A stretch of 64,000 nucleotides of DNA from an uncultured Pelagibacteraceae bacterium (GTDB lineage: Bacteria > Pseudomonadota > Alphaproteobacteria > Pelagibacterales > Pelagibacteraceae): positions 1-64,000 of the forward strand of contig CACIRD010000002.1 in assembly GCA_902588965.1 (NCBI GenBank). Direction: 5' to 3'. The notes beneath the pieces were generated by a model. It saw only the letters and a list, made by a program, of their open reading frames with translations, was not told the DNA's origin and ran no database searches. The position numbers and the translations under genes are program-made. Below, piece by piece: positions 1 to 64,000 of this stretch. The stretch's first letter is position 1; each line of letters opens with the position of its first letter.

Positions 1-539
1 TTTATGGCATACTAACAACAGGTACCCATTTAATAGATACATTAAGAATGTTACTTGTTGATGTTGCTGGAGAAGTTAAAGAAGTTGTTGGATTTAAAAA
101 TAATGATAATCTTTTTTGCCCAAAGGATGATTTGAATATTGATGGAGTAATGGTTTTTAAAAATAATCTTAAAGCAACTATCCAGTCATTAAATATGAAA
201 AAATATGATAATTTTGATATTTATATTTATGGTACTAAGGGAAAAATATTAATATCAGAAATTGGGAGATCTGGTTTTTTGTTTAAAGTGATTAATTCTC
301 CCGAACACGAAGGCTTTGAGGAATTAAGTAATATACCAAAGCATCTTTTTGGACCTAAACCAAGAGATCAATTTGGAAAACTTGCGGAGAATGCAGTAGA
401 TTGTCTTACCAAAAGAAAAATCAAACCACTGTGTGACGATCGTGAAAGTTTGATAGATATGAAAATTATTTCCTCATTAGTTAAAAGCTCAAAAAAAAAA
501 AATTATCCAATAAAAATAAATAACTTGTTAGAAAAATAA
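1..539 (+). CDS. Gfo/Idh/MocA-family oxidoreductase, C-terminal part (5' truncated by window edge)
   Basis: Reading frame is open from position 3 upstream of the listed ATG (YGILTTGTHLIDTLRMLLVDVAGEV), matching the G-T-H-x-I-D-x-L-R motif of the family. Confidence 0.75.
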   Translation, partial: YGILTTGTHLIDTLRMLLVDVAGEVKEVVGFKNNDNLFCPKDDLNIDGVMVFKNNLKATIQSLNMKKYDNFDIYIYGTKGKILISEIGRSGFLFKVINSPEHEGFEELSNIPKHLFGPKPRDQFGKLAENAVDCLTKRKIKPLCDDRESLIDMKIISSLVKSSKKKNYPIKINNLLEK

Positions 540-2419
540 TGTGCGGAATAGCTGTTTGTTACTCTAAAAAGTTTAATTCCCAAGAAATAGTAAAAAATAT
601 TATAAATAAAATTAAGCACCGAGGTCCTGATAATGAAAGTTTTTTAAACCTAAAAAACATTTCACTTGGCTCTTGTAGATTAAGTATATTTGATTTATCT
701 AGTAAGGGAAATATGCCTATGACGGACTCAACAGGTAGGTATACTATTGTTTATAATGGCGAAATATACAATTTTAAAAATTTAAAAACAGAATTTAATT
801 TAAATACACGAACAAATACTGATACAGAAATTTTACTTGAGATGTATGTAAAAAAAAAAGAAAAATGCCTAGATTATTTTAATGGTATTTTTGCTTTTGT
901 AATATATGACAAGCAAGAAAAGTCTTTTTTTTGTGCAAGAGACCATCTAGGTGTAAAACCATTATATTATTTTTATGATGGAGAAAACTTTGTTGTAAGT
1001 TCTGAAATTAATGGATTGTCAAAATTCCATAATAATAAACTTAATTTGAATCAACTAAAGTCGTATTTGACAACTTCATTTTATGATTATGGTGTTGATA
1101 CTTTTTATGAAAACATAAAACAATTAAGACCTGGTTGTTATATTAAATATTTACTAAATAATAATACTTTTAAATCTGAAAAATATTGGGATCTTAAAAA
1201 TACTAAAAATAAAATTTCTAATCTATTAAACAAAAATATTACCGAACAAGATTTAGTAATTCAAGCTAATACATTAATAGGTAACTCGTTTAAACTTCAA
1301 ACTAAAGCAGATGTAAAAATAGGTTTAAATGTTAGTTCTGGTATAGATTCACAACTGATGTTGCATTTTGTAAACGAAATAAATCAAGGGCAAAAAGATG
1401 TTGCTGCAAACAGTTTTTATTTTGATGACCAAAACTATAATGAAATGCCAGATCTACAAAAAACATCAAATGAATTAAATTGGAATATAAATTATTATAA
1501 AATTACTAGTGAGGATATAATTAAAAACTTTGATGAAATTTTAAAAATTCAAGAAGGTCCTTTTCCAGGAGTTCCAACTATTGCTAAATCATTATTGATT
1601 AAAAGGGCGTATGACCAAAATTGCAAAGTTATTTTAGAAGCACAAGGGGGAGATGATGTTGCTGGGGGTTATAAGTATATATTTGGACCATATATTTTTG
1701 ATTTATTGAAAACGGCAAAGTTCAAAAAAATCTTATCCGAAAGTTTAGAATTTAAAAAAATTGAAGGAAAGAGTTGGATAAAATTAATTAATTTTATTTA
1801 TAAAAGTATATCAACTATACATTCAGGTGGCTTATCTGCAGATGGAACAAATAATATAAATTTAGATATTTTAGATAAGAATTTTTTAAAAGATAATATT
1901 TCTGACAAAAGTGAAATTATTAACGATATATCTACGATCAATGGCAATTTAAATAAAATAATTTATAGAGATATTTTTTTTACTAAACTTCAAAGAATTT
2001 TAAAAAGTTGCGACAGGTCATCTATGGCATATGGTAAAGAATTAAGAGTTCCACTTTTAGACCGTAATATTGCAGAGTTTTTTTATAATTTAAACAGTGA
2101 CTTCAAGATTAAAAATGGAAATTTAAGATATTTGTATAGAAAAATATGTGAGAGCAAATTTAAAAAAAATGCTTTTGTTAAAAAAAAATATGTATCTGAC
2201 CCACAAATAAAATGGTTAAAAAAAGATTTATTTGATTGGGCGTACTCAATACTTTCTGATGAAAAGACATTTTATGATGGAATATATAATAGCAGAAAAC
2301 TTCTAAACTTATTTGACAACTTCAGAAAAAATGAAAAAGAACAAAACTCTAATTTATTTTGGCAGGCAATATGTATAAAAAAAATGATTAAAAATTTTAC
2401 AGCTGATAAATATTCTTAG
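539..2419 (+). CDS. asnB: Asparagine synthase (glutamine-hydrolysing)
   Basis: N-terminal MCGIA (Ntn Cys2), RGPD, VYNGEIYN, and SSGIDSQ synthetase motif. Confidence 0.9.
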   Translation: MCGIAVCYSKKFNSQEIVKNIINKIKHRGPDNESFLNLKNISLGSCRLSIFDLSSKGNMPMTDSTGRYTIVYNGEIYNFKNLKTEFNLNTRTNTDTEILLEMYVKKKEKCLDYFNGIFAFVIYDKQEKSFFCARDHLGVKPLYYFYDGENFVVSSEINGLSKFHNNKLNLNQLKSYLTTSFYDYGVDTFYENIKQLRPGCYIKYLLNNNTFKSEKYWDLKNTKNKISNLLNKNITEQDLVIQANTLIGNSFKLQTKADVKIGLNVSSGIDSQLMLHFVNEINQGQKDVAANSFYFDDQNYNEMPDLQKTSNELNWNINYYKITSEDIIKNFDEILKIQEGPFPGVPTIAKSLLIKRAYDQNCKVILEAQGGDDVAGGYKYIFGPYIFDLLKTAKFKKILSESLEFKKIEGKSWIKLINFIYKSISTIHSGGLSADGTNNINLDILDKNFLKDNISDKSEIINDISTINGNLNKIIYRDIFFTKLQRILKSCDRSSMAYGKELRVPLLDRNIAEFFYNLNSDFKIKNGNLRYLYRKICESKFKKNAFVKKKYVSDPQIKWLKKDLFDWAYSILSDEKTFYDGIYNSRKLLNLFDNFRKNEKEQNSNLFWQAICIKKMIKNFTADKYS

Positions 2420-3695
2420 CTTTTGTTTTTTTAAATTTCCCTCTTAAATCAATAATTAATTTTTTAGAATTTTTAATAATTTTATAATTAAATTTATCAT
2501 GGTCAGTAGATAATATAATAATATTATATTTTCTTAATAGCTTTGAAGTGAATTTTTTTGAATTAATTGTAATATTTTTATTTTTTAAATTAAATTGAAA
2601 CTTTTTATTATAAGGGTCACAAAAATCTATATGGAATCCTTTTGCTTTTATTTTTTCGAAAATTTTAATACTCGCAGATTCTCTTGTATCCTCTATATTT
2701 TTTTTGTAAGATAATCCTAATAACAAAATTTTTGGCTTTAAAAATTTTTTGATAAAATTAAAAGTTTTTTTAATGATCCAATTAGTTCTAAAAGAATTGA
2801 TTTCTGTGGATAATTTTATGAATTTAACATCGACACCTTTTTTTTTAGATAACCAAGAAAAATAGAGCGGGTCAATTGGTATACAGTGACCACCTGTTCC
2901 AGGTCCTGGTAAGAATTTTTGAAAACCAAAAGGTTTTGTGCTTGCAATCCTAATTACATCATAAATATCAATATTTAAATTATATGTTGCAATTTTAAGT
3001 TCATTTATGAGCGCTATGTTAATTGACCTATATATATTTTCCAACAATTTAGACATCTCAGCAATTTTAATTGATGGTGCCAATATCGTTTTTTTTGTAA
3101 TTATTTTGTAAAAATTATTACATAAAGTTAATGAATTATTTTTTATACCCGAGACAACTTTTGGCGTATTTTTAAAATTAAACTTACTATCTCCAGGATT
3201 TTCTCGCTCAGGCGAATATGAAAGGAAAATTTCCTTATCAATTAAAAATTTTTTTTTTAGATAACTTAAAAATATTTCCTCAGTGCAACCAGGATATGTT
3301 GTGCTTTCTAGTATTATTAGTTGACCTTTTTTTATAAATTTTTTTATGTTATTCCAACATTTTTTTATATGAGATAAATCTGGCTTATTATTTGTAAGCG
3401 GCGTAGGTAAACACATTATAATTATATCAGCTTTATTTATATCTTTATAATTTTTGGCAAAGAATAATCTTTTCTTAATTTTTTTTATTTCACTATCAGG
3501 AATATATGAGAATGGAGATTTACCTTTTGAAATTATCTTGAGTTTATTTTTATCTTTATCAAAACAAGAAACATTACAATTTTGTTTTGCCAAAGCTAGA
3601 ACAAGTTTTATACCTACATACCCGATTCCAAATATAGCAATATTAATTTGTTTTTTTTTGATTTTACTTGAAAGATTTTTAAAATAATCGTTCAT
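2397..3695 (-). CDS. Nucleotide-sugar 6-dehydrogenase (UDP-GlcNAc/ManNAc dehydrogenase, WbpA/WecC type)
   Basis: GIGYVG NAD motif, ESTTYPGCTEE, catalytic GTGGHCIPIDP. Confidence 0.85.
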   Translation of the reverse strand: MNDYFKNLSSKIKKKQINIAIFGIGYVGIKLVLALAKQNCNVSCFDKDKNKLKIISKGKSPFSYIPDSEIKKIKKRLFFAKNYKDINKADIIIMCLPTPLTNNKPDLSHIKKCWNNIKKFIKKGQLIILESTTYPGCTEEIFLSYLKKKFLIDKEIFLSYSPERENPGDSKFNFKNTPKVVSGIKNNSLTLCNNFYKIITKKTILAPSIKIAEMSKLLENIYRSINIALINELKIATYNLNIDIYDVIRIASTKPFGFQKFLPGPGTGGHCIPIDPLYFSWLSKKKGVDVKFIKLSTEINSFRTNWIIKKTFNFIKKFLKPKILLLGLSYKKNIEDTRESASIKIFEKIKAKGFHIDFCDPYNKKFQFNLKNKNITINSKKFTSKLLRKYNIIILSTDHDKFNYKIIKNSKKLIIDLRGKFKKTKAKNIYQL

Positions 3696-3765
3696 TTATT
3701 TTGAATATATAATATATAGTTAATATAAGTTAAATATTATTTAAGCAACCTAATCATTACCTTGG

Positions 3766-5043
3766 ATGAACGCTCAAGCGGTAAAAGATAAGAAGAAAGT
3801 TATAAAATTAGTAAATCAAAAAAAGAATTATTTTTTGTATAAAAATTACAATCTTTATCAATCTATTATAAGATATTATTCAGTTTTAGTAAGAAACCCT
3901 CTTTCAAAAAAATATAGACCAAAAAGAATTTTCTTAAAATTTTTCTTAAAAAATTTAACCTTTTTAGTGAGACCTTTGATTTTAAAAATAATTTCACAAA
4001 AAATCGATGGAATAATTACTGTCAATACAAAATACAAAATGAATTTAATAGAAAAAATATTTGAAAATAGTGGAATGAAAATTGGTATTTTAACAAAAGA
4101 TTTTAATTTTAAAATCCCAGGTAAATTTCATAAAATTCCAAAATTTTTATTTACAGATAAAAATTTAGAAAATAATGATTTTTTTTTGGTCAATGAATTA
4201 AATATATACGAAAAAATTTACAATTTTTATAATCCTAAATTTTCTTTTTCATTAGAGGGCGATTCATATGTAGATACATTAATTTCTGAAATAAGTAAAA
4301 AAAGAGGAATACCACACTACTGTTTGCAGCACGGAATTAATCACCCATTTATGATTAATAAAAATTTAAAATATCAATTTAAAAAATATTTTTATAATTT
4401 TATATATCTTTCAAGAAGCATTACTCATATAAATTTTTTAAGACAAAAAGGTTTAGTTAAAAAATTTAAAATTTTTAAAGAAAAAAATAAGAAAATAAAT
4501 AAAAGTCAAAAGAAAAATGTAATTTTTTGTTTTTCGCCTCTTTTTGAGGGTACTGATGATAAAAGAGTTATTAAAGCAATAAATTTTGCCAATGAAACTG
4601 CAAAGAACTATCCAAATATTAAAATTTTTATAAGGCCACATCCAAATGGAAGTGTAGATGAACTTATTAAAAAAAACTTAGCCAAAAATGAAAATTTAAT
4701 AGTTGATAGTGCGAACGAAGTAAGTCTGGAAAGTGCGTTTAAAGATTGTTTAGTTGCTATTTTTTTTAATGGATCATCAACAATAATAGATGCAATACAA
4801 AATAATACTATTCCAATAATTTTTCACGATAATAAATGGTTTAATCTTAGTTATTTGAAAAAAAGAAAATTAGCACTTTTATCTCTTAACATAAAAAAGT
4901 GTAAATTTTTTTTAGATCAAATTTTAAAAAAAGAAAAATTAAGAAATTCCTATTTAAAAAACATTTATAAGTTCAATTTGTCCAATTTTAGTTACAAAAA
5001 TTCAAAAAATATTATAACTATAATTAAAAAAAAATTTAAATAA
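3766..5043 (+). CDS. Surface/capsular polysaccharide biosynthesis protein (glycosyltransferase-like)
   Basis: LQHGINHPF, IFIRPHPNG and FNGSSTIIDAIQNNTIPI resemble capsule-type glycosyltransferase folds; island context. Confidence 0.45.
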   Translation: MNAQAVKDKKKVIKLVNQKKNYFLYKNYNLYQSIIRYYSVLVRNPLSKKYRPKRIFLKFFLKNLTFLVRPLILKIISQKIDGIITVNTKYKMNLIEKIFENSGMKIGILTKDFNFKIPGKFHKIPKFLFTDKNLENNDFFLVNELNIYEKIYNFYNPKFSFSLEGDSYVDTLISEISKKRGIPHYCLQHGINHPFMINKNLKYQFKKYFYNFIYLSRSITHINFLRQKGLVKKFKIFKEKNKKINKSQKKNVIFCFSPLFEGTDDKRVIKAINFANETAKNYPNIKIFIRPHPNGSVDELIKKNLAKNENLIVDSANEVSLESAFKDCLVAIFFNGSSTIIDAIQNNTIPIIFHDNKWFNLSYLKKRKLALLSLNIKKCKFFLDQILKKEKLRNSYLKNIYKFNLSNFSYKNSKNIITIIKKKFK

Positions 5044-5948
5044 TGAAAAAAATTTTAGTCACAGGAGGTGCTGGTTTTATAGGAAGCCATCTTGTCGAAT
5101 TTTTGTCAAAAAAAAATCAAGTAACTGTAATTGACAATCTTTCGCATGGTAACAAAATAAAAAATATTAATAAAAATATAAAGATAATTAGAGGAGATGT
5201 AAGAGATAAAAGCTTAATTAATTATTACTCAAAAAACTGTTTTTCAATATTTCATTTGGCTGCTGTACTTGGTGTGGATGTAGTTTCAAAAAAAAATGTA
5301 GAAACCATGCAATGTGAATATGATGGTATCATGAATATTTGCAATGCAGCAAAAAAAAATAGTATTAAAAAAATTATTTACTCATCATCAAGTGGAGTGT
5401 ATGGGAAACTCGATTATAAGAATAATGTCAAAGAAAATGCAATTATTTCACCAGTCTCCGCTTATGCAATAGCAAAAAGATCTTGTGAAATTTATTTAAA
5501 GTACTTTCATATGGAGAATAAAATTAGTGCTATTGCACTCAGATTGTTTAATGTTTATGGACCAAGACAGGATGACAGAATGGTTATTCCTAGATTTATT
5601 GATCAGGCAAAAAAAAATAAGCCAATTACCGTTTATGGAAGTGGAAAGCAAACAAGAGATTTTACCTACATAGATGATTGTGTTAAAGTTTTTAATTTAA
5701 TTAACAATAAAATAAATGGCTTTCATATTTTAAATTCTTCTAAAGGCGCAGATATGAATATTAATAAATTAGCCGGTATAATAAAAAAAAATTTGAATTC
5801 CAAATCGAAAATTATTCACGTCAAGGTACCAAAGAATTTAGAGGAATTTCAAGTTATGAAAAGATCAGGAAATTCAAATAAATTATTAAAACTTATTGGG
5901 TATAAGCCTATTACTAATTTTGGAATTGGTTTAAAAAAAATAATATAG
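5043..5948 (+). CDS. NAD-dependent epimerase/dehydratase (extended SDR)
   Basis: VTGGAGFIGSHL, YAIAK, RLFNVYGPRQ. Confidence 0.85.
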   Translation: MKKILVTGGAGFIGSHLVEFLSKKNQVTVIDNLSHGNKIKNINKNIKIIRGDVRDKSLINYYSKNCFSIFHLAAVLGVDVVSKKNVETMQCEYDGIMNICNAAKKNSIKKIIYSSSSGVYGKLDYKNNVKENAIISPVSAYAIAKRSCEIYLKYFHMENKISAIALRLFNVYGPRQDDRMVIPRFIDQAKKNKPITVYGSGKQTRDFTYIDDCVKVFNLINNKINGFHILNSSKGADMNINKLAGIIKKNLNSKSKIIHVKVPKNLEEFQVMKRSGNSNKLLKLIGYKPITNFGIGLKKII

Positions 5949-6905
5949 TTATTCTATAAAACTAGAAAAAAATTTTTGTTGTTTTTTATACCAGTTGATT
6001 GTTTTAAGCAAACCATCATCAAATGAGAAAACTTTTTTTGATTTTATAAATCCCCTCATTTTTGCTGTTGAGGCCTTCATTCTTTTTATTTCCGTTTTTC
6101 TTTCTGGTAATCCACCGATAATTAACTTTGACTTTGAATAAGTTAATTTTTTTATTTTTTTTGCTAAGGATTTTATTGAAATTTCTGAACCATCCGAAAT
6201 GTTGACAATATTGTTAAATAATTTATCATTTTTAATAGCTTCAATAAAAAAATTTACAGAATTACCAACGTAATTAAAATCCCTAGTTTGAGATCCTTTT
6301 GTTATTTTTACAACTTCATTTTTTAAAAATTTTTCAATTAATTCAGGTATTACTGCTTTTGTGCTCTGCATTTCACCAAAGACGTTAAATGGTCTGAGAA
6401 TTTTAATTGGTTTTTTCATATGTTTCATATGCATTTGTGCATATAGTTCTCCTGAATATTTCCCAATTGAGTATGGTGAAATTGGGTGAGCTTTCATTTT
6501 TTCATAAAATATGGCCTTACTATCTTGATAACCATAAATTTCTGACGTTGAAATATAAATAAACTGTTTATATTTTTTTAAATTTTCTAATAAATTTGAC
6601 GTTCCAATAACGTTTGTTTCTAAAGCATCGTTATAATTCGAAAAACTACCTTTAACATCATTGTAGGCAGCTAAGTGAAATATAATTTTAGGATTAAAAT
6701 CATTTATTTTTTTAATTGAGCTTGAGTATCTTAAATCACATTCAATAACTTTAATTTTTTTCCAAATATCAAATAATCTAATATTTTCATAAATACTGTC
6801 ATATTTAGTAGTTATCGCAATTTCGTGGCCTTCTTTAATAAGTTTTTTAACCAAATGGGAGCCAATAAAACCCGAACCTCCAGTTACTAATATTTTTGAT
6901 CGCAT
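5949..6905 (-). CDS. NAD-dependent epimerase/dehydratase (extended SDR, sugar 4,6-dehydratase-like)
   Basis: VTGGSGFIGSHL, STSEIYG, YSIGK, RPFNVFG, GSQTRDF. Confidence 0.8.
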   Translation of the reverse strand: MRSKILVTGGSGFIGSHLVKKLIKEGHEIAITTKYDSIYENIRLFDIWKKIKVIECDLRYSSSIKKINDFNPKIIFHLAAYNDVKGSFSNYNDALETNVIGTSNLLENLKKYKQFIYISTSEIYGYQDSKAIFYEKMKAHPISPYSIGKYSGELYAQMHMKHMKKPIKILRPFNVFGEMQSTKAVIPELIEKFLKNEVVKITKGSQTRDFNYVGNSVNFFIEAIKNDKLFNNIVNISDGSEISIKSLAKKIKKLTYSKSKLIIGGLPERKTEIKRMKASTAKMRGFIKSKKVFSFDDGLLKTINWYKKQQKFFSSFIE

Positions 6906-6907
6906 AT

Positions 6908-7594
6908 TTATTTTATTGATCTTATTGTTTCAAATGCTTCAGCAGCAAATAAATTTACTGAATTTCCTCTGAATTTTATTTGATTTTCGATTGATTTTAT
7001 TGACAAAAAATTTGGATATGGTTTTAGCTCATCTTTATAAAATCTTTTTAAAATTTTTATCTTCTGTTTATAAGTTTTACTAATATCTACAAAAAAATTT
7101 GGATTAAAGGCTTTATTCTTATTTATTAATTTTTCAGTTGCTGAGGCAACCTCATAGGAGTAAATTTTTTTTAAAAATTTGTTAATTTTTGATGGTCTTG
7201 TTGCAATTAAAGTTGCTTCAGCGGTAGCTCTATGATCATGATGATTATCATCAATACAATGCATAAAAATAGTATTAGGTTTAAACTTAGTTATTTCTTC
7301 ATGTAATGATCTCGCCATCTGAGTTATATCCTGTCTTTTAAGTGATAAACCATTATAGTCCAAAAATATAGGAGTATCAATTTTAAGATATTTAGCAACC
7401 CTTACAGCTATAATCCTTCTTTCATTAAAATTTTTTGAATTTTTCCGGACACGTTTGTCGTAAGTTTTGCAAGTAAATAGAATTCTAATTTTATTTTTTT
7501 TTCTCAATTTTAAAATTGTACCTCCACATCCAATTATTTCATCATCAGGATGTGCGGCAATAATTAAGATCTTTGATTGTTTCATAGATAGCAA
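6908..7594 (-). CDS. PIG-L/LmbE family deacetylase
   Basis: AAHPDDEIIGCGGT motif and downstream HHDHRATAEA. Confidence 0.85.
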   Translation of the reverse strand: MLSMKQSKILIIAAHPDDEIIGCGGTILKLRKKNKIRILFTCKTYDKRVRKNSKNFNERRIIAVRVAKYLKIDTPIFLDYNGLSLKRQDITQMARSLHEEITKFKPNTIFMHCIDDNHHDHRATAEATLIATRPSKINKFLKKIYSYEVASATEKLINKNKAFNPNFFVDISKTYKQKIKILKRFYKDELKPYPNFLSIKSIENQIKFRGNSVNLFAAEAFETIRSIK

Positions 7595-7616
7595 TCTAAT
7601 ATTATTAATATACTCA

Positions 7617-8300
7617 TTACATTATAAATCTAGTTTTAATTTCGTGATAATCTCTTGGACTATCAAAAGTAAAGTATTTTTTATCTGTAATATTAATAAA
7701 TAATTTTTTATTTTTAGTAAGATTTTCCAAAAACTTAACCCATGTATTGTTTTTTTTAATATTAGAAACCAGATTTTTTTTAAAAAGAAAATAACCTAAA
7801 TTTATAGGTTCCTGAATTGTTGGTTTTTCTTTAAACTTTTTAATAATGTTTGTTTTTTTATTGTATGTCACAGTACCATATTTTATTTTATAATATGCTC
7901 CAATAACAAAAGCATATTTATTTTTAGTTTTAAAATCCTTTATATATTTATTTAAATTTATATTTACATATGTATCTCCATAACATACAAAAAAATCATT
8001 TTTAATATGTTTTGAACAATCCTTGAGTCTTTTAATTATATCAACATTACCAGAGTTGATTAATTTTATGTTTTTATTTTTTTTGAAATATTTATCTACA
8101 AATTTAGATATTTTATGAGATTTATAACCAGTAGCAATTATAATTTGATTGACGTTTATTCTTAAAAATTTTTTTATCATATAATATAAAAATGGTTTTT
8201 TATTTACTATTAATAAAGGTTTTGGAGTGCTAAAAGTGTGAGGCCTCAATCTTTGGCCCTTACCGCCACATAACAAAATTACGTCAACTTTTTTTTTCAT
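7617..8300 (-). CDS. Sugar-1-phosphate nucleotidyltransferase
   Basis: LLCGGKGQRLRPHTFSTPKPLL signature; YGDTYVN. Confidence 0.85.
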   Translation of the reverse strand: MKKKVDVILLCGGKGQRLRPHTFSTPKPLLIVNKKPFLYYMIKKFLRINVNQIIIATGYKSHKISKFVDKYFKKNKNIKLINSGNVDIIKRLKDCSKHIKNDFFVCYGDTYVNINLNKYIKDFKTKNKYAFVIGAYYKIKYGTVTYNKKTNIIKKFKEKPTIQEPINLGYFLFKKNLVSNIKKNNTWVKFLENLTKNKKLFINITDKKYFTFDSPRDYHEIKTRFIM

Positions 8301-8346
8301 TATAATAATGATGTATATAATATAAAGAGGATAAAAAAATAAAAAA

Positions 8347-9312
8347 ATGAAATCAAAAATTGTTTTATCGCTTGCAATACCAGTTTATAATGGGGCTGAC
8401 AAATTAAGAAGGCAATTTAATAGAATTTTTTCAGAATGTGATAATAAGAAATTTAAAAATTTTCTAGAGATTTTAATATCAGATAATGCATCAACAGACT
8501 CCACAAAAAAAATAATAGATTATTATAAAAAAAAATCTAGAAAAAATAAAAATTTAAAAATTTTATATTACAAGCAAAAAAGAAACGAAGGATTTAAAAA
8601 AAATTTTATTGGTTTAAGCCAGATAGCAACAGGTAAATATATTCTTTTTTCTACGGACGATGATTTGCCAACTAGAGGTTATTACAAAGAATTATTTAAA
8701 GAGATAAATAATAAAGATTTTGAAAAAATGTACATTGCTCCCATACATAATAGTAATAAATATTTTTATAGTCTTTTTGGAAAAAATATTGTTAGTTACA
8801 TAGTATCAAGAGGATCTATTTTTAGTGGAATAATCCTCAAAAGAAAAAATATAAAATATAAATCTTACTTAAAAACTTTATACCCACAAGTTGAGCTTTT
8901 TTTAGATTATTATCTTAAATATGGAATGAAAGATTTAGATATTAAGTCTAATATCAACAACATAGACTCACAAAAAAATTACGAAAAATTTGATGATAGG
9001 GTTCAAAGAGGCAGCGATCTTGCTTTTTTAGGCATATATTACATACTAGAAAAATTTCTAAAAAAAAAAAAAATTGATTTTTATCAATTTTTTATAGCTT
9101 TTTATCACCACTATAAATGGGGTTTGAACAAAAAATATTTACTGAATCAGGAAAAAGCTTTTAGATTAGAAAATATTTTTTATAAAGAAATAATTAATAT
9201 TAAAAGAAAAAAGCTTTTAACCTTTGTTATTTTGCTAATATTTTTAAGAAACTTTTTTTCAAAAAAAATGGTATTCTATTATAAGGCTTTAAAAATAAAA
9301 CTTTTTAACTAA
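8347..9312 (+). CDS. Glycosyltransferase family 2
   Basis: SLAIPVYNGADKL, SDNASTDST, STDDDLPTRG. Confidence 0.75.
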   Translation: MKSKIVLSLAIPVYNGADKLRRQFNRIFSECDNKKFKNFLEILISDNASTDSTKKIIDYYKKKSRKNKNLKILYYKQKRNEGFKKNFIGLSQIATGKYILFSTDDDLPTRGYYKELFKEINNKDFEKMYIAPIHNSNKYFYSLFGKNIVSYIVSRGSIFSGIILKRKNIKYKSYLKTLYPQVELFLDYYLKYGMKDLDIKSNINNIDSQKNYEKFDDRVQRGSDLAFLGIYYILEKFLKKKKIDFYQFFIAFYHHYKWGLNKKYLLNQEKAFRLENIFYKEIINIKRKKLLTFVILLIFLRNFFSKKMVFYYKALKIKLFN

Positions 9313-9324
9313 TAATAATTTATA

Positions 9325-10125
9325 ATGTTTAATACTTACATTAAAAAACCTGGCAAAATAATAAAATATATCTTTAATGATCAGAGGAAAAAAATACCTT
9401 TAGATAAAAAAATTAAGCTTGGTTCTAAAGAAAAAATAATACTTAATAAATTAAATACCAATGGTTATGCAGTTATTGAAAATTATACTTCCATTGAAAT
9501 CTGTGATCAAATATCAAAAAAAATAGATAATATTTTTCAAAATTATCCCTTAAAGTTTTGGAAGGATAGTGAGAACTCTGATAATAGAATTTTTGGAGCT
9601 CAAAATGCCGATGAAAAAATTATGGATTTTTATAATGATATATTTATTAAAAAAATAGGCGAGGCCTATCTAGGCTTTAAAATTAAAAATACAATGACAA
9701 TGGCAAATAGAGTAACTTTTTTATCAAATAACAAGGGCTCTGGAAATGGGTGGCATAAAGATGCTTATAGAAAACAGTTTAAATCGATGCTGTACTTATG
9801 TGATGTCGATGAAGAAAATGGACCTTTTCAATTAGTAAAAAAATCTAATAAAATTTTAAATTTAATAAAGGTATCTATTAAGTTAAATAAAACTTATCCC
9901 GATACAAGGTTTAGTGAAGCTGAAATTAAAAAAATATCTAAGTTGGAAGATGTTGTTACTTTAAAAGGGAAAAAGGGCACATTAGTGTTATTTGACCCTT
10001 GTTTAACCCATCGTGGTAAACCATTAAAAAGTTCCAAAAGATATGCTTTGACAAATTATTATGAGTCACTTCATAATTTTGACAATGATTTTAGTGAATA
10101 TAAGCCAATGTTTGATAAAAACTAA
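9325..10125 (+). CDS. Phytanoyl-CoA dioxygenase (PhyH)-like Fe(II)/2-oxoglutarate oxygenase
   Basis: WHKDAYR (HxD), distal THRGKPLKSSKRYALTNYY. Confidence 0.7.
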   Translation: MFNTYIKKPGKIIKYIFNDQRKKIPLDKKIKLGSKEKIILNKLNTNGYAVIENYTSIEICDQISKKIDNIFQNYPLKFWKDSENSDNRIFGAQNADEKIMDFYNDIFIKKIGEAYLGFKIKNTMTMANRVTFLSNNKGSGNGWHKDAYRKQFKSMLYLCDVDEENGPFQLVKKSNKILNLIKVSIKLNKTYPDTRFSEAEIKKISKLEDVVTLKGKKGTLVLFDPCLTHRGKPLKSSKRYALTNYYESLHNFDNDFSEYKPMFDKN

Positions 10126-10172
10126 TAATACTATTTTAAAAAAATAACATTTAATTAGAAAAATTTGAAAAA

Positions 10173-11897
10173 ATGGGTGATTATTTAAAGGCAATAAAGC
10201 TTATAGACAAAAAATTTTTTAAGAAATATATATTTATTAATTTTTTAATTAGTATTGGATCTTTTTTTGAATTACTGAGTATTGGCTTAATAATTCCACT
10301 TTTTTATTTTTTACAGAATATTGAAGCAAACATAATTAAAGTTAACACATATTTGGGCTTTAATTTAATTAATGAAAGTTTCAATAGAACAAGTTTAATT
10401 TTAATTATTGTATCAATTTTTTTGTTAGTTTACTTTGTTAAATCTGTTTACCTTATCTTTTTATTTATATATTCGCGTAAATTTGGAAATAATCATGAAA
10501 GGTTCTTATCACAAAATGTTTATTCAAATTATGTTTATTCAGATTTTATTGAAAGTACTCACAAAGATAAATCAAAAACATTTAGAAATATCCATGAAGT
10601 AACAGCTCATTCAATTTGTCTACAATCCACTTTTGTAATAAATCAAGAAATCCTAACTTTCTTATTTATTTTTGGAAGTTTTTTTATAATAGATCCCAAG
10701 GTAGGTTTAATTTTGAGCACTGTTTCAATCTTAATAATTCTTTTTTTCAATTATTTTACGAAAAAAAAATTACAATTTTTAGGAGAAAGAAAAAGAGAGA
10801 TAGAGTCTCAAAATTTCACTAATATTTTAGATGCACTTGGATCATTGAAAGAAATTAAAATTTTTCAAAAAGAAAATTTTTTTGTTAAAGAATTTGGAAA
10901 ATTAAAAAAAATTATATTAATAAATAATTTCAAGTCAGATATTTTTTCTTTTTATCCCAGGTTTATAATTGAACTACTAGTTTTATCTGCCTTCATTGTT
11001 TATTTCGTTTTCACCTACATTGGTCTTAGCGATCTTGAGGAAATAGTACCCAAAATGATATTTTTAATAATGGCAGCCTTTAGAATGTTGCCTGGAATAA
11101 ATAGAATAGTAACAAATACCCAAACATTAAGAAAAAATTCAGCCTCTATAATCAATATTCATAAAGAAAATATAAAATCAAAATCAAATAAAATTTTTAA
11201 TAAAGATAAAAATTTCAATTTTAATGATAGTTTAAAGTTTAGAGATGTAAATTTTTCATATGATAAAAACAAAAAAGTTTTACAAAATATTAATTTAGAA
11301 ATAAAAAAAGGCGAGGTAATAGGTATTTTTGGTCCAAGTGGATCTGGCAAAACTACATTTATAAATTTGTGCTTAGGTTTAATTAAACCAATAAGTGGTA
11401 ATATTTTAATAGATAATAATTTTGATCTATTTGATAACAGTTCATCATGGCATAAAATTTTGGGATTCGTTCCGCAAAAAATTTTTATGAAAAATGACAA
11501 CGTAACAAAAAATATTGCATTTGCAGTAGAGGACGAGTTAATAGACTCTGAGAGAATTAATTATCTTATAGACTTATCAAATTTAAAGAGTTTTGTTAAA
11601 GATAAAAATGCAGCAGATAAAATTACCATTGGAGATGATGCAGCAAAAATATCAGGCGGACAAGCACAAAGAATTGGCATAGCAAGAGGACTTTATAAAA
11701 ATCCTGAATTTTTAATTCTTGATGAAGCCACAAATAATTTGGATGAAAAAAATGAGAGAGAAATAATGGCAAATTTAACAAATATTCTTAAAAAAGATAA
11801 TAAAACTGGCATAATATCATCACACAATTTAGAAGTTCTAAAGAATAATTGCGATTATATATTAAGTTTTAAAGATCAAACTATTACAAAACTTTGA
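10173..11897 (+). CDS. ABC transporter permease/ATP-binding fusion (MsbA/PglK-like lipid-linked glycan flippase)
   Basis: N-terminal TM domain; Walker A GPSGSGKT, signature ISGGQAQR, Walker B LILDEATNNLD. Confidence 0.8.
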   Translation: MGDYLKAIKLIDKKFFKKYIFINFLISIGSFFELLSIGLIIPLFYFLQNIEANIIKVNTYLGFNLINESFNRTSLILIIVSIFLLVYFVKSVYLIFLFIYSRKFGNNHERFLSQNVYSNYVYSDFIESTHKDKSKTFRNIHEVTAHSICLQSTFVINQEILTFLFIFGSFFIIDPKVGLILSTVSILIILFFNYFTKKKLQFLGERKREIESQNFTNILDALGSLKEIKIFQKENFFVKEFGKLKKIILINNFKSDIFSFYPRFIIELLVLSAFIVYFVFTYIGLSDLEEIVPKMIFLIMAAFRMLPGINRIVTNTQTLRKNSASIINIHKENIKSKSNKIFNKDKNFNFNDSLKFRDVNFSYDKNKKVLQNINLEIKKGEVIGIFGPSGSGKTTFINLCLGLIKPISGNILIDNNFDLFDNSSSWHKILGFVPQKIFMKNDNVTKNIAFAVEDELIDSERINYLIDLSNLKSFVKDKNAADKITIGDDAAKISGGQAQRIGIARGLYKNPEFLILDEATNNLDEKNEREIMANLTNILKKDNKTGIISSHNLEVLKNNCDYILSFKDQTITKL

Positions 11898-11910
11898 AAA
11901 TTTTTATTAA

Positions 11911-13014
11911 ATGAAAATTCTATTTGTAGCTAAAACCTATCATGATGGTGATAATTATTTAATAAAAAATAAAGAAATATTTAATGCCAAAAATTACCAG
12001 AAAGTCAATGAAGAGATTTGTAACTTTTATTCAAATTGGTTAGGTGAATTTTATTTGTTATTAAAAAAAGAAAACAAATTACAAATAGAAATAATTTTTC
12101 CACATTTAAAGAATTTAATGAATGAAATATTAGTTGAAAAAGATCGTAAAAGTTATGATGAGTATTACAACTATTTGATCAATGACTACGATGCCGATTT
12201 AATCATATTTAGTGGCGAATATGAGAAACTTTATAAGTCAATGAAGAAAAATAATGCAAAATTATTTTTATGGAAATCATCTAAAATTGATTCGGCTGAA
12301 TTGAAAAAATTAAAAAAATATTTTGACACAATTATTTCTGATAATGATTTGATTTTAAAACTTGCCCAAAATCTGAATATGGAGAATTTTTATTTAGAAC
12401 CATCTATACCACAAAGAATAATCTCAGATTTTATTTTTAAAAATAGAGTAAATGAAATTTTTTTCTCTGGGAGTTTAGGTTTTGATTTTAATAGTAGGAA
12501 AGAGATACTCAAATATTTAATTAAAAATAATGTTAATCTAGAATTAAGATGCAGAGATATTAAAGAAAAAAATAAATTTAAAGAGTTTATTATAAATAAA
12601 TTTAACAATATCAAATTTGTTAATTCACAAAGAAGTATCTTAAAAAAAAAGTCAAAAGAACCACTTTTTCATTTTGAATTAATTAATTATATGAAAAAGT
12701 TTAAATTTATATTAAATTGTCACTCGGACTTTGATGTCAATAAAACAATTAATTATAGGGTATATGAAAGTTTGGGTTGTGGGTCCCTTTTGTTTACTGA
12801 TGAAAATAACGCCCTAGAGAGAAATAATTTTATAGATGAATTTCATTTAATTGTTTATAAAAATAAGCAAGATTTACATGATAAAATTAAGTATTTCGCA
12901 AGCAATTTGAGCGAAGCGGAAAGTATAGCAAAACAAGGTTATGAGTTAGTTAAATCTCAACACACTTCTGAGAAAAGGCTAATTAAATTTAAAAAAATTA
13001 TAAATATTAATTAA
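11911..13014 (+). CDS. CgeB-like glycosyltransferase
   Basis: C-terminal INYRVYESLGCGSLLFTDENNALE; island context. Confidence 0.55.
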   Translation: MKILFVAKTYHDGDNYLIKNKEIFNAKNYQKVNEEICNFYSNWLGEFYLLLKKENKLQIEIIFPHLKNLMNEILVEKDRKSYDEYYNYLINDYDADLIIFSGEYEKLYKSMKKNNAKLFLWKSSKIDSAELKKLKKYFDTIISDNDLILKLAQNLNMENFYLEPSIPQRIISDFIFKNRVNEIFFSGSLGFDFNSRKEILKYLIKNNVNLELRCRDIKEKNKFKEFIINKFNNIKFVNSQRSILKKKSKEPLFHFELINYMKKFKFILNCHSDFDVNKTINYRVYESLGCGSLLFTDENNALERNNFIDEFHLIVYKNKQDLHDKIKYFASNLSEAESIAKQGYELVKSQHTSEKRLIKFKKIININ

Positions 13015-13016
13015 AT

Positions 13017-14018
13017 ATGAAAAAATATAAAATTGTAATTTCAGGGACTGGAAATATTTTTTTTAAACATCTGGAATCTATTAGAAGTAACAAAAATTTT
13101 TCAATTTGTGGTGTTACTGATAAAAAAAGAAAAAAAAAATTTAAAAAATTCAAATTTTTTAAAAATTTAAAAGATGCTTTTAAAAAAGATAGAAAATTGG
13201 ATATAGTTAATTTACTTACGCCAAGCGGAAATCATTTTGAGGAAACAATTTTTTCTTTAAAAAATAAAAAAAACGTTATAGCTGAAAAACCATTAGCTCT
13301 AAGATTGGATCATGTTAATCAAATTATAAAACTTGAAAAAAAATTTAAAAAAAAAATTTTTGTAGTTTTTCAACATAGACTTAACCCTGCAATTTTAGAG
13401 TTAAAAAATTGTTTAGAAAAAAAAAAGCTAGGAAAAATTTTTCTTGTTTCTTCAAAGCTTTATTGGTGTAGAAATGATCATTATTACAAAGGTAATTGGC
13501 GAGGAACTTGGAAATATGATGGGGGTGTAGTTACTAACCAAGGTATACACACTATAGATATAATTAATTTACTATTTGGAAATTTTAAAAGTATATTCGC
13601 AAGATCTAATAAGATTTCAAAGTTTATAGAAACGGAGGATGTATGCTCTGTTTCGGGTAGATTAAAAAAAGGTATTATTTGTAACATGGAGTTCACAACC
13701 GCAACAAGACCTAATAATTTAGAAAGTTCAATTACTGTTTTAGGTACCAAGGGTTTTTTCAAAATTGGTGGAAAAAATTTTAATGAAACTACTAATTCAT
13801 TTAACAAAGGTACTAAAAAAATTAATATAAACAATCTACATAAAAAATTTTATAAAGAAATTTATTATTCCTTAAAAAATAATTCAAAAAATAAATTCTC
13901 ATCACTATCATCAATCAAAAGCCTGGAAACTATTGTAGGAATTTACCAATCTTTAAAACTTAAAAAAGAAATAAAATTTCCAATAAAAAAAAATATTAAA
14001 ATTCGATTAGGTTATTAA
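13017..14018 (+). CDS. Gfo/Idh/MocA-family oxidoreductase
   Basis: GTGNIFFKH, AEKPLAL, GGGVVTNQGIHTIDIINLLFG. Confidence 0.85.
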   Translation: MKKYKIVISGTGNIFFKHLESIRSNKNFSICGVTDKKRKKKFKKFKFFKNLKDAFKKDRKLDIVNLLTPSGNHFEETIFSLKNKKNVIAEKPLALRLDHVNQIIKLEKKFKKKIFVVFQHRLNPAILELKNCLEKKKLGKIFLVSSKLYWCRNDHYYKGNWRGTWKYDGGVVTNQGIHTIDIINLLFGNFKSIFARSNKISKFIETEDVCSVSGRLKKGIICNMEFTTATRPNNLESSITVLGTKGFFKIGGKNFNETTNSFNKGTKKININNLHKKFYKEIYYSLKNNSKNKFSSLSSIKSLETIVGIYQSLKLKKEIKFPIKKNIKIRLGY

Positions 14019-14020
14019 AA

Positions 14021-14959
14021 ATGAATATACTTATTACAGGTGCATTAGGACATATAGGATCAGAACTAATAAATAAAATTTCACAGATAAAAAAATCAAA
14101 AAATGTTTATTTGATCGATTCTGCAAGATCAAACAATATAAATATTCTTTTTAATTTAAAAGTAAAAAATAAAAAAATATTTTTTTTTAATAAAGATTTA
14201 AACGATAAAAAAACATTAAGTTTAATAAAAAAAAAAATTGATATTGTAGTTCATTTAGCTTCTATAACTAATGCCGCAGAGTCTTTTAATATTAGGAATC
14301 TCATATATAAAAATAATTTTGAAATATTTAAAAATATTGTAAATTTTTGTATAAAAAAAAATGCAAAATTAATTCATTTATCAAGCACTAGTATTTATGG
14401 AAAACAATCATCTTTAGTCGATGAAAATTGCAGGTCTCTTAAACCCCAAAGTCCCTATGCAGATGTGAAATATTTAGAGGAAAAATTTTTAAAAAAAAAT
14501 AAAAAAAAAATAAACTATATTTCTTTAAGGTTGGGGACAATAACAGGAACATCAAAAGGAATGAGATTTCATACAGCTGTAAATAAATTTTGCTACAATA
14601 CCGTACTTGGTGATGTTATACCTATTTGGAATAATGCTCTAGATCAGTACAGACCATACCTTTCATTAAACGATGCCATTAAATCGATTATTTTCATTAT
14701 AAACAAAGATATTTTTGATCAAGAAATTTATAATGTTTTAACAAAAAATTATACCGTAAGGCAAATATTACAAATAATAAAAAAACAAAATTATAAAGTT
14801 AAAATAAAAAAAACGAACTCTCCAATTTTAAATCAAAATTCATACAAGGTAAGTAAAGAAAAATTTAGTAAATTTAAGATAAAATTTAAAAAAGATATAA
14901 ATATTGATATTGCAAATACACTTAAACTTTTCAAAGGTTTAAATAATAAAAAACTTTAA
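14021..14959 (+). CDS. NAD-dependent epimerase/dehydratase (extended SDR)
   Basis: ITGALGHIGSEL, LSSTSIYG, YADVK. Confidence 0.8.
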   Translation: MNILITGALGHIGSELINKISQIKKSKNVYLIDSARSNNINILFNLKVKNKKIFFFNKDLNDKKTLSLIKKKIDIVVHLASITNAAESFNIRNLIYKNNFEIFKNIVNFCIKKNAKLIHLSSTSIYGKQSSLVDENCRSLKPQSPYADVKYLEEKFLKKNKKKINYISLRLGTITGTSKGMRFHTAVNKFCYNTVLGDVIPIWNNALDQYRPYLSLNDAIKSIIFIINKDIFDQEIYNVLTKNYTVRQILQIIKKQNYKVKIKKTNSPILNQNSYKVSKEKFSKFKIKFKKDINIDIANTLKLFKGLNNKKL

Positions 14960-14980
14960 AGTCTTAAAAATGACTTTAAA
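14955..14980 (-). terminator. Candidate intrinsic terminator in the convergent stop-codon overlap
   Basis: TTTAAAGTC (14955-14963) / GACTTTAAA (14972-14980); on the minus strand followed by GTTTTTTATTATTT. Confidence 0.5.
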
Positions 14981-15750
14981 AATACCATAGAACATGCAAG
15001 CCCATAAATACGGTAAAATCTTTTAAACATATTTTTTTTATTAAATATCAACAAATATACAAAAAACATAAATGTATCCTTTATCAAGTAAATGATAGTT
15101 TCTTTTAAAGCATAAAGGTAGTTAAAATTTTTTCTGTAAAAATAAAACATTGACCACATATAATGCCAAGATCTTAAATTTTGAATTCTAATTGACTCAT
15201 TCTCTATAGATGACGCTCTAATATGTTTTATTTTTAAGTTTCCAATAAAAAAGGATTTCAAATTATTTTTTTTTAATCTATGTAATAAATCTATCTCTTC
15301 ATAATATAGAAAGAATTTTTCATCAAAAAAATCTACTTTTTTTAATTTATTTACATCAAATAACATCATAGATGCCTCACCATCGTATTTTTCAATAATT
15401 TTTTTTTTAAAATTAAGATTTCCATGATTTGGTACAAGAATTGTAAAATTTTTAACTTTTCTGGAAAATTGTATAAATTTTTTTATAAAATTATTTTTAA
15501 ATTTAACGTCTATATCGGAATATATTGCAAATTTCGTTTTACACTTTCTTAATGCTAAATTAATACCAGCTCCATTACCATTATTTTTAGATTTTAATAT
15601 TTTAGTTTTATTTGAAAATTTTATATCCTTCAAATTATTATTTTCAGAATTATTTACTATTAAAATTTTATTTTTATTACCTATCTTTTTTAAGAAATTT
15701 TGAAATTTTTTTTTATCAGGATTATAAGCAACTATAATAAAGGTAAACAT
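14956..15750 (-). CDS. Glycosyltransferase family 2 (rhamnosyltransferase-like)
   Basis: FIIVAYNPD, NNGNGAGINLALRKCKT, YSDIDVKF, FFLYYEEIDLLHRLKK. Confidence 0.8.
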   Translation of the reverse strand: MFTFIIVAYNPDKKKFQNFLKKIGNKNKILIVNNSENNNLKDIKFSNKTKILKSKNNGNGAGINLALRKCKTKFAIYSDIDVKFKNNFIKKFIQFSRKVKNFTILVPNHGNLNFKKKIIEKYDGEASMMLFDVNKLKKVDFFDEKFFLYYEEIDLLHRLKKNNLKSFFIGNLKIKHIRASSIENESIRIQNLRSWHYMWSMFYFYRKNFNYLYALKETIIYLIKDTFMFFVYLLIFNKKNMFKRFYRIYGLACSMVFLKSFLRL

Positions 15751-15755
15751 TCAAA

Positions 15756-16508
15756 TTATAATTTTGATAGTATTAATTTATTCTTTTTTAGAATTTTTTT
15801 TAATTTGCCTATACTTATAGAACTGTCTTTTGGGAAATTATTTATTTTTTTAAAATTAATTGATTTTATATTTTTATTCGCGAATTTTTTTGCAAATAAA
15901 AATATATCTCTTTTTTTCCCCCCTATGTTAAGAATCCCTTTTTTATTTATTATAAGCGGAATAATTTCAGCAACAATTCTGTTAAACAAAAAACTTGAAT
16001 ATGCACCTTTAATCGCTTTTTTGTGAACAAAAGGATAATCTGTCATGCTCAATCTTAAAATTAGAGAATTTTTGTATAAGTGGACAGAAGCTTCTCCTCC
16101 CAACTTTGACCATGCATAATTATTGACTGGCAAAAGAGGATCAGTTTCTTTGTAGTTTCCTTTTAAGCCTGGGTAAACGTAGTTAGTTGAAAAGTAAATT
16201 AATTTAATTTTATTTTTGTTACATAATTTAACGATGTTTGCAGTTCCAATTATGTTTAAATCAATACTAAGATTTATTTTTTTTTCATGAATATCCATTG
16301 GTCTTGAAAGTCCAGCAATATGCAGCAGATAATCAATTTTATTTCGTTTAACATAATTTTCCATTTGTTTAAAATTGAGTAAATTGAAGTTTTTTTTTGT
16401 TGTAAAATATGCCTTATAATTAGGAAGTTTATCTTTTAAAAAATAGCAAAATCGGCTTGTTTTTCCAGTTATTAAAATTTTTTTTTTTAGTTTAGATGAG
16501 TGAACCAT
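15756..16508 (-). CDS. RmlD-like sugar-nucleotide ketoreductase (SDR)
   Basis: ITGKTSRFCYFL, FSTNYVYPGLKGNYKETDPLLPVNNYAWSKLGGE. Confidence 0.75.
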   Translation of the reverse strand: MVHSSKLKKKILITGKTSRFCYFLKDKLPNYKAYFTTKKNFNLLNFKQMENYVKRNKIDYLLHIAGLSRPMDIHEKKINLSIDLNIIGTANIVKLCNKNKIKLIYFSTNYVYPGLKGNYKETDPLLPVNNYAWSKLGGEASVHLYKNSLILRLSMTDYPFVHKKAIKGAYSSFLFNRIVAEIIPLIINKKGILNIGGKKRDIFLFAKKFANKNIKSINFKKINNFPKDSSISIGKLKKILKKNKLILSKL

Positions 16509-17671
16509 TTGATATTTTTTTTATTCTTTTCCTTTTTCATAATTTCTTTCTTATGATTCCATGCAAATAAAAATACATTTTTATATGTCGAATTTTTGAA
16601 AGAATTATAACTTTTTATAGGTATGTGTGTGCCAGGTGATAATTTTCCAATTTTATCAGGAGTTGTGTCGAAGATGCAATCGATCATTTTTGAGTTAATT
16701 TTGCAATAATTGAGTATTGTTGTGCTTTTAGATGTTGCTCCATATCCACAAATTTTATTACCTTTTCTAATTATATTCTCTATTCTTTTTTTAAGTAAAA
16801 TTTTAGATCTTTGAACTTTTTTTTTGAAATTTAAACATCCTAAAAAGTTACTAATATTTTTTTTTCTTTCATTGATTAATAATTTTTTTAATCTTTCACT
16901 TTTTTTAGATATACTTTTTCTTTGTATAACATATCTCATTGAACCTCCGTGGGTTTCTAAAGGTACTGCGTCTATCAATTCAAATCCAAATGAATTATAA
17001 ATTTTATCAATAGATGTTAGTGAAAACATAAATATATGTTCATCATAGATTTGATCATAAGAAGTTTTTTTATACATTGAGCCTAAATATGGTTCTTCAA
17101 AAATTAAGTAACCATTTTTTTTTAATAATTTATCAATAGTTTTAATTAACTCAATTTGATTAGGTATATGACAAAAAACATTAGATCCAACTATTAGATC
17201 AAAATTTCCATAATTTTTTTTTAGAGAAGATATATTTTTTAAATTAAAAAATTTATTAATACTTTTAACCCCGTTTTTTTTTGCCACTTTATGAACACTA
17301 GCTGATGGTTCAAATCCATAGCTTTTTTTTTTGCTAAAATTTTTTAAAAAAGTACCGTCGTTTGATCCAATTTCAATTATTAAAGAATTGTTATTTAAAT
17401 ATTTTTTTTTTAACCATTTCGATAAATCTTTAAAATGATCTCTCATTTTTTTTGAACTTGATGTATAAAATGGATAGTTCCTATTAAACATTTTCTTTGG
17501 TTCTGGATTTTTTACTAATTGAAACAAACTCAACCTTTTATTAAAGGCAACTTTAAGCGGAAAAAAGTATTCTTTTTTAATTTCATTTTTTTTTATAAAT
17601 CCATTTGCTAGTGGCATTTTACCGAAGTCTAGAAATATTTTGCAGGATTTTTTATCAATTCTACACTTCAT
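16487..17671 (-). CDS. Sugar C-methyltransferase (TylCIII/EvaC/NovU-like)
   Basis: N-terminal MPLANGF, EIGSNDGTFL SAM motif, YDQIYDEHIFMFSLTS, THGGSMRY. Confidence 0.8.
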   Translation of the reverse strand: MKCRIDKKSCKIFLDFGKMPLANGFIKKNEIKKEYFFPLKVAFNKRLSLFQLVKNPEPKKMFNRNYPFYTSSSKKMRDHFKDLSKWLKKKYLNNNSLIIEIGSNDGTFLKNFSKKKSYGFEPSASVHKVAKKNGVKSINKFFNLKNISSLKKNYGNFDLIVGSNVFCHIPNQIELIKTIDKLLKKNGYLIFEEPYLGSMYKKTSYDQIYDEHIFMFSLTSIDKIYNSFGFELIDAVPLETHGGSMRYVIQRKSISKKSERLKKLLINERKKNISNFLGCLNFKKKVQRSKILLKKRIENIIRKGNKICGYGATSKSTTILNYCKINSKMIDCIFDTTPDKIGKLSPGTHIPIKSYNSFKNSTYKNVFLFAWNHKKEIMKKEKNKKNIKWFTHLN

Positions 17672-18069
17672 TACTTGATTTTGAAAAATTCTTTTTTTGA
17701 TTGAATATATTCTTTCTTGTCATACTTATAATCACATAATGTCAGTAATATACTGTTTTTTTTCTTAAATTTTAATCTTATCCAGTTTTTTTTAGGAACA
17801 AATAAATAATTGTTATTATTTTTACTTAAAGTGAAATTTTTATTTCTTTTCTTTAATGTGGTTATTTCGACTTTGATTTGACCAAATATTGGAATAAGAA
17901 TTTGATTACATTTTTTGTGAGCATGGTCAGCTCTAGAATATTTTGTATTACCATAAACGAAAAAAAATCTTTTGATACTAAAGCTACTTAAAGAACTTTT
18001 GAAATAAAACGGTATAAGACTTCCAGTATGGTCAGAAAAAGTTTTACTTTTTTTTTGTTGTAATTTCAT
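17671..18069 (-). CDS. FdtA/WxcM-like cupin (dTDP-4-keto-6-deoxyhexose 3,4-ketoisomerase-like)
   Basis: FFVYGNTKYSRADHAHKKCNQILIPIFGQIKV. Confidence 0.75.
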   Translation of the reverse strand: MKLQQKKSKTFSDHTGSLIPFYFKSSLSSFSIKRFFFVYGNTKYSRADHAHKKCNQILIPIFGQIKVEITTLKKRNKNFTLSKNNNNYLFVPKKNWIRLKFKKKNSILLTLCDYKYDKKEYIQSKKEFFKIK

Positions 18070-18140
18070 TTTTATTTAAATATTGTAATGTTAATATTTA
18101 ATTTGTTTAAAATCTGTATTTGATTTAATTAATTACCACA

Positions 18141-19373
18141 ATGAAAAACATTAGAAAAGAAATTAATAAGATACTTAATTTATATACAAAAAAAAAAGAA
18201 TTAAAAAAATTCCACTACCCTCTCTTAGATGATGCTTTTTCGAATGATGATATTATCAAAGCGATTGAAGTATTATTTAAAAAACAACTTACAATGGGAG
18301 ATATTACAAGACGATTTGAATATGAATTTGCCAAATATATGAAGAGCAAATATGCCTTAATGGTAAATTCTGGAAGTTCGGCAAATTTGTTAGCTGCTTT
18401 CGCTTTAGTAAATCCAAGAAAAAAAAATCATTTGAGGAAAAATGATGAGTTTATAATTCAGTCTTTATCTTGGTCTACTTCACTCTGGCCAATGATTCAA
18501 GCTGGTTTAAAGCCAAAGTTTGTAGATGTCACAATGAATAATTTTAATATTAATATTGAAAGTTTAAGAAGTAAGATATCAAGCAAAACCAAAGCAATTA
18601 TGCTAGTTCACGTTCTTGGATGTAGTTCTAATATCCAAGAAATTAAAATGCTTGCAAAAAAAAATAATATTTATTTAATCGAAGACACATGTGAGTCTTT
18701 AGGGGCAAAATTCAATAAAAAGTATTTAGGTACTTTCGGAGATTTTGGGACGTATTCATTTTATTATTCACATCAAATTACCTCAGCAGAGGGTGGTATG
18801 ATTATTTGTAATTCAAAAGAAGACTATGAAATAATTAATTCTCTGAGAGCTCATGGTTGGGATAGAGGAATTAATAAAAAAAATAATAAGTCATTTAATT
18901 TTATAAATTCAGGATTTAACGTTAGACCTCTTGATATAACTGCAGCTATTGGGCTAAACCAGTTTAAAAGATTAAATAAATTTAAATTAATAAGAAATCA
19001 AAATAGAACAAAAATTATTGAAGCTTTAAAAAATGCAAAATTTTGGAAAGATCAATTATCTTTTACTGAGTACGCAAAAAACCAAGATCCAAGCTGGTTT
19101 GGTTTGCCAATCTTGATTAATAAAAAATTTTTATATAAGAAAAAAAAATATTTAAAATATCTTAATAAATTAGGAATAGAAACTCGACCGATTTTAAGTG
19201 GTAATTTTATGAATCAGCCTAGCATAAAATTATTTAATTTAAATCCAACTAAAGAAAAATTTTATAATGCACAAGAAATAGATGAAAGAGGATTTTTTAT
19301 AGGTCTACATACAAAACCTTTATCAAACGAAAATTTAAATATTTTAGTGAGAAGTTTATTAACAATTAAATAA
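18141..19373 (+). CDS. DegT/DnrJ-family protein, ColD/DdhC-type sugar 3-dehydratase (His in place of PLP Lys)
   Basis: VNSGSSANLL, SWSTSLWP, YSFYYSHQITSAEGG (His where aminotransferases have Lys), RAHGWDR, NVRPLDITAAIG. Confidence 0.75.
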   Translation: MKNIRKEINKILNLYTKKKELKKFHYPLLDDAFSNDDIIKAIEVLFKKQLTMGDITRRFEYEFAKYMKSKYALMVNSGSSANLLAAFALVNPRKKNHLRKNDEFIIQSLSWSTSLWPMIQAGLKPKFVDVTMNNFNINIESLRSKISSKTKAIMLVHVLGCSSNIQEIKMLAKKNNIYLIEDTCESLGAKFNKKYLGTFGDFGTYSFYYSHQITSAEGGMIICNSKEDYEIINSLRAHGWDRGINKKNNKSFNFINSGFNVRPLDITAAIGLNQFKRLNKFKLIRNQNRTKIIEALKNAKFWKDQLSFTEYAKNQDPSWFGLPILINKKFLYKKKKYLKYLNKLGIETRPILSGNFMNQPSIKLFNLNPTKEKFYNAQEIDERGFFIGLHTKPLSNENLNILVRSLLTIK

Positions 19374-19385
19374 CACTAATTTTTA

Positions 19386-20567
19386 ATGATTCAAAAGAAA
19401 AAAAAATTATCTTTAATTACACTATCAAAAACACAGGGTGGTGCAAATATTGCTGCATCAAGAATAAGTAATATTTTAAAGAAAAATTTTGACTTACAAG
19501 TATTGCATCCTAAAAAAAATCTATTTTTTAGTATGATTAAATATTATTTGGCCAGACTATTTGTTAAATTTTATATTGGAAAAAGTAAATATTTAAATTC
19601 TTTAAACCTATTTTCTAGATTAAAATTATCGGAAATTAAAGGTGATATAATTCATTTAAACTGGATTGGGGAAGAAACTATTTCCATAGACGATCTTAAC
19701 AAAATTAAAAAACCAATTTTTTGGACTATGCATGACATGTGGCCAGTGACCTCAACGGAGCATTTTTTAGAAAATCCAAATCAAAACAAATATTTAAAAC
19801 AAAATACACAAAATAATTTTTTAAAAGATAAAGTTTTTCAAAAGAAAAAAATTTTTTTTTCTAAAAAAAATATTTTTATAATTACTAATAGCAAATGGTT
19901 AGAAAACTTTTGCAAAAAAAGTGATTTAACAAGAAAAGTAAAAGTTAAGACAATTTATAATCCAATAAAAACAGAAATTTGGAGAAAGTATGAAAAGAGC
20001 CTTAGTAAAAAAAAATTAAACTTGAACCCTCAAAAAAAATATATCCTTTTTGGAGCACACGGAGGTTTAAAAAATTTTAGAAAAGGTGGTGATCTTTTAA
20101 TAGATTCTTTAAATAACCTATCTGAACTAAAAAATAATCTTGAATTTTTAATTTTAGGGACGGATGAAAATTATACAAAAAAAATAAATAATTTTTACTT
20201 TAATTTTAGAAAATTTACTTTAAGCGAAAAAGATCAAATTCTTTATCATTCTTCCGCAGATATTACAGTAATACCATCAAGAGGTGAGTCCATACCTCAA
20301 TTTGCTGTTGAAACTATTTTATGCGAAAATGCTATAGCTGCTTTTGATATAGGTGGTTTTAGTGAAATAATTAAGCATAAGGTTAATGGTTATTTGGCAA
20401 AACCTTTTGATACAAAAGATTTTTCATATGGGATTAATATTTGTTTGGAAAAAATTAAGAAAAAAGAGCTTATTAAAAATAGAAATAAAATTATTAAAAA
20501 ATTTAATGAAAAAAAAATCAAAAAAGAGTATTTGAATTTTATTAAAAAAAATTCTTTTAAATCATGA
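19386..20567 (+). CDS. Glycosyltransferase group 1 (GT4-like)
   Basis: LITLSKTQGGANIAASRI, WTMHDMWPVT, FGAHGG, PSRGESIPQFAVETILCENAIAAFDIGGFSEII. Confidence 0.8.
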   Translation: MIQKKKKLSLITLSKTQGGANIAASRISNILKKNFDLQVLHPKKNLFFSMIKYYLARLFVKFYIGKSKYLNSLNLFSRLKLSEIKGDIIHLNWIGEETISIDDLNKIKKPIFWTMHDMWPVTSTEHFLENPNQNKYLKQNTQNNFLKDKVFQKKKIFFSKKNIFIITNSKWLENFCKKSDLTRKVKVKTIYNPIKTEIWRKYEKSLSKKKLNLNPQKKYILFGAHGGLKNFRKGGDLLIDSLNNLSELKNNLEFLILGTDENYTKKINNFYFNFRKFTLSEKDQILYHSSADITVIPSRGESIPQFAVETILCENAIAAFDIGGFSEIIKHKVNGYLAKPFDTKDFSYGINICLEKIKKKELIKNRNKIIKKFNEKKIKKEYLNFIKKNSFKS

Positions 20568-21252
20568 ACAATATAGTTTTTACATAAGGATTTATTAAAC
20601 ATTCTTCCAAACAAAGTTTTTTGATTTGCCAGATATTTGCCCAGACAAAATTTTCTTTTTTTGTAAGTTTGTTATTGGGATTTTTTAAGTAAACTAACCA
20701 GTTTTCATTTCTTTTTCTCCAAAATCTTGCTCCTTCTTCATTATGCGCAGATTTAGCAATTATCTTTCCCCCTTTATTCATGATAATTATTTCATACAAC
20801 TCTGTTCTTTTTCCACCATGCGCTCTGTTCATATTGGACTTTGTTGCTGAAAAAGTGGGGCAAAATTTTATATTCTTATCCCCAGGTTCTGAGCGTAAAT
20901 TTAAAAGAAATTCAATGCCATATTTTTTTGTTTCTCTAACTAAAAACGCTAATACTCCTCCGTGAGGCTGATTAAATATTAATTGATCCCAATTACTAAC
21001 CTCCCTTTTTGCATTTTTAGTTTTGACACCCACTACACTAAAAAATTGATTTGATTTATGGTAAATTCTACCTTTCTCAAGCTTCCAATCTTTCAGTTCT
21101 GATATTGAGCATAATCTCGATCTCATAGTTTCTTTTTTTTGTAAAATTTTTCTTTTTCGAATAAGTTTGCTTATACTTGTATTAGATGAATACTTATAAA
21201 TTTCAATTTTTTGTCTTAATAGTTCTAAGTTATTTTGATATTTTATTTTCAT
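20557..21252 (-). CDS. NDP-hexose 2,3-dehydratase family protein (single module, 231 aa)
   Basis: IYHKSNQFFSVVGVKT, WDQLIFNQPHGGVLAFLVRE, EPGDKNIKFCPTFSATKSNMNRAHGG are hallmark motifs of the EvaA/TylCVI family. Confidence 0.8.
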   Translation of the reverse strand: MKIKYQNNLELLRQKIEIYKYSSNTSISKLIRKRKILQKKETMRSRLCSISELKDWKLEKGRIYHKSNQFFSVVGVKTKNAKREVSNWDQLIFNQPHGGVLAFLVRETKKYGIEFLLNLRSEPGDKNIKFCPTFSATKSNMNRAHGGKRTELYEIIIMNKGGKIIAKSAHNEEGARFWRKRNENWLVYLKNPNNKLTKKENFVWANIWQIKKLCLEECLINPYVKTILFMI

Positions 21253-22181
21253 AATGTAGTTTTTGTATTATATAAAGTTTGTCTAAATTTTGAGTCTTCC
21301 TTAATTTGCTTGTGATAGTATGTTATATTTTTTTTTTTTAAAACTTTAAAAAATTCGTTAAAAAAATTTTTAAAAGTATCGTCTTTTTTGATCAAGAATT
21401 TTTTTAATTTATTTTTTTTTTTATATTCTACAACTAATTTTTCTCCCGCCGGCGGGGCGCTAAATCTATAAAGAGTTATAGAGTAAAATTTTGCTAAAAA
21501 TGTGATAGTGTTGCAATATTCAGAGTTATGTGAAAAAAGCCCATAAAACTCAGTTTTTTTGGTAGAGGTATTTACTGAAAAACTTTCATTCAAATTGTTG
21601 TTATTTTTCATGATTAATTTTTTATAAACTAACTTCGATTTTAAAAAATATCTATTTATAGATGCCGCATACGGCATCATATCATTAAAACAACCACCAC
21701 CCATTTTTTTTGATAATTTAAAATTGTTATTTTTAGGTTTTGGAATACAAAATTTCATTATTATTTTATCTAGATTTATTTTATTATCCTTAATCAACTT
21801 TTTAACCATATCAAACTGCTTATGATAACTAAATACAAGAGCTTGTGAAATTAACAGTTTCTTTTTTTTGGCTAAATTCAATAATTTGTATGATTGTTTT
21901 AAATTAAGTGAAAACGGCTTATCAATTATTACGTTTTTATTTTTTTTTAAGGCTTTTAAAGCATATTTATAATGCAAAGCATTTACTAATGAAATGTAAA
22001 CTATATTTGCGTTAGAAAGTTCAATACCTTTACTATAGTCTCTAAACCATTTCTCATGACCAGTTTTACGTTCTTTTTTCGATTTAGAGGCTATATCAAA
22101 TTTAATATTTTTGATTTTTGTAAATGCAGGAATTATCCTTCTTATAGCTAAATCTGAATATCCAAGTATTAATATTTTCAT
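21249..22181 (-). CDS. Gfo/Idh-family oxidoreductase, candidate NDP-hexose 3-ketoreductase
   Basis: GYSDLAIRRIIPAF, IDKPFSLN, MGGGCFNDMMPYAASINRYF; overlaps the 2,3-dehydratase gene by 4 nt. Confidence 0.75.
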   Translation of the reverse strand: MKILILGYSDLAIRRIIPAFTKIKNIKFDIASKSKKERKTGHEKWFRDYSKGIELSNANIVYISLVNALHYKYALKALKKNKNVIIDKPFSLNLKQSYKLLNLAKKKKLLISQALVFSYHKQFDMVKKLIKDNKINLDKIIMKFCIPKPKNNNFKLSKKMGGGCFNDMMPYAASINRYFLKSKLVYKKLIMKNNNNLNESFSVNTSTKKTEFYGLFSHNSEYCNTITFLAKFYSITLYRFSAPPAGEKLVVEYKKKNKLKKFLIKKDDTFKNFFNEFFKVLKKKNITYYHKQIKEDSKFRQTLYNTKTTL

Positions 22182-22253
22182 ACTAGTATTGCATTTAAAA
22201 AAATAAATTGTATGTAAGTCTATGTTTATAAGACTATAAGAAAAATATTTTTC

Positions 22254-23354
22254 ATGAAAGTAAAATTTACAAATTTATATAAGCTAATACCTGAAAAGGA
22301 AAAAATATTTTCAAAAATTCAAAATTTGATAAGAAATGCACAATTTGTAGGTGGAAAAAATCTGTTAGATTTTGAAAAAAAATTCGCTAATTTTGTTGGC
22401 TCAAAATACTGTGTTGGTCTAGGAAATGGAACCGATGCTCTTGAGATAGCTGTTCGGTCTCTTCATTTGAAAAAAAATAGTGAAATAATTGTTCCAGTAA
22501 ATACATGGATTTCAACTGCTGAAGCAGTTGTTAATAATGGTTTCAAGTTAGTTTTTTGTGATATAAATCTTGATGATTATACAATAAGCATTCAGGACCT
22601 AAAAAAAAAAATTAATTCAAATACAAGAGCGATAATGCCAGTGCATCTATATGGCAATCCCTCAAATATGAAAGATATAAAAAATATAATTAAAAATAAA
22701 AATATTAAAATAATTGAAGATTGTGCTCAAGCACATGGAGCAAAAATTAAAAATCAGCATGTTGGAACTATTGGTGAAATTGGAACTTTTAGTTTTTTTC
22801 CAGGAAAAAATTTAGGAGCTTTTGGGGACGGAGGAGCAATAGTAACAAATTCAAAAAAAATATATGAGTACGCTTTAAGAGCGAGAGGTCATGGATCAAA
22901 AAAAAAATATGACCATAAATTTCCTGGGAGAAATTCGAGACTCGATTCTATTCATAGCGCAGTATTAAATATTAAACTTAAAAATTATAAATCTGTTATA
23001 AGAAAAAGAAATAAATTAGCTAATATTTACTTTAAAAAATTAAAACTTATAAAAGAAATATCTTTATTCCGTCTTAACAAAAATTGTAGTTATGCATTTC
23101 ATCAATTTGTAATTAGAGTTGATAAAAATAGAGATAACTTAATAAAGTATTTAAAAAAAAATAAAATTGATACAATGATTCACTACCCTTATATGCTAAA
23201 TGAACTTAAATTCTTTCCAAAAGGAAATAATTTAAAAAATAGCAAAAATCTTGGAAAAAAAATAATTAGTTTACCTATCTCAGAGGAGCATACTGAGAGA
23301 GAAATTAACTATGTATCAAAGAAAATAGAAGAATTTTTTAAAAAAAAAATTTAA
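22254..23354 (+). CDS. DegT/DnrJ/EryC1 sugar aminotransferase (intact PLP Lys)
   Basis: GLGNGTDAL, EDCAQAHGA, SFFPGKNLGAFGDGGAI, RARGHGSKKKYDHKFPGRNSRLDSIHSAVL. Confidence 0.88.
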   Translation: MKVKFTNLYKLIPEKEKIFSKIQNLIRNAQFVGGKNLLDFEKKFANFVGSKYCVGLGNGTDALEIAVRSLHLKKNSEIIVPVNTWISTAEAVVNNGFKLVFCDINLDDYTISIQDLKKKINSNTRAIMPVHLYGNPSNMKDIKNIIKNKNIKIIEDCAQAHGAKIKNQHVGTIGEIGTFSFFPGKNLGAFGDGGAIVTNSKKIYEYALRARGHGSKKKYDHKFPGRNSRLDSIHSAVLNIKLKNYKSVIRKRNKLANIYFKKLKLIKEISLFRLNKNCSYAFHQFVIRVDKNRDNLIKYLKKNKIDTMIHYPYMLNELKFFPKGNNLKNSKNLGKKIISLPISEEHTEREINYVSKKIEEFFKKKI

Positions 23355-23361
23355 TTATCAA

Positions 23362-24312
23362 ATGAAAAAAATTTTAATTACTGGAAGTTCTGGTTTTATA
23401 GGTTTTCATTTAGCAAAAAATTTATCAAAAATATACAAGGTAATTGGTTTAGATAACCATAATAACTATTATTCCAAAAAAATAAAAAAAAAAAGGTTAA
23501 GTATTTTAAAAAAAAATGAAAATTTTTCTTTTAAAAAAATTGATTTAAAAAATAAAAATGAATTAGAAAAAGTCTTTAACAAATTTAAACCTTCAATTGT
23601 TTTCCACATTGCTGGACAGCCGGGTGTTTTATATTCTTTTAAGAATCCAAAAAGTTATAAGCTAAATAATACACGGACTACTGATATAGTAAGTAATTTA
23701 TGTAAAAAAAATAATATAGAAAAGTTTATATTTGCATCCTCAAGCTCAGTTTATGGTGATCAGAAGAAATTCCCCATAAAGGAACATTTTAAAGTTAATC
23801 CAAAAAATCCTTATGCGAAGACAAAGATTGAGTCCGAAAAGATTATTTTTAAAAATTTAAAAAAAAGTAAAACAGATTTTTTAATTTTTAGATTTTTCAC
23901 TGTTTACGGGTCTTTTGGAAGACCGGATATGTTTATACATAAATTTTTAAACTCTATTAAAAATAAAAAAACAATAAAACTTCATAATAAAGGTATGAAT
24001 TTTAGAGATTTTACATACATAGATGATGTTGTGAGTATTTTAAAAATGTCGATCAATAAAAAAATTAGTAAAAAAATTTTAAATATTTGTAGATCTAAAC
24101 CAATACTCACTTTAGATTTGGTAAAAATGATTTTAAAAATCTATGGTGTTAAAAAGGCTAATTTAAGAGAGACTAAATTTGTTAAGGGTGAAATGTTAAA
24201 AACACACGGGAGTAATAAGAATTTAAGAAAATATTTTGGCAAAATTAAATTTACAGATATAAAAAAAGGAATTAAATATACCATTAAAAATTATAAACTA
24301 CATAAAATGTAA
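23362..24312 (+). CDS. UDP-glucuronate 4-epimerase-like extended SDR
   Basis: ITGSSGFIGFHLA, GQPGVLYSFKNP, SSSSVYG, RFFTVYGSFGRPDMF. Confidence 0.8.
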   Translation: MKKILITGSSGFIGFHLAKNLSKIYKVIGLDNHNNYYSKKIKKKRLSILKKNENFSFKKIDLKNKNELEKVFNKFKPSIVFHIAGQPGVLYSFKNPKSYKLNNTRTTDIVSNLCKKNNIEKFIFASSSSVYGDQKKFPIKEHFKVNPKNPYAKTKIESEKIIFKNLKKSKTDFLIFRFFTVYGSFGRPDMFIHKFLNSIKNKKTIKLHNKGMNFRDFTYIDDVVSILKMSINKKISKKILNICRSKPILTLDLVKMILKIYGVKKANLRETKFVKGEMLKTHGSNKNLRKYFGKIKFTDIKKGIKYTIKNYKLHKM

Positions 24313-24843
24313 ATGATTAATATTAACCTCAAAAAATTAAAAAAGCCTTTAAAAATAAAACAGAAAATATTTTTTGATAAAAGAGGTTATTTTCAGGAAC
24401 TATGTTTAAAAAAAAAATTTAAATTAAATATAAGATTTACTGCAATAGCTAGTTCGAAAAAAAATGTTATTAGAGGGTTTCATTTTCAGTTAAAAGATAA
24501 GCAAACGAAGTTAATTTATGTTGCTGAGGGAAAAATTTTAGACATCGTAGTAAATTTAAAAAAAAAATCCAAAGAATTCGGCAAAGTATCTAGATTTATA
24601 TTAAATAAAGGAGATATGTTATTTATTCCGGATTTTTATGCACACGGTTATGAATGTTTAACACCAAAATGTTCAGTTATTTATCATTTAGAAAAATATA
24701 GAAATGCTAAATACGAAAGTGGAATAAAATATAATGATAAAAAACTTAAAATAAAATGGTCTACCAAAAAACCAATTCTATCCTTAAGAGACAGATCTCA
24801 TATAAGTTTTAATGAATTTAAAACTAAATATAAAACACTTTAA
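24313..24843 (+). CDS. rmlC: dTDP-4-dehydrorhamnose 3,5-epimerase family protein
   Basis: FFDKRGYFQEL, VIRGFHFQ, KLIYVAEGKILDIVVNLKKKSKEFGK, FIPDFYAHGYECL. Confidence 0.85.
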   Translation: MININLKKLKKPLKIKQKIFFDKRGYFQELCLKKKFKLNIRFTAIASSKKNVIRGFHFQLKDKQTKLIYVAEGKILDIVVNLKKKSKEFGKVSRFILNKGDMLFIPDFYAHGYECLTPKCSVIYHLEKYRNAKYESGIKYNDKKLKIKWSTKKPILSLRDRSHISFNEFKTKYKTL

Positions 24844-25586
24844 TTTTTTTTAAAATAAGATTTAAAAAATTTTAAAGGTTTTTTAAGTATTTTTAGATAA
24901 TATAAAAAATATACAAAAAATTTATTTTGTTTGTTTGAGATCCTTATCTCATTTAAGTCTTTCAAATGATCAATATAGTTTACTTTTGATGAAAATCCTC
25001 CACTTCTAAACGTACCAAAAATTTCACTTTTTTTACTAGCACAACCTTTTAATTTAAAATTAACTATCATTTTGTAGAAAAAATCTATATCTGCGCTCAA
25101 AAATTTAGAATTATAAAAACCAATTTCTTTGTGTTTTTTTGTTTTTATAAAAAAACCAACCGAATGAGAAGTATAAAAACCAAAACTCCATTTAATTATG
25201 TTAGGGCTAAAGCCATGCATTAGTTTATATTTTTCAACAGTTCCAAATAAAAAATCTATATCATTATTACAAAAATAATTATTTACTAATTCTAGAGCGT
25301 TAGAATAATAACAATCATCTGCATTTAAAAAACCAACTATGTCTCCTTTGGCTATACTCAGTCCTTTGTTCATCGCGTCCCAAATGCCACTATCTTTTTC
25401 TCTTATTACAACTGAAATCTTATCTTCATATTTTTTGATTATCTCGCTTGTTCCATCATTTGAGTTTGAGTCTATAATAATATATTCAACATTCTTATAA
25501 TTTTGACGGACAACACTTTGAATGCATTTTTCTATAGATAAAGCAGAATTTTTCACAACTGTTATAATAGATATTTTATAATTCAT
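24840..25586 (-). CDS. Glycosyltransferase family 2
   Basis: ISIITVVKNSALSIEKCIQSV, IIDSNSNDGTSEII, EKDSGIWDAMNKGLSIAKGDIVGFLNADD. Confidence 0.9.
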   Translation of the reverse strand: MNYKISIITVVKNSALSIEKCIQSVVRQNYKNVEYIIIDSNSNDGTSEIIKKYEDKISVVIREKDSGIWDAMNKGLSIAKGDIVGFLNADDCYYSNALELVNNYFCNNDIDFLFGTVEKYKLMHGFSPNIIKWSFGFYTSHSVGFFIKTKKHKEIGFYNSKFLSADIDFFYKMIVNFKLKGCASKKSEIFGTFRSGGFSSKVNYIDHLKDLNEIRISNKQNKFFVYFLYYLKILKKPLKFFKSYFKKN

Positions 25587-25707
25587 ATAATTTGTATGAT
25601 ATTGATAATTTCTAAAGGGAAAAGGTTAAAAAATACATATAAACAATGAAAAAAATTTAGTTAAAATTCTTGATTTAAATTAAAATTTATAAGTTTATAA
25701 GTATTTC

Positions 25708-26727
25708 ATGCACTTAAATTTTATAATCGTTTTCTTAGGTTTATCAATGTTTTTAATTTATTTCTGCAAATCAAAAAATTTATTCGTAGATTATAAGCTT
25801 GAAAAACACAAAAGATATTCAACACATCAAAAAAGTTATTCAATTGGTGGTTTATTGTTAATTTTTTATATGATTTATAACTTCGGTTATATTTCGAAGA
25901 ATTATTTGCTTTTGATTTTTTTAATTTCTATTTTCACTTTAGGTCTATTATCAGATTTGAAAAGATTAAATAGTGTTAGTTTAAGATTTTTTTTGCAAAT
26001 TATAATAATTTTTTTTTCTATAGCTTTTTTAAATATAGAAATTAATGAAACAAGAATTGAACTTTTTGATAAAATTCTCCAAAATAAAGTAATTAATATT
26101 TTTTTTGTTATTTTCTGCATGATGGTTTTAATAAACGGTGGGAACTTTATTGATGGTTTGAATGGTTTACTCTTGACTTATTTTTTAGTTGTATTCCTAA
26201 TTATTTCTCTAAATTTTTCAGATTTTCATTTTGTAGACAAGGAATTTTTAATAAATCTTATTATAGTTCTCAGTATAATTTTAGTTTTAAATATTTTGGG
26301 ATTTTTATATATGGGGGACTCTGGTGCATATTTATTATCTTTTATTGCTGGATACTATTTAATAGAATTTTCTTCAAACAATATTGCAATTTCACCTTAT
26401 TTTATAATTGTTCTTCTTTGGTATCCCTGTTTTGAACTATTATTTTCAATGATAAGAAGATCCTCTAAAGATATAAAAACTTATAAGCCCGATACTCTCC
26501 ACTTACATCAAATGATTTATGTTTTTTTTAAAAAAAAATTAAATACTAATAATAATCGTATTTTCCATTTATATTCCTCAATTATAATTAATTTTTATAA
26601 TGCCATAGTTTTTTATATTGCTATTAATTTTATTTATAGATCTGAAATACTAATAAGTATTATAATATTAAATATAGTCGTATATCTAATTATTTATAGT
26701 TTTTTGAAAAATAAAAAATTTAGTTAA
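25708..26727 (+). CDS. MraY/WecA-family polyprenyl-phosphate sugar-phosphate transferase
   Basis: Multi-TM; GLLSDLKRL, GGNFIDGLNG, MGDSGAYLL, HLHQMIY. Confidence 0.85.
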   Translation: MHLNFIIVFLGLSMFLIYFCKSKNLFVDYKLEKHKRYSTHQKSYSIGGLLLIFYMIYNFGYISKNYLLLIFLISIFTLGLLSDLKRLNSVSLRFFLQIIIIFFSIAFLNIEINETRIELFDKILQNKVINIFFVIFCMMVLINGGNFIDGLNGLLLTYFLVVFLIISLNFSDFHFVDKEFLINLIIVLSIILVLNILGFLYMGDSGAYLLSFIAGYYLIEFSSNNIAISPYFIIVLLWYPCFELLFSMIRRSSKDIKTYKPDTLHLHQMIYVFFKKKLNTNNNRIFHLYSSIIINFYNAIVFYIAINFIYRSEILISIIILNIVVYLIIYSFLKNKKFS

Positions 26728-26732
26728 TCTAT

Positions 26733-28403
26733 ATGGAATTTATTAAATTTATCTTAATTTACTTTTTTTTGACTCTCTCCATAATTGGATATGGATTAAT
26801 TTTTTCTCTCAAGCTAACCAAATATAACAATTTTTATAAATCTAACATATCAGTCGGATATGTAGGAATTTTTGGGGTTTTTTTCTTAATTTTAATATCT
26901 TATCTTACAAATCTTTTTTTCCCTCACAGTAATCTGCATAACCTTTTAGTTTTAATTATTGGAATTTTTTTTTTCCTATTTTTCTTTTTTTTGAATAAAA
27001 TTAAATTTGAATTAAGATACTTTTTTCTAGCTTATTTACTATCATTTTTTGCAATTTTTTATTTTAAAAGTCACGATGATTTTTCTTATTATCATCTAAG
27101 TTTTATTAATAATCTTGTTTTGAACAAAACAGAATTCGGCGTAGGCCAGTTTGATCCAGCTTTTAACCATGTCTCATCCCTATTTTATTTTCACTCTTTA
27201 TTTAAAACCTTTATTACTAAAGACTTTTTCTATCAGATAGGTCAATTAGGTATTATAATTTTTGTTAATACAATTTTATTTGAAAATATCTTCAATAGTG
27301 CAAAATCAAAAAAGCTAGATTTAATATTTTTTTTATCTATTTTTTGCGTAATATTTACTAATATTTTTTTTTATAGGTTAGCTGAACACGGTACAGACAG
27401 ATCAGCACAAATATTGTTTTTTTTATCATTTATATTAATAATTGAATTAATCGACTCCAAAAAATTATTAAAGCAAAATTTTGAAATACTATTAATAATT
27501 TTTACTTTAATTATATCTATAAAATCTTTTTATATATTATACTCAGTTTTATTTTTTTATATTTACTTTAAATATTTTAAAGCATCTCAATTTTTGGAAT
27601 TTTGTAAAAACTTTAAGATTCTATACTTTTGTTCCTTAGTTTTTTTACTTACTTTATTTTATAATATTTCTCACTCAGGCTGTTTACTTTACCCAGTTAA
27701 ATTTACATGCCCTGATATTTTCTTTTGGGGACTAGGAAAAGAAAAAGTTTTACATTATATGACCTGGTATGAATTATGGTCTAAAGCAGGAGCCACGCCA
27801 ACATATAGAGTGGAAAATGTAGGAGAGTATCTGTCCGGGCTTAATTGGCTACCAATCTGGATGGAAAACTATTTTTTTAACAAAATGTCAGACTATTTAT
27901 TGGGCATTCTGTTAGCAATAATAATAGTTTTACTTTTTTTTAAGCCCATAAATTTTAAATTTAAAAACTTTAAAAACTATTTTCCAGTTTATTTTTTAAT
28001 ATTCCTTCTTTTTTTAGAATGGTTTTTGAGACATCCCAGTCTAAGATATGGAGGTTATATAATAATTTTTTTACTTTTAACCTTTCCAATTTCACTTCTT
28101 TTGACTAGTCAAAACTTTTCTTTTAAAAATAAAAAAAATTCTATAATTATAATTTTTTTAATATGTTTAGTTATATTTGCTGGAAGAAATGTAAATAGGC
28201 TTTTCAAAGAAAATCATGTTTATAAATATAATCTCTTAAAAAATCCTTACTATCGTATGGATGATAATTTTTTTTATATGCAAAAAAGTAAACTTAAACT
28301 TTTTAAAGATAAGGATAAATGTTACGAAGATAATTCTCTGTCATATATTAAATGTAGGAAAATTGGAAATTATAGATTTTATTACTCTTCAAAAAAAAAT
28401 TAA
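26733..28403 (+). CDS. Polytopic membrane protein (candidate glycan polymerase/transferase)
   Basis: Many predicted TM helices; located after WecA-like gene. Confidence 0.5.
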   Translation: MEFIKFILIYFFLTLSIIGYGLIFSLKLTKYNNFYKSNISVGYVGIFGVFFLILISYLTNLFFPHSNLHNLLVLIIGIFFFLFFFFLNKIKFELRYFFLAYLLSFFAIFYFKSHDDFSYYHLSFINNLVLNKTEFGVGQFDPAFNHVSSLFYFHSLFKTFITKDFFYQIGQLGIIIFVNTILFENIFNSAKSKKLDLIFFLSIFCVIFTNIFFYRLAEHGTDRSAQILFFLSFILIIELIDSKKLLKQNFEILLIIFTLIISIKSFYILYSVLFFYIYFKYFKASQFLEFCKNFKILYFCSLVFLLTLFYNISHSGCLLYPVKFTCPDIFFWGLGKEKVLHYMTWYELWSKAGATPTYRVENVGEYLSGLNWLPIWMENYFFNKMSDYLLGILLAIIIVLLFFKPINFKFKNFKNYFPVYFLIFLLFLEWFLRHPSLRYGGYIIIFLLLTFPISLLLTSQNFSFKNKKNSIIIIFLICLVIFAGRNVNRLFKENHVYKYNLLKNPYYRMDDNFFYMQKSKLKLFKDKDKCYEDNSLSYIKCRKIGNYRFYYSSKKN

Positions 28404-29143
28404 AATTTTCTTTTAATGGAGAATAGACTTAATTTAATTAAATAAAAAATTGATTTAAAAAAATTAAAATTTTCATAAACATAATAAACTTTATAAGCGT
28501 CAGATATTTTTTGCGCAAAGCTTGAGGAAAGAGAATTATTAACTTTATTCCAGATAACTAAATATTCATTAAGTTTATGCGCATATATATTCTCTTTTGT
28601 AATTTTAAGCCAAGCGACGAGATCCTCTTGCGTTGATATTGATGGAAATAGATTGTTTTTTATAATTTTTTTATTTAACATGACTGTCGAAAGCCCAATA
28701 TCACAAGAATTTATTAGATCAAAGTAACCCAATTTATCCTTTTTACTTTCAACTTTGATTTTTTTTTTAAGGGATATATTTTTTTCATAATTACAAAATG
28801 TGAAATCAAATTTATTTTTTTTCATAAAATTTATTTGTTTTTCTAATTTTTCAGGGAACCAAAAGTCGTCAGCATCTAAAAATGCTACTATTTCACCATT
28901 AGAGTTTTTTATACCTATATTTCTTGAGACACCGGCACCAAAATTTGAGGAGTTTCTAATAATTTTTATTTTAGGATTATTTTTAAATTCTTTATTTAAA
29001 AGATTGAAATCTGACAACGTGTCATCGTCATAAACTACGATTATTTCGAAGTCTTTATAGGTTTGATTTAAAACAGAGTTAATTGATTGTTTAATATAAT
29101 CAATTTTTTTATAATAAGGGATTATTACACTTACTAATGGCAT
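28400..29143 (-). CDS. Glycosyltransferase family 2
   Basis: VSVIIPYYKKIDYIKQSINSVLNQTYKDFEIIVVYDD, AFLDADDFW. Confidence 0.9.
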   Translation of the reverse strand: MPLVSVIIPYYKKIDYIKQSINSVLNQTYKDFEIIVVYDDDTLSDFNLLNKEFKNNPKIKIIRNSSNFGAGVSRNIGIKNSNGEIVAFLDADDFWFPEKLEKQINFMKKNKFDFTFCNYEKNISLKKKIKVESKKDKLGYFDLINSCDIGLSTVMLNKKIIKNNLFPSISTQEDLVAWLKITKENIYAHKLNEYLVIWNKVNNSLSSSFAQKISDAYKVYYVYENFNFFKSIFYLIKLSLFSIKRKF

Positions 29144-29210
29144 ATTTTTTAATAATCAGTTAATTAATACATACTAATATAGATTTTATTTATATTAAAT
29201 AACTAAATTT

Positions 29211-29930
29211 ATGTATTTCAAAATATTGAGATTAATTTTATCTTTTTTTGACTTCTTTAATAAAAAAAAAATTTTATTCTTTTTTAAAAACAAAAATAAA
29301 ATTGAATTTTCTTTATTTATAGATGTTGGTGCACACCACGGTGAAACCATAAATTTTTTTAAAAAAAAACTTAATATTAAAAATATATTGGCCTTTGAAC
29401 CTAGCCTTCCTAATTATCAAAAACTATTAAAGAAAACAAAAAATATAAAAAATTTAAAGATTTACAATATTGGATTAGGAGAAAAAAAAGAAGTTTTAGA
29501 TTTTAAGCAACATATAGAATCCTCTTCGTCAACAATAATAAAAATAAATGATCAGTCAAAATACTTTAAGAGAAAAAATCGATATCTAGATTTTTTTGAT
29601 AGAAAAAAAAAATTTAGTATAATTAAAGTTAATATTGATAGACTGGATAACATTTTAAGTGAACTTAAAATTAAAAAAATTGATGTGCTTAAAATTGACA
29701 CAGAAGGATATGACTTTAATGTTATGAAAGGTCTGGGGGATTATATTAAAATTGTAAAATATATATATTTTGAACATCATTTTCATAACATGTTAGTAAA
29801 AGATTATACTTTGTCGGATGTAAATAGCTTTTTAATAAGCAATAATTTTACTAAAGTTTTTAAAACAAAAATGTACTTTAGAAAAACATTCGAATATATA
29901 TATTTCAATAAATCTTATAAAGAAGATTAA
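29211..29930 (+). CDS. FkbM-family methyltransferase
   Basis: FIDVGAHHGETINFF, FEPSLPNYQKL, RLDNILSELKIKKIDVLKIDTEGYDFNVMKG. Confidence 0.85.
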   Translation: MYFKILRLILSFFDFFNKKKILFFFKNKNKIEFSLFIDVGAHHGETINFFKKKLNIKNILAFEPSLPNYQKLLKKTKNIKNLKIYNIGLGEKKEVLDFKQHIESSSSTIIKINDQSKYFKRKNRYLDFFDRKKKFSIIKVNIDRLDNILSELKIKKIDVLKIDTEGYDFNVMKGLGDYIKIVKYIYFEHHFHNMLVKDYTLSDVNSFLISNNFTKVFKTKMYFRKTFEYIYFNKSYKED

Positions 29931-29933
29931 ATT

Positions 29934-30608
29934 ATGCACGATTTGACATTAGTTCTCCCAACAAAAAAAGAGGCTGAGTCTTTGCCAATATTTCTCAAAG
30001 AACTTGAAAAATATAATTGTAAAAAATTAATATGCTTAGAAAAAGAAGATACAGAGACAAAGAAAGCAATTGCAAATTTTGAAAATATTAAAATTTTAGA
30101 GCAAAAAAATAACGGTTTCGGAAATGCCCTCATAGAAGGCATTAACAGTGTAGATACGGAGTATTGCTGCATTATCAATGCAGATGGATCAATGGATCCA
30201 AAATATTTACCAGAAATGAGAAACTTATGTGATACAAAAGATTTTGTTTTTGCTTCAAGATATCAAAAACCAAATGGTGGAAGTGATGATGATGATTTTA
30301 TAACAATGACCGGAAACTATTTTTTTACTTTTTTAGGAAATTTTTTATTTAATTTAAAAATTACAGATATTTTGTTTTTATATACGCTAGGAAAAACTTC
30401 TTCATTTAAAAAACTTAACTTAAAAAGTTTTGATTTTAGACTTTGTGTTGAAATTCCAATAAAAGCTAAACATCATAATATGAAGTATTCTTGTTTATCC
30501 AGCTATGAAAGAGAGAGAATAGGTGGAAAAAAGAAAGTTAATGCTGTAAAAGATGGATTGCTTATATTATTTGAACTTGTTAAGTACATTTTTAAAAATA
30601 AAAATTAA
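29934..30608 (+). CDS. Glycosyltransferase family 2 (dolichol-P-mannose synthase-like)
   Basis: LTLVLPTKKEAESLPIFLKEL, NNGFGNALIEGI, NADGSMDPKYLPEM, ASRYQKPNGGSDDD. Confidence 0.85.
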   Translation: MHDLTLVLPTKKEAESLPIFLKELEKYNCKKLICLEKEDTETKKAIANFENIKILEQKNNGFGNALIEGINSVDTEYCCIINADGSMDPKYLPEMRNLCDTKDFVFASRYQKPNGGSDDDDFITMTGNYFFTFLGNFLFNLKITDILFLYTLGKTSSFKKLNLKSFDFRLCVEIPIKAKHHNMKYSCLSSYERERIGGKKKVNAVKDGLLILFELVKYIFKNKN

Positions 30609-30620
30609 AATTTGTTATAA

Positions 30621-31664
30621 ATGAAAAAAACTGCACTTATATTTGGTATTACAGGACAAGATGGTTCATATCTTGCTGAACTTCTTATTAAAAAAAATTA
30701 TATTGTACACGGAATCAAAAGAAGATCTTCATCAATTAATACTGGAAGAATTGATCATATTTATCAAGATCCACATATAAAAAAAAGGAATTTTATTTTA
30801 CACTATGGTGACATCACCGACTCTCTTTCTGTTACAAGATTAATAAATCAGATTAAACCAAACGAGGTTTATAATTTAGCTGCACAATCACATGTTCAAG
30901 TTTCTTTTGAGTCACCCGAATATACAGCTAATGCTGATGGGCTTGGTGCTTTAAGAATATTAGAAGCCATAAGATTTAATAAATTAGAAAAAAAAACAAA
31001 ATTTTATCAAGCAGGCACTTCTGAGTTATATGGTTTAAATGAAAAAACACCACAAAATGAAAAAACACCTTTTCACCCAGCAAGTCCATATGGAGTTGCG
31101 AAACTTTATGCACATTGGGTTACTATAAACTATAGAGAAGCTTATGATATGTATGCATGTAATGGTATCTTATTTAATCACGAAAGCCCAAGAAGAGGTG
31201 AAACTTTTGTTACACAAAAAATTGTTCAGGCATTATGTAGGATAAAATTAAAAAAACAGAAAACCCTTTATTTAGGTAATTTATACTCAAAAAGAGATTG
31301 GGGGCACGCAAAAGATTATGTTTTAGCTATGTGGTTAATGCTACAACAAAAAACCCCCCAAGATTTTGTAATAGCTACAGGACATCAAGCGAGTGTTAAA
31401 AGTTTTATAAATTTAGTATCGAAAAAACTTGAAATTAAAATTTCTTGGAAAGGCAAAGGAATAAATGAAAAGGCTGTCGATGAAAATGGTGTGGTAGTAG
31501 TGGCATGTGATAAAGCCTATTATAGACCCTTAGAAGTAAATAATTTACTAGGTGACGCAAAAAAAGCAAAAAAATTATTAAAATGGAAACCAAAGTATAA
31601 TTTAAATGATTTAGTAGATGAAATGATTTCTGAAGAATTAAAATTAATTTTAAATGATAAGTAA
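30621..31664 (+). CDS. gmd: GDP-mannose 4,6-dehydratase
   Basis: [82 protein letters not shown]. Confidence 0.97.
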
Positions 31665-32595
31665 AAATTCAAAAATCTATATCGCTGGTCATAATGGAAT
31701 GGTCGGTTCAGCTATAACGCGAAAATTAAAACAAAAAGGATTTAAAAACCTAATTTTTAAGGATAAAAATCAACTAGACTTAGTTGACCAAAAAAAAACT
31801 TTTCAATTTTTAAAACGTAATAAACCAGAATTTGTTATATTAGCGGCTGCTAGAGTTGGCGGTATAGTTGCCAATTCAAAATATAAAGATAAATTTTTAT
31901 ATGAAAATCTGCAAATTCAAAATAATATAATTCACGGATCATACCAAGCAGGAGTCAAAAATTTATTTTTTTTAGGCTCTAGTTGCATATATCCAAAATT
32001 CTGTAAACAGCCAATGAAGGAAAAATATTTATTAACTGGATCATTGGAAGAAAGTAATGATGCATATGCAATTGCTAAAATAGCTGGTTTAAAGATGTGT
32101 CAATATTATACTGATATGCTCAACTTAAACTATAAAAGTTTAATGCCACCAAACCTCTATGGACCAAATGATAATTTTGACCTTAATAATTCACATTTTT
32201 ATCCTGCATTATTAAAAAAAATTTACTACTCAAAGATAAATAACAAAAAAATTTTAAATATTTGGGGTACAGGAAAAGCTAAAAGGGAGCTTATGTTTGT
32301 TGAAGATTTTGCCGACTCGATAATTTTTTTTATGAATAAAAAAATTAAAGAACCATTTATCAACATAGGAATAGGTAAGGACTATCCCATTAAATGGTAT
32401 GCAAAATTTTTAATGAAAAAAATGAGTGTTAAACTTAAAATAAAATATGATAAATCAAAACCGGATGGTATGCCAAAAAAATGCCTAGATATTGGATTAG
32501 CTAAGAAATATGGATGGAAACCAAAAAATGATTTTGGCAAAGCTTTCGATATAACCTTTAATTATTTTTTAAAAAACAAAAAAAAATTTAAATAA
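31654..32595 (+). CDS. fcl: GDP-L-fucose synthase
   Basis: [51 protein letters not shown]. Confidence 0.95.
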
Positions 32596-32600
32596 ACTTA

Positions 32601-33485
32601 ATGAAAAAATATATAGTCGTAACCGGAGGTGCCGGGTTTGTTGGTTCTAATTTAGTTGAGTACCTTGTGAAAAAAACCAATTTAAAAATTATTTCTATAG
32701 ATAATTATTCTACAGGAAAAAAAATCAATCATTATAAAAATCCAAGAGTTAAATACATAAAAGGATATACAAAAAATATTTCATCAATTTTAAAAACAAA
32801 AAAAAACTCTATTCACTCTCTATTTCATTTTGGCGAATTTGCGAGGATATTTCAAAGCTTTGAAAATATGAATGAGTGTTTAAACTCAAATTCAATCGGA
32901 ACAAATGCAGTTTTTAATTTTTGTCTAAAAAACAAAATTAAGCTGATATATTCCGCAACATCAGCCTCCCTTGGTAATCGTGGCAAAGATAAAAACTTAT
33001 CACCATATGCTTTTACAAAATCTAAAAATTTGGAGTTATTAGAAAATTTAAGAAAATGGTTTAATTTTAAATTTGAAATTATTTATTTTTACAATGTATA
33101 TGGACCCAAGCAGATTTGCAAAGGTCCGATGGCCACAGTCGTAGGTATATTTGAATATTATTATAAAAGAGGACTACCTCTACCAGTTGTTAAACCCGGA
33201 ACGCAATCTAGAAGATTTACACATATTGATGATACTATTAAAGTTTGCTTTGAAGCCTGGAAAAAGAATCAGTGCAAACACTACAGTATCTCAAATAAAG
33301 ATTCTTTTACAATTATTGAGTTAGCCAAACTATTCAATTCAAAAATTAAATATTTACCGAGCAGAAAAGGAGAGAGGTTTGCATCAGCTTTAACCAGCTT
33401 AAATCTATCAAACAAAGTTTATAGAAGATATGGATTAATACATTTAGAGGATTATGTAGAAAAATTTATATCTAGCACTTCATAA
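32601..33485 (+). CDS. NAD-dependent epimerase/dehydratase (UDP-glucose 4-epimerase-like)
   Basis: VTGGAGFVGSNLVEYL, DNYSTGKK, YAFTK, YNVYGPKQ. Confidence 0.8.
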   Translation: MKKYIVVTGGAGFVGSNLVEYLVKKTNLKIISIDNYSTGKKINHYKNPRVKYIKGYTKNISSILKTKKNSIHSLFHFGEFARIFQSFENMNECLNSNSIGTNAVFNFCLKNKIKLIYSATSASLGNRGKDKNLSPYAFTKSKNLELLENLRKWFNFKFEIIYFYNVYGPKQICKGPMATVVGIFEYYYKRGLPLPVVKPGTQSRRFTHIDDTIKVCFEAWKKNQCKHYSISNKDSFTIIELAKLFNSKIKYLPSRKGERFASALTSLNLSNKVYRRYGLIHLEDYVEKFISSTS

Positions 33486-33492
33486 ATTATAA

Positions 33493-33520
33493 TTGCAATT
33501 TCTTATTTTTTTTGTATAAG
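33493..33520 (+). promoter_or_regulatory. Candidate sigma-70 promoter for orphan 5S rRNA (TTGCAA, 16 nt, TATAAG)
   Basis: TTGCAA 33493-33498; TATAAG 33515-33520; about 6 nt upstream of the mature 5S start. Confidence 0.6.
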
Positions 33521-33525
33521 TCTTT

Positions 33526-33643
33526 GGCCTGGTGATTATTGCGAAGGTGTAATACCCGATCCCATTCCGAACTCGGAAGTCAAGCCCTTCTGCGCCGATG
33601 GTACTTTGTCTTAAGACATGGAAGAGTAGGACGTTGCCAGGCT
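33526..33643 (+). rRNA. rrf: 5S ribosomal RNA
   Basis: Conserved core CCCGATCCCATTCCGAACTCGGAAGTCAAGC and GCCGATGGTACT; terminal helix GCCTGG (33527-33532) / CCAGGC (33637-33642). No adjacent 23S in the window. Confidence 0.95.
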
Positions 33644-33649
33644 TTAAAT

Positions 33650-34426
33650 TCAGAAAAAAAAATTCACAAATTTTGTAACTAAAAAATCAAAATTAACTTT
33701 TCTTTTTTTCCTTATAAAATAATTAAGTTCGTGTTGCATTTTTCTTCTTTTCCAAAAAGACTTTGAAAAAAAGTTCGAAAAAGTGTCATCAAGATTTCTA
33801 TCGTGCTTTCTTTTAAGGGTTATCTTAGTTAATTCATTATTTATTTTAAAATTATGATCGCAAAATAGAACTAACTGAACGTCAATTGCTAAATATTTCC
33901 AATTAAATGGTTTATTTTTAATAAAAAATTTTTTTAAAATTTCCCTCTTTACAGTAATCGTACTAGTGCCAGTTACTTGCGGCCATTCAATAAAAATTTT
34001 TTTAAAAATTTCATTATTTTTATACTTTTTAAATTTATCTTGTCCTAAAATTTTGTCTTTACTAAAAAAAGATGGTAGATCCTGGTTGATGTATATTTTT
34101 TTATTTGCAACTATTTCGTTTAACTCTTTCAACTTTTTTGGCGCAAACTTATCATCACCATCTAATAAGCAAATATATTTTCCTTTAGACTTATTAAAAC
34201 CAAATAATACCTGGTGCATTTGGTTCATAACTGGATAATTTGATTTTTGCTTAATATGAAAGTATTTAATTTTTTTTGATCTTAAAATTTCTTTATTAAT
34301 TTTAAAATCTGAAGTATCTGTGACTATTATTTCATAATCATAAAAATCCTGATTTATACATGAATTTATACAATCCTTAATAAAACGTATTTGGTTGTGA
34401 GTATTGATAATTATACTAAACCTCAT
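33650..34426 (-). CDS. Glycosyltransferase family 2
   Basis: FSIIINTHNQIRFIKDCINSCINQDFYDYEIIVTDTS, YICLLDGDDKFAPKKL. Confidence 0.85.
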   Translation of the reverse strand: MRFSIIINTHNQIRFIKDCINSCINQDFYDYEIIVTDTSDFKINKEILRSKKIKYFHIKQKSNYPVMNQMHQVLFGFNKSKGKYICLLDGDDKFAPKKLKELNEIVANKKIYINQDLPSFFSKDKILGQDKFKKYKNNEIFKKIFIEWPQVTGTSTITVKREILKKFFIKNKPFNWKYLAIDVQLVLFCDHNFKINNELTKITLKRKHDRNLDDTFSNFFSKSFWKRRKMQHELNYFIRKKRKVNFDFLVTKFVNFFF

Positions 34427-34519
34427 ATTTTAAATTATTTAATATTTTAAATATTTAAGCAACGATTCTTTTGTTGACCAGAGAAACTTTAATAAGTAAA
34501 AGTTCAAAAAAAAATAATT

Positions 34520-34645
34520 ATGAAAATTAAAAGTTCGCTAAAATCTTTAAAATCAAGAGATCTAAACTCAAAACTTGTTAGAAGACGGGGTAGAGTTTAT
34601 ATAATAAATAAAAAAAACCCAAAATATAAAGCTAGGCAGAAATAA
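34520..34645 (+). CDS. rpmJ: 50S ribosomal protein L36
   Basis: Short ORF absent from the supplied track: [41 protein letters not shown], typical alphaproteobacterial L36. Confidence 0.93.
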
Positions 34646-34715
34646 CCTTATGGGTAACTGTCGCACTCATATCATTTATATTTTGAATGCAATTTTTCTA
34701 ATATAATATTTTAAA

Positions 34716-35804
34716 ATGATTATTGGATCAAATTCAGAAAATAGGGAAATTGAAAAAAGAATTGCGATTACCCCCGAGATTGTAAAAAAATATAAAAATC
34801 TAGGTTTTGAAGTTCAGTTAAAAAATAACTATGGCAGCCACATTGGGATAGATGATTCATTGTTTATTGAAGTTGGTGCAAAAATTATAAATGATGAGAA
34901 AGAATTAATAAATAGTTCTGATATTCTTATTCAATTCGCATTATTAAATAAAAATCAAATATCAATGACGAAAGAAAACCAAATTTTTGTTGGCTCATTT
35001 AATTCTATAGAAAATAAGGAAGAGTTAAATGATTTAAAATCAAAAAATATAAAATCTTTTTCTCTTGAGTTGTTGCCGCGTATTACTAGAGCACAATCGA
35101 TGGATATTCTTTCTTCACAAGCTAATCTTGCAGGTTATAAAGCAGTTTTAGAATCATTTTCTTATTTTGAAAAAGCAATACCAATGATGATGACTGCAGC
35201 AGGAACTATTCCGGCTGCAAAAGTATTAATCGTAGGTGCCGGTGTTGCAGGCCTACAAGCTATTGCTACAGCAAAAAGAATGGGTGCAATTGTTTTTGCA
35301 ACTGATGTAAGGTCAGCATCTAAAGAACAAGTAGAAAGTTTAGGAGGTAAATTTTTAACAGTTAAGGGTGCTGAAAATCTAGAAACAGAAGGCGGCTATG
35401 CAAAGGAAGCTACCGAAGATTTTAAAAAAAAACAAGAGGAACTATTAGCAGAAACATTAAAAAAAATAGATATTGTTATTTGCACAGCCTTGATTCCTGG
35501 AAAGAAAGCACCAGTAATAATAAATGAAAACATGATAAGCAATATGCAAAAAGGATCAGTAATTTATGATTTAGCAGCATCTCAGGGCGGCAATACAGCT
35601 TTCACAAAGGTAGATGAGATCGTTGATAAAAATGGGGTAAAAATTATGGGAGAAAGAAATATTTTAAATAAATTACCTGTTTCAGCCTCCAATCTTTATG
35701 CAAAAAATATGTTTAATTTTATTTCAAATCTTTATGATAAAGAAAATAAAAAAATAAACTTAAACATGGAAGATGAAATTGTTAATAAAACATTATTAAA
35801 ATAA
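34716..35804 (+). CDS. pntAA: NAD(P) transhydrogenase subunit alpha part 1
   Basis: REIEKRIAITPEIVKKY, GAGVAGLQAIATAKRMGAIV, YDLAASQGGN. Confidence 0.93.
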   Translation: MIIGSNSENREIEKRIAITPEIVKKYKNLGFEVQLKNNYGSHIGIDDSLFIEVGAKIINDEKELINSSDILIQFALLNKNQISMTKENQIFVGSFNSIENKEELNDLKSKNIKSFSLELLPRITRAQSMDILSSQANLAGYKAVLESFSYFEKAIPMMMTAAGTIPAAKVLIVGAGVAGLQAIATAKRMGAIVFATDVRSASKEQVESLGGKFLTVKGAENLETEGGYAKEATEDFKKKQEELLAETLKKIDIVICTALIPGKKAPVIINENMISNMQKGSVIYDLAASQGGNTAFTKVDEIVDKNGVKIMGERNILNKLPVSASNLYAKNMFNFISNLYDKENKKINLNMEDEIVNKTLLK

Positions 35805-35807
35805 ATT

Positions 35808-36116
35808 ATGGAAATTGACCCTTTTATATTCAGATTAAGTATTTTTATTCTATCAATTTTTGTTGGCTATTATGTAGTTTGGAGTGTGACTCCATCATTG
35901 CATACGCCATTAATGTCTGTAACTAACGCTATTTCTTCGGTCATTATTGTGGGTGCAATAATTGCATCACTAGCTGGAAACCCAGAAAATATTTTTGATA
36001 CAGCAAATATTTTTGGTTTTTTAGCAATAGTTCTTGCTGCAGTAAATATTTTTGGTGGATTTCTCGTAACGCAGAGAATGTTGGCAATGTATAAAAAAAA
36101 AAAGAAGGATAAATAA
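35808..36116 (+). CDS. pntAB: NAD(P) transhydrogenase subunit alpha part 2
   Basis: GYYVVWSVTPSLHTPLMSVTNAISSVIIVGA. Confidence 0.93.
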   Translation: MEIDPFIFRLSIFILSIFVGYYVVWSVTPSLHTPLMSVTNAISSVIIVGAIIASLAGNPENIFDTANIFGFLAIVLAAVNIFGGFLVTQRMLAMYKKKKKDK

Positions 36117-36119
36117 ATT

Positions 36120-37514
36120 ATGTCTCCAAACATTTTAGCAATTTTTTATTTAATATCTGGGGTTTTATTTATTTTGGCCCTAAGAGGTCTATCCTCACCT
36201 GAAACATCAAGACGGGGAAATTTATTTGGAATTATTGGAATGGCTATTGCAATAGGTGTTACCATTTTATCTATTGGCAATTTTTCAATTGGTTTTGTTT
36301 ATCTTTTAATTTTTTTAGTTATCGGCGGATCTTTGGGAGCATTTATAGCGTTTAGAATTCCCATGACAGCAATGCCAGAACTTGTTGCCGGATTTCATAG
36401 TTTAGTTGGTTTAGCAGCTGTATTTGTAGCGATTTCAGCCTTTTTAAAACCAGAAATTTTTAACTTAGGATACTCAGGAAATATAAAAATTGCTAGTTTG
36501 ATTGAAATGTCTCTTGGTGCAGCTATTGGAGCGATAACATTTACAGGATCAATAATAGCCTTTTTTAAGTTAAGAGGAATTATGTCAGGTTCGCCAATAA
36601 CATTTTTTGGACAGCATTATTTAAATTTACTTTTAGGATTGCTGTTAATTGGATTAATATTTTATTTATGCACCACCCAATCCGAAATATTATTTTGGAC
36701 CATAATTTCAATTTCATTTTTAGTTGGAGTATTATTAATCATTCCAATTGGTGGCGCTGATATGCCTGTAGTTATATCAATGCTAAATTCTTATTCTGGC
36801 TGGGCAGCAGCAGGGATTGGTTTCACATTAGAAAATTCTGCTTTAATTATAACTGGCGCACTAGTTGGCTCTTCAGGCGCTATTCTTTCGTATATTATGT
36901 GTAAAGGAATGAATAGATCTTTTTTTAATGTTATATTAGGTGGATGGGGTGCAACAGATCAAAGTTCAATCAAATCTTCAAAAGAGCAGAAACCTGTCAA
37001 AAGTGGCAATGCGGATGATGCTGCTTTTTTAATGAAAAATGCATCATCGGTAATTATTGTACCTGGCTATGGTATGGCAGTAGCTCAAGCACAACATGCT
37101 TTAAGGGAAATGGTAGATGCTCTAAAAAAAAATGGAGTAAAAGTTTCTTATGCGATACACCCAGTCGCCGGTAGAATGCCCGGACATATGAATGTATTGC
37201 TTGCAGAAGCAAATGTACCTTATGATGAAGTCTTTGAATTAGAAGAAGTAAACAATGATTTTGCAAACTGTGACGTTGCTTATGTAATCGGTGCGAACGA
37301 TGTAACTAATCCTGTGGCTAAAACAGATCCACAAAGTCCAATTTATGGAATGCCAATACTTGATGTAGAAAAATCTAAATCAGTTTTATTTGTAAAAAGA
37401 AGTCTTTCCCCTGGCTATGCGGGTATTGATAATGATCTTTTTTATAGAGAGAATACTTTAATGTTGTTTGCAGATGCAAAAAAAATGACAGAGGAAATTA
37501 GCAAAAACTTATAA
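36120..37514 (+). CDS. pntB: NAD(P) transhydrogenase subunit beta
   Basis: GADMPVVISMLNSYSGWAAA, VPGYGMAVAQAQHALREM, HPVAGRMPGHMNVLLAEANVPYDEV. Confidence 0.95.
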   Translation: MSPNILAIFYLISGVLFILALRGLSSPETSRRGNLFGIIGMAIAIGVTILSIGNFSIGFVYLLIFLVIGGSLGAFIAFRIPMTAMPELVAGFHSLVGLAAVFVAISAFLKPEIFNLGYSGNIKIASLIEMSLGAAIGAITFTGSIIAFFKLRGIMSGSPITFFGQHYLNLLLGLLLIGLIFYLCTTQSEILFWTIISISFLVGVLLIIPIGGADMPVVISMLNSYSGWAAAGIGFTLENSALIITGALVGSSGAILSYIMCKGMNRSFFNVILGGWGATDQSSIKSSKEQKPVKSGNADDAAFLMKNASSVIIVPGYGMAVAQAQHALREMVDALKKNGVKVSYAIHPVAGRMPGHMNVLLAEANVPYDEVFELEEVNNDFANCDVAYVIGANDVTNPVAKTDPQSPIYGMPILDVEKSKSVLFVKRSLSPGYAGIDNDLFYRENTLMLFADAKKMTEEISKNL

Positions 37515-37519
37515 ATTAA

Positions 37520-38218
37520 ATGAGTACTAGAATTTTTTGTGATATAGCAGAAATAAGCCAGGTAAAAAAGTTCAACAAAAAAAAAATTGTTAAAGGTTTT
37601 ACAACTAATCCCAGCTTAATGAGAAAAGCTGGAGCAAAAGATTATAGTGAATATTCAAAAAAAATACTTAAAGTTTGCAATAATAAACCAGTTTCTCTTG
37701 AAGTATTTGCTGACAACTATGAAAATATGATTAATCAAGCTAAAAAAATAAATAATTGGGGTAGCAATGTTTATGTGAAAATTCCTGTTGTTAATTCAAA
37801 AGGTAAATTTACTGGCAAAGTAATTAAAGAACTAAATAAAAAAAATATTAAGTTAAATATAACTGCGGTTTACAATGCTACCCAAACTAAAAAAATATTA
37901 AAAGTTATTAATAAAAAAACTAAGGTAATTATATCTATATTCGCAGGTAGAGCAGCTGATTCTGGTAAAGATCCATTACCTGAAATCATAAAAAGTTTGA
38001 AAATATCTAAAAATTTTAAAAATGTCATGATTTTGTGGGCAAGCGTTAGAGAGCCATATAATTATTTACAAGCTAAGCAATTAGGCTGTCATATAATTAC
38101 AATTCCCCCATCTATAATTGAAAAAATAGAAAAATTCGGTAAATCTTATAAAAAGTTGACTTTGGACACAGTTAAGACTTTTTTGGTTGATAGTAAGAAA
38201 TCAAATTTTAAAATATAG
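37520..38218 (+). CDS. Transaldolase-family protein
   Basis: FCDIAEISQVKKF, KGFTTNPSLMRKAG, VYVKIPV, NITAVY, ISIFAGRAADSGKDP. Confidence 0.85.
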   Translation: MSTRIFCDIAEISQVKKFNKKKIVKGFTTNPSLMRKAGAKDYSEYSKKILKVCNNKPVSLEVFADNYENMINQAKKINNWGSNVYVKIPVVNSKGKFTGKVIKELNKKNIKLNITAVYNATQTKKILKVINKKTKVIISIFAGRAADSGKDPLPEIIKSLKISKNFKNVMILWASVREPYNYLQAKQLGCHIITIPPSIIEKIEKFGKSYKKLTLDTVKTFLVDSKKSNFKI

Positions 38219-38266
38219 ATTATTATCCACTTTATTTGTTTTAAAAATTATAGTGAAAAACATAGT

Positions 38267-39265
38267 ATGAGTACAGCAGTTATTGTTTTAAATTGGAATG
38301 ATTGGAAAAATACAATCGATTGTTTGGAAAGTATATTTCAAAATAATGAAAAATTTGATGTTGTATATATAGACAATGGATCAACTTATAAACACTTCTC
38401 AAAAATTATTCAATGGACAAAGGGAGAAATAGTTTCTAACTCATTTTTTATAAAACCAAAAATAAAAAAAATCGGGAAAATTATAGAAATTAAAAGAAAT
38501 TTTGAAGTCCAAAAAAAAATTTTAGGAAATAAAAATTTATTTATCATAAAGAATAAAGTTAATTATGGCTTAACGAAGGGTTTAAATATTGGATATAAAT
38601 TTGCAATTAGAAATAACTATAAATATATCTTAAGAATAGATAATGATTTTATAATTAATAAAAATTATATAAGTCAAATATTAGAAACAATAAAAAAACC
38701 AAATATAGCTGCAGCATCTCCAAAAATAATGCACGCATATATTAAAAATAGCGTATGGTTTTCAGGTTTTAAAATGTCTTGGAGTTACCTTAAATTTCAA
38801 AGAACAATGAATTTACAAAAAAAAAGAATTTATGACAATCCATCGTTAAATAAAATTATAGAGACAGATATGGTTTGTGGATGCTGTTCAGCTTATAAGG
38901 TATCCGCCCTTAGAAAATCCGGATTAGGAGATGAGGAAATATTTTATGGTCCAGAAGATTTTGAATTATCTCATAGATTAAAAAAAATTGGAAAAATTGT
39001 ATGTAATCAGAAAATAATTACTTATCATAAAATTGGCAGAAGTTCCTCAATTGAAAAAAAAGAAAATAGAATTTTTCAAAGTACATATGGCTTTTTGATA
39101 ATTATAAAGAAAATGGGAACCTTATCCGATAAATTAATTGGATATACTTATATAAATTTAAGATTATTTTTTTACATAGTTACATTTAGAGATTACAAGT
39201 TTATAAGAGGATATTTTTGTGCAATTAAAAAATTTTTTTTTAATAAATTATGGTCAAAATCGTAA
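38267..39265 (+). CDS. Glycosyltransferase family 2
   Basis: VIVLNWNDWKNTIDCLESIF, NYGLTKGLNIGYKFAI, RIDNDFIINKNY, GPEDFELSHRLKKIG. Confidence 0.85.
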   Translation: MSTAVIVLNWNDWKNTIDCLESIFQNNEKFDVVYIDNGSTYKHFSKIIQWTKGEIVSNSFFIKPKIKKIGKIIEIKRNFEVQKKILGNKNLFIIKNKVNYGLTKGLNIGYKFAIRNNYKYILRIDNDFIINKNYISQILETIKKPNIAAASPKIMHAYIKNSVWFSGFKMSWSYLKFQRTMNLQKKRIYDNPSLNKIIETDMVCGCCSAYKVSALRKSGLGDEEIFYGPEDFELSHRLKKIGKIVCNQKIITYHKIGRSSSIEKKENRIFQSTYGFLIIIKKMGTLSDKLIGYTYINLRLFFYIVTFRDYKFIRGYFCAIKKFFFNKLWSKS

Positions 39266-40509
39266 ATCAAAATAAATTTTTAATTTTTTCATCTTTAGTA
39301 CTTTATGCTTCTCTACTAGTTGGTTTTTTTCTTGGGGAGGATTTAAATTCTGGAGCAACACAGGATTGGTATAAAACTGACTATCCTGTTATTAGAGATT
39401 TAACTATCAGTATTAAAAAAACTCTTTTAAACTATGAAAGTTATGGTCATAGACATTCACCACTATATTTAATTTTTTTAAGTTTATTTACAAAAATTGG
39501 TTTGTCTTTTGACCTGGTGAGGTTTTTACATTTAAATCTATCTTTATTTTTAATTTATTATTTTTATAAATGTTTAGTTTTACAATTTGAAAAAGTTGAT
39601 AGAAATATTCTCATATTTTTATCAATTTCAATTTTTCTTTCACCAACCTTTAGATCTTTGTCAATTTGGCCAAGCACAACAATAATTGGACTTATTTTCT
39701 TTTTAATTTCAATTTATGAGTTTTTAAAATTTAAAAAAAAGCAAACCGTTAATAAAGCATATAAGAATTTTTTTTATTTAATTCTAGCATCTTATATAAG
39801 TCCAAATTTTTCATTATTTGCGGTATATTTTTTTTATTATTATTTAAAAAAGCTAGATTTAAAAAATGTTTTTTATCTTTTTATTTTTGGTTTAGTTCTG
39901 TCAATACCAGCATTTTATTATGTTTTTATTCTAGGTATTAATTTTATATCACCTGGGTCTGAAATAGGGGTAGTCCAAGATACGAATAAATTAAGTTTCA
40001 ATATTTCAAATAAAATTCTTATAATAGGTTCTATTTTATTTTTTCATCTCATACCTTTAATTATAAATAAAAATTTAATACTAGAAATAATTCACCCATT
40101 AAAAAAGACACTTTTTAGTGCTCTGCTGTTTTTAATAATAAATGTTTATTTTTTTAATTATAATTTAGATTTTACAGGTGGAGGAATATTTTTACAAATT
40201 TCAAATATTTTTTTTAATAATAATTTATTTTTTTATGCTAGTTGCTTTATCTCTATTGTCATTTTAGTAGCTTTAGTAAAAAAAAATTTGAATAACTTTT
40301 TAATAATATTTTTGCTAGTCATTTCAAATATTCAATACACTATATACCATAAGTATTATGAACCATTGTTTTTGATTTTATTTTTTACTATTTTAGAAAA
40401 TCGTTTTAAAATAAAATTTTTCGAAAAAAAAATAAACCTGCTTTACTTGTATTTATTTTCTACTTTTTACATTTTTATTAGGGTTTTTAAATCTTTATAT
40501 TTTATATAA
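39250..40509 (+). CDS. Polytopic membrane protein
   Basis: Multiple TM segments; starts inside the 3' end of the GT2 gene. Confidence 0.6.
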   Translation: MVKIVNQNKFLIFSSLVLYASLLVGFFLGEDLNSGATQDWYKTDYPVIRDLTISIKKTLLNYESYGHRHSPLYLIFLSLFTKIGLSFDLVRFLHLNLSLFLIYYFYKCLVLQFEKVDRNILIFLSISIFLSPTFRSLSIWPSTTIIGLIFFLISIYEFLKFKKKQTVNKAYKNFFYLILASYISPNFSLFAVYFFYYYLKKLDLKNVFYLFIFGLVLSIPAFYYVFILGINFISPGSEIGVVQDTNKLSFNISNKILIIGSILFFHLIPLIINKNLILEIIHPLKKTLFSALLFLIINVYFFNYNLDFTGGGIFLQISNIFFNNNLFFYASCFISIVILVALVKKNLNNFLIIFLLVISNIQYTIYHKYYEPLFLILFFTILENRFKIKFFEKKINLLYLYLFSTFYIFIRVFKSLYFI

Positions 40510-42139
40510 TGCAGGTCTTAGGAATGTAAACTTTTTTCTTTTTCTGATCGAAAGAAAAAGGCAAATCTATAAAATAAAAATTTTTAATATTTATTTTTTT
40601 ATCTAAAATTTTTAAATTGGTTTTATTTTTGTTTTCTCTTATAAAAATTAAATCTTCGTTTTCTATATTGTTTTTAATATTTTCATAAAATTTTTTGTCA
40701 TATGTTGATAAAATTTTGTTGTAATATACGTTTAATTTTGTTTCGCTATAGCCTGGTATTTTTTGGTTCGTTTTAAAATCTTGACTCATTAGTAAGTAAT
40801 AATAATGGTCACTAGTTAAATTATAGAAATATTTAATATTTGAACAATTTTTTTTAATGATTTCTTTAATTTCAAATAATTTATCAAAATGTTTCCATAC
40901 ATTTTTTTGGAAATACATATTTGCAAAAATTGAAATTTTATTACTGTTTAAACTTTCATTTTTAATTGATTTATAAACATATCCCCGATTAGCTTCGTTC
41001 TTTTCAAAGGGATTAGATAATAATGCTAGAAAAAAAATAATTAATACTGAAAGAAATTTAAAATTTATGTTTTGCAACCTATTTACCATGTAAGCATAGA
41101 CAATGTATCCTAAAATAGGACCACAAAATAACCTGAAACTATTAAATTTAAAAACTAGCATGTAATTTAAAAAGAGGGCAATTAATGCAACTAGTATTAT
41201 ATTAGTATTTATTTTTTTTTTATAATTAAAAATTTTACATAGATAAAGTATGCAAGATAAATTTAGTATCAATCCAAATAAATAAAAACTATTATTGTAA
41301 AAATTTTTAAAGCCTGAGATATATAAAAAAAAGAAGTTTTTCATCAAGTCATAATAAGAACTGTATACAGTATTCAACAGAATTTCTGGAATATATCTAT
41401 GCAATACCCAATCGTTATAAATTTCGTTTGATTTTAAAAATAAAATAAAAAATAAAAGAGGAAGTAAAAATCCTAAAAAATAAAATAAAGAATTATATGT
41501 AAATTTTTTTAAATCATTTTTATTTTCAAAATAAAGCAATATTACTGTTGAGATAGAAATTAAATATGAACATATCTTAAAACTTTCGCTAGATAAAAAG
41601 CATAATTGAATAGTTAGCCCAAATAGAAATATAGATAAATAGGATTTATTAAAATAAAATAAAATACCAGTCGTTATAAAAAAATAAACAAAATATGTAT
41701 GCCAAGGATAAACCGCATAAGGCTGAAAAAAAAATAATATAAATAAGAAAAAATAGCAGTAATAAATTGAGCTTATTTTTTTTAAAACTAAAGCAATATT
41801 TATAATAGATAAAATATATAAACTAGCAGATAAAATAATTAATGAAAAAACAGAATAATGAATTTTTAAAGCAATAGTTTGAAAAAAAAGTGTTAAAAAG
41901 CCATAATGAACAAAAAAATCTCTATACGGCATTTTACCATTTATAAAATCATTTGCGTTGGAAGCTACTAGACCCCAATGATAACCATCGTAATTAAACT
42001 TTCCCTGTTCAATAGAAAAAAAAAAGGAGTAAAAGCAAAAAGAAACTAGTATTAACCAAAAAAACCGTTCTTTTTGTAAATTTATTTCAATATATTTAAT
42101 TGATCTATCTAATAGATTATTTGATTTCAAGTTTTTCAA
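40502..42139 (-). CDS. Polytopic membrane protein, GT-C glycosyltransferase-like
   Basis: Early loop YDGYHWG...GKMPYRDFFVHYGFLTLFF resembles GT39-like proteins; many TM helices. Confidence 0.55.
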   Translation of the reverse strand: MKNLKSNNLLDRSIKYIEINLQKERFFWLILVSFCFYSFFFSIEQGKFNYDGYHWGLVASNANDFINGKMPYRDFFVHYGFLTLFFQTIALKIHYSVFSLIILSASLYILSIINIALVLKKISSIYYCYFFLFILFFFQPYAVYPWHTYFVYFFITTGILFYFNKSYLSIFLFGLTIQLCFLSSESFKICSYLISISTVILLYFENKNDLKKFTYNSLFYFLGFLLPLLFFILFLKSNEIYNDWVLHRYIPEILLNTVYSSYYDLMKNFFFLYISGFKNFYNNSFYLFGLILNLSCILYLCKIFNYKKKINTNIILVALIALFLNYMLVFKFNSFRLFCGPILGYIVYAYMVNRLQNINFKFLSVLIIFFLALLSNPFEKNEANRGYVYKSIKNESLNSNKISIFANMYFQKNVWKHFDKLFEIKEIIKKNCSNIKYFYNLTSDHYYYLLMSQDFKTNQKIPGYSETKLNVYYNKILSTYDKKFYENIKNNIENEDLIFIRENKNKTNLKILDKKINIKNFYFIDLPFSFDQKKKKVYIPKTCII

Positions 42140-42374
42140 AAATTTTATTTAAGTTTTTATTATAAAAGTCTTTTCTTTGATCAGAAATTTCTTCATTTGC
42201 CATTTTTTCCAATTTTTCATCAATAACATTAATAATAAATCTATCAAATTTTTCTGATTTTATAATACTAATTATTTCGTTTTTAAAAAAGGATATTGAA
42301 AACTTAATTGTTATTAAAATTGAAAAAATAATAACAAAAACCAATAAAATTATTTTTTTTAAATTATAATTCAT
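42117..42374 (-). CDS. Small single-TM protein, unknown function
   Basis: 85 aa, N-terminal hydrophobic helix; overlaps the downstream gene by 23 nt. Confidence 0.5.
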   Translation of the reverse strand: MNYNLKKIILLVFVIIFSILITIKFSISFFKNEIISIIKSEKFDRFIINVIDEKLEKMANEEISDQRKDFYNKNLNKIFEKLEIK

Positions 42375-42382
42375 TTCAATTT

Positions 42383-42459
<77 letters not shown>

Positions 42460-42462
42460 GTG

Positions 42463-42669
42463 TTAAATTCTATTTTTTAGTTTGTTTAGTTTTTTAACTC
42501 GTTTTATGTTTTCCTGCAGAATTCTTTTCTTCTTTTCTGAGGGTTTTTCGTAAGTATCTTTAAGTTTAATAATCTTAAAAAAGCCATCTCTCTGAAGTTT
42601 TCTTTTTAAAACTCTCAGGGCTTGTTCGACATTATTATCTTTTACATCTATTTTAATAACTACCTCCAA
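42463..42669 (-). CDS. rpsU: 30S ribosomal protein S21
   Basis: VDVKDNNVEQALRVLKRKLQRDGFFKIIKLKDTYEKPSEKKKR-like sequence. Confidence 0.92.
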   Translation of the reverse strand: MEVVIKIDVKDNNVEQALRVLKRKLQRDGFFKIIKLKDTYEKPSEKKKRILQENIKRVKKLNKLKNRI

Positions 42670-42724
42670 AAAAGTGATTTAATAGCACTTTAATTTTTTT
42701 TTGTCTATAAAATTTGCTCATACT

Positions 42725-43288
42725 TTACTTTTGTTGTTTAGCTTTTTCTTTCTTTTCTTTTTTGATACGTCTTTCTGCTTTTTCTAAAGCTAGAATAAGA
42801 TCTTTTTGAGTAAATAAATTCATCGCAACTGGATCTTTGGCATTCAAATTATTAAAATTCCAATAACTTTTATTTCTAATAGAAGTTACTGAATTTTTAG
42901 TTATGCCAACAAGTTTAGCTATTTGTGAATCTTTTAATTGAGAGTGTTGTTTAATAAGCCACAAAGCCGAGTCCGGCTTATCTTGTCTTTTAGAAAGTGG
43001 AACATACTTTTTGATTTTTTTTTGCTCTCCCGAAATTTCAATATCACTCCCTTTTATTTGAAGTTTTCTGCCCTCATCTTTTGATGATAAATCAATTTCT
43101 TCTCTTGATAATTGGCCCGAAATTATTGGATTGTATGGTTTAATACCTTTTGCAACTTCTCCATCTGCTATACCTTGTACTTCAACTTCATGAAGATTAC
43201 AAAAATCTGCAATTTGTTTAAATGTTAATGTAGTATTTTCAACTAACCAAACAGCAGTTGCTATCGGCATTAAAAGTCCATTAGTCAT
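42725..43288 (-). CDS. DUF1013 family protein (TrcR-like cell-cycle transcriptional regulator)
   Basis: LMPIATAVWLVENTTLTFKQIADFCNLHEVEVQGIADGEVAKGIKPYNPI and C-terminal HTH region. Confidence 0.85.
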   Translation of the reverse strand: MTNGLLMPIATAVWLVENTTLTFKQIADFCNLHEVEVQGIADGEVAKGIKPYNPIISGQLSREEIDLSSKDEGRKLQIKGSDIEISGEQKKIKKYVPLSKRQDKPDSALWLIKQHSQLKDSQIAKLVGITKNSVTSIRNKSYWNFNNLNAKDPVAMNLFTQKDLILALEKAERRIKKEKKEKAKQQK

Positions 43289-43515
43289 TATTTTTTATCA
43301 GATCTAAAATTTTGAAATTTTTTATTAAACTTGCTTACTCTTCCCTTGTCTAAAAGTTTTTGTTTTCCACCAGTCCAAGCAGAATGAGATTTTGGATCAA
43401 TTTCTAATTTTAAAACATCTCCCTCCGCACCCCAGGTCGATTTTGTTTCAAATTGAGTACCATCCGTCATTTCAACTTTTATCTTATGGTAATTTGGATG
43501 TATGTCTTTTTTCAT
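43288..43515 (-). CDS. rpmE: 50S ribosomal protein L31
   Basis: [29 protein letters not shown]. Confidence 0.93.
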
Positions 43516-43550
43516 ATCGAGACTTATAGCAAAAGAAATTTATAAAACAA

Positions 43551-44291
43551 TTAAAAGTTATTAAGTTTTTTCAACATTTTTTCGTTAATAGATGAACTTG
43601 AAACTAATATTTCTAAGTTTTTGATCTTTTTCAAATTTATTGAATTTATTATTCCTCCAGCCTCTTTTACTAGGACAATTCCCGCAGCAACATCCCACAA
43701 ATTTAAATTTTCTTGAAAAAAGCCATCATATCTTCCAGATGCAACATATGCCATGTCTAGTGATGCACTACCAGTTTTTCTTGTTGATAAATTTACATTT
43801 TTAAATTTTTTTCCGTTAGTAGCAAAAAGGCATCTGCTAATTTCATTTTTTCTTGAAACTTTAATTCTTTTATTATTTAAAAATGAACCATTATTTTTTT
43901 CAGCATAAAAAGTTTCATTTTTAATTGGATCAAAAATTAAACCACAAACTATTTCATCATGAGATTGTAGAGCAATTGAAATCGCAAAATGAGGAACTCC
44001 ATGTAAAAAATTTGATGTTCCATCAATAGGATCAATAATCCATATATTTTTTTCATCTTTATTTTTGATTAACCCAGATTCCTCGCTAAGAATTGAATAA
44101 TTTTTTTTTGATTTTAATAATTCATTTATAAGAATTTTTTCAACCTTTGTATCCGCGTTGGTTACAAAATCTGAAGGACCTTTTACTGAAACTTGCAAGT
44201 TTTCTATTTCACCAAAATCTCTTATTAGTAATTTTGATGCTTTTTCGCTTGCTTTTATCATAATATTTAAATTGGGCGAAATAGAGTTCAT
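43551..44291 (-). CDS. suhB: Inositol monophosphatase family protein
   Basis: SEESG, WIIDPIDGTSNFLHGVPHFAISIAL, WDVAAGIVLVKEAGG. Confidence 0.9.
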   Translation of the reverse strand: MNSISPNLNIMIKASEKASKLLIRDFGEIENLQVSVKGPSDFVTNADTKVEKILINELLKSKKNYSILSEESGLIKNKDEKNIWIIDPIDGTSNFLHGVPHFAISIALQSHDEIVCGLIFDPIKNETFYAEKNNGSFLNNKRIKVSRKNEISRCLFATNGKKFKNVNLSTRKTGSASLDMAYVASGRYDGFFQENLNLWDVAAGIVLVKEAGGIINSINLKKIKNLEILVSSSSINEKMLKKLNNF

Positions 44292-44296
44292 AATAT

Positions 44297-44857
44297 TTAT
44301 ACTTTTTTTATATATTCAATAGTTCTTGTATCAATTATAATTTCATCTCCACTTTCTATAAATGGAGGTACTTGGATTTTAATCCCATTAATAAGCGTGG
44401 CTGGTTTAAAAGATGATGAAACCGTTTGACCCTTTAGAGCAGCATCTGTAGTTTCAATTTTGCACGTGACTTGATTGGGAAGCTGAACACTTAATGGACT
44501 TTCATTATAAAAACTTATAGTCACTTCTATATTTTCAGTAAGCAATTTGCCTTTTTCACCCACAACATTTTTTTTGATATTAATTTGCTCAAATGATTTG
44601 GGATCAATAAAATAATAAAAATCTACATCTTCATATGAGAAATTATATTTTATTTCTTCTAACGATGCTTTCTCGACACTATCATTTGATCTAAATCTTT
44701 CATTGAGCTTAGTATTTTTTAATAAGCTTTTCATTTCTACTTGTGCAAAAGCTCCTCCTTTTCCAGGCTTAACGTGTTGCGTTTTTAAAACCTCCCATAA
44801 ATCATTATTATGTTCTAGCAACATGCCAACCCTAATTTCATTTGCAGATATTTTCAT
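44297..44857 (-). CDS. efp: Elongation factor P
   Basis: VLKTQHVKPGKGGAFAQVEMKSL, C-terminal FIESGDEIIIDTRTIEYIKKV. Confidence 0.95.
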   Translation of the reverse strand: MKISANEIRVGMLLEHNNDLWEVLKTQHVKPGKGGAFAQVEMKSLLKNTKLNERFRSNDSVEKASLEEIKYNFSYEDVDFYYFIDPKSFEQINIKKNVVGEKGKLLTENIEVTISFYNESPLSVQLPNQVTCKIETTDAALKGQTVSSSFKPATLINGIKIQVPPFIESGDEIIIDTRTIEYIKKV

Positions 44858-45477
44858 ACTAATTTATTAATCGCATTAACTGGTTTATATTTTTTGTTGT
44901 TCCAAATGTAGCCTGAGATAGCTAAAAAGTTGGCTTTATGCAATAAAAGTTTTTTATAATTTGTATTTTTAATTCCGCCTATACATACTATAGGTATATT
45001 TGTAATTAATTTCGAATATTTTAATATTTTTAAATTTGCCCTATATTTAATTTTTTTTGTTTTTGATGAAAAAAAAGCTCCAATAGCAATATAGTCTGCT
45101 TTTTTTTTCATAGCTCCTTTAATTAAATCTTTGGAGTTATGGCAGGTTATTCCTATAATCTTATTTTTTAATATTTTCCTTGCTTTCATAAAAATCATAT
45201 CTTTTTGACCCAAATGACAACCATCGGCATTAATTTTTTTAGCAATTATCGGACTATCATTTATTATAAACTTAACATTATACTTCTTACAAATTTTCTG
45301 AATTTTTTTTCCAATTGAAATTATTTCGCTTTCTTCATTTTCTTTAAGTCTAAGCTGAAAAAAACTTACTTTATTAGTTTTTAAAACTTTATCTAAATCC
45401 TTATAAAAAAGTTTATCTTCAATTTTCTCAGGAGAAATTAAATAAATAAACTTTTTATTTATTTTATTTTTTTTCAA
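44854..45477 (-). CDS. thiE: Thiamine-phosphate synthase
   Basis: FFQLRLKE, FIINDSPIIAKKINADGCHLGQKD, IGITCHN, ADYIAIGAFFSSKTK. Confidence 0.85.
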   Translation of the reverse strand: MKKNKINKKFIYLISPEKIEDKLFYKDLDKVLKTNKVSFFQLRLKENEESEIISIGKKIQKICKKYNVKFIINDSPIIAKKINADGCHLGQKDMIFMKARKILKNKIIGITCHNSKDLIKGAMKKKADYIAIGAFFSSKTKKIKYRANLKILKYSKLITNIPIVCIGGIKNTNYKKLLLHKANFLAISGYIWNNKKYKPVNAINKLV

Positions 45478-46474
45478 TATCTTCTGACCACTTGCCTATA
45501 GATGCCAATGAGCACATTTTTGCTCTATGAGAGAATACAGCTTGGGTACCTTTAATATCATTAATGTTTTTTGACCAAAATTTTAAAGCACTTTGCTGGA
45601 GTGCTCTACCGTAGGAGTAACTTAAAATAAAACTTGTATCATTCATTAAATTTATTCTATTTAAATTTTTTGTAGCTTCTATCTCCGTTTGCCCCCCTGA
45701 AAGAAAAGCTATTCCAGGAACTTCAGATGGAACTGAAACTTTTAAACACTTTAAAGTTAATTCTGCAATTTTAGAGTCTTCAATTTTATTTTTATTAGAA
45801 GATCCTGGTAAGATCATATTGGGTTTTAATATTGTTCCTTTCAATTCGACCTTATGTTTAATTAATTCCTCAAAACATTTTTTTATTACTTCTGAAGTTT
45901 TATTAAAACATTCTTCAGCGCTATGGTTTCCATCCATTAAAACTTCGGGCTCTACAATTGGAACCATTCCACTTTCTTGAACTAAAGCAGAGTATCTTGC
46001 TAATGCATGTGCATTTGAATAAATTGAAAGTTTACTAGGATAATCATTTGAAATTTTATATACCGCTCTCCATTTAGTAAATCTTGCTCCTAGCTTGTAA
46101 TATTCTTTCAATCTTTCTCTTAAACCATCTAGTCCTTCTGTTATTTTTTCTTCAGGAGAACCTGCCAAAATTTTTGCTCCTGTATCTACTTTTATTCCTG
46201 GAATAGCCCCAGATGATGAAATTAATTCTGGTATAGTTTTTTTAGAGTTTGAGTTTTGTTTAATTGTTTCATCATACAAAATTACGCCACCTATACATTT
46301 TTTCATACTTTCAGATGAAAAAAGTGTTTCTCTAAATAGCAACCTTTTTTCTTTAGTTGATTCAACATTTACAGACTCAAGTCTTTTGGTCATTGTTCCT
46401 GTACTTTCATCTGCGGCCAGGATACCTTTTCCATTCGATAAAATTTTTAATGCAATATTATTTAATTCAGACAT
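45464..46474 (-). CDS. fba: Class I fructose-bisphosphate aldolase
   Basis: GKGILAADESTGTMTKRLES, VPIVEPEVLMDG, LKGTILKPNMILPG, FLSGGQTEIEAT. Confidence 0.95.
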   Translation of the reverse strand: MSELNNIALKILSNGKGILAADESTGTMTKRLESVNVESTKEKRLLFRETLFSSESMKKCIGGVILYDETIKQNSNSKKTIPELISSSGAIPGIKVDTGAKILAGSPEEKITEGLDGLRERLKEYYKLGARFTKWRAVYKISNDYPSKLSIYSNAHALARYSALVQESGMVPIVEPEVLMDGNHSAEECFNKTSEVIKKCFEELIKHKVELKGTILKPNMILPGSSNKNKIEDSKIAELTLKCLKVSVPSEVPGIAFLSGGQTEIEATKNLNRINLMNDTSFILSYSYGRALQQSALKFWSKNINDIKGTQAVFSHRAKMCSLASIGKWSEDIEKK

Positions 46475-47657
46475 TTTGATTTAATGCTTTTATAGCAGGT
46501 AGAGTTTTTCCTTCAAGATATTCTAGAAAAGCTCCACCAGCAGTTGAAACGAAAGTAAATGAATCAAATTTTTTAAATTTATTTATTGCAGCTACTGTCT
46601 CTCCCCCTCCGGCTACAGAGAAAATTTTGTCATTCTTTGTTTTTTTAGAAATTAATTCCAATATTCTCTTTGTTCCATTTTGAAAATTTGGATTTTCAAA
46701 ATATCCTGCAGGACCATTCCACAGTATAGTTTTAGAGTTGTTAACAATTTTTTCAATCGATGATATTGTCTTGGTTCCAATATCTAATATCATTTCATTT
46801 TCTTCTATCTGATTTATATTTTTTTCTTTTCCAATTCCATCTAAACTTTTTGATACGATGACATCTTTAGGTATAGTGATTTCACAATTATATTTTTTTG
46901 AATTTTTTATAATTTCTTTAATTAAAGGACCACATTCATATTCACATATTGATTTTCCTATATTAATACCAGTATGTTTTAGCATTGTATTGGCCATCCC
47001 GCCCACAATTACAATATTATTAAATTTTTTTATTAGATTATTAATAATTTTAATTTTTGTCGAAATTTTTGAGCCTCCAATTATAAGTGAAACCGGCTTT
47101 TCAATTTCCGCAGTTATTTTTTCTAAAGCACTAATTTCCTCAGTAATTTGTAGTCCAAAATATGAGGGAATATATTTGGTGATTCCTTCAACAGAAGAGT
47201 GCGATCTATGAGAACAAGAGAAAGCATCATTTATATAAACATCTCCTAAATCCGATATTTTTTTTGAAAATTCACTATCATTTAATTCTTCACCTTCATT
47301 AAATCGAATATTTTCTAGCATGATAATAGAGCTATTTGAAATTTTGTTTATTTCTAAGGCTGTATTTTCGTTTATAATATCTTCGTTAAATAAAATTTCT
47401 TTATTTAATAAAGAAGATAATTTTTCCGAAATAGGTTTTAAGGACATTTCTTTAATCACCTTTCCTTTTGGTCTTCCGATATGAGATATAATTATAATTT
47501 TAGCTTGTTTTTCCAATAAAAGATTTATTGTTGGTATTATTTTTTTTATTCTTGAAATTTCGGTTATCGCCCCATTTTTCATTGGAACGTTTAAATCGAC
47601 TCTTAATAGTACTTTTTTCCCTTTAAGATTAAGATTTTTATTTAAAATATTTTTCAT
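46467..47657 (-). CDS. pgk: Phosphoglycerate kinase
   Basis: KKVLLRVDLNVPMKNG, SHIGRPKG, NDAFSCSHRSHSSVEGI, WNGPAGYFE, VAGGGETVAA. Confidence 0.96.
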   Translation of the reverse strand: MKNILNKNLNLKGKKVLLRVDLNVPMKNGAITEISRIKKIIPTINLLLEKQAKIIIISHIGRPKGKVIKEMSLKPISEKLSSLLNKEILFNEDIINENTALEINKISNSSIIMLENIRFNEGEELNDSEFSKKISDLGDVYINDAFSCSHRSHSSVEGITKYIPSYFGLQITEEISALEKITAEIEKPVSLIIGGSKISTKIKIINNLIKKFNNIVIVGGMANTMLKHTGINIGKSICEYECGPLIKEIIKNSKKYNCEITIPKDVIVSKSLDGIGKEKNINQIEENEMILDIGTKTISSIEKIVNNSKTILWNGPAGYFENPNFQNGTKRILELISKKTKNDKIFSVAGGGETVAAINKFKKFDSFTFVSTAGGAFLEYLEGKTLPAIKALNQNV

Positions 47658-47664
47658 AAAAAAA

Positions 47665-48669
47665 TTAAATTTTATGAATATATTTTACTAAATCGCACAT
47701 TCTGTTTGAAAAGCCCCATTCATTATCATACCAGGCGGATATTTTACCCATATTTTTTCCAACTACAGAAGTCAGTGATGCATCGATAATTGCTGAAAAT
47801 GAGTTGTGGTTAAAATCAACTGATACTAATTTTTCTTTTGTAATATCTAAAACACCTTTTAATGATTTTTTAGATTCATCTGAAAAGCTTTTGTTAATTT
47901 TTTTAACAGATAAATCTTTTTTAGTACAAAATACTAATTCAACTAAAGATACATTCGGCGTTGGAACTCTCATGGCAACACCTTCCAACTTACCTTTTAA
48001 TGAAGGAATAATATCTCCTATTGCTTTTGAGGCACCTGTGGAAGTGGGGACAATTGATTGACTAGCAGATCTTGCTCTTCTCGGATCTTTATGAGAATTA
48101 TCTAATATTCGTTGATCAGTTGTAAAAGCATGAATGGTAGTCATAAAACCCTTTTCAATTTGGTAGTTGTTATTAAGAACATTAACTACAGGTGCTAAAC
48201 AATTAGTAGTGCATGAAGCCGCAGAAATAATTTTATCATCCTTTTTTAATTTATTTTCATTAACACCATAAACTATAGTTTTATCTGCATTTTTACATGG
48301 TGCAGAGACAATTACTTTTTTAGCTCCATTTTTTAGATGAGGTAAAAGTTTTTCTTTTGAGTTGAATTTTCCAGTACATTCAAAAACATAATCAACATCA
48401 TATTTTTTCCAGTTTATATTTTCAATATTTGTTTCTTGGGAGAAAGAAATTTTTTGTTTTCCTATTGTGATATTTTTATTATCAAATTTAATTAGAGAAT
48501 TAAATCTACCATGTATTGAATCATACCTAAGTAAATTTGAGCTAACTTCAGAACTGGTTCTATTATTGATATGTTTTATTTCAATATTGTTATATTTGCC
48601 TTCAACAATTGATCTAATAACCATTCTTCCAATTCTACCAAGTCCATTAATACCTATTTTTATTTTCAT
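47665..48669 (-). CDS. gap: Glyceraldehyde-3-phosphate dehydrogenase
   Basis: IGINGLGRIGRMV, SAASCTTNCLAPV, WYDNEWGFSNRM. Confidence 0.97.
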   Translation of the reverse strand: MKIKIGINGLGRIGRMVIRSIVEGKYNNIEIKHINNRTSSEVSSNLLRYDSIHGRFNSLIKFDNKNITIGKQKISFSQETNIENINWKKYDVDYVFECTGKFNSKEKLLPHLKNGAKKVIVSAPCKNADKTIVYGVNENKLKKDDKIISAASCTTNCLAPVVNVLNNNYQIEKGFMTTIHAFTTDQRILDNSHKDPRRARSASQSIVPTSTGASKAIGDIIPSLKGKLEGVAMRVPTPNVSLVELVFCTKKDLSVKKINKSFSDESKKSLKGVLDITKEKLVSVDFNHNSFSAIIDASLTSVVGKNMGKISAWYDNEWGFSNRMCDLVKYIHKI

Positions 48670-50669
48670 ATTTTTTTTTTAATTTCTTTTACAATGTTAT
48701 CTATGTTTAAACCAAAGTGATTATAAACATCTTTGTAAGGAGCACTTCTTCCAAAATCACTAATACCAAAATTCATTCCATTAGAGCCTGTATATTTTTT
48801 CCAAAATTCAGTTTCAGATGCTTCGATAGAAACTACAAGTCCTGTTTCGTATAAAATTTGTTTTTTGTAATTTTCATCTTGTTTGTCAAATAATTCTTGA
48901 CATGGCATTGATATAACTTTTGAATAGATATTTTCTGTGGCTAATTTATGGCTAACTTCACATGCTAAACTAGTTTCAGACCCACTGGACAATAATATTA
49001 GTTTAATGTTATCTCCAGTTCTCATAACTTCATATGCTCCTTTAGAGCACTTATTTATTTTACTATATTCTTTTCTAACAGGGTTTATTTTTTGTCTAGA
49101 CAAAGCAATCACACTTGGCGATTTAATACTTTCAAGTGCTAATTGCCAACACTCAAAAGTTTCAATTGTATCTGCAGGTCTAAAAACATTTAAATTAGGT
49201 ATTGATCTTAAACTGGCTAATTGCTCAATTGGCTGATGAGTTGGACCATCTTCTCCAAGTCCAATCGAGTCATGGGTAAAAATATAAATTATTCTTTGCA
49301 TCATCATCGCAGCCAATCTAATTGATGGTTTGCAATAATCACTAAAGATTAAAAATGTTCCACCATAAGGTATTAAGCCACTATGCAAAGACAAACCATT
49401 CATAATACCACACATTGCGTGTTCTCTTACTCCGTAATGAATATAATTTCCTTTAAAATTTCCTGGTTTAATTATTTCATGTTTTTTAGTTTTAGTATTA
49501 TTCGAACCAGCCAAGTCAGCTGATCCCCCAATTAAGTTTGGTAAAGATGTAATTAATTCTAAAAACATTTCAGATGATTTTCTTGTTGCAATAGGACTCA
49601 AGTTTTTTAAATAGTTTTTTATTACTTTTTCAATTGATTGATTAATTTGATCCTTATGATTTTTAAAACCAGGAGGATAATTGTTTTTAAAATTTCTTGT
49701 TAATGACCATCCCAACCAACCAAGTTTTTTTATTATTTTTTGATATTTAACTTCATACTTTTCAGCATTTGCAGATGCTTTTTCGCCAATTTTTTTCCAC
49801 TCTTTTTTGATTTCGTTTGGAATTTCGAAAGGTTTATAATCCCACTTTAGTTTTTTTCTAACCAAATTAATTTCTTCCTCCCCGAGTGGACTTCCATGAG
49901 ATGATGCCTTTCCACCTTTATTAGGAGAACCATAGCCAATTGTTGTTTTACATGAAATTGCAAAAGGTTTTTTTGCTTTTTGCGCTTTTCTAAGTGCTTT
50001 AAAAATTTGTTTTTCATCATGTCCATTTATATCTAGATAATCCCAGCCATAGCTTTCAAATCTTTTTTTTGTATTATCAGATACAGCCAGGTTAGTTGGT
50101 CCATCTATTGATATTGAATTATTATCAAACAATAAAATAAGATTTTTTAATTTAAGATGACCTGCAAAACTTAATGCTTCATGACTAATTCCCTCCATTA
50201 AACATCCATCCCCTGCCAAAACGTAAGTCTTATGATTTATAATTTCTTTACCTACTTTATTTTTTAAAATTTCTTCTGCTAACGCAAAACCAACAGCATT
50301 AGCTATTCCTTGACCTAGTGGACCAGTTGTCGTTTCAATTCCAGATCCTAGGTGATATTCAGGATGTCCTGCGCAAATCGAGTTTAGTTGCCTGAAATTT
50401 TTTATGTCTTCTAAAGAAATACTTTTATATCCTGTAAGATAAAGTAAAGAATAAAGTAGCATTGAACCATGGCCTGCAGAAAGAACGAATCTGTCACGAT
50501 TTAACCAATTAGGATTTTTTGGATTAAATTTAAGGAAATTTTTAAAAAGTACAGTTGCAACGTCAGCCATTCCCATTGGCATACCTGGATGTCCAGATTT
50601 CGCATTTTCTACAGCATCAATAGAAAGAAACCTTATAGCATTAGCTAAATCTTTATGTTGTATGCTCAA
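48666..50669 (-). CDS. tkt: Transketolase
   Basis: AGHGSMLLYSLLYL, GPLGQGIANAVG, GDGCLMEGISHEA, YIFTHDSIGLGEDGPTHQPIEQ. Confidence 0.97.
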   Translation of the reverse strand: MSIQHKDLANAIRFLSIDAVENAKSGHPGMPMGMADVATVLFKNFLKFNPKNPNWLNRDRFVLSAGHGSMLLYSLLYLTGYKSISLEDIKNFRQLNSICAGHPEYHLGSGIETTTGPLGQGIANAVGFALAEEILKNKVGKEIINHKTYVLAGDGCLMEGISHEALSFAGHLKLKNLILLFDNNSISIDGPTNLAVSDNTKKRFESYGWDYLDINGHDEKQIFKALRKAQKAKKPFAISCKTTIGYGSPNKGGKASSHGSPLGEEEINLVRKKLKWDYKPFEIPNEIKKEWKKIGEKASANAEKYEVKYQKIIKKLGWLGWSLTRNFKNNYPPGFKNHKDQINQSIEKVIKNYLKNLSPIATRKSSEMFLELITSLPNLIGGSADLAGSNNTKTKKHEIIKPGNFKGNYIHYGVREHAMCGIMNGLSLHSGLIPYGGTFLIFSDYCKPSIRLAAMMMQRIIYIFTHDSIGLGEDGPTHQPIEQLASLRSIPNLNVFRPADTIETFECWQLALESIKSPSVIALSRQKINPVRKEYSKINKCSKGAYEVMRTGDNIKLILLSSGSETSLACEVSHKLATENIYSKVISMPCQELFDKQDENYKKQILYETGLVVSIEASETEFWKKYTGSNGMNFGISDFGRSAPYKDVYNHFGLNIDNIVKEIKKKI

Positions 50670-50723
50670 TTTTTATCCTATCTAGACTAAGAAGACTCAA
50701 TTTAATATTATAGTTATATATAT

Positions 50724-51038
50724 ATGAAAACTTTTGATGAAAAAGAAAAAAAACTTAGTCTTGCGCTTGAGAAATTAAAAAGCTTAGATATTGTAAATCC
50801 CAAATTAAAAGAACATACAAAATATTTGGACAATCAAAAAAATCAATTAGAAATTGAAAAGCAAGCTTTAGAAGAAAAGTATAGATTATTGAGTTCTGAT
50901 CACAATATTCTTAAACAAAAGATTAAAGAACGGAATTTATTGCAAAAAAATAAAGAATTAAAATTTAATGAAAAAATTGATGAATTAAATCAAGAAACAG
51001 ATACTTTATTGGAAGAAATAGATAAATGGCAAATGTAA
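50724..51038 (+). CDS. Small coiled-coil protein (DUF4164-like) upstream of zapA
   Basis: Heptad-rich, charged 104 aa; position directly before zapA. Confidence 0.5.
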   Translation: MKTFDEKEKKLSLALEKLKSLDIVNPKLKEHTKYLDNQKNQLEIEKQALEEKYRLLSSDHNILKQKIKERNLLQKNKELKFNEKIDELNQETDTLLEEIDKWQM

Positions 51039-51472
51039 ATATAAAATTTAACGGCAAAGAGTTCCTTTTATCATGTGATGATGGTCAAGAAGATCATTTA
51101 GAGGAATTAGCTTTACATTTAAACAAAAAATTCGAGGAACTCAAATCAGATTTGGGAAATATTGGTGAAAATAAACTTTTACTGATTTCATCTATTAAAG
51201 TAATGGATGAATATTTTGAGACAAAAAAAAAAATAAATGAAAAAAAAAACGAATTAGAAAAAATTAAAAGTAAATTTTTAGAGTTAAAAAAATTAGTTTA
51301 TGATTATAAAGATGATAAAGAAGATGAGATAAAAAAATTAATTGAATCTCAAAATGACTTAAAAAACGAAATTGAAAGTGCCAAAAATTCATATGAAAAA
51401 ATTATTGAAGATACCACGAACCAAATTGACGAGTTTGTTGAAAAAGTCAATCTAGAAAATTCTGTGCAATAA
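51026..51472 (+). CDS. zapA: Cell division protein ZapA-like
   Basis: VNIKFNGKEFLLSCDDGQEDHLEELALHLNKKFEELK. Confidence 0.8.
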   Translation: MANVNIKFNGKEFLLSCDDGQEDHLEELALHLNKKFEELKSDLGNIGENKLLLISSIKVMDEYFETKKKINEKKNELEKIKSKFLELKKLVYDYKDDKEDEIKKLIESQNDLKNEIESAKNSYEKIIEDTTNQIDEFVEKVNLENSVQ

Positions 51473-51475
51473 ATT

Positions 51476-52018
51476 GTGCTAAAAAATCAAATCAGAAAAA
51501 AAATTTTAAGATTTAGAAAAATTAAAAATTCTCAAAATAAACAACCTAAAATAAATGAAATTTTTAAAATATTAAAAAAACTAAAAATAAAAAAAAAAAT
51601 TATTGGTTGTTATTTACCAGTTAATTATGAAATGGATACAAAAGAATTAATGAAAAAATTAATAACACGTGGCTATATTATATCTTTGCCTGTTATAGAA
51701 AAAAATTCAAAAATGAATTTTTATCTTTGGGAATTTGATCATCCTTTATATCTTAATAAGTTTGGAATTCCTGAGCCAAAGAAAGATAAAAAAGTAGTTC
51801 CAAATATACTTATAATACCACTGGTAGCTTTTGACAAACATTTAAATCGTTTAGGTTATGGAGGTGGCTATTATGATCGATTATTAAAAAAAATGGAAAA
51901 TAATAAATTATTAAAAATTGGATTAGCTTTTTCATATCAAAAAGTAAAAAAATTGCCTGTTGGTATCTATGATAAAAAATTAGATTATGTCATTACAGAA
52001 AAGGGACTATTTAAATGA
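51476..52018 (+). CDS. 5-formyltetrahydrofolate cyclo-ligase
   Basis: IIGCYLPVNYEMDT, IIPLVAFDKHLNRLGYGGGYYDRLL; GTG start. Confidence 0.9.
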   Translation: MLKNQIRKKILRFRKIKNSQNKQPKINEIFKILKKLKIKKKIIGCYLPVNYEMDTKELMKKLITRGYIISLPVIEKNSKMNFYLWEFDHPLYLNKFGIPEPKKDKKVVPNILIIPLVAFDKHLNRLGYGGGYYDRLLKKMENNKLLKIGLAFSYQKVKKLPVGIYDKKLDYVITEKGLFK

Positions 52019-52818
52019 GAATTTTATTCTTAGGAGATGTTGTCGGACCACCTGGTTTAAGTGCAATTAGAAAAAATCTCAAAGATCAAATAAATGTAAA
52101 TAAGATTGATTTTGTAATTATTAATGGAGAAAATGCAGCTGACTCTGGTGTAGGAATAACTGAAAAAATTTCAAATGTTTTTTTTGAATGTGGTGCAGAT
52201 GTAATTACAACTGGAAACCATGTTTGGGATCAAAAAGAAACTGCAGAACATATCAGTAAAGAGAGTAGATTACTAAGACCTTTCAATTTAACGAGCCCAT
52301 CACCTGGAAAAGGTTTCGAAGTCTTTAAATCAAAAAATGGTTTTAGGGTTGCAGTTTTAAACTTAATGGGAAATGTCTTTATGAAGAAGTGTGATAATGT
52401 TTTTGAAATATCTAAAAATTTTATTACAAAAAATAAATTAAAAAAAGATTTTGATTTTCTAGTAGTTGATTTTCACGGAGAAATCACGAGTGAAAAAATG
52501 GCAATCGGACATTTATTTGATGGAAAGGCTTCCTTAGTTGTTGGTACCCATACACATGTTCCAACAAATGATGCAAGAATATTAAGTTTTGGTACTGCCT
52601 ATCAAACTGATGCTGGCATGTGTGGTGATTATAATTCAGTAATTGGCATGAATAAGGAAAATTCTTTAAATAAATTTTTGAAAAAAGATCATAAAAAACA
52701 TTTTCCATCTGAAGGAAACGCAAGCTTATCTGGTGTTATTGTAAATTGCGATCCCAATACAGGTTTGGCAAAAGATATTAAATCATTTATTTTTGGTGGA
52801 GATTTAAAAAATACTTAA
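52015..52818 (+). CDS. YmdB-like metallophosphoesterase (TIGR00282 type)
   Basis: RILFLGDVVGPPGLSAI, INGENAADSGVGITEK, TTGNHVWDQKE, VGTHTHVPTNDARIL. Confidence 0.93.
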   Translation: MRILFLGDVVGPPGLSAIRKNLKDQINVNKIDFVIINGENAADSGVGITEKISNVFFECGADVITTGNHVWDQKETAEHISKESRLLRPFNLTSPSPGKGFEVFKSKNGFRVAVLNLMGNVFMKKCDNVFEISKNFITKNKLKKDFDFLVVDFHGEITSEKMAIGHLFDGKASLVVGTHTHVPTNDARILSFGTAYQTDAGMCGDYNSVIGMNKENSLNKFLKKDHKKHFPSEGNASLSGVIVNCDPNTGLAKDIKSFIFGGDLKNT

Positions 52819-52826
52819 TTAAATTT

Positions 52827-53549
52827 ATGGCTGGACATTCTCACTGGGCAGGAATCAAACATAAAAAAGGAAGGGCCGATAAACAAAAATCCAAAACTTT
52901 TTCAAAACTCTCTAAAGAAATTACAGTTGCTGCTAGGCTTGGAGATAAAGACCCCGATATAAACCCCAGACTACGCTCAGCAATTCAAGCAGCTAGATCA
53001 GCAAACATGCCAAAAGATAATATTAAAAGAGCTATTAACAAATCCTCGATTAATAGTGGAGAAGACTATGAAAGCATTAGGTATGAAGGATTTGGTCCAG
53101 ACAAAATTGCAGTTATAATTGAAACTCTTACTAATAACAAAAATAGAACAGCATCAAACATAAGAACAATTTTTCAAAAAAATGGAGGAAATCTTGGTAC
53201 CCTTGGGTCTGCTTCTCACAATTTTAACCAAAAAGGAATAATAAAAATAGATAAAAAAGAGATTTCAGAGGATCAAATATTTGAATTAGCAATCGAAGCT
53301 GGTGCAGACGAGTGTTTTACAAGAGAAGAAACATATGAAATTCATTGTGAAAAGAGCAATATTTATATTGTTAAAAAAAAGTTAGAAACTTTAATTAACA
53401 ACTTTATTTCAACAGAAATTGAATGGGTACCTATTAATAACGTTGAAATATCAAAGGATAAATTCGAAATAGCTAATGATTTTTTGGAAACATTAGATAA
53501 TGATGAAGATGTGCAAAATATTTATACAAATTTAAAAATAAAAGATTAA
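52827..53549 (+). CDS. yebC: YebC/PmpR family transcriptional regulator
   Basis: MAGHSHWAGIKHKKGRADKQKSKTFSKLSKEITVAARLG. Confidence 0.96.
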   Translation: MAGHSHWAGIKHKKGRADKQKSKTFSKLSKEITVAARLGDKDPDINPRLRSAIQAARSANMPKDNIKRAINKSSINSGEDYESIRYEGFGPDKIAVIIETLTNNKNRTASNIRTIFQKNGGNLGTLGSASHNFNQKGIIKIDKKEISEDQIFELAIEAGADECFTREETYEIHCEKSNIYIVKKKLETLINNFISTEIEWVPINNVEISKDKFEIANDFLETLDNDEDVQNIYTNLKIKD

Positions 53550-54040
53550 TGCTAGTAATAGGAATAGACCCAGGTATATCAGGTGCAATATGTTTTTTAA
53601 ATAATGGAAAAATTATTGAAGTGATTGAAATGCCAAGTATGGCTGATGGGAAAAAAAATAAAAAACAAGTTAATGGATCACAAATTTTTAATGAAGTTTC
53701 AGAAAAAATTAAAGACCTAAAAAAAGATGAAATTAAAGTTGTGATAGAACAAGTTTCTGCAATGCCAGGACAAGGCGTGACTAGTATGTTTAACTTTGGG
53801 CAATCTTTTGGAATTTTAAAAGGAATTTGTTCAGCAATGAATTTACCTATGTATTTTGTCAGACCGGCAAAATGGAAAAAATATTTTAACCTTATAAATG
53901 CTGAAAAAGATGCCAGTAGAACTAAAGCTATTGAAATATTCCCCTATTTTTCAAGTAATTTATCAAAAAAAAAAGATGCAAATAAAGCTGATGCGATACT
54001 AATTGCCAGCTATTTCTTTGAGACATTTAGGTCGGAATAA
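53549..54040 (+). CDS. ruvC: RuvC-like Holliday junction resolvase
   Basis: IGIDPGISGAICF, VVIEQVSAMPGQGVTSMFNFGQSFGILKG, KKDANKADAILIASY keep the D/E/D/D acidic tetrad; placed after yebC. Confidence 0.7.
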   Translation: MLVIGIDPGISGAICFLNNGKIIEVIEMPSMADGKKNKKQVNGSQIFNEVSEKIKDLKKDEIKVVIEQVSAMPGQGVTSMFNFGQSFGILKGICSAMNLPMYFVRPAKWKKYFNLINAEKDASRTKAIEIFPYFSSNLSKKKDANKADAILIASYFFETFRSE

Positions 54041-54096
54041 GTAGATTTATTGGTGTTAGCCAAATTGATGACACAATTAAGTGTGAAATCACAATA

Positions 54097-54771
54097 ATGG
54101 AAGCAGATATAACATCTCAAGCAGTTGGGCTAGCAAGCAACACTGACTTCTCATTAATTCAACTTTTTATTAGAGCTGACATAATTGTTAAATCAGTTAT
54201 TGTAATTTTAATTGCCTGTTCAATTTATTCTTGGGCAATAATAATTGAAAAAATAAGATTGTTTAAAAAAATAACAATTTCATCTGCAGAATTTGAGGAA
54301 AAATTTTGGAAATCAAAATCAGCTGAATCTTTTTATAATAATATACCAAAAAATATTGATGATCCAATGGCTTTAGTTTTTAAATCTTCAATGGAAGCTG
54401 CTTTTAAAACTAGATCAAAAACTCATTTAAATGAAAGACTGTCTAATATGTTGCAAATTAATATAGAAAAACAGATGGAAAAAATTGAAAAGAGTTATAC
54501 TTTTTTAGCAACAGTTGGTTCCACCGCACCTTTTATTGGATTATTTGGAACAGTATGGGGCATTATGAATTCATTTCAATCTATTGCCATATCTAGAAAT
54601 ACTAGTTTAGCCATAGTTGCACCAGGAATAGCAGAAGCCTTGTTTGCAACAGCTCTAGGACTGTTAGCAGCAATACCAGCGGTGATAGCTTATAATAAAT
54701 TTAATAATGACTCAAAAAAGTACGCTCAAAGATTAGAAAATTTTTCAAAAAGATTTTTGTCAATAATTTAA
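54097..54771 (+). CDS. tolQ: TolQ proton channel subunit
   Basis: FLATVGSTAPFIGLFGTVWGIMNSFQSI, IAPGIAEALFATALGLLAAIPAVIAYN-like region. Confidence 0.95.
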   Translation: MEADITSQAVGLASNTDFSLIQLFIRADIIVKSVIVILIACSIYSWAIIIEKIRLFKKITISSAEFEEKFWKSKSAESFYNNIPKNIDDPMALVFKSSMEAAFKTRSKTHLNERLSNMLQINIEKQMEKIEKSYTFLATVGSTAPFIGLFGTVWGIMNSFQSIAISRNTSLAIVAPGIAEALFATALGLLAAIPAVIAYNKFNNDSKKYAQRLENFSKRFLSII

Positions 54772-54772
54772 T

Positions 54773-55189
54773 ATGGCTTTTAATTTAAAAAGGTCTTCTA
54801 GAGAACCGATGAACGAAATTAACGTTACACCTTTCGTTGATGTAATGTTGGTTCTTTTGATAATTTTTATGGTCACAGCACCTTTATTGACTGTTGGGGT
54901 ACAGGTAGATTTACCTGAAAGTTCTGCAGACTCTCTTCCAGAGGAGCAGGAGCCTCTTACACTAACTATTAACTCCAAAGGTGAGATATTTATACAGGAG
55001 TCGAAAGTTGAGTTTGATAAAATTATTGCAAAAATTTTAGCTGTATCAAAAAATAGAACTGATACCAGAATTTATGTGAGGGGAGATAAAACTATAAATT
55101 ACGGTCGAGTTCTTGAGATAATGGGAATGCTTTCGGGCTCTGGCTTTACTAAGGTGGCTTTAATTTCTGAGCCTTATAAAGAGAGGTAA
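54773..55189 (+). CDS. tolR: TolR
   Basis: MNEINVTPFVDVMLVLLIIFMVTAPLL. Confidence 0.95.
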   Translation: MAFNLKRSSREPMNEINVTPFVDVMLVLLIIFMVTAPLLTVGVQVDLPESSADSLPEEQEPLTLTINSKGEIFIQESKVEFDKIIAKILAVSKNRTDTRIYVRGDKTINYGRVLEIMGMLSGSGFTKVALISEPYKER

Positions 55190-55193
55190 AAGT

Positions 55194-56006
55194 TTGATTA
55201 AAAATATAATCATTTCCTCAGGTATTCATTTTATTATAATTTTTTTAGCTGCATTAAGCCTTCCATTTTTAGCAAAAAAACCTATTGATTTACCACCAAT
55301 AGTATCAGTTGAACTAATTCAAATTTCTGACAAAACCAACATACCTTTTGCTCCGAAAGCAAAAAAAATAATTGAAGAAGTCAAAAAAAAAGAAAAGGAA
55401 AAAGTTACGTCTGAACAAGCGCCTCCAAAGAAAGTTAAAAAAGAAAAACCTGACTCTGTACCACTTCCAGATGAAAATATAGATAAAGTAAAAAAAATTG
55501 AGGAAAAAAAACAAAATCCAGAAAAACTTGATGAGGAAGTAAAACAGGTTTCAGAGTTTGAAAAGAAGGAATTATTTGATCCAAATAATATAGCTGCATT
55601 AATAGATAAATCAAAAGAGGAAGTCGCTGAAACCAACAAAAAAACTAACAAATTAACTCAATCCCAAGACAAGGATGCGAATGTATATGGTCTTACTTTA
55701 AGCGAAGAAGACGCATTAAAGGCACAAATTTTTGGTTGCTGGAGCATACCTTTAGGATTACCATACAATGAAAATTTATTGGTTCGTATAAAACTGCAGC
55801 TAAAACCAGACGGATCAGTTGTTAAAACAGAAATAATAGACCATGCTAGAATGAACAAACCAGGACAAGGATTTTATAAAGTATTAGCGGAGAGTGCTTT
55901 AAGGGCAATTAAGCTATGCCAACCTTTAAGAGTTCCAACCAAAGGTTACGAAAGATGGAAGGATTTACAATTAAACTTTGATGCAAGGGAAATGTTAGAA
56001 GGATGA
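55194..56006 (+). CDS. tolA: TolA-like protein
   Basis: N-terminal TM, K/E/P-rich middle, C-terminal domain; between tolR and tolB. Confidence 0.8.
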
Positions 56007-57349
56007 TTAGATTTTTTAATTTATTGTTAGTAATATTTTTTTCTTTTTTTGTTAAAGCAAACGCATTAATTGAAGTAGATATAACACGTGGTAATTTAAA
56101 TCCATTACCAATAGCCGTTTCACCATTATCACTAGACTCAAAATCGAACCAAGAATTACAAAAAATTTTCAAAAAAAAAAATATAGGTGCAGAGATATCA
56201 TCGGTTGTAGAAAATAATTTGAAAACTTCAGGATTATTTAACCCGCTTAATAAAGATGCTTTTCTACAAAAACCAGATATAGCACATTTAAAACCAAGAT
56301 TTGAAGATTGGGCTTTAATAAAAGCACAAGCATTAATTACTGGAAAAGTAAAATTTCAAGATGAAAAATTAAGAGTTGAGTTTAGATTATGGGATGTTCT
56401 TGCTGGCAAAGAAATGATGGCGCTAGCGTTTACAACTGTACCTACTAACTGGAGAAGGATTGGGCATATAATCACAGATAAAGTGTATGAAAGATTGACA
56501 GGTGAAAAAGGTTATTTTGATACCAGAATTATTTATGTTGCAGAAAACGGGCCAAAAACAAAAAGAATAAAAAAATTAGCTATAATGGATCAGGATGGGT
56601 TTAATACTAAATATTTAACTCTTGGCAATGAACTAGTTTTAACCCCAAGGTTCAACCCTACAAATCAAATGGTAACTTATCTTTCTTATTTTAGAAATTT
56701 ACCAAGGGTTTATTTGCTTGATATAGAGACAGGTGTTCAAGAAGTTGTGGGGGACTTTCCTGGAATGACATTTGCACCAAGATTTTCTCCAGATGGAAAA
56801 AAAATAATTATGAGTTTTGCAATTGATGGCAATTCAGATATTTATACTATGGATTTAGAAAATAGAATAGTTGAACGAATAACAAATCATCCATCAATTG
56901 ATACATCACCATCTTTTTCTCCTGATGGTAAATACATCTGTTTTAATTCCGATAGAAGTGGATATCAGCAAATATATGTAATGAAAAATGATGGATCAAA
57001 TGTTAAAAGAATATCATTTGGTAAAGGACTTTATGGTACTCCAGTATGGTCACCAAGAGGAGATCTAATAGCATTTACAAAACTTCATAAGGGGAAATTT
57101 TACATAGGCGTTATGAGAAAAGACGGATCTGGAGAAAGACTTCTTACTGAAAATTATTATCAAGAGGCACCATCTTGGTCTCCAAATGGAAGAGTTCTAA
57201 TTTTTTATAGGGAAACTAAATCAGATTCAGAGGGGAAAGGTTTTTCTGCTAAATTGTGGTCTATAGACCTTACTGGCTATAATGAACGATTGGTTATTAC
57301 AGAATCTGATGCCTCAGACCCATCTTGGTCGTCTTTATTAAGTAATTAG
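56003..57349 (+). CDS. tolB: TolB beta-propeller translocation protein
   Basis: Repeated [20 protein letters not shown]; signal peptide; position. Confidence 0.95.
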
Positions 57350-57433
57350 AAGCAAATATTATAAAATAGTTGATTTTTTGACTTGAAAGATCTAATTAGG
57401 TGTGGAAAACTTAAAATAATCAATTAAGGAGCA

Positions 57434-57913
57434 GTGATGAATTTAAGCAAGTATTTTAAAGGTGCATTTTTAGTAATGCTAGCAAGTCTAGTACTTTCAG
57501 CTTGTGCAACTAAAAAAGTTGGAAATCAAATACAAGGTGATGTGTACACAGGAACTGATACAGTTGAGTATTTAGCTTCTGGTGTTCCAGACAGAGTTTT
57601 CTTTGCAACTAATGAGTCAGTTTTAACAACTGCTTCAAGAGATACTTTAAGAAAACAAGCAGAGTGGTTAAGAAAAAATTCAAAAATTAATATAGTTTTG
57701 GAAGGTCACGCTGACGAAAGAGGAACTAGAGAATACAACTTAGCTTTAGGAGAAAGAAGAGCTAATGCAGCAAAAGACTATCTTATGACTTATGGAATTT
57801 CTGGCAGCAGAATTTCAGTAATTAGTTACGGTAAAGAAAGACCAGTAGACTCAGGATCAAATCCTTTAGCTTGGTCAAAAAATAGAAGATCTGTAACAGT
57901 AAAAGCAAATTAA
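57434..57913 (+). CDS. pal: Peptidoglycan-associated lipoprotein Pal (preferred ATG at 57437)
   Basis: Lipobox VLSACA; OmpA-like VLEGHADERGTREYNLALGERRANAAKDYL; AAGGAG-like SD upstream of 57437. Confidence 0.95.
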   Translation: MMNLSKYFKGAFLVMLASLVLSACATKKVGNQIQGDVYTGTDTVEYLASGVPDRVFFATNESVLTTASRDTLRKQAEWLRKNSKINIVLEGHADERGTREYNLALGERRANAAKDYLMTYGISGSRISVISYGKERPVDSGSNPLAWSKNRRSVTVKAN

Positions 57914-57927
57914 TATAAACGAAAATT

Positions 57928-57966
57928 AAAGACCCTGAATATTTAATTATCCAGGGTCTTTTTTTT
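57928..57966 (+). terminator. Rho-independent terminator after pal
   Basis: AAAGACCCTG (57928-57937) / CAGGGTCTTT (57952-57961), perfect 10-bp stem, then T-run. Confidence 0.88.
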
Positions 57967-57995
57967 GCCATCATTATAAATACTAATCATTTTAA

Positions 57996-58979
57996 ATGAT
58001 TAAATATCAAAACAAATTCTCAATAGTAATATTATTTTTTTTAAGCTTTGTTAGCTGCCAGTCTTTTGCAGACAATAATGATGTTCAAGAAATGTTAGAA
58101 ATTATCCAGAAAGATTTAAAAACTCTTGAAAAAGCAGTCTATTCAAACTCATCTCAAGATAACTTGAATACACAATCAATTAATATGGACTCAAACTCTG
58201 AAGAGGTGTTAACCAGACATTTATTAAAATTATCAGAGATTGAAAATCAATTTAAAGAGCTGACAAATAAATTTGAAGAAATAAATTTCAAATTAGATAA
58301 GCTTTCTAATAGACTTTCTAAAGTACAGGCAGATAACCAAATTAGATTTCAAGATCTAGAAAATAATAATTTTGTAGGCGGTGGTGAAACTAAAAATTCT
58401 TCTGTTGTAAAAAAAACAAATGAAAAAATTTTACCAGGATCTTCAGAACCACAGGATTTAGGATCAATATCCTATAAAGATACAGAAACCAAATTGGAAA
58501 AACAAGAAATCCAATCTGTTGAAACTACTAATACAGTTCTAACTGAAACATTTATCTCTGAGGAGAAAATTCTTCCAGAGGCAACCCCAAAAAAACAATA
58601 TGAGTTTGCAACAAGTTTTCTAAAAAATGGTGATTATAATATGGCTGAAAGAGCATTCAGAGAATTTGTTGAAATGAACCCAGATCACAATCTGGCTGGT
58701 AATGCGCAATACTGGTATGCAGAAACATTTAGAATAAGACAACTGTTTACTGACGCCGCGTCAGCTTACTTAGAAGGTTACCAAAAATATCCAAAAAGTC
58801 AGAAGGCTCCTATAAATTTACTTAAACTTGGTGTATCATTGGTTCAAATTGGAGAAAAAGATCAAGGATGCCTAATGATATCAGGTGTAAAAAAACAATA
58901 TCCTAAAGCAAATCAATCTATTCTTCAAAAAGCAAAATATGAAGAAAAAAAGTTTGAATGTAAAAAAGAAGAGTCTTAA
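57996..58979 (+). CDS. cpoB: Tol-Pal system protein CpoB/YbgF
   Basis: Signal peptide, coiled-coil, C-terminal TPR (YEFATSFLKNGDYNMAERAFREFVEMNPDHNLAGNAQYWYAE). Confidence 0.9.
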   Translation: MIKYQNKFSIVILFFLSFVSCQSFADNNDVQEMLEIIQKDLKTLEKAVYSNSSQDNLNTQSINMDSNSEEVLTRHLLKLSEIENQFKELTNKFEEINFKLDKLSNRLSKVQADNQIRFQDLENNNFVGGGETKNSSVVKKTNEKILPGSSEPQDLGSISYKDTETKLEKQEIQSVETTNTVLTETFISEEKILPEATPKKQYEFATSFLKNGDYNMAERAFREFVEMNPDHNLAGNAQYWYAETFRIRQLFTDAASAYLEGYQKYPKSQKAPINLLKLGVSLVQIGEKDQGCLMISGVKKQYPKANQSILQKAKYEEKKFECKKEES

Positions 58980-59988
58980 GTCAGTCACTCATTTTTTAAA
59001 AAATAAACATATTTACTCGGTTTATAAAATTTTTGAGAGGAATTTAGTTAAAAATGAAAAATATATCGTAGCAGTTTCTGGTGGGCCAGATAGCTTGGCA
59101 CTATCTTTTTTTGCAAAATGTTATTCAGAACTAAATAATACGAAATTTTATTACTATTTAGTTGACCATAAATTAAGAAAAGAATCTAAAGAGGAAGCAA
59201 ACAAAACACTTAGTTTGCTTAAAAAAATTGGTATCAAATGCAAAGTACTCACGTGGAAAGGAAAAAAACCTAAATCAAATATTCAATCTATAGCAAGGTT
59301 AAATAGATACTCTCTTCTAATAAATAAATGTAAAAAAAAGAAGAGTAACTCTATTTTATTAGGTCATCAAAAAAACGATTTAAATGAAAATTTTTTGATT
59401 AGAATGATGAGAGGAAGCGGACTAAAAGGTTTAGTTTCTATGGATATATTTTCTAATAATAAAAATATAAATTTTATTAGACCATTGCTGGAAGTTGAAA
59501 AAAAAAAATTGGAAAACATTTCTTTGATGGTTTTTAGTGATTACGTCACTGATCCATCAAATAAAAATGAGAATTTCAAAAGAATTAGAGTAAGAAACTT
59601 GATTAGTTCACTTGAAAAAGAAGGACTTGATAAAGATAAAATTTATCTAACAATTCAAAATTTAAAAAGTGCTAATAATGCCTTAGATTTTTATTCAGAA
59701 AAAAATATTAGAGAAAATACATTTTTTAATAAAAAAAAAAACGTAACTTTGAACAAGCAATTTTTTGAACAGCCCTATGAGATAGTGATAAGGTCAATTA
59801 CAAAATTAATAAAGAAAGTTGGTAAAAATTATTACCCCCCAAGGGGTAAAAGTATAAAGAATATCATTGTAGAACTAAAATCGACTAATAACTCAAAAAA
59901 AGCAACTCTAGGAGGGTGTGTGTTTGAAAAAGTCAGCAAAACGGTAATAATTTCAAAAGAAAAACATAATTTTTTAAACAAAGGTTAA
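58939..59988 (+). CDS. tilS: tRNA(Ile)-lysidine synthase
   Basis: [13 protein letters not shown]-loop, [26 protein letters not shown]; overlaps cpoB by 41 nt. Confidence 0.88.
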
Positions 59989-60031
59989 AATACATACTTG
60001 TTTAATTAGGAATAATTCTTATCTTATAGTT

Positions 60032-61924
60032 ATGAATTTTAGAAATTTGGCAATGTGGGCAGTTATAGTCTTTTTGACTATTGGACTATATAATATGTTC
60101 AAAAGTCCTCAAAACTTAAACAGCAACAATCAAAAAATAAATTTTTCTCAGTTTTTGACTGAAGTGGATAACGGAAGAGTTGTTGAGGTTGAAATTAAGG
60201 GCAATAATATAAATGGCATATTGTCTGATGGTAATAAATTTACCACATATGCTCCAAACGATCCAAATTTAATTGAAAAACTTTCTGAAAGAGGAGTAAG
60301 TATATCTGCAGCGCCTCTAGATGAAAAAATGCCATCACTTTTTGGTGTCTTGCTTTCATGGTTTCCAATGCTTTTATTAATTGCAGTTTGGATATTCTTT
60401 ATGAGACAAATGCAAGGTGGCAAAGGTGGTGCAATGGGCTTTGGAAGATCTAAAGCAAAAATGATGAATGAAATTAAAGGCAAAGTTACTTTTAATGATG
60501 TAGCAGGAGTAGAGGAAGCCAAAGAAGAGGTAGAAGAAGTTGTAGAATTTTTAAAAGATCCAAAAAAATTCAGCCGTCTTGGTGGAAAAATTCCAAGAGG
60601 ATGTTTGTTAGTTGGCCCCCCAGGCACAGGTAAAACTTTACTTGCTAGAGCTATAGCTGGTGAAGCCGGAGTACCATTTTTTACAATATCAGGATCAGAC
60701 TTTGTAGAAATGTTTGTTGGCGTTGGTGCTTCTAGGGTTAGAGATATGTTTGAGCAAGGAAAAAAACACTCTCCTTGTATAATTTTTATTGATGAGATTG
60801 ATGCAGTCGGAAGAAGCAGAGGTGCTGGTTTAGGCGGAGGTAATGACGAAAGAGAGCAAACACTAAATCAGTTACTAGTAGAAATGGATGGTTTTGAAAC
60901 GAATGAAGGAGTTATAATCATTGCTGCAACTAACAGACCGGACGTACTAGATCCAGCACTGTTAAGACCAGGAAGATTTGATAGACAGGTTGTAGTTTCA
61001 CTTCCAGATATTATAGGAAGAGAAAAAATTTTAAAAGTCCATGCTAAAAAAATATCAATGGCCCCTGACATTAATTTAAGAACAGTTGCAAGAGGAACTC
61101 CTGGATTTTCGGGAGCTGATTTAGCAAATTTAGTAAATGAGTCTGCATTATTAGCAGCAAGAAAAAATAAAAGAATTGTTACAAATCAAGAATTTGAAGA
61201 AGCAAAAGACAAAGTCATGATGGGAGCTGAAAGAAGATCTATGATTATGACTGAAGAAGAAAAAAAACTTACCGCATACCATGAAGCAGGTCATGCAATA
61301 GTTACAATTAATGAAAAGGCAGCCTATCCTATTCATAAAGCAACAATAATACCTAGAGGCAGAGCTTTAGGGATGGTTATGCAGCTTCCTGAAAAAGATG
61401 AAGTATCTCAAACAAGAGAACAACTTCATGCCCAGATGGCAATAGCAATGGGTGGTAGAGTTGCAGAGGAAATTATATTTGGTCATGACAAAGTTACAAC
61501 TGGAGCAGTAAGCGATATTGAACAAGCTACAAAGAGAGCAAGGGCAATGGTTATGAGAGCAGGATTGAGCAAAGAATTAGGACCAGTAGCTTACGGAGAA
61601 AATGAAGAAGAAGTATTTCTTGGTAGATCTGTAGCTAGACAACAAAATATGTCAGAAGAAACTGCAAAAAAGGTAGATTCTGAAATAAGAAAATTTGTTG
61701 AGAAGGGCTATGATAGAGCAAAGAAAGTTCTTACTGACAAAATAGACGATTTACATAAATTAGCAAAAGCACTTTTAGTATACGAAACATTAACAGGATC
61801 AGAAATTGAAAACCTGATAACTAAGAATATTTATCCTGAAAGTAAGAAGGATTTTAAAAAAGAGGACGAAAGTAAAAGTTCTGCCTTGGGATCTATAGGG
61901 TTAAAACCAAAGATTGTTCATTAA
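60032..61924 (+). CDS. ftsH: ATP-dependent zinc metalloprotease FtsH
   Basis: [49 protein letters not shown] zinc motif. Confidence 0.98.
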
Positions 61925-61930
61925 TAAATA

Positions 61931-62983
61931 ATGCACAAATATTACACTAGACCGTGTAATTTTTACTATGGCAGACAATCACTACTTAAAATAAAAAAAA
62001 AAAAAGCTTTACCTCTCAATGGCAACAAGTTTATTTCTTTTGACAAAATTGAGATTATTTCACGAAAAAAAACAAGAAAAATTTGTATAAAAAAAATAAA
62101 TTTTCAAAATAAATTAATAAAATCAAAAATAAAAAAAGACTTAAAGCTTATTATTAAAAAAAAAAAATTTAAAAAATTAAGTTTTATCAACTTTCCATTA
62201 TTAATGGGTATTATTAATTTAACACCTGATAGTTTCTCCGATGGAAATAAATTTAATAGTGAAAAAAAAGCTCTAGATAGAGCTAAATTTTTAATTAAAA
62301 AAGGGTGTGAAATTTTAGATATTGGTGGAGAGTCAACAAGGCCAGGAGCAAAAGCAATTAAAAAAGAATTAGAATGGAAAAGAATAGGAAAAATATTATC
62401 GAAAATTAAAAAGTTAAATATTTTTGTTTCTCTGGATACTAGAAAAAGTGGAGTTATGGAAAGAGGAATCAAACAAAAAGTAAATTTGATAAATGATGTT
62501 TCAGGATTTAAATATGATAAGAACACAATAAATATTTTAAAGAAAACAAATATTCCATTTATTATTCACCACATGAAAGGATCACCTGAAACAATGCAAA
62601 AAAACCCAAAATATAAAAATGTTCTGTTGGATATTTTTGATTATTTTGAAAAAACTATAAACCAACTAAGAAGTAAAGGAATTATACACAATAATATTAT
62701 TTTAGACCCAGGAATAGGTTTTGGTAAAAACTTGAAACATAATATTACCATTTTAAATAATATTTCTATTTTTCACTCTCTAGGTTTTCCTGTAATGTTG
62801 GGCACTTCAAGAAAAAGATTTATTAAAGATTTATCAAAAGAAAATGATAGCGAGGATAGACTAGGAGGAACAATATCGTCAAGTTTACATGCAATGATGC
62901 AAGGTGTTCAAATATTAAGAGTTCATGATGTAAATGAAGTTAGACAGAGTATAAAAGTTTTCAAATCACTAAATTTTAAATAA
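61931..62983 (+). CDS. folP: Dihydropteroate synthase with long basic N-terminal extension
   Basis: MGIINLTPDSFSDG, DIGGESTRPGA, ILDPGIGFGKN, GTSRKRFI. Confidence 0.93.
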   Translation: MHKYYTRPCNFYYGRQSLLKIKKKKALPLNGNKFISFDKIEIISRKKTRKICIKKINFQNKLIKSKIKKDLKLIIKKKKFKKLSFINFPLLMGIINLTPDSFSDGNKFNSEKKALDRAKFLIKKGCEILDIGGESTRPGAKAIKKELEWKRIGKILSKIKKLNIFVSLDTRKSGVMERGIKQKVNLINDVSGFKYDKNTINILKKTNIPFIIHHMKGSPETMQKNPKYKNVLLDIFDYFEKTINQLRSKGIIHNNIILDPGIGFGKNLKHNITILNNISIFHSLGFPVMLGTSRKRFIKDLSKENDSEDRLGGTISSSLHAMMQGVQILRVHDVNEVRQSIKVFKSLNFK

Positions 62984-64000
62984 TGGCTAAAAAATATTTT
63001 GGTACAGACGGAATAAGGGGAAGAGTTAACAAAGGAAGTATTAATGGTGAAATGTTTTTTAAATTTGGCCTAGCAGCAGGAACTTATTTTAAAAATCTTA
63101 AAAAAACAAAACAAACTGCTGTAATCGCCAAAGATACAAGATTATCAGGTTATACATTGGAGCCTGCATTGGTTTCGGGTCTTGCATCTGCCGGCATTCA
63201 TGTTTATACACTCGGACCTCTGCCCACAAATGGTTTAGCAATGCTTACTAAAAAAATGAGAGCAAATTTAGGTATAATGATTACCGCATCACATAATCCA
63301 TATTACGATAATGGTTTAAAACTTTTTGGTCCTGACGGTCTTAAATTATCTGACAATATTGAAAAAAAAATCGAAAGATTGATTGACTCAAAAATAATAA
63401 AAAATTTATCAAACCCACATAGTTTAGGAAGAGTCAAAAGATTAGAAAATGCTAATGAAAAATATATTAAAATATTAAAAAATAATTTTCCTAAAAATTT
63501 CAGATTAAAAGGTATTAAAATTGGAATTGATTGTGCTAACGGTGCTGGATATAAGTCTGGTATAAAGTTATTGAATTCCTTAGGTGCTAAAGTATATGAA
63601 ATCGGAACCTCCCCAAATGGACTTAATATAAATAAGAACTGTGGCTCTACTTTTCCAAAAAAAATAAAATATCTGGTCAAAAAATTTAAGGTTGATTTAG
63701 GCATATCACTAGATGGAGATGCAGATAGAATTATTTTATGTGATGAAAAAGGAAATATAATTGATGGTGATCAAATAATTGCAATGCTAGCAACAAGGTG
63801 GAAAAAAAAGAAAATTTTAAAAGGTGGTGTGGTTGGAACTTTAATGTCAAATTATGGTCTTCAAGATTATTTTAAAAAACAAAAAATAAAATTTATTAGA
63901 TCTGGCGTTGGCGATAGATTTGTAAAGGAAAAGATGCAAAAAAATAAATTCAATTTAGGTGGAGAACAATCTGGGCACATAATACTTGGTAAATTTGCTA
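62983..64000 (+). CDS. glmM: Phosphoglucosamine mutase (3' truncated by window end)
   Basis: ATG at 62983 overlaps folP TAA; MAKKYFGTDGIRGRVN, TASHNP, LDGDADR. Confidence 0.95.
   Translation, partial: MAKKYFGTDGIRGRVNKGSINGEMFFKFGLAAGTYFKNLKKTKQTAVIAKDTRLSGYTLEPALVSGLASAGIHVYTLGPLPTNGLAMLTKKMRANLGIMITASHNPYYDNGLKLFGPDGLKLSDNIEKKIERLIDSKIIKNLSNPHSLGRVKRLENANEKYIKILKNNFPKNFRLKGIKIGIDCANGAGYKSGIKLLNSLGAKVYEIGTSPNGLNINKNCGSTFPKKIKYLVKKFKVDLGISLDGDADRIILCDEKGNIIDGDQIIAMLATRWKKKKILKGGVVGTLMSNYGLQDYFKKQKIKFIRSGVGDRFVKEKMQKNKFNLGGEQSGHIILGKFA

Follow-up and report, generated by a model that had tools for sequence, protein, structure and literature searches.

One pathway or several: antibiotic-type sugar genes and a one-domain hexose 2,3-dehydratase in a probable SAR11 surface-polysaccharide island

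SAR11 bacteria are among the most abundant cells of the ocean, and their surface sugars are largely unknown; phage binding is commonly decided by surface glycans. A stretch of 64,000 nucleotides from an uncultured Pelagibacteraceae bacterium (contig CACIRD010000002.1), referred to here as the window, raises the question whether the genes at 15756-24843 serve a single route to an antibiotic-type sugar of the epivancosamine (EvaA-E) or mycarose kind, as proposed in a preliminary description, or several routes. Profile searches and PDB sequence searches yielded matches for all six families named in that description, i.e. a 2,3-dehydratase, a Gfo/Idh oxidoreductase, a C-methyltransferase, a DegT aminotransferase, RmlC and an RmlD-like reductase, and the gene calls held at their coordinates. 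The presumed SAR11 affiliation was borne out by the nearest relative of the dehydratase, which is 78% identical and comes from an uncultured Candidatus Pelagibacter. Judged from its genes, the stretch most likely lies in a SAR11 surface-polysaccharide island where nucleotide-sugar cassettes that are independent of one another have become interleaved. Three features had been missed or left unresolved at first reading: an FdtA-like ketoisomerase, a ColD-type 3-dehydratase and the one-domain build of the 2,3-dehydratase. The statement that no clear rmlA/rmlB pair is present holds for the window and fails for the genome, where the two genes are neighbours on a different contig (C1:118091-119983; 354 bits for rmlA and 402 bits for rmlB, over cut-off); their apparent absence is due to the limited extent of the window.

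The 2,3-dehydratase (20557-21252, reverse strand) scores 142.6 bits against PF03559, compared to a curated cut-off of 25 bits. Its only sequence match in the PDB is EvaA (E 9.9e-31), which is also the best Foldseek match of its AF2 model (pLDDT 87.7). Whereas each EvaA subunit consists of two tandem Nudix-like domains, the window protein has 231 amino acids and one domain, a build shared by 17 relatives. By its sequence, it is a one-domain relative and not an EvaA-type two-domain enzyme. We also considered that a two-domain gene had been split or truncated to leave this half, and rejected the idea in view of these 17 further single-domain genes and of the intact neighbouring genes which overlap and bound the dehydratase gene at both ends. 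Given the two-domain build of EvaA-type enzymes and the chance that half-length genes arise by decay, the protein might be a non-catalytic remnant, but we consider this highly improbable in view of its conserved residues and neighbours. E122 and E172 are the counterparts of E139 and E190, the catalytic glutamates of EvaA (PMC8987622), and are invariant across 14 aligned single-domain proteins; both catalytic glutamates are kept in 18 single-domain proteins versus none of 11 C-terminal halves. In addition, the single-domain alignment contains 23 invariant columns, the genes on either side are intact and overlapping, and single-domain genes adjoin KR, AT or RmlC partners in IMG/VR contigs too. 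Pocket B of EvaA has been described as an inactive leftover of a duplication (PMC8987622), which implies that the second domain is dispensable; the one-domain dehydratases are a natural test of this.

PF03559 is a rare family: 26 of the 397 genomes sampled from the order had it, a 289-genome sample of the class added three more (one of them below cut-off), and a 399-genome sample of the phylum added none. Scanning contigs with the window dehydratase protein alone gave one relative, and the 50,697 phage records searched contained no match. Searches of open-licence literature yielded no paper on a hexose 2,3-dehydratase in Proteobacteria, and nothing relevant for deoxysugars of Pelagibacter, O-antigen and rhamnose of SAR11, or vancosamine in O-antigen.

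The dehydratase gene overlaps by 4 bp with the Gfo/Idh gene (21249-22181, reverse strand; PF01408). The best PDB match of the encoded protein is the sugar 3-ketoreductase 3rbv (E 9e-17), and it retains Tyr at the site of the Y-to-F difference that separates 3rbv from 3rc7. A predicted 3-ketoreductase partner of this kind accords with a mycarose-type pathway. In the Pelagibacter island L081, the same pair is intact (66% identity for Gfo/Idh, 78% for the dehydratase) and stands without the other sugar genes considered below as module A. Based on this linkage, the two genes most likely form a separate cassette, module B, which would convert dTDP-4-keto-6-deoxyglucose to dTDP-4-keto-2,6-dideoxyglucose and may thereby feed a separate 2,6-dideoxyhexose.

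With regard to other SAR11 surface islands, the proposal that they encode antibiotic-type sugar genes was confirmed by mycarose-type and epivancosamine-type sets. The outcomes named beforehand as fatal to a pathway, i.e. failure of the family matches or islands never carrying these families together, did not occur: the 2,3-dehydratase directly adjoins a C-methyltransferase in 15 other SAR11 islands, usually along with RmlC and RmlD-like genes. Every SAR11 2,3-dehydratase found is near a 3-ketoreductase or an aminotransferase. A collinear DegT-dehydratase-C-methyltransferase-RmlC-RmlD set is present in L056, and complete mycarose-type sets with rmlAB occur in L061-L065.

The window's own C-methyltransferase is encoded at 16487-17671 (reverse strand; PF08484, 136 bits, and PF08421). 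Among solved structures, its relatives are TcaB9 (3ndi, 273 bits, the best), 5t64 (270 bits) and the D-mycarose 3-C-methyltransferase 4rv9 (176 bits). Its gene overlaps that of the RmlD-like candidate 4-ketoreductase (15756-16508, reverse strand; PF04321, 80 bits), which is followed by a glycosyltransferase family 2 gene (14956-15750, reverse strand; PF00535) with a 57% identical homologue downstream of the matching genes in island L116. On its other side lies a predicted FdtA/WxcM-like 3,4-ketoisomerase (17671-18069, reverse strand), a PF05523 cupin (86 bits) with the HxH motif in the form HAHK and with matches to 4zu4, 7n67, WlaRA, QdtA and FdtA chains in the PDB. The HxH motif has a catalytic role in FdtA-type ketoisomerases. 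An extended SDR, a candidate C4 oxidoreductase/epimerase, is encoded at 14021-14959 (forward strand; PF01370, 104 bits). Three forward-strand genes form the other arm: a Lys-type, QdtB-like DegT, the candidate sugar 3-aminotransferase (22254-23354; PF01041, 331 bits), which matches 7b0d, 7n63, 5u1z and QdtB 3frk in the PDB; an SDR of the epimerase/dehydratase family (23362-24312; PF01370, 172 bits), which travels with DegT and RmlC and has a 64% identical homologue between these two genes in L116; and the RmlC-like candidate dTDP-4-keto-sugar epimerase (24313-24843; PF00908, 132 bits), the sole PF00908 gene of the genome, which reaches 126.5 bits against TIGR01221, under its cut-off of 155.75. 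RmlC, the FdtA-like protein, SDR 14021, the C-methyltransferase, the RmlD-like reductase and DegT would make up module A.

In our linkage tables, which were built from sampled 20-kb neighbourhoods around two query families and whose counts depend on that sampling, FdtA and SDR 14021 occurred together in all 20 other FdtA-bearing methyltransferase islands, none of which carried a 2,3-dehydratase; conversely, neither FdtA nor SDR 14021 was found in any of the 26 other SAR11 islands carrying a 2,3-dehydratase. L116 is a sister island with both arms matching (RmlC-SDR-DegT and SDR-FdtA-C-methyltransferase-RmlD-GT2; 50-72% identity) and lacks the dehydratase, Gfo/Idh and ColD. Phylogenetic trees placed the window methyltransferase with L116, its DegT with five FdtA-linked rows (support 100/100) and its RmlD-like gene with L116/L119 (support 100/99). 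The methyltransferases beside SAR11 2,3-dehydratases formed a separate clade, 39-44% identical, with the window methyltransferase outside it, in a tree that had TcaB9 as sole outside row and left out the EvaC, NovU and TylCIII proteins. These data suggest that the C-methyltransferase, the aminotransferase and the RmlD-like reductase most likely belong to module A.

A single EvaA-E pathway had initially been favoured, as the dehydratase, C-methyltransferase, RmlC and RmlD-like genes recur in 20-kb neighbourhoods, and was dropped because the nearest methyltransferase homologues lie in dehydratase-free FdtA islands. By family matches, all five EvaA-E activities are indeed encoded within 15756-24843. 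They most likely do not form one evolutionary or functional unit there, given that the methyltransferase, DegT and RmlD-like genes fall with the FdtA-linked islands, and the proposed EvaA-E or mycarose pathway from the window's own genes is not supported by this grouping. The alternative of the preliminary description, an FdtA/FdtB route plus unrelated genes, fared better. We consider it unlikely that one combined pathway operates, in which the dehydratase product (3,4-diketo-2,6-dideoxyglucose) would pass through DegT, the methyltransferase, RmlC and the RmlD-like reductase to dTDP-L-epivancosamine, or in which Gfo/Idh and methylation would give a mycarose-type sugar. The occurrence of the five Eva activities plus a mycarose 3-ketoreductase within 9 kb, the retained glutamates of the dehydratase, TcaB9 and 5t64 as best methyltransferase matches and the complete sets of both kinds in other SAR11 islands speak for it; the clustering of the three genes with homologues from dehydratase-free islands, and the existence of L116 (module A without the pair) and L081 (the pair without module A), speak against it.

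We favour, with some reserve, separate interleaved cassettes, based on the families, the FdtA/SDR linkage, L116, the trees, the lone pair in L081 and the genomes G253 and G314, in each of which the two types of cassette occur at different sites; this preference covers the split, and the exact product of module A is less certain. Against separate cassettes count TcaB9, which acts in a pathway using a 2,3-dehydratase, and L069 and L073, relatives of the window dehydratase, where the dehydratase directly abuts a DegT of another clade, as expected if its product is aminated. The pair is 72 bp from the divergent DegT in the window, and the interleaved modules could have merged into one pathway in this lineage.

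The computations show the family assignments, the conservation of catalytic residues, the linkage of the genes, their grouping in trees and the presence of rmlAB, whereas the step order, the role of the SDR, the methylation site and all products are inferred. Module A would start from dTDP-4-keto-6-deoxyglucose, supplied by the RmlA/RmlB pair of the other contig. FdtA would shift the keto group to C3, where DegT would then aminate; SDR 14021 probably re-oxidises C4; the methyltransferase would add a C-methyl group adjacent to the C4 ketone; and RmlC would epimerise before the RmlD-like reductase completes the sugar, presumably a 3-amino-3,6-dideoxy-C-methylhexose retaining its 2-OH. It is possible, though we lean against it, that module A instead serves two sugars with no link between them: FdtA and DegT would make a 3-amino-3,6-dideoxyhexose, and the methyltransferase, RmlC and the RmlD-like reductase a C-methyl-6-deoxy-L-hexose, next to a separate module B. 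The latter triad occurs without FdtA, SDR 14021 and DegT in several islands (L133, L134, L136-L139, L143 and L144) and can thus work alone; however, FdtA, SDR, methyltransferase, RmlD-like and DegT genes are adjacent in one constant order in L124, L127, L128, L130, L132 and L135, which suggests a single product.

A third cassette of the colitose type is formed, on sequence grounds, by ColD, gmd and fcl genes. The protein encoded at 18141-19373 (forward strand; motif SFYYSHQITSAEGG) matches ColD (2gms) at 286 bits versus 199 for E1, and its alignment to 2gms shows the catalytic Lys replaced by His and no [2Fe-2S] cysteines, the hallmark of ColD-type NDP-4-keto-6-deoxyhexose 3-dehydratases (PMC8987622). 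Together with the GDP-mannose 4,6-dehydratase gmd (30621-31664, forward strand; TIGR01472, 550 bits, cut-off 415), the presumed precursor enzyme, and a GDP-fucose-synthase-like epimerase/reductase in an Fcl or ColC role (31654-32595, forward strand; NF047922, 382 bits, under its cut-off of 500), this module C would yield a GDP-colitose-type 3,6-dideoxyhexose. Between ColD and the dehydratase lies a GT4-type glycosyltransferase gene (19386-20567, forward strand; PF00534), a 53% identical homologue of which adjoins DegT in L121.

The enzyme families themselves are known, and the half-size 2,3-dehydratase is an unusual version of a known enzyme. Antibiotic-sugar-type cassettes lead to concrete, testable predictions of glycan composition for SAR11, and the type of product can be predicted for each genome from the linkage of the 2,3-dehydratase, mycarose-type next to a ketoreductase and vancosamine-type next to an aminotransferase. 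As a tentative picture, which we put forward with less than even confidence, a competent one-domain dehydratase, either the duplication unit of EvaA or a streamlined form, would coexist with a second, independent route that leads through FdtA and the SDR to a 3-amino-3-C-methyl-6-deoxyhexose, and SAR11 would vary its surface by exchanging these cassettes at one fixed site, the rmlAB spot. To our knowledge, this sugar, the 2-hydroxy counterpart of vancosamine, is known from no glycan.

Compared to EvaA of Amycolatopsis orientalis (4j7g), the window dehydratase shares the PF03559 fold and both catalytic glutamates and has one domain instead of two. The EvaA-E pathway has aminotransferase, C-methyltransferase, RmlC-like and RmlD-like genes in common with the island, whereas the partner genes of the window are of the FdtA-linked lineage and its dehydratase gene is overlapped by that of the Gfo/Idh ketoreductase. 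Likewise, the families of dehydratase, 3-ketoreductase, C-methyltransferase, epimerase and 4-ketoreductase are shared with the mycarose pathway (TylX3, TylCIII and partners), but the window methyltransferase lies outside the dehydratase-linked clade. In its alignment with the sugar 3-C-methyltransferases TcaB9 and 5t64, the DQIYDEH and CHIP motifs are identical, while its setting is that of a surface glycan and its substrate probably keeps the 2-OH. The FdtA/FdtB, QdtA/QdtB and WlaRA pathways to 3-amino-3,6-dideoxyhexoses also combine an HAHK ketoisomerase with a QdtB-like aminotransferase, to which the conserved SAR11 module adds an SDR and a C-methyltransferase. The GDP-L-colitose pathway (gmd, ColD, ColC) resembles the island in gmd, a His-type ColD without Fe-S cysteines and an Fcl-like epimerase/reductase; in the window, however, ColD sits 11 kb from gmd/fcl, and the Fcl-like protein is indistinguishable from fucose synthase. 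Finally, a route with a TylCIII-type C-methyltransferase was proposed for virenose in the LPS of Coxiella burnetii (PMC3539893), i.e. for a Gram-negative surface glycan as in the window, although that route, unlike the island described here, does without a 2,3-dehydratase.

All genes named in the preliminary description, which had proposed an epivancosamine- or mycarose-like pathway, were borne out by sequence searches against Pfam, NCBIfam and the PDB. The product of 20557-21252 on the minus strand matched the NDP-hexose 2,3-dehydratases (PF03559, 142.6 bits), with EvaA of Amycolatopsis orientalis as its sole match of solved structure, and the closest solved relative of the overlapping Gfo/Idh gene product was the sugar 3-ketoreductase 3rbv. 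The sugar C-methyltransferase (CMT) matched TcaB9 with 273 bits and the D-mycarose 3-C-methyltransferase with 176 bits, the DegT protein starting at 22254 has kept the PLP lysine and matched QdtB-like aminotransferases, and both RmlC and the RmlD-like SDR were found in the island. The interpretation of the island is altered by an FdtA-like ketoisomerase (17671-18069), encoded immediately upstream of the CMT, and a ColD-type DegT-family protein (18141-19373), which has His in place of the PLP lysine and scored 286 bits with ColD versus 199 bits with the Fe-S enzyme E1. Since gmd (starting at 30621) and an Fcl-like gene (31654 to 32595) are located in the same island as ColD, the gene content points to a colitose-type sugar. 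This putative GDP-colitose-type set (18141-19373 and 30621-32595) was absent from the preliminary description. The island holds a further nucleotide-sugar set at 5043-8300, a row of two LegB-like SDRs, a PIG-L deacetylase and a nucleotidyltransferase, and a 556-aa protein encoded at 26733-28403 matched the LIC_10190 membrane protein family with 70.7 bits, under the cut-off of 100.

The rmlA/rmlB pair reported as missing from the window is present in the genome (1.14 Mb, completeness 96%) outside of it, at C1:118091-119983 on another contig, where an rmlA homologue (354 bits, slightly below the cut-off of 361) is adjacent to rmlB (402 bits, over the cut-off). Neither rmlC nor rmlD was found adjoining this pair, and the sole PF00908 gene of the genome is the RmlC gene of the island, so that island and rmlAB are complementary and dTDP-4-keto-6-deoxyglucose should be available.

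Of the 397 genomes sampled from the order, 26 contain PF03559. Three additional genomes with it turned up in the class sample (289 genomes), one of them under the cut-off, and no further one in the phylum sample (399 genomes); the CMT family is frequent in the order (229/397). EvaA consists of two domains; its published description (PMC8987622) assigns the activity to pocket A (E139, E190) and regards pocket B as an inactive vestige of a duplication. The window dehydratase has one domain of 231 aa, aligns better with the first half of EvaA (69 vs 40 bits) and carries E122 and E172 at the positions of E139 and E190. All 18 single-domain proteins compared retain both glutamates, as do all 12 N-terminal halves, and none of 11 C-terminal halves has the two together. 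In the tree, single-domain proteins separate from N-terminal halves; support at the deepest fork is modest (80/88), and several branches are long. An AlphaFold2 model computed from 14 single-domain sequences (pLDDT 87.7) gave EvaA as top Foldseek match (E 5e-12), followed by Nudix hydrolases. Single-domain dehydratases adjoining aminotransferase, ketoreductase or RmlC genes are also found on IMG/VR contigs and are thus no peculiarity of SAR11. Sixteen IMG/VR contigs classified as viral carry 2,3-dehydratases, mostly single-domain, adjoining DegT, Gfo/Idh, RmlC or CMT genes. In a plasmid search, relatives came almost all from Streptomyces and other actinomycetes. In one SAR11 genome (G200:C2:81361-82580), a two-domain dehydratase is broken in its second half, with a first part of 256 aa and a TAA inside the second match, which may reflect a pseudogene, a reversion to a single domain or a sequencing error.

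Neighbourhoods were counted in 20-kb stretches around the dehydratase and the window CMT in one even sample of the 397 genomes, many of which are incomplete, with some islands cut by contig ends. The closest homologues of the window CMT (50-70% identity) stem mostly from dehydratase-free genomes and lie in a conserved module of RmlC, FdtA, a 14021-type SDR, CMT, RmlD-like and DegT genes. FdtA and this SDR occur together in all 20 islands of this type, none of which has a dehydratase, and neither gene occurs in any of the 26 dehydratase islands compared (25 from further genomes of the order, and L081, another Pelagibacter island), a mutual exclusion that holds for these two separately queried samples. 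The trees agree: dehydratase-linked CMTs form one cluster (92/67), outside which the window CMT stands beside that of the sister island L116; five FdtA-linked rows make up one group together with the window DegT (100/100), and the RmlD-like protein falls beside its counterparts from L116 and L119 (100/99). The dehydratase-linked cluster is nested in a 100/100 group also holding the second CMT of this genome, which is located within C3:107400-127300, with GT17 and Gfo/Idh genes nearby and no dehydratase. In L116, the two arms of the module are present with 50-72% identity, and the place of the window's ColD, GT4, dehydratase and Gfo/Idh genes is taken by a 404-aa GT-family protein and a 314-aa gene. 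In L081, the Gfo/Idh and dehydratase genes (66% and 78% identity) are paired with the same 4-bp overlap, and no FdtA, CMT, RmlC, RmlD-like or DegT gene lies near them. In two genomes (G253 and G314), dehydratase cassette and module-type CMT are at different places. By linkage and trees, the window's own genes appear to derive from two cassettes, and the simplest reading is that the dehydratase-ketoreductase pair was inserted between the arms of a pre-existing FdtA-type module. A cross-over, in which the dehydratase would feed DegT and CMT to give an epivancosamine-type sugar, would suit the presence of all these genes in one island and seems rather unlikely given their separate linkage elsewhere. 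Part of the pattern may also reflect neutral loss, single mis-assembled islands or additional cassette types.

Families, residues, linkage and trees are established computationally; on the insertion reading, the most likely working, with step order, regiochemistry and products predicted, is as follows. Starting from dTDP-4-keto-6-deoxyglucose, FdtA would shift the keto group to C3, DegT would aminate C3, the SDR would presumably re-oxidise C4, the CMT would add a methyl group adjacent to the C4 ketone by TcaB9-type chemistry, RmlC would epimerise C5 and, last, the RmlD-like enzyme would reduce C4. In the other cassette, the Gfo/Idh enzyme would act together with the one-domain dehydratase to yield dTDP-4-keto-2,6-dideoxyglucose, to be reduced by an SDR of the island, and the ColD set would make a sugar of GDP-colitose type.

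In many other SAR11 genomes, mycarose/vancosamine-type or FdtA-type cassettes adjoin rmlA-rmlB-GT2-apt-mtnP at the same chromosomal spot. Here, this spot (C1:110000-128000; order rmlA-rmlB-GT2-apt-mtnP-mtnA) holds rmlAB, an aldo/keto reductase, GT17 and a DUF4422 gene and no cassette, the cassettes being in the contig 2 island instead, which suggests that sugar cassettes are exchangeable.

Among the 26 dehydratase islands, a Gfo/Idh gene lies within 2.5 kb of the dehydratase in 23, mostly overlapping or abutting; in the other three (L056, L058 and L060), DegT takes its place at 17-18 bp. The CMT directly abuts the dehydratase in 15. L056 has the collinear order DegT, dehydratase, CMT, RmlC, RmlD-like, and five islands (L061-L065) carry dehydratase, ketoreductase, CMT, RmlC and RmlD-like genes adjoining rmlA and rmlB. 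In both dehydratase and CMT trees, the three DegT-type islands part from seven two-domain ketoreductase-type islands, as expected if each cassette evolved as a unit for an amino or a non-amino sugar. Sets of the vancosamine type (L056) and the mycarose type (L061-L065) thus occur in other SAR11 islands, so that the preliminary description is right for SAR11 in its general idea, but the window's own genes most likely combine two cassettes.
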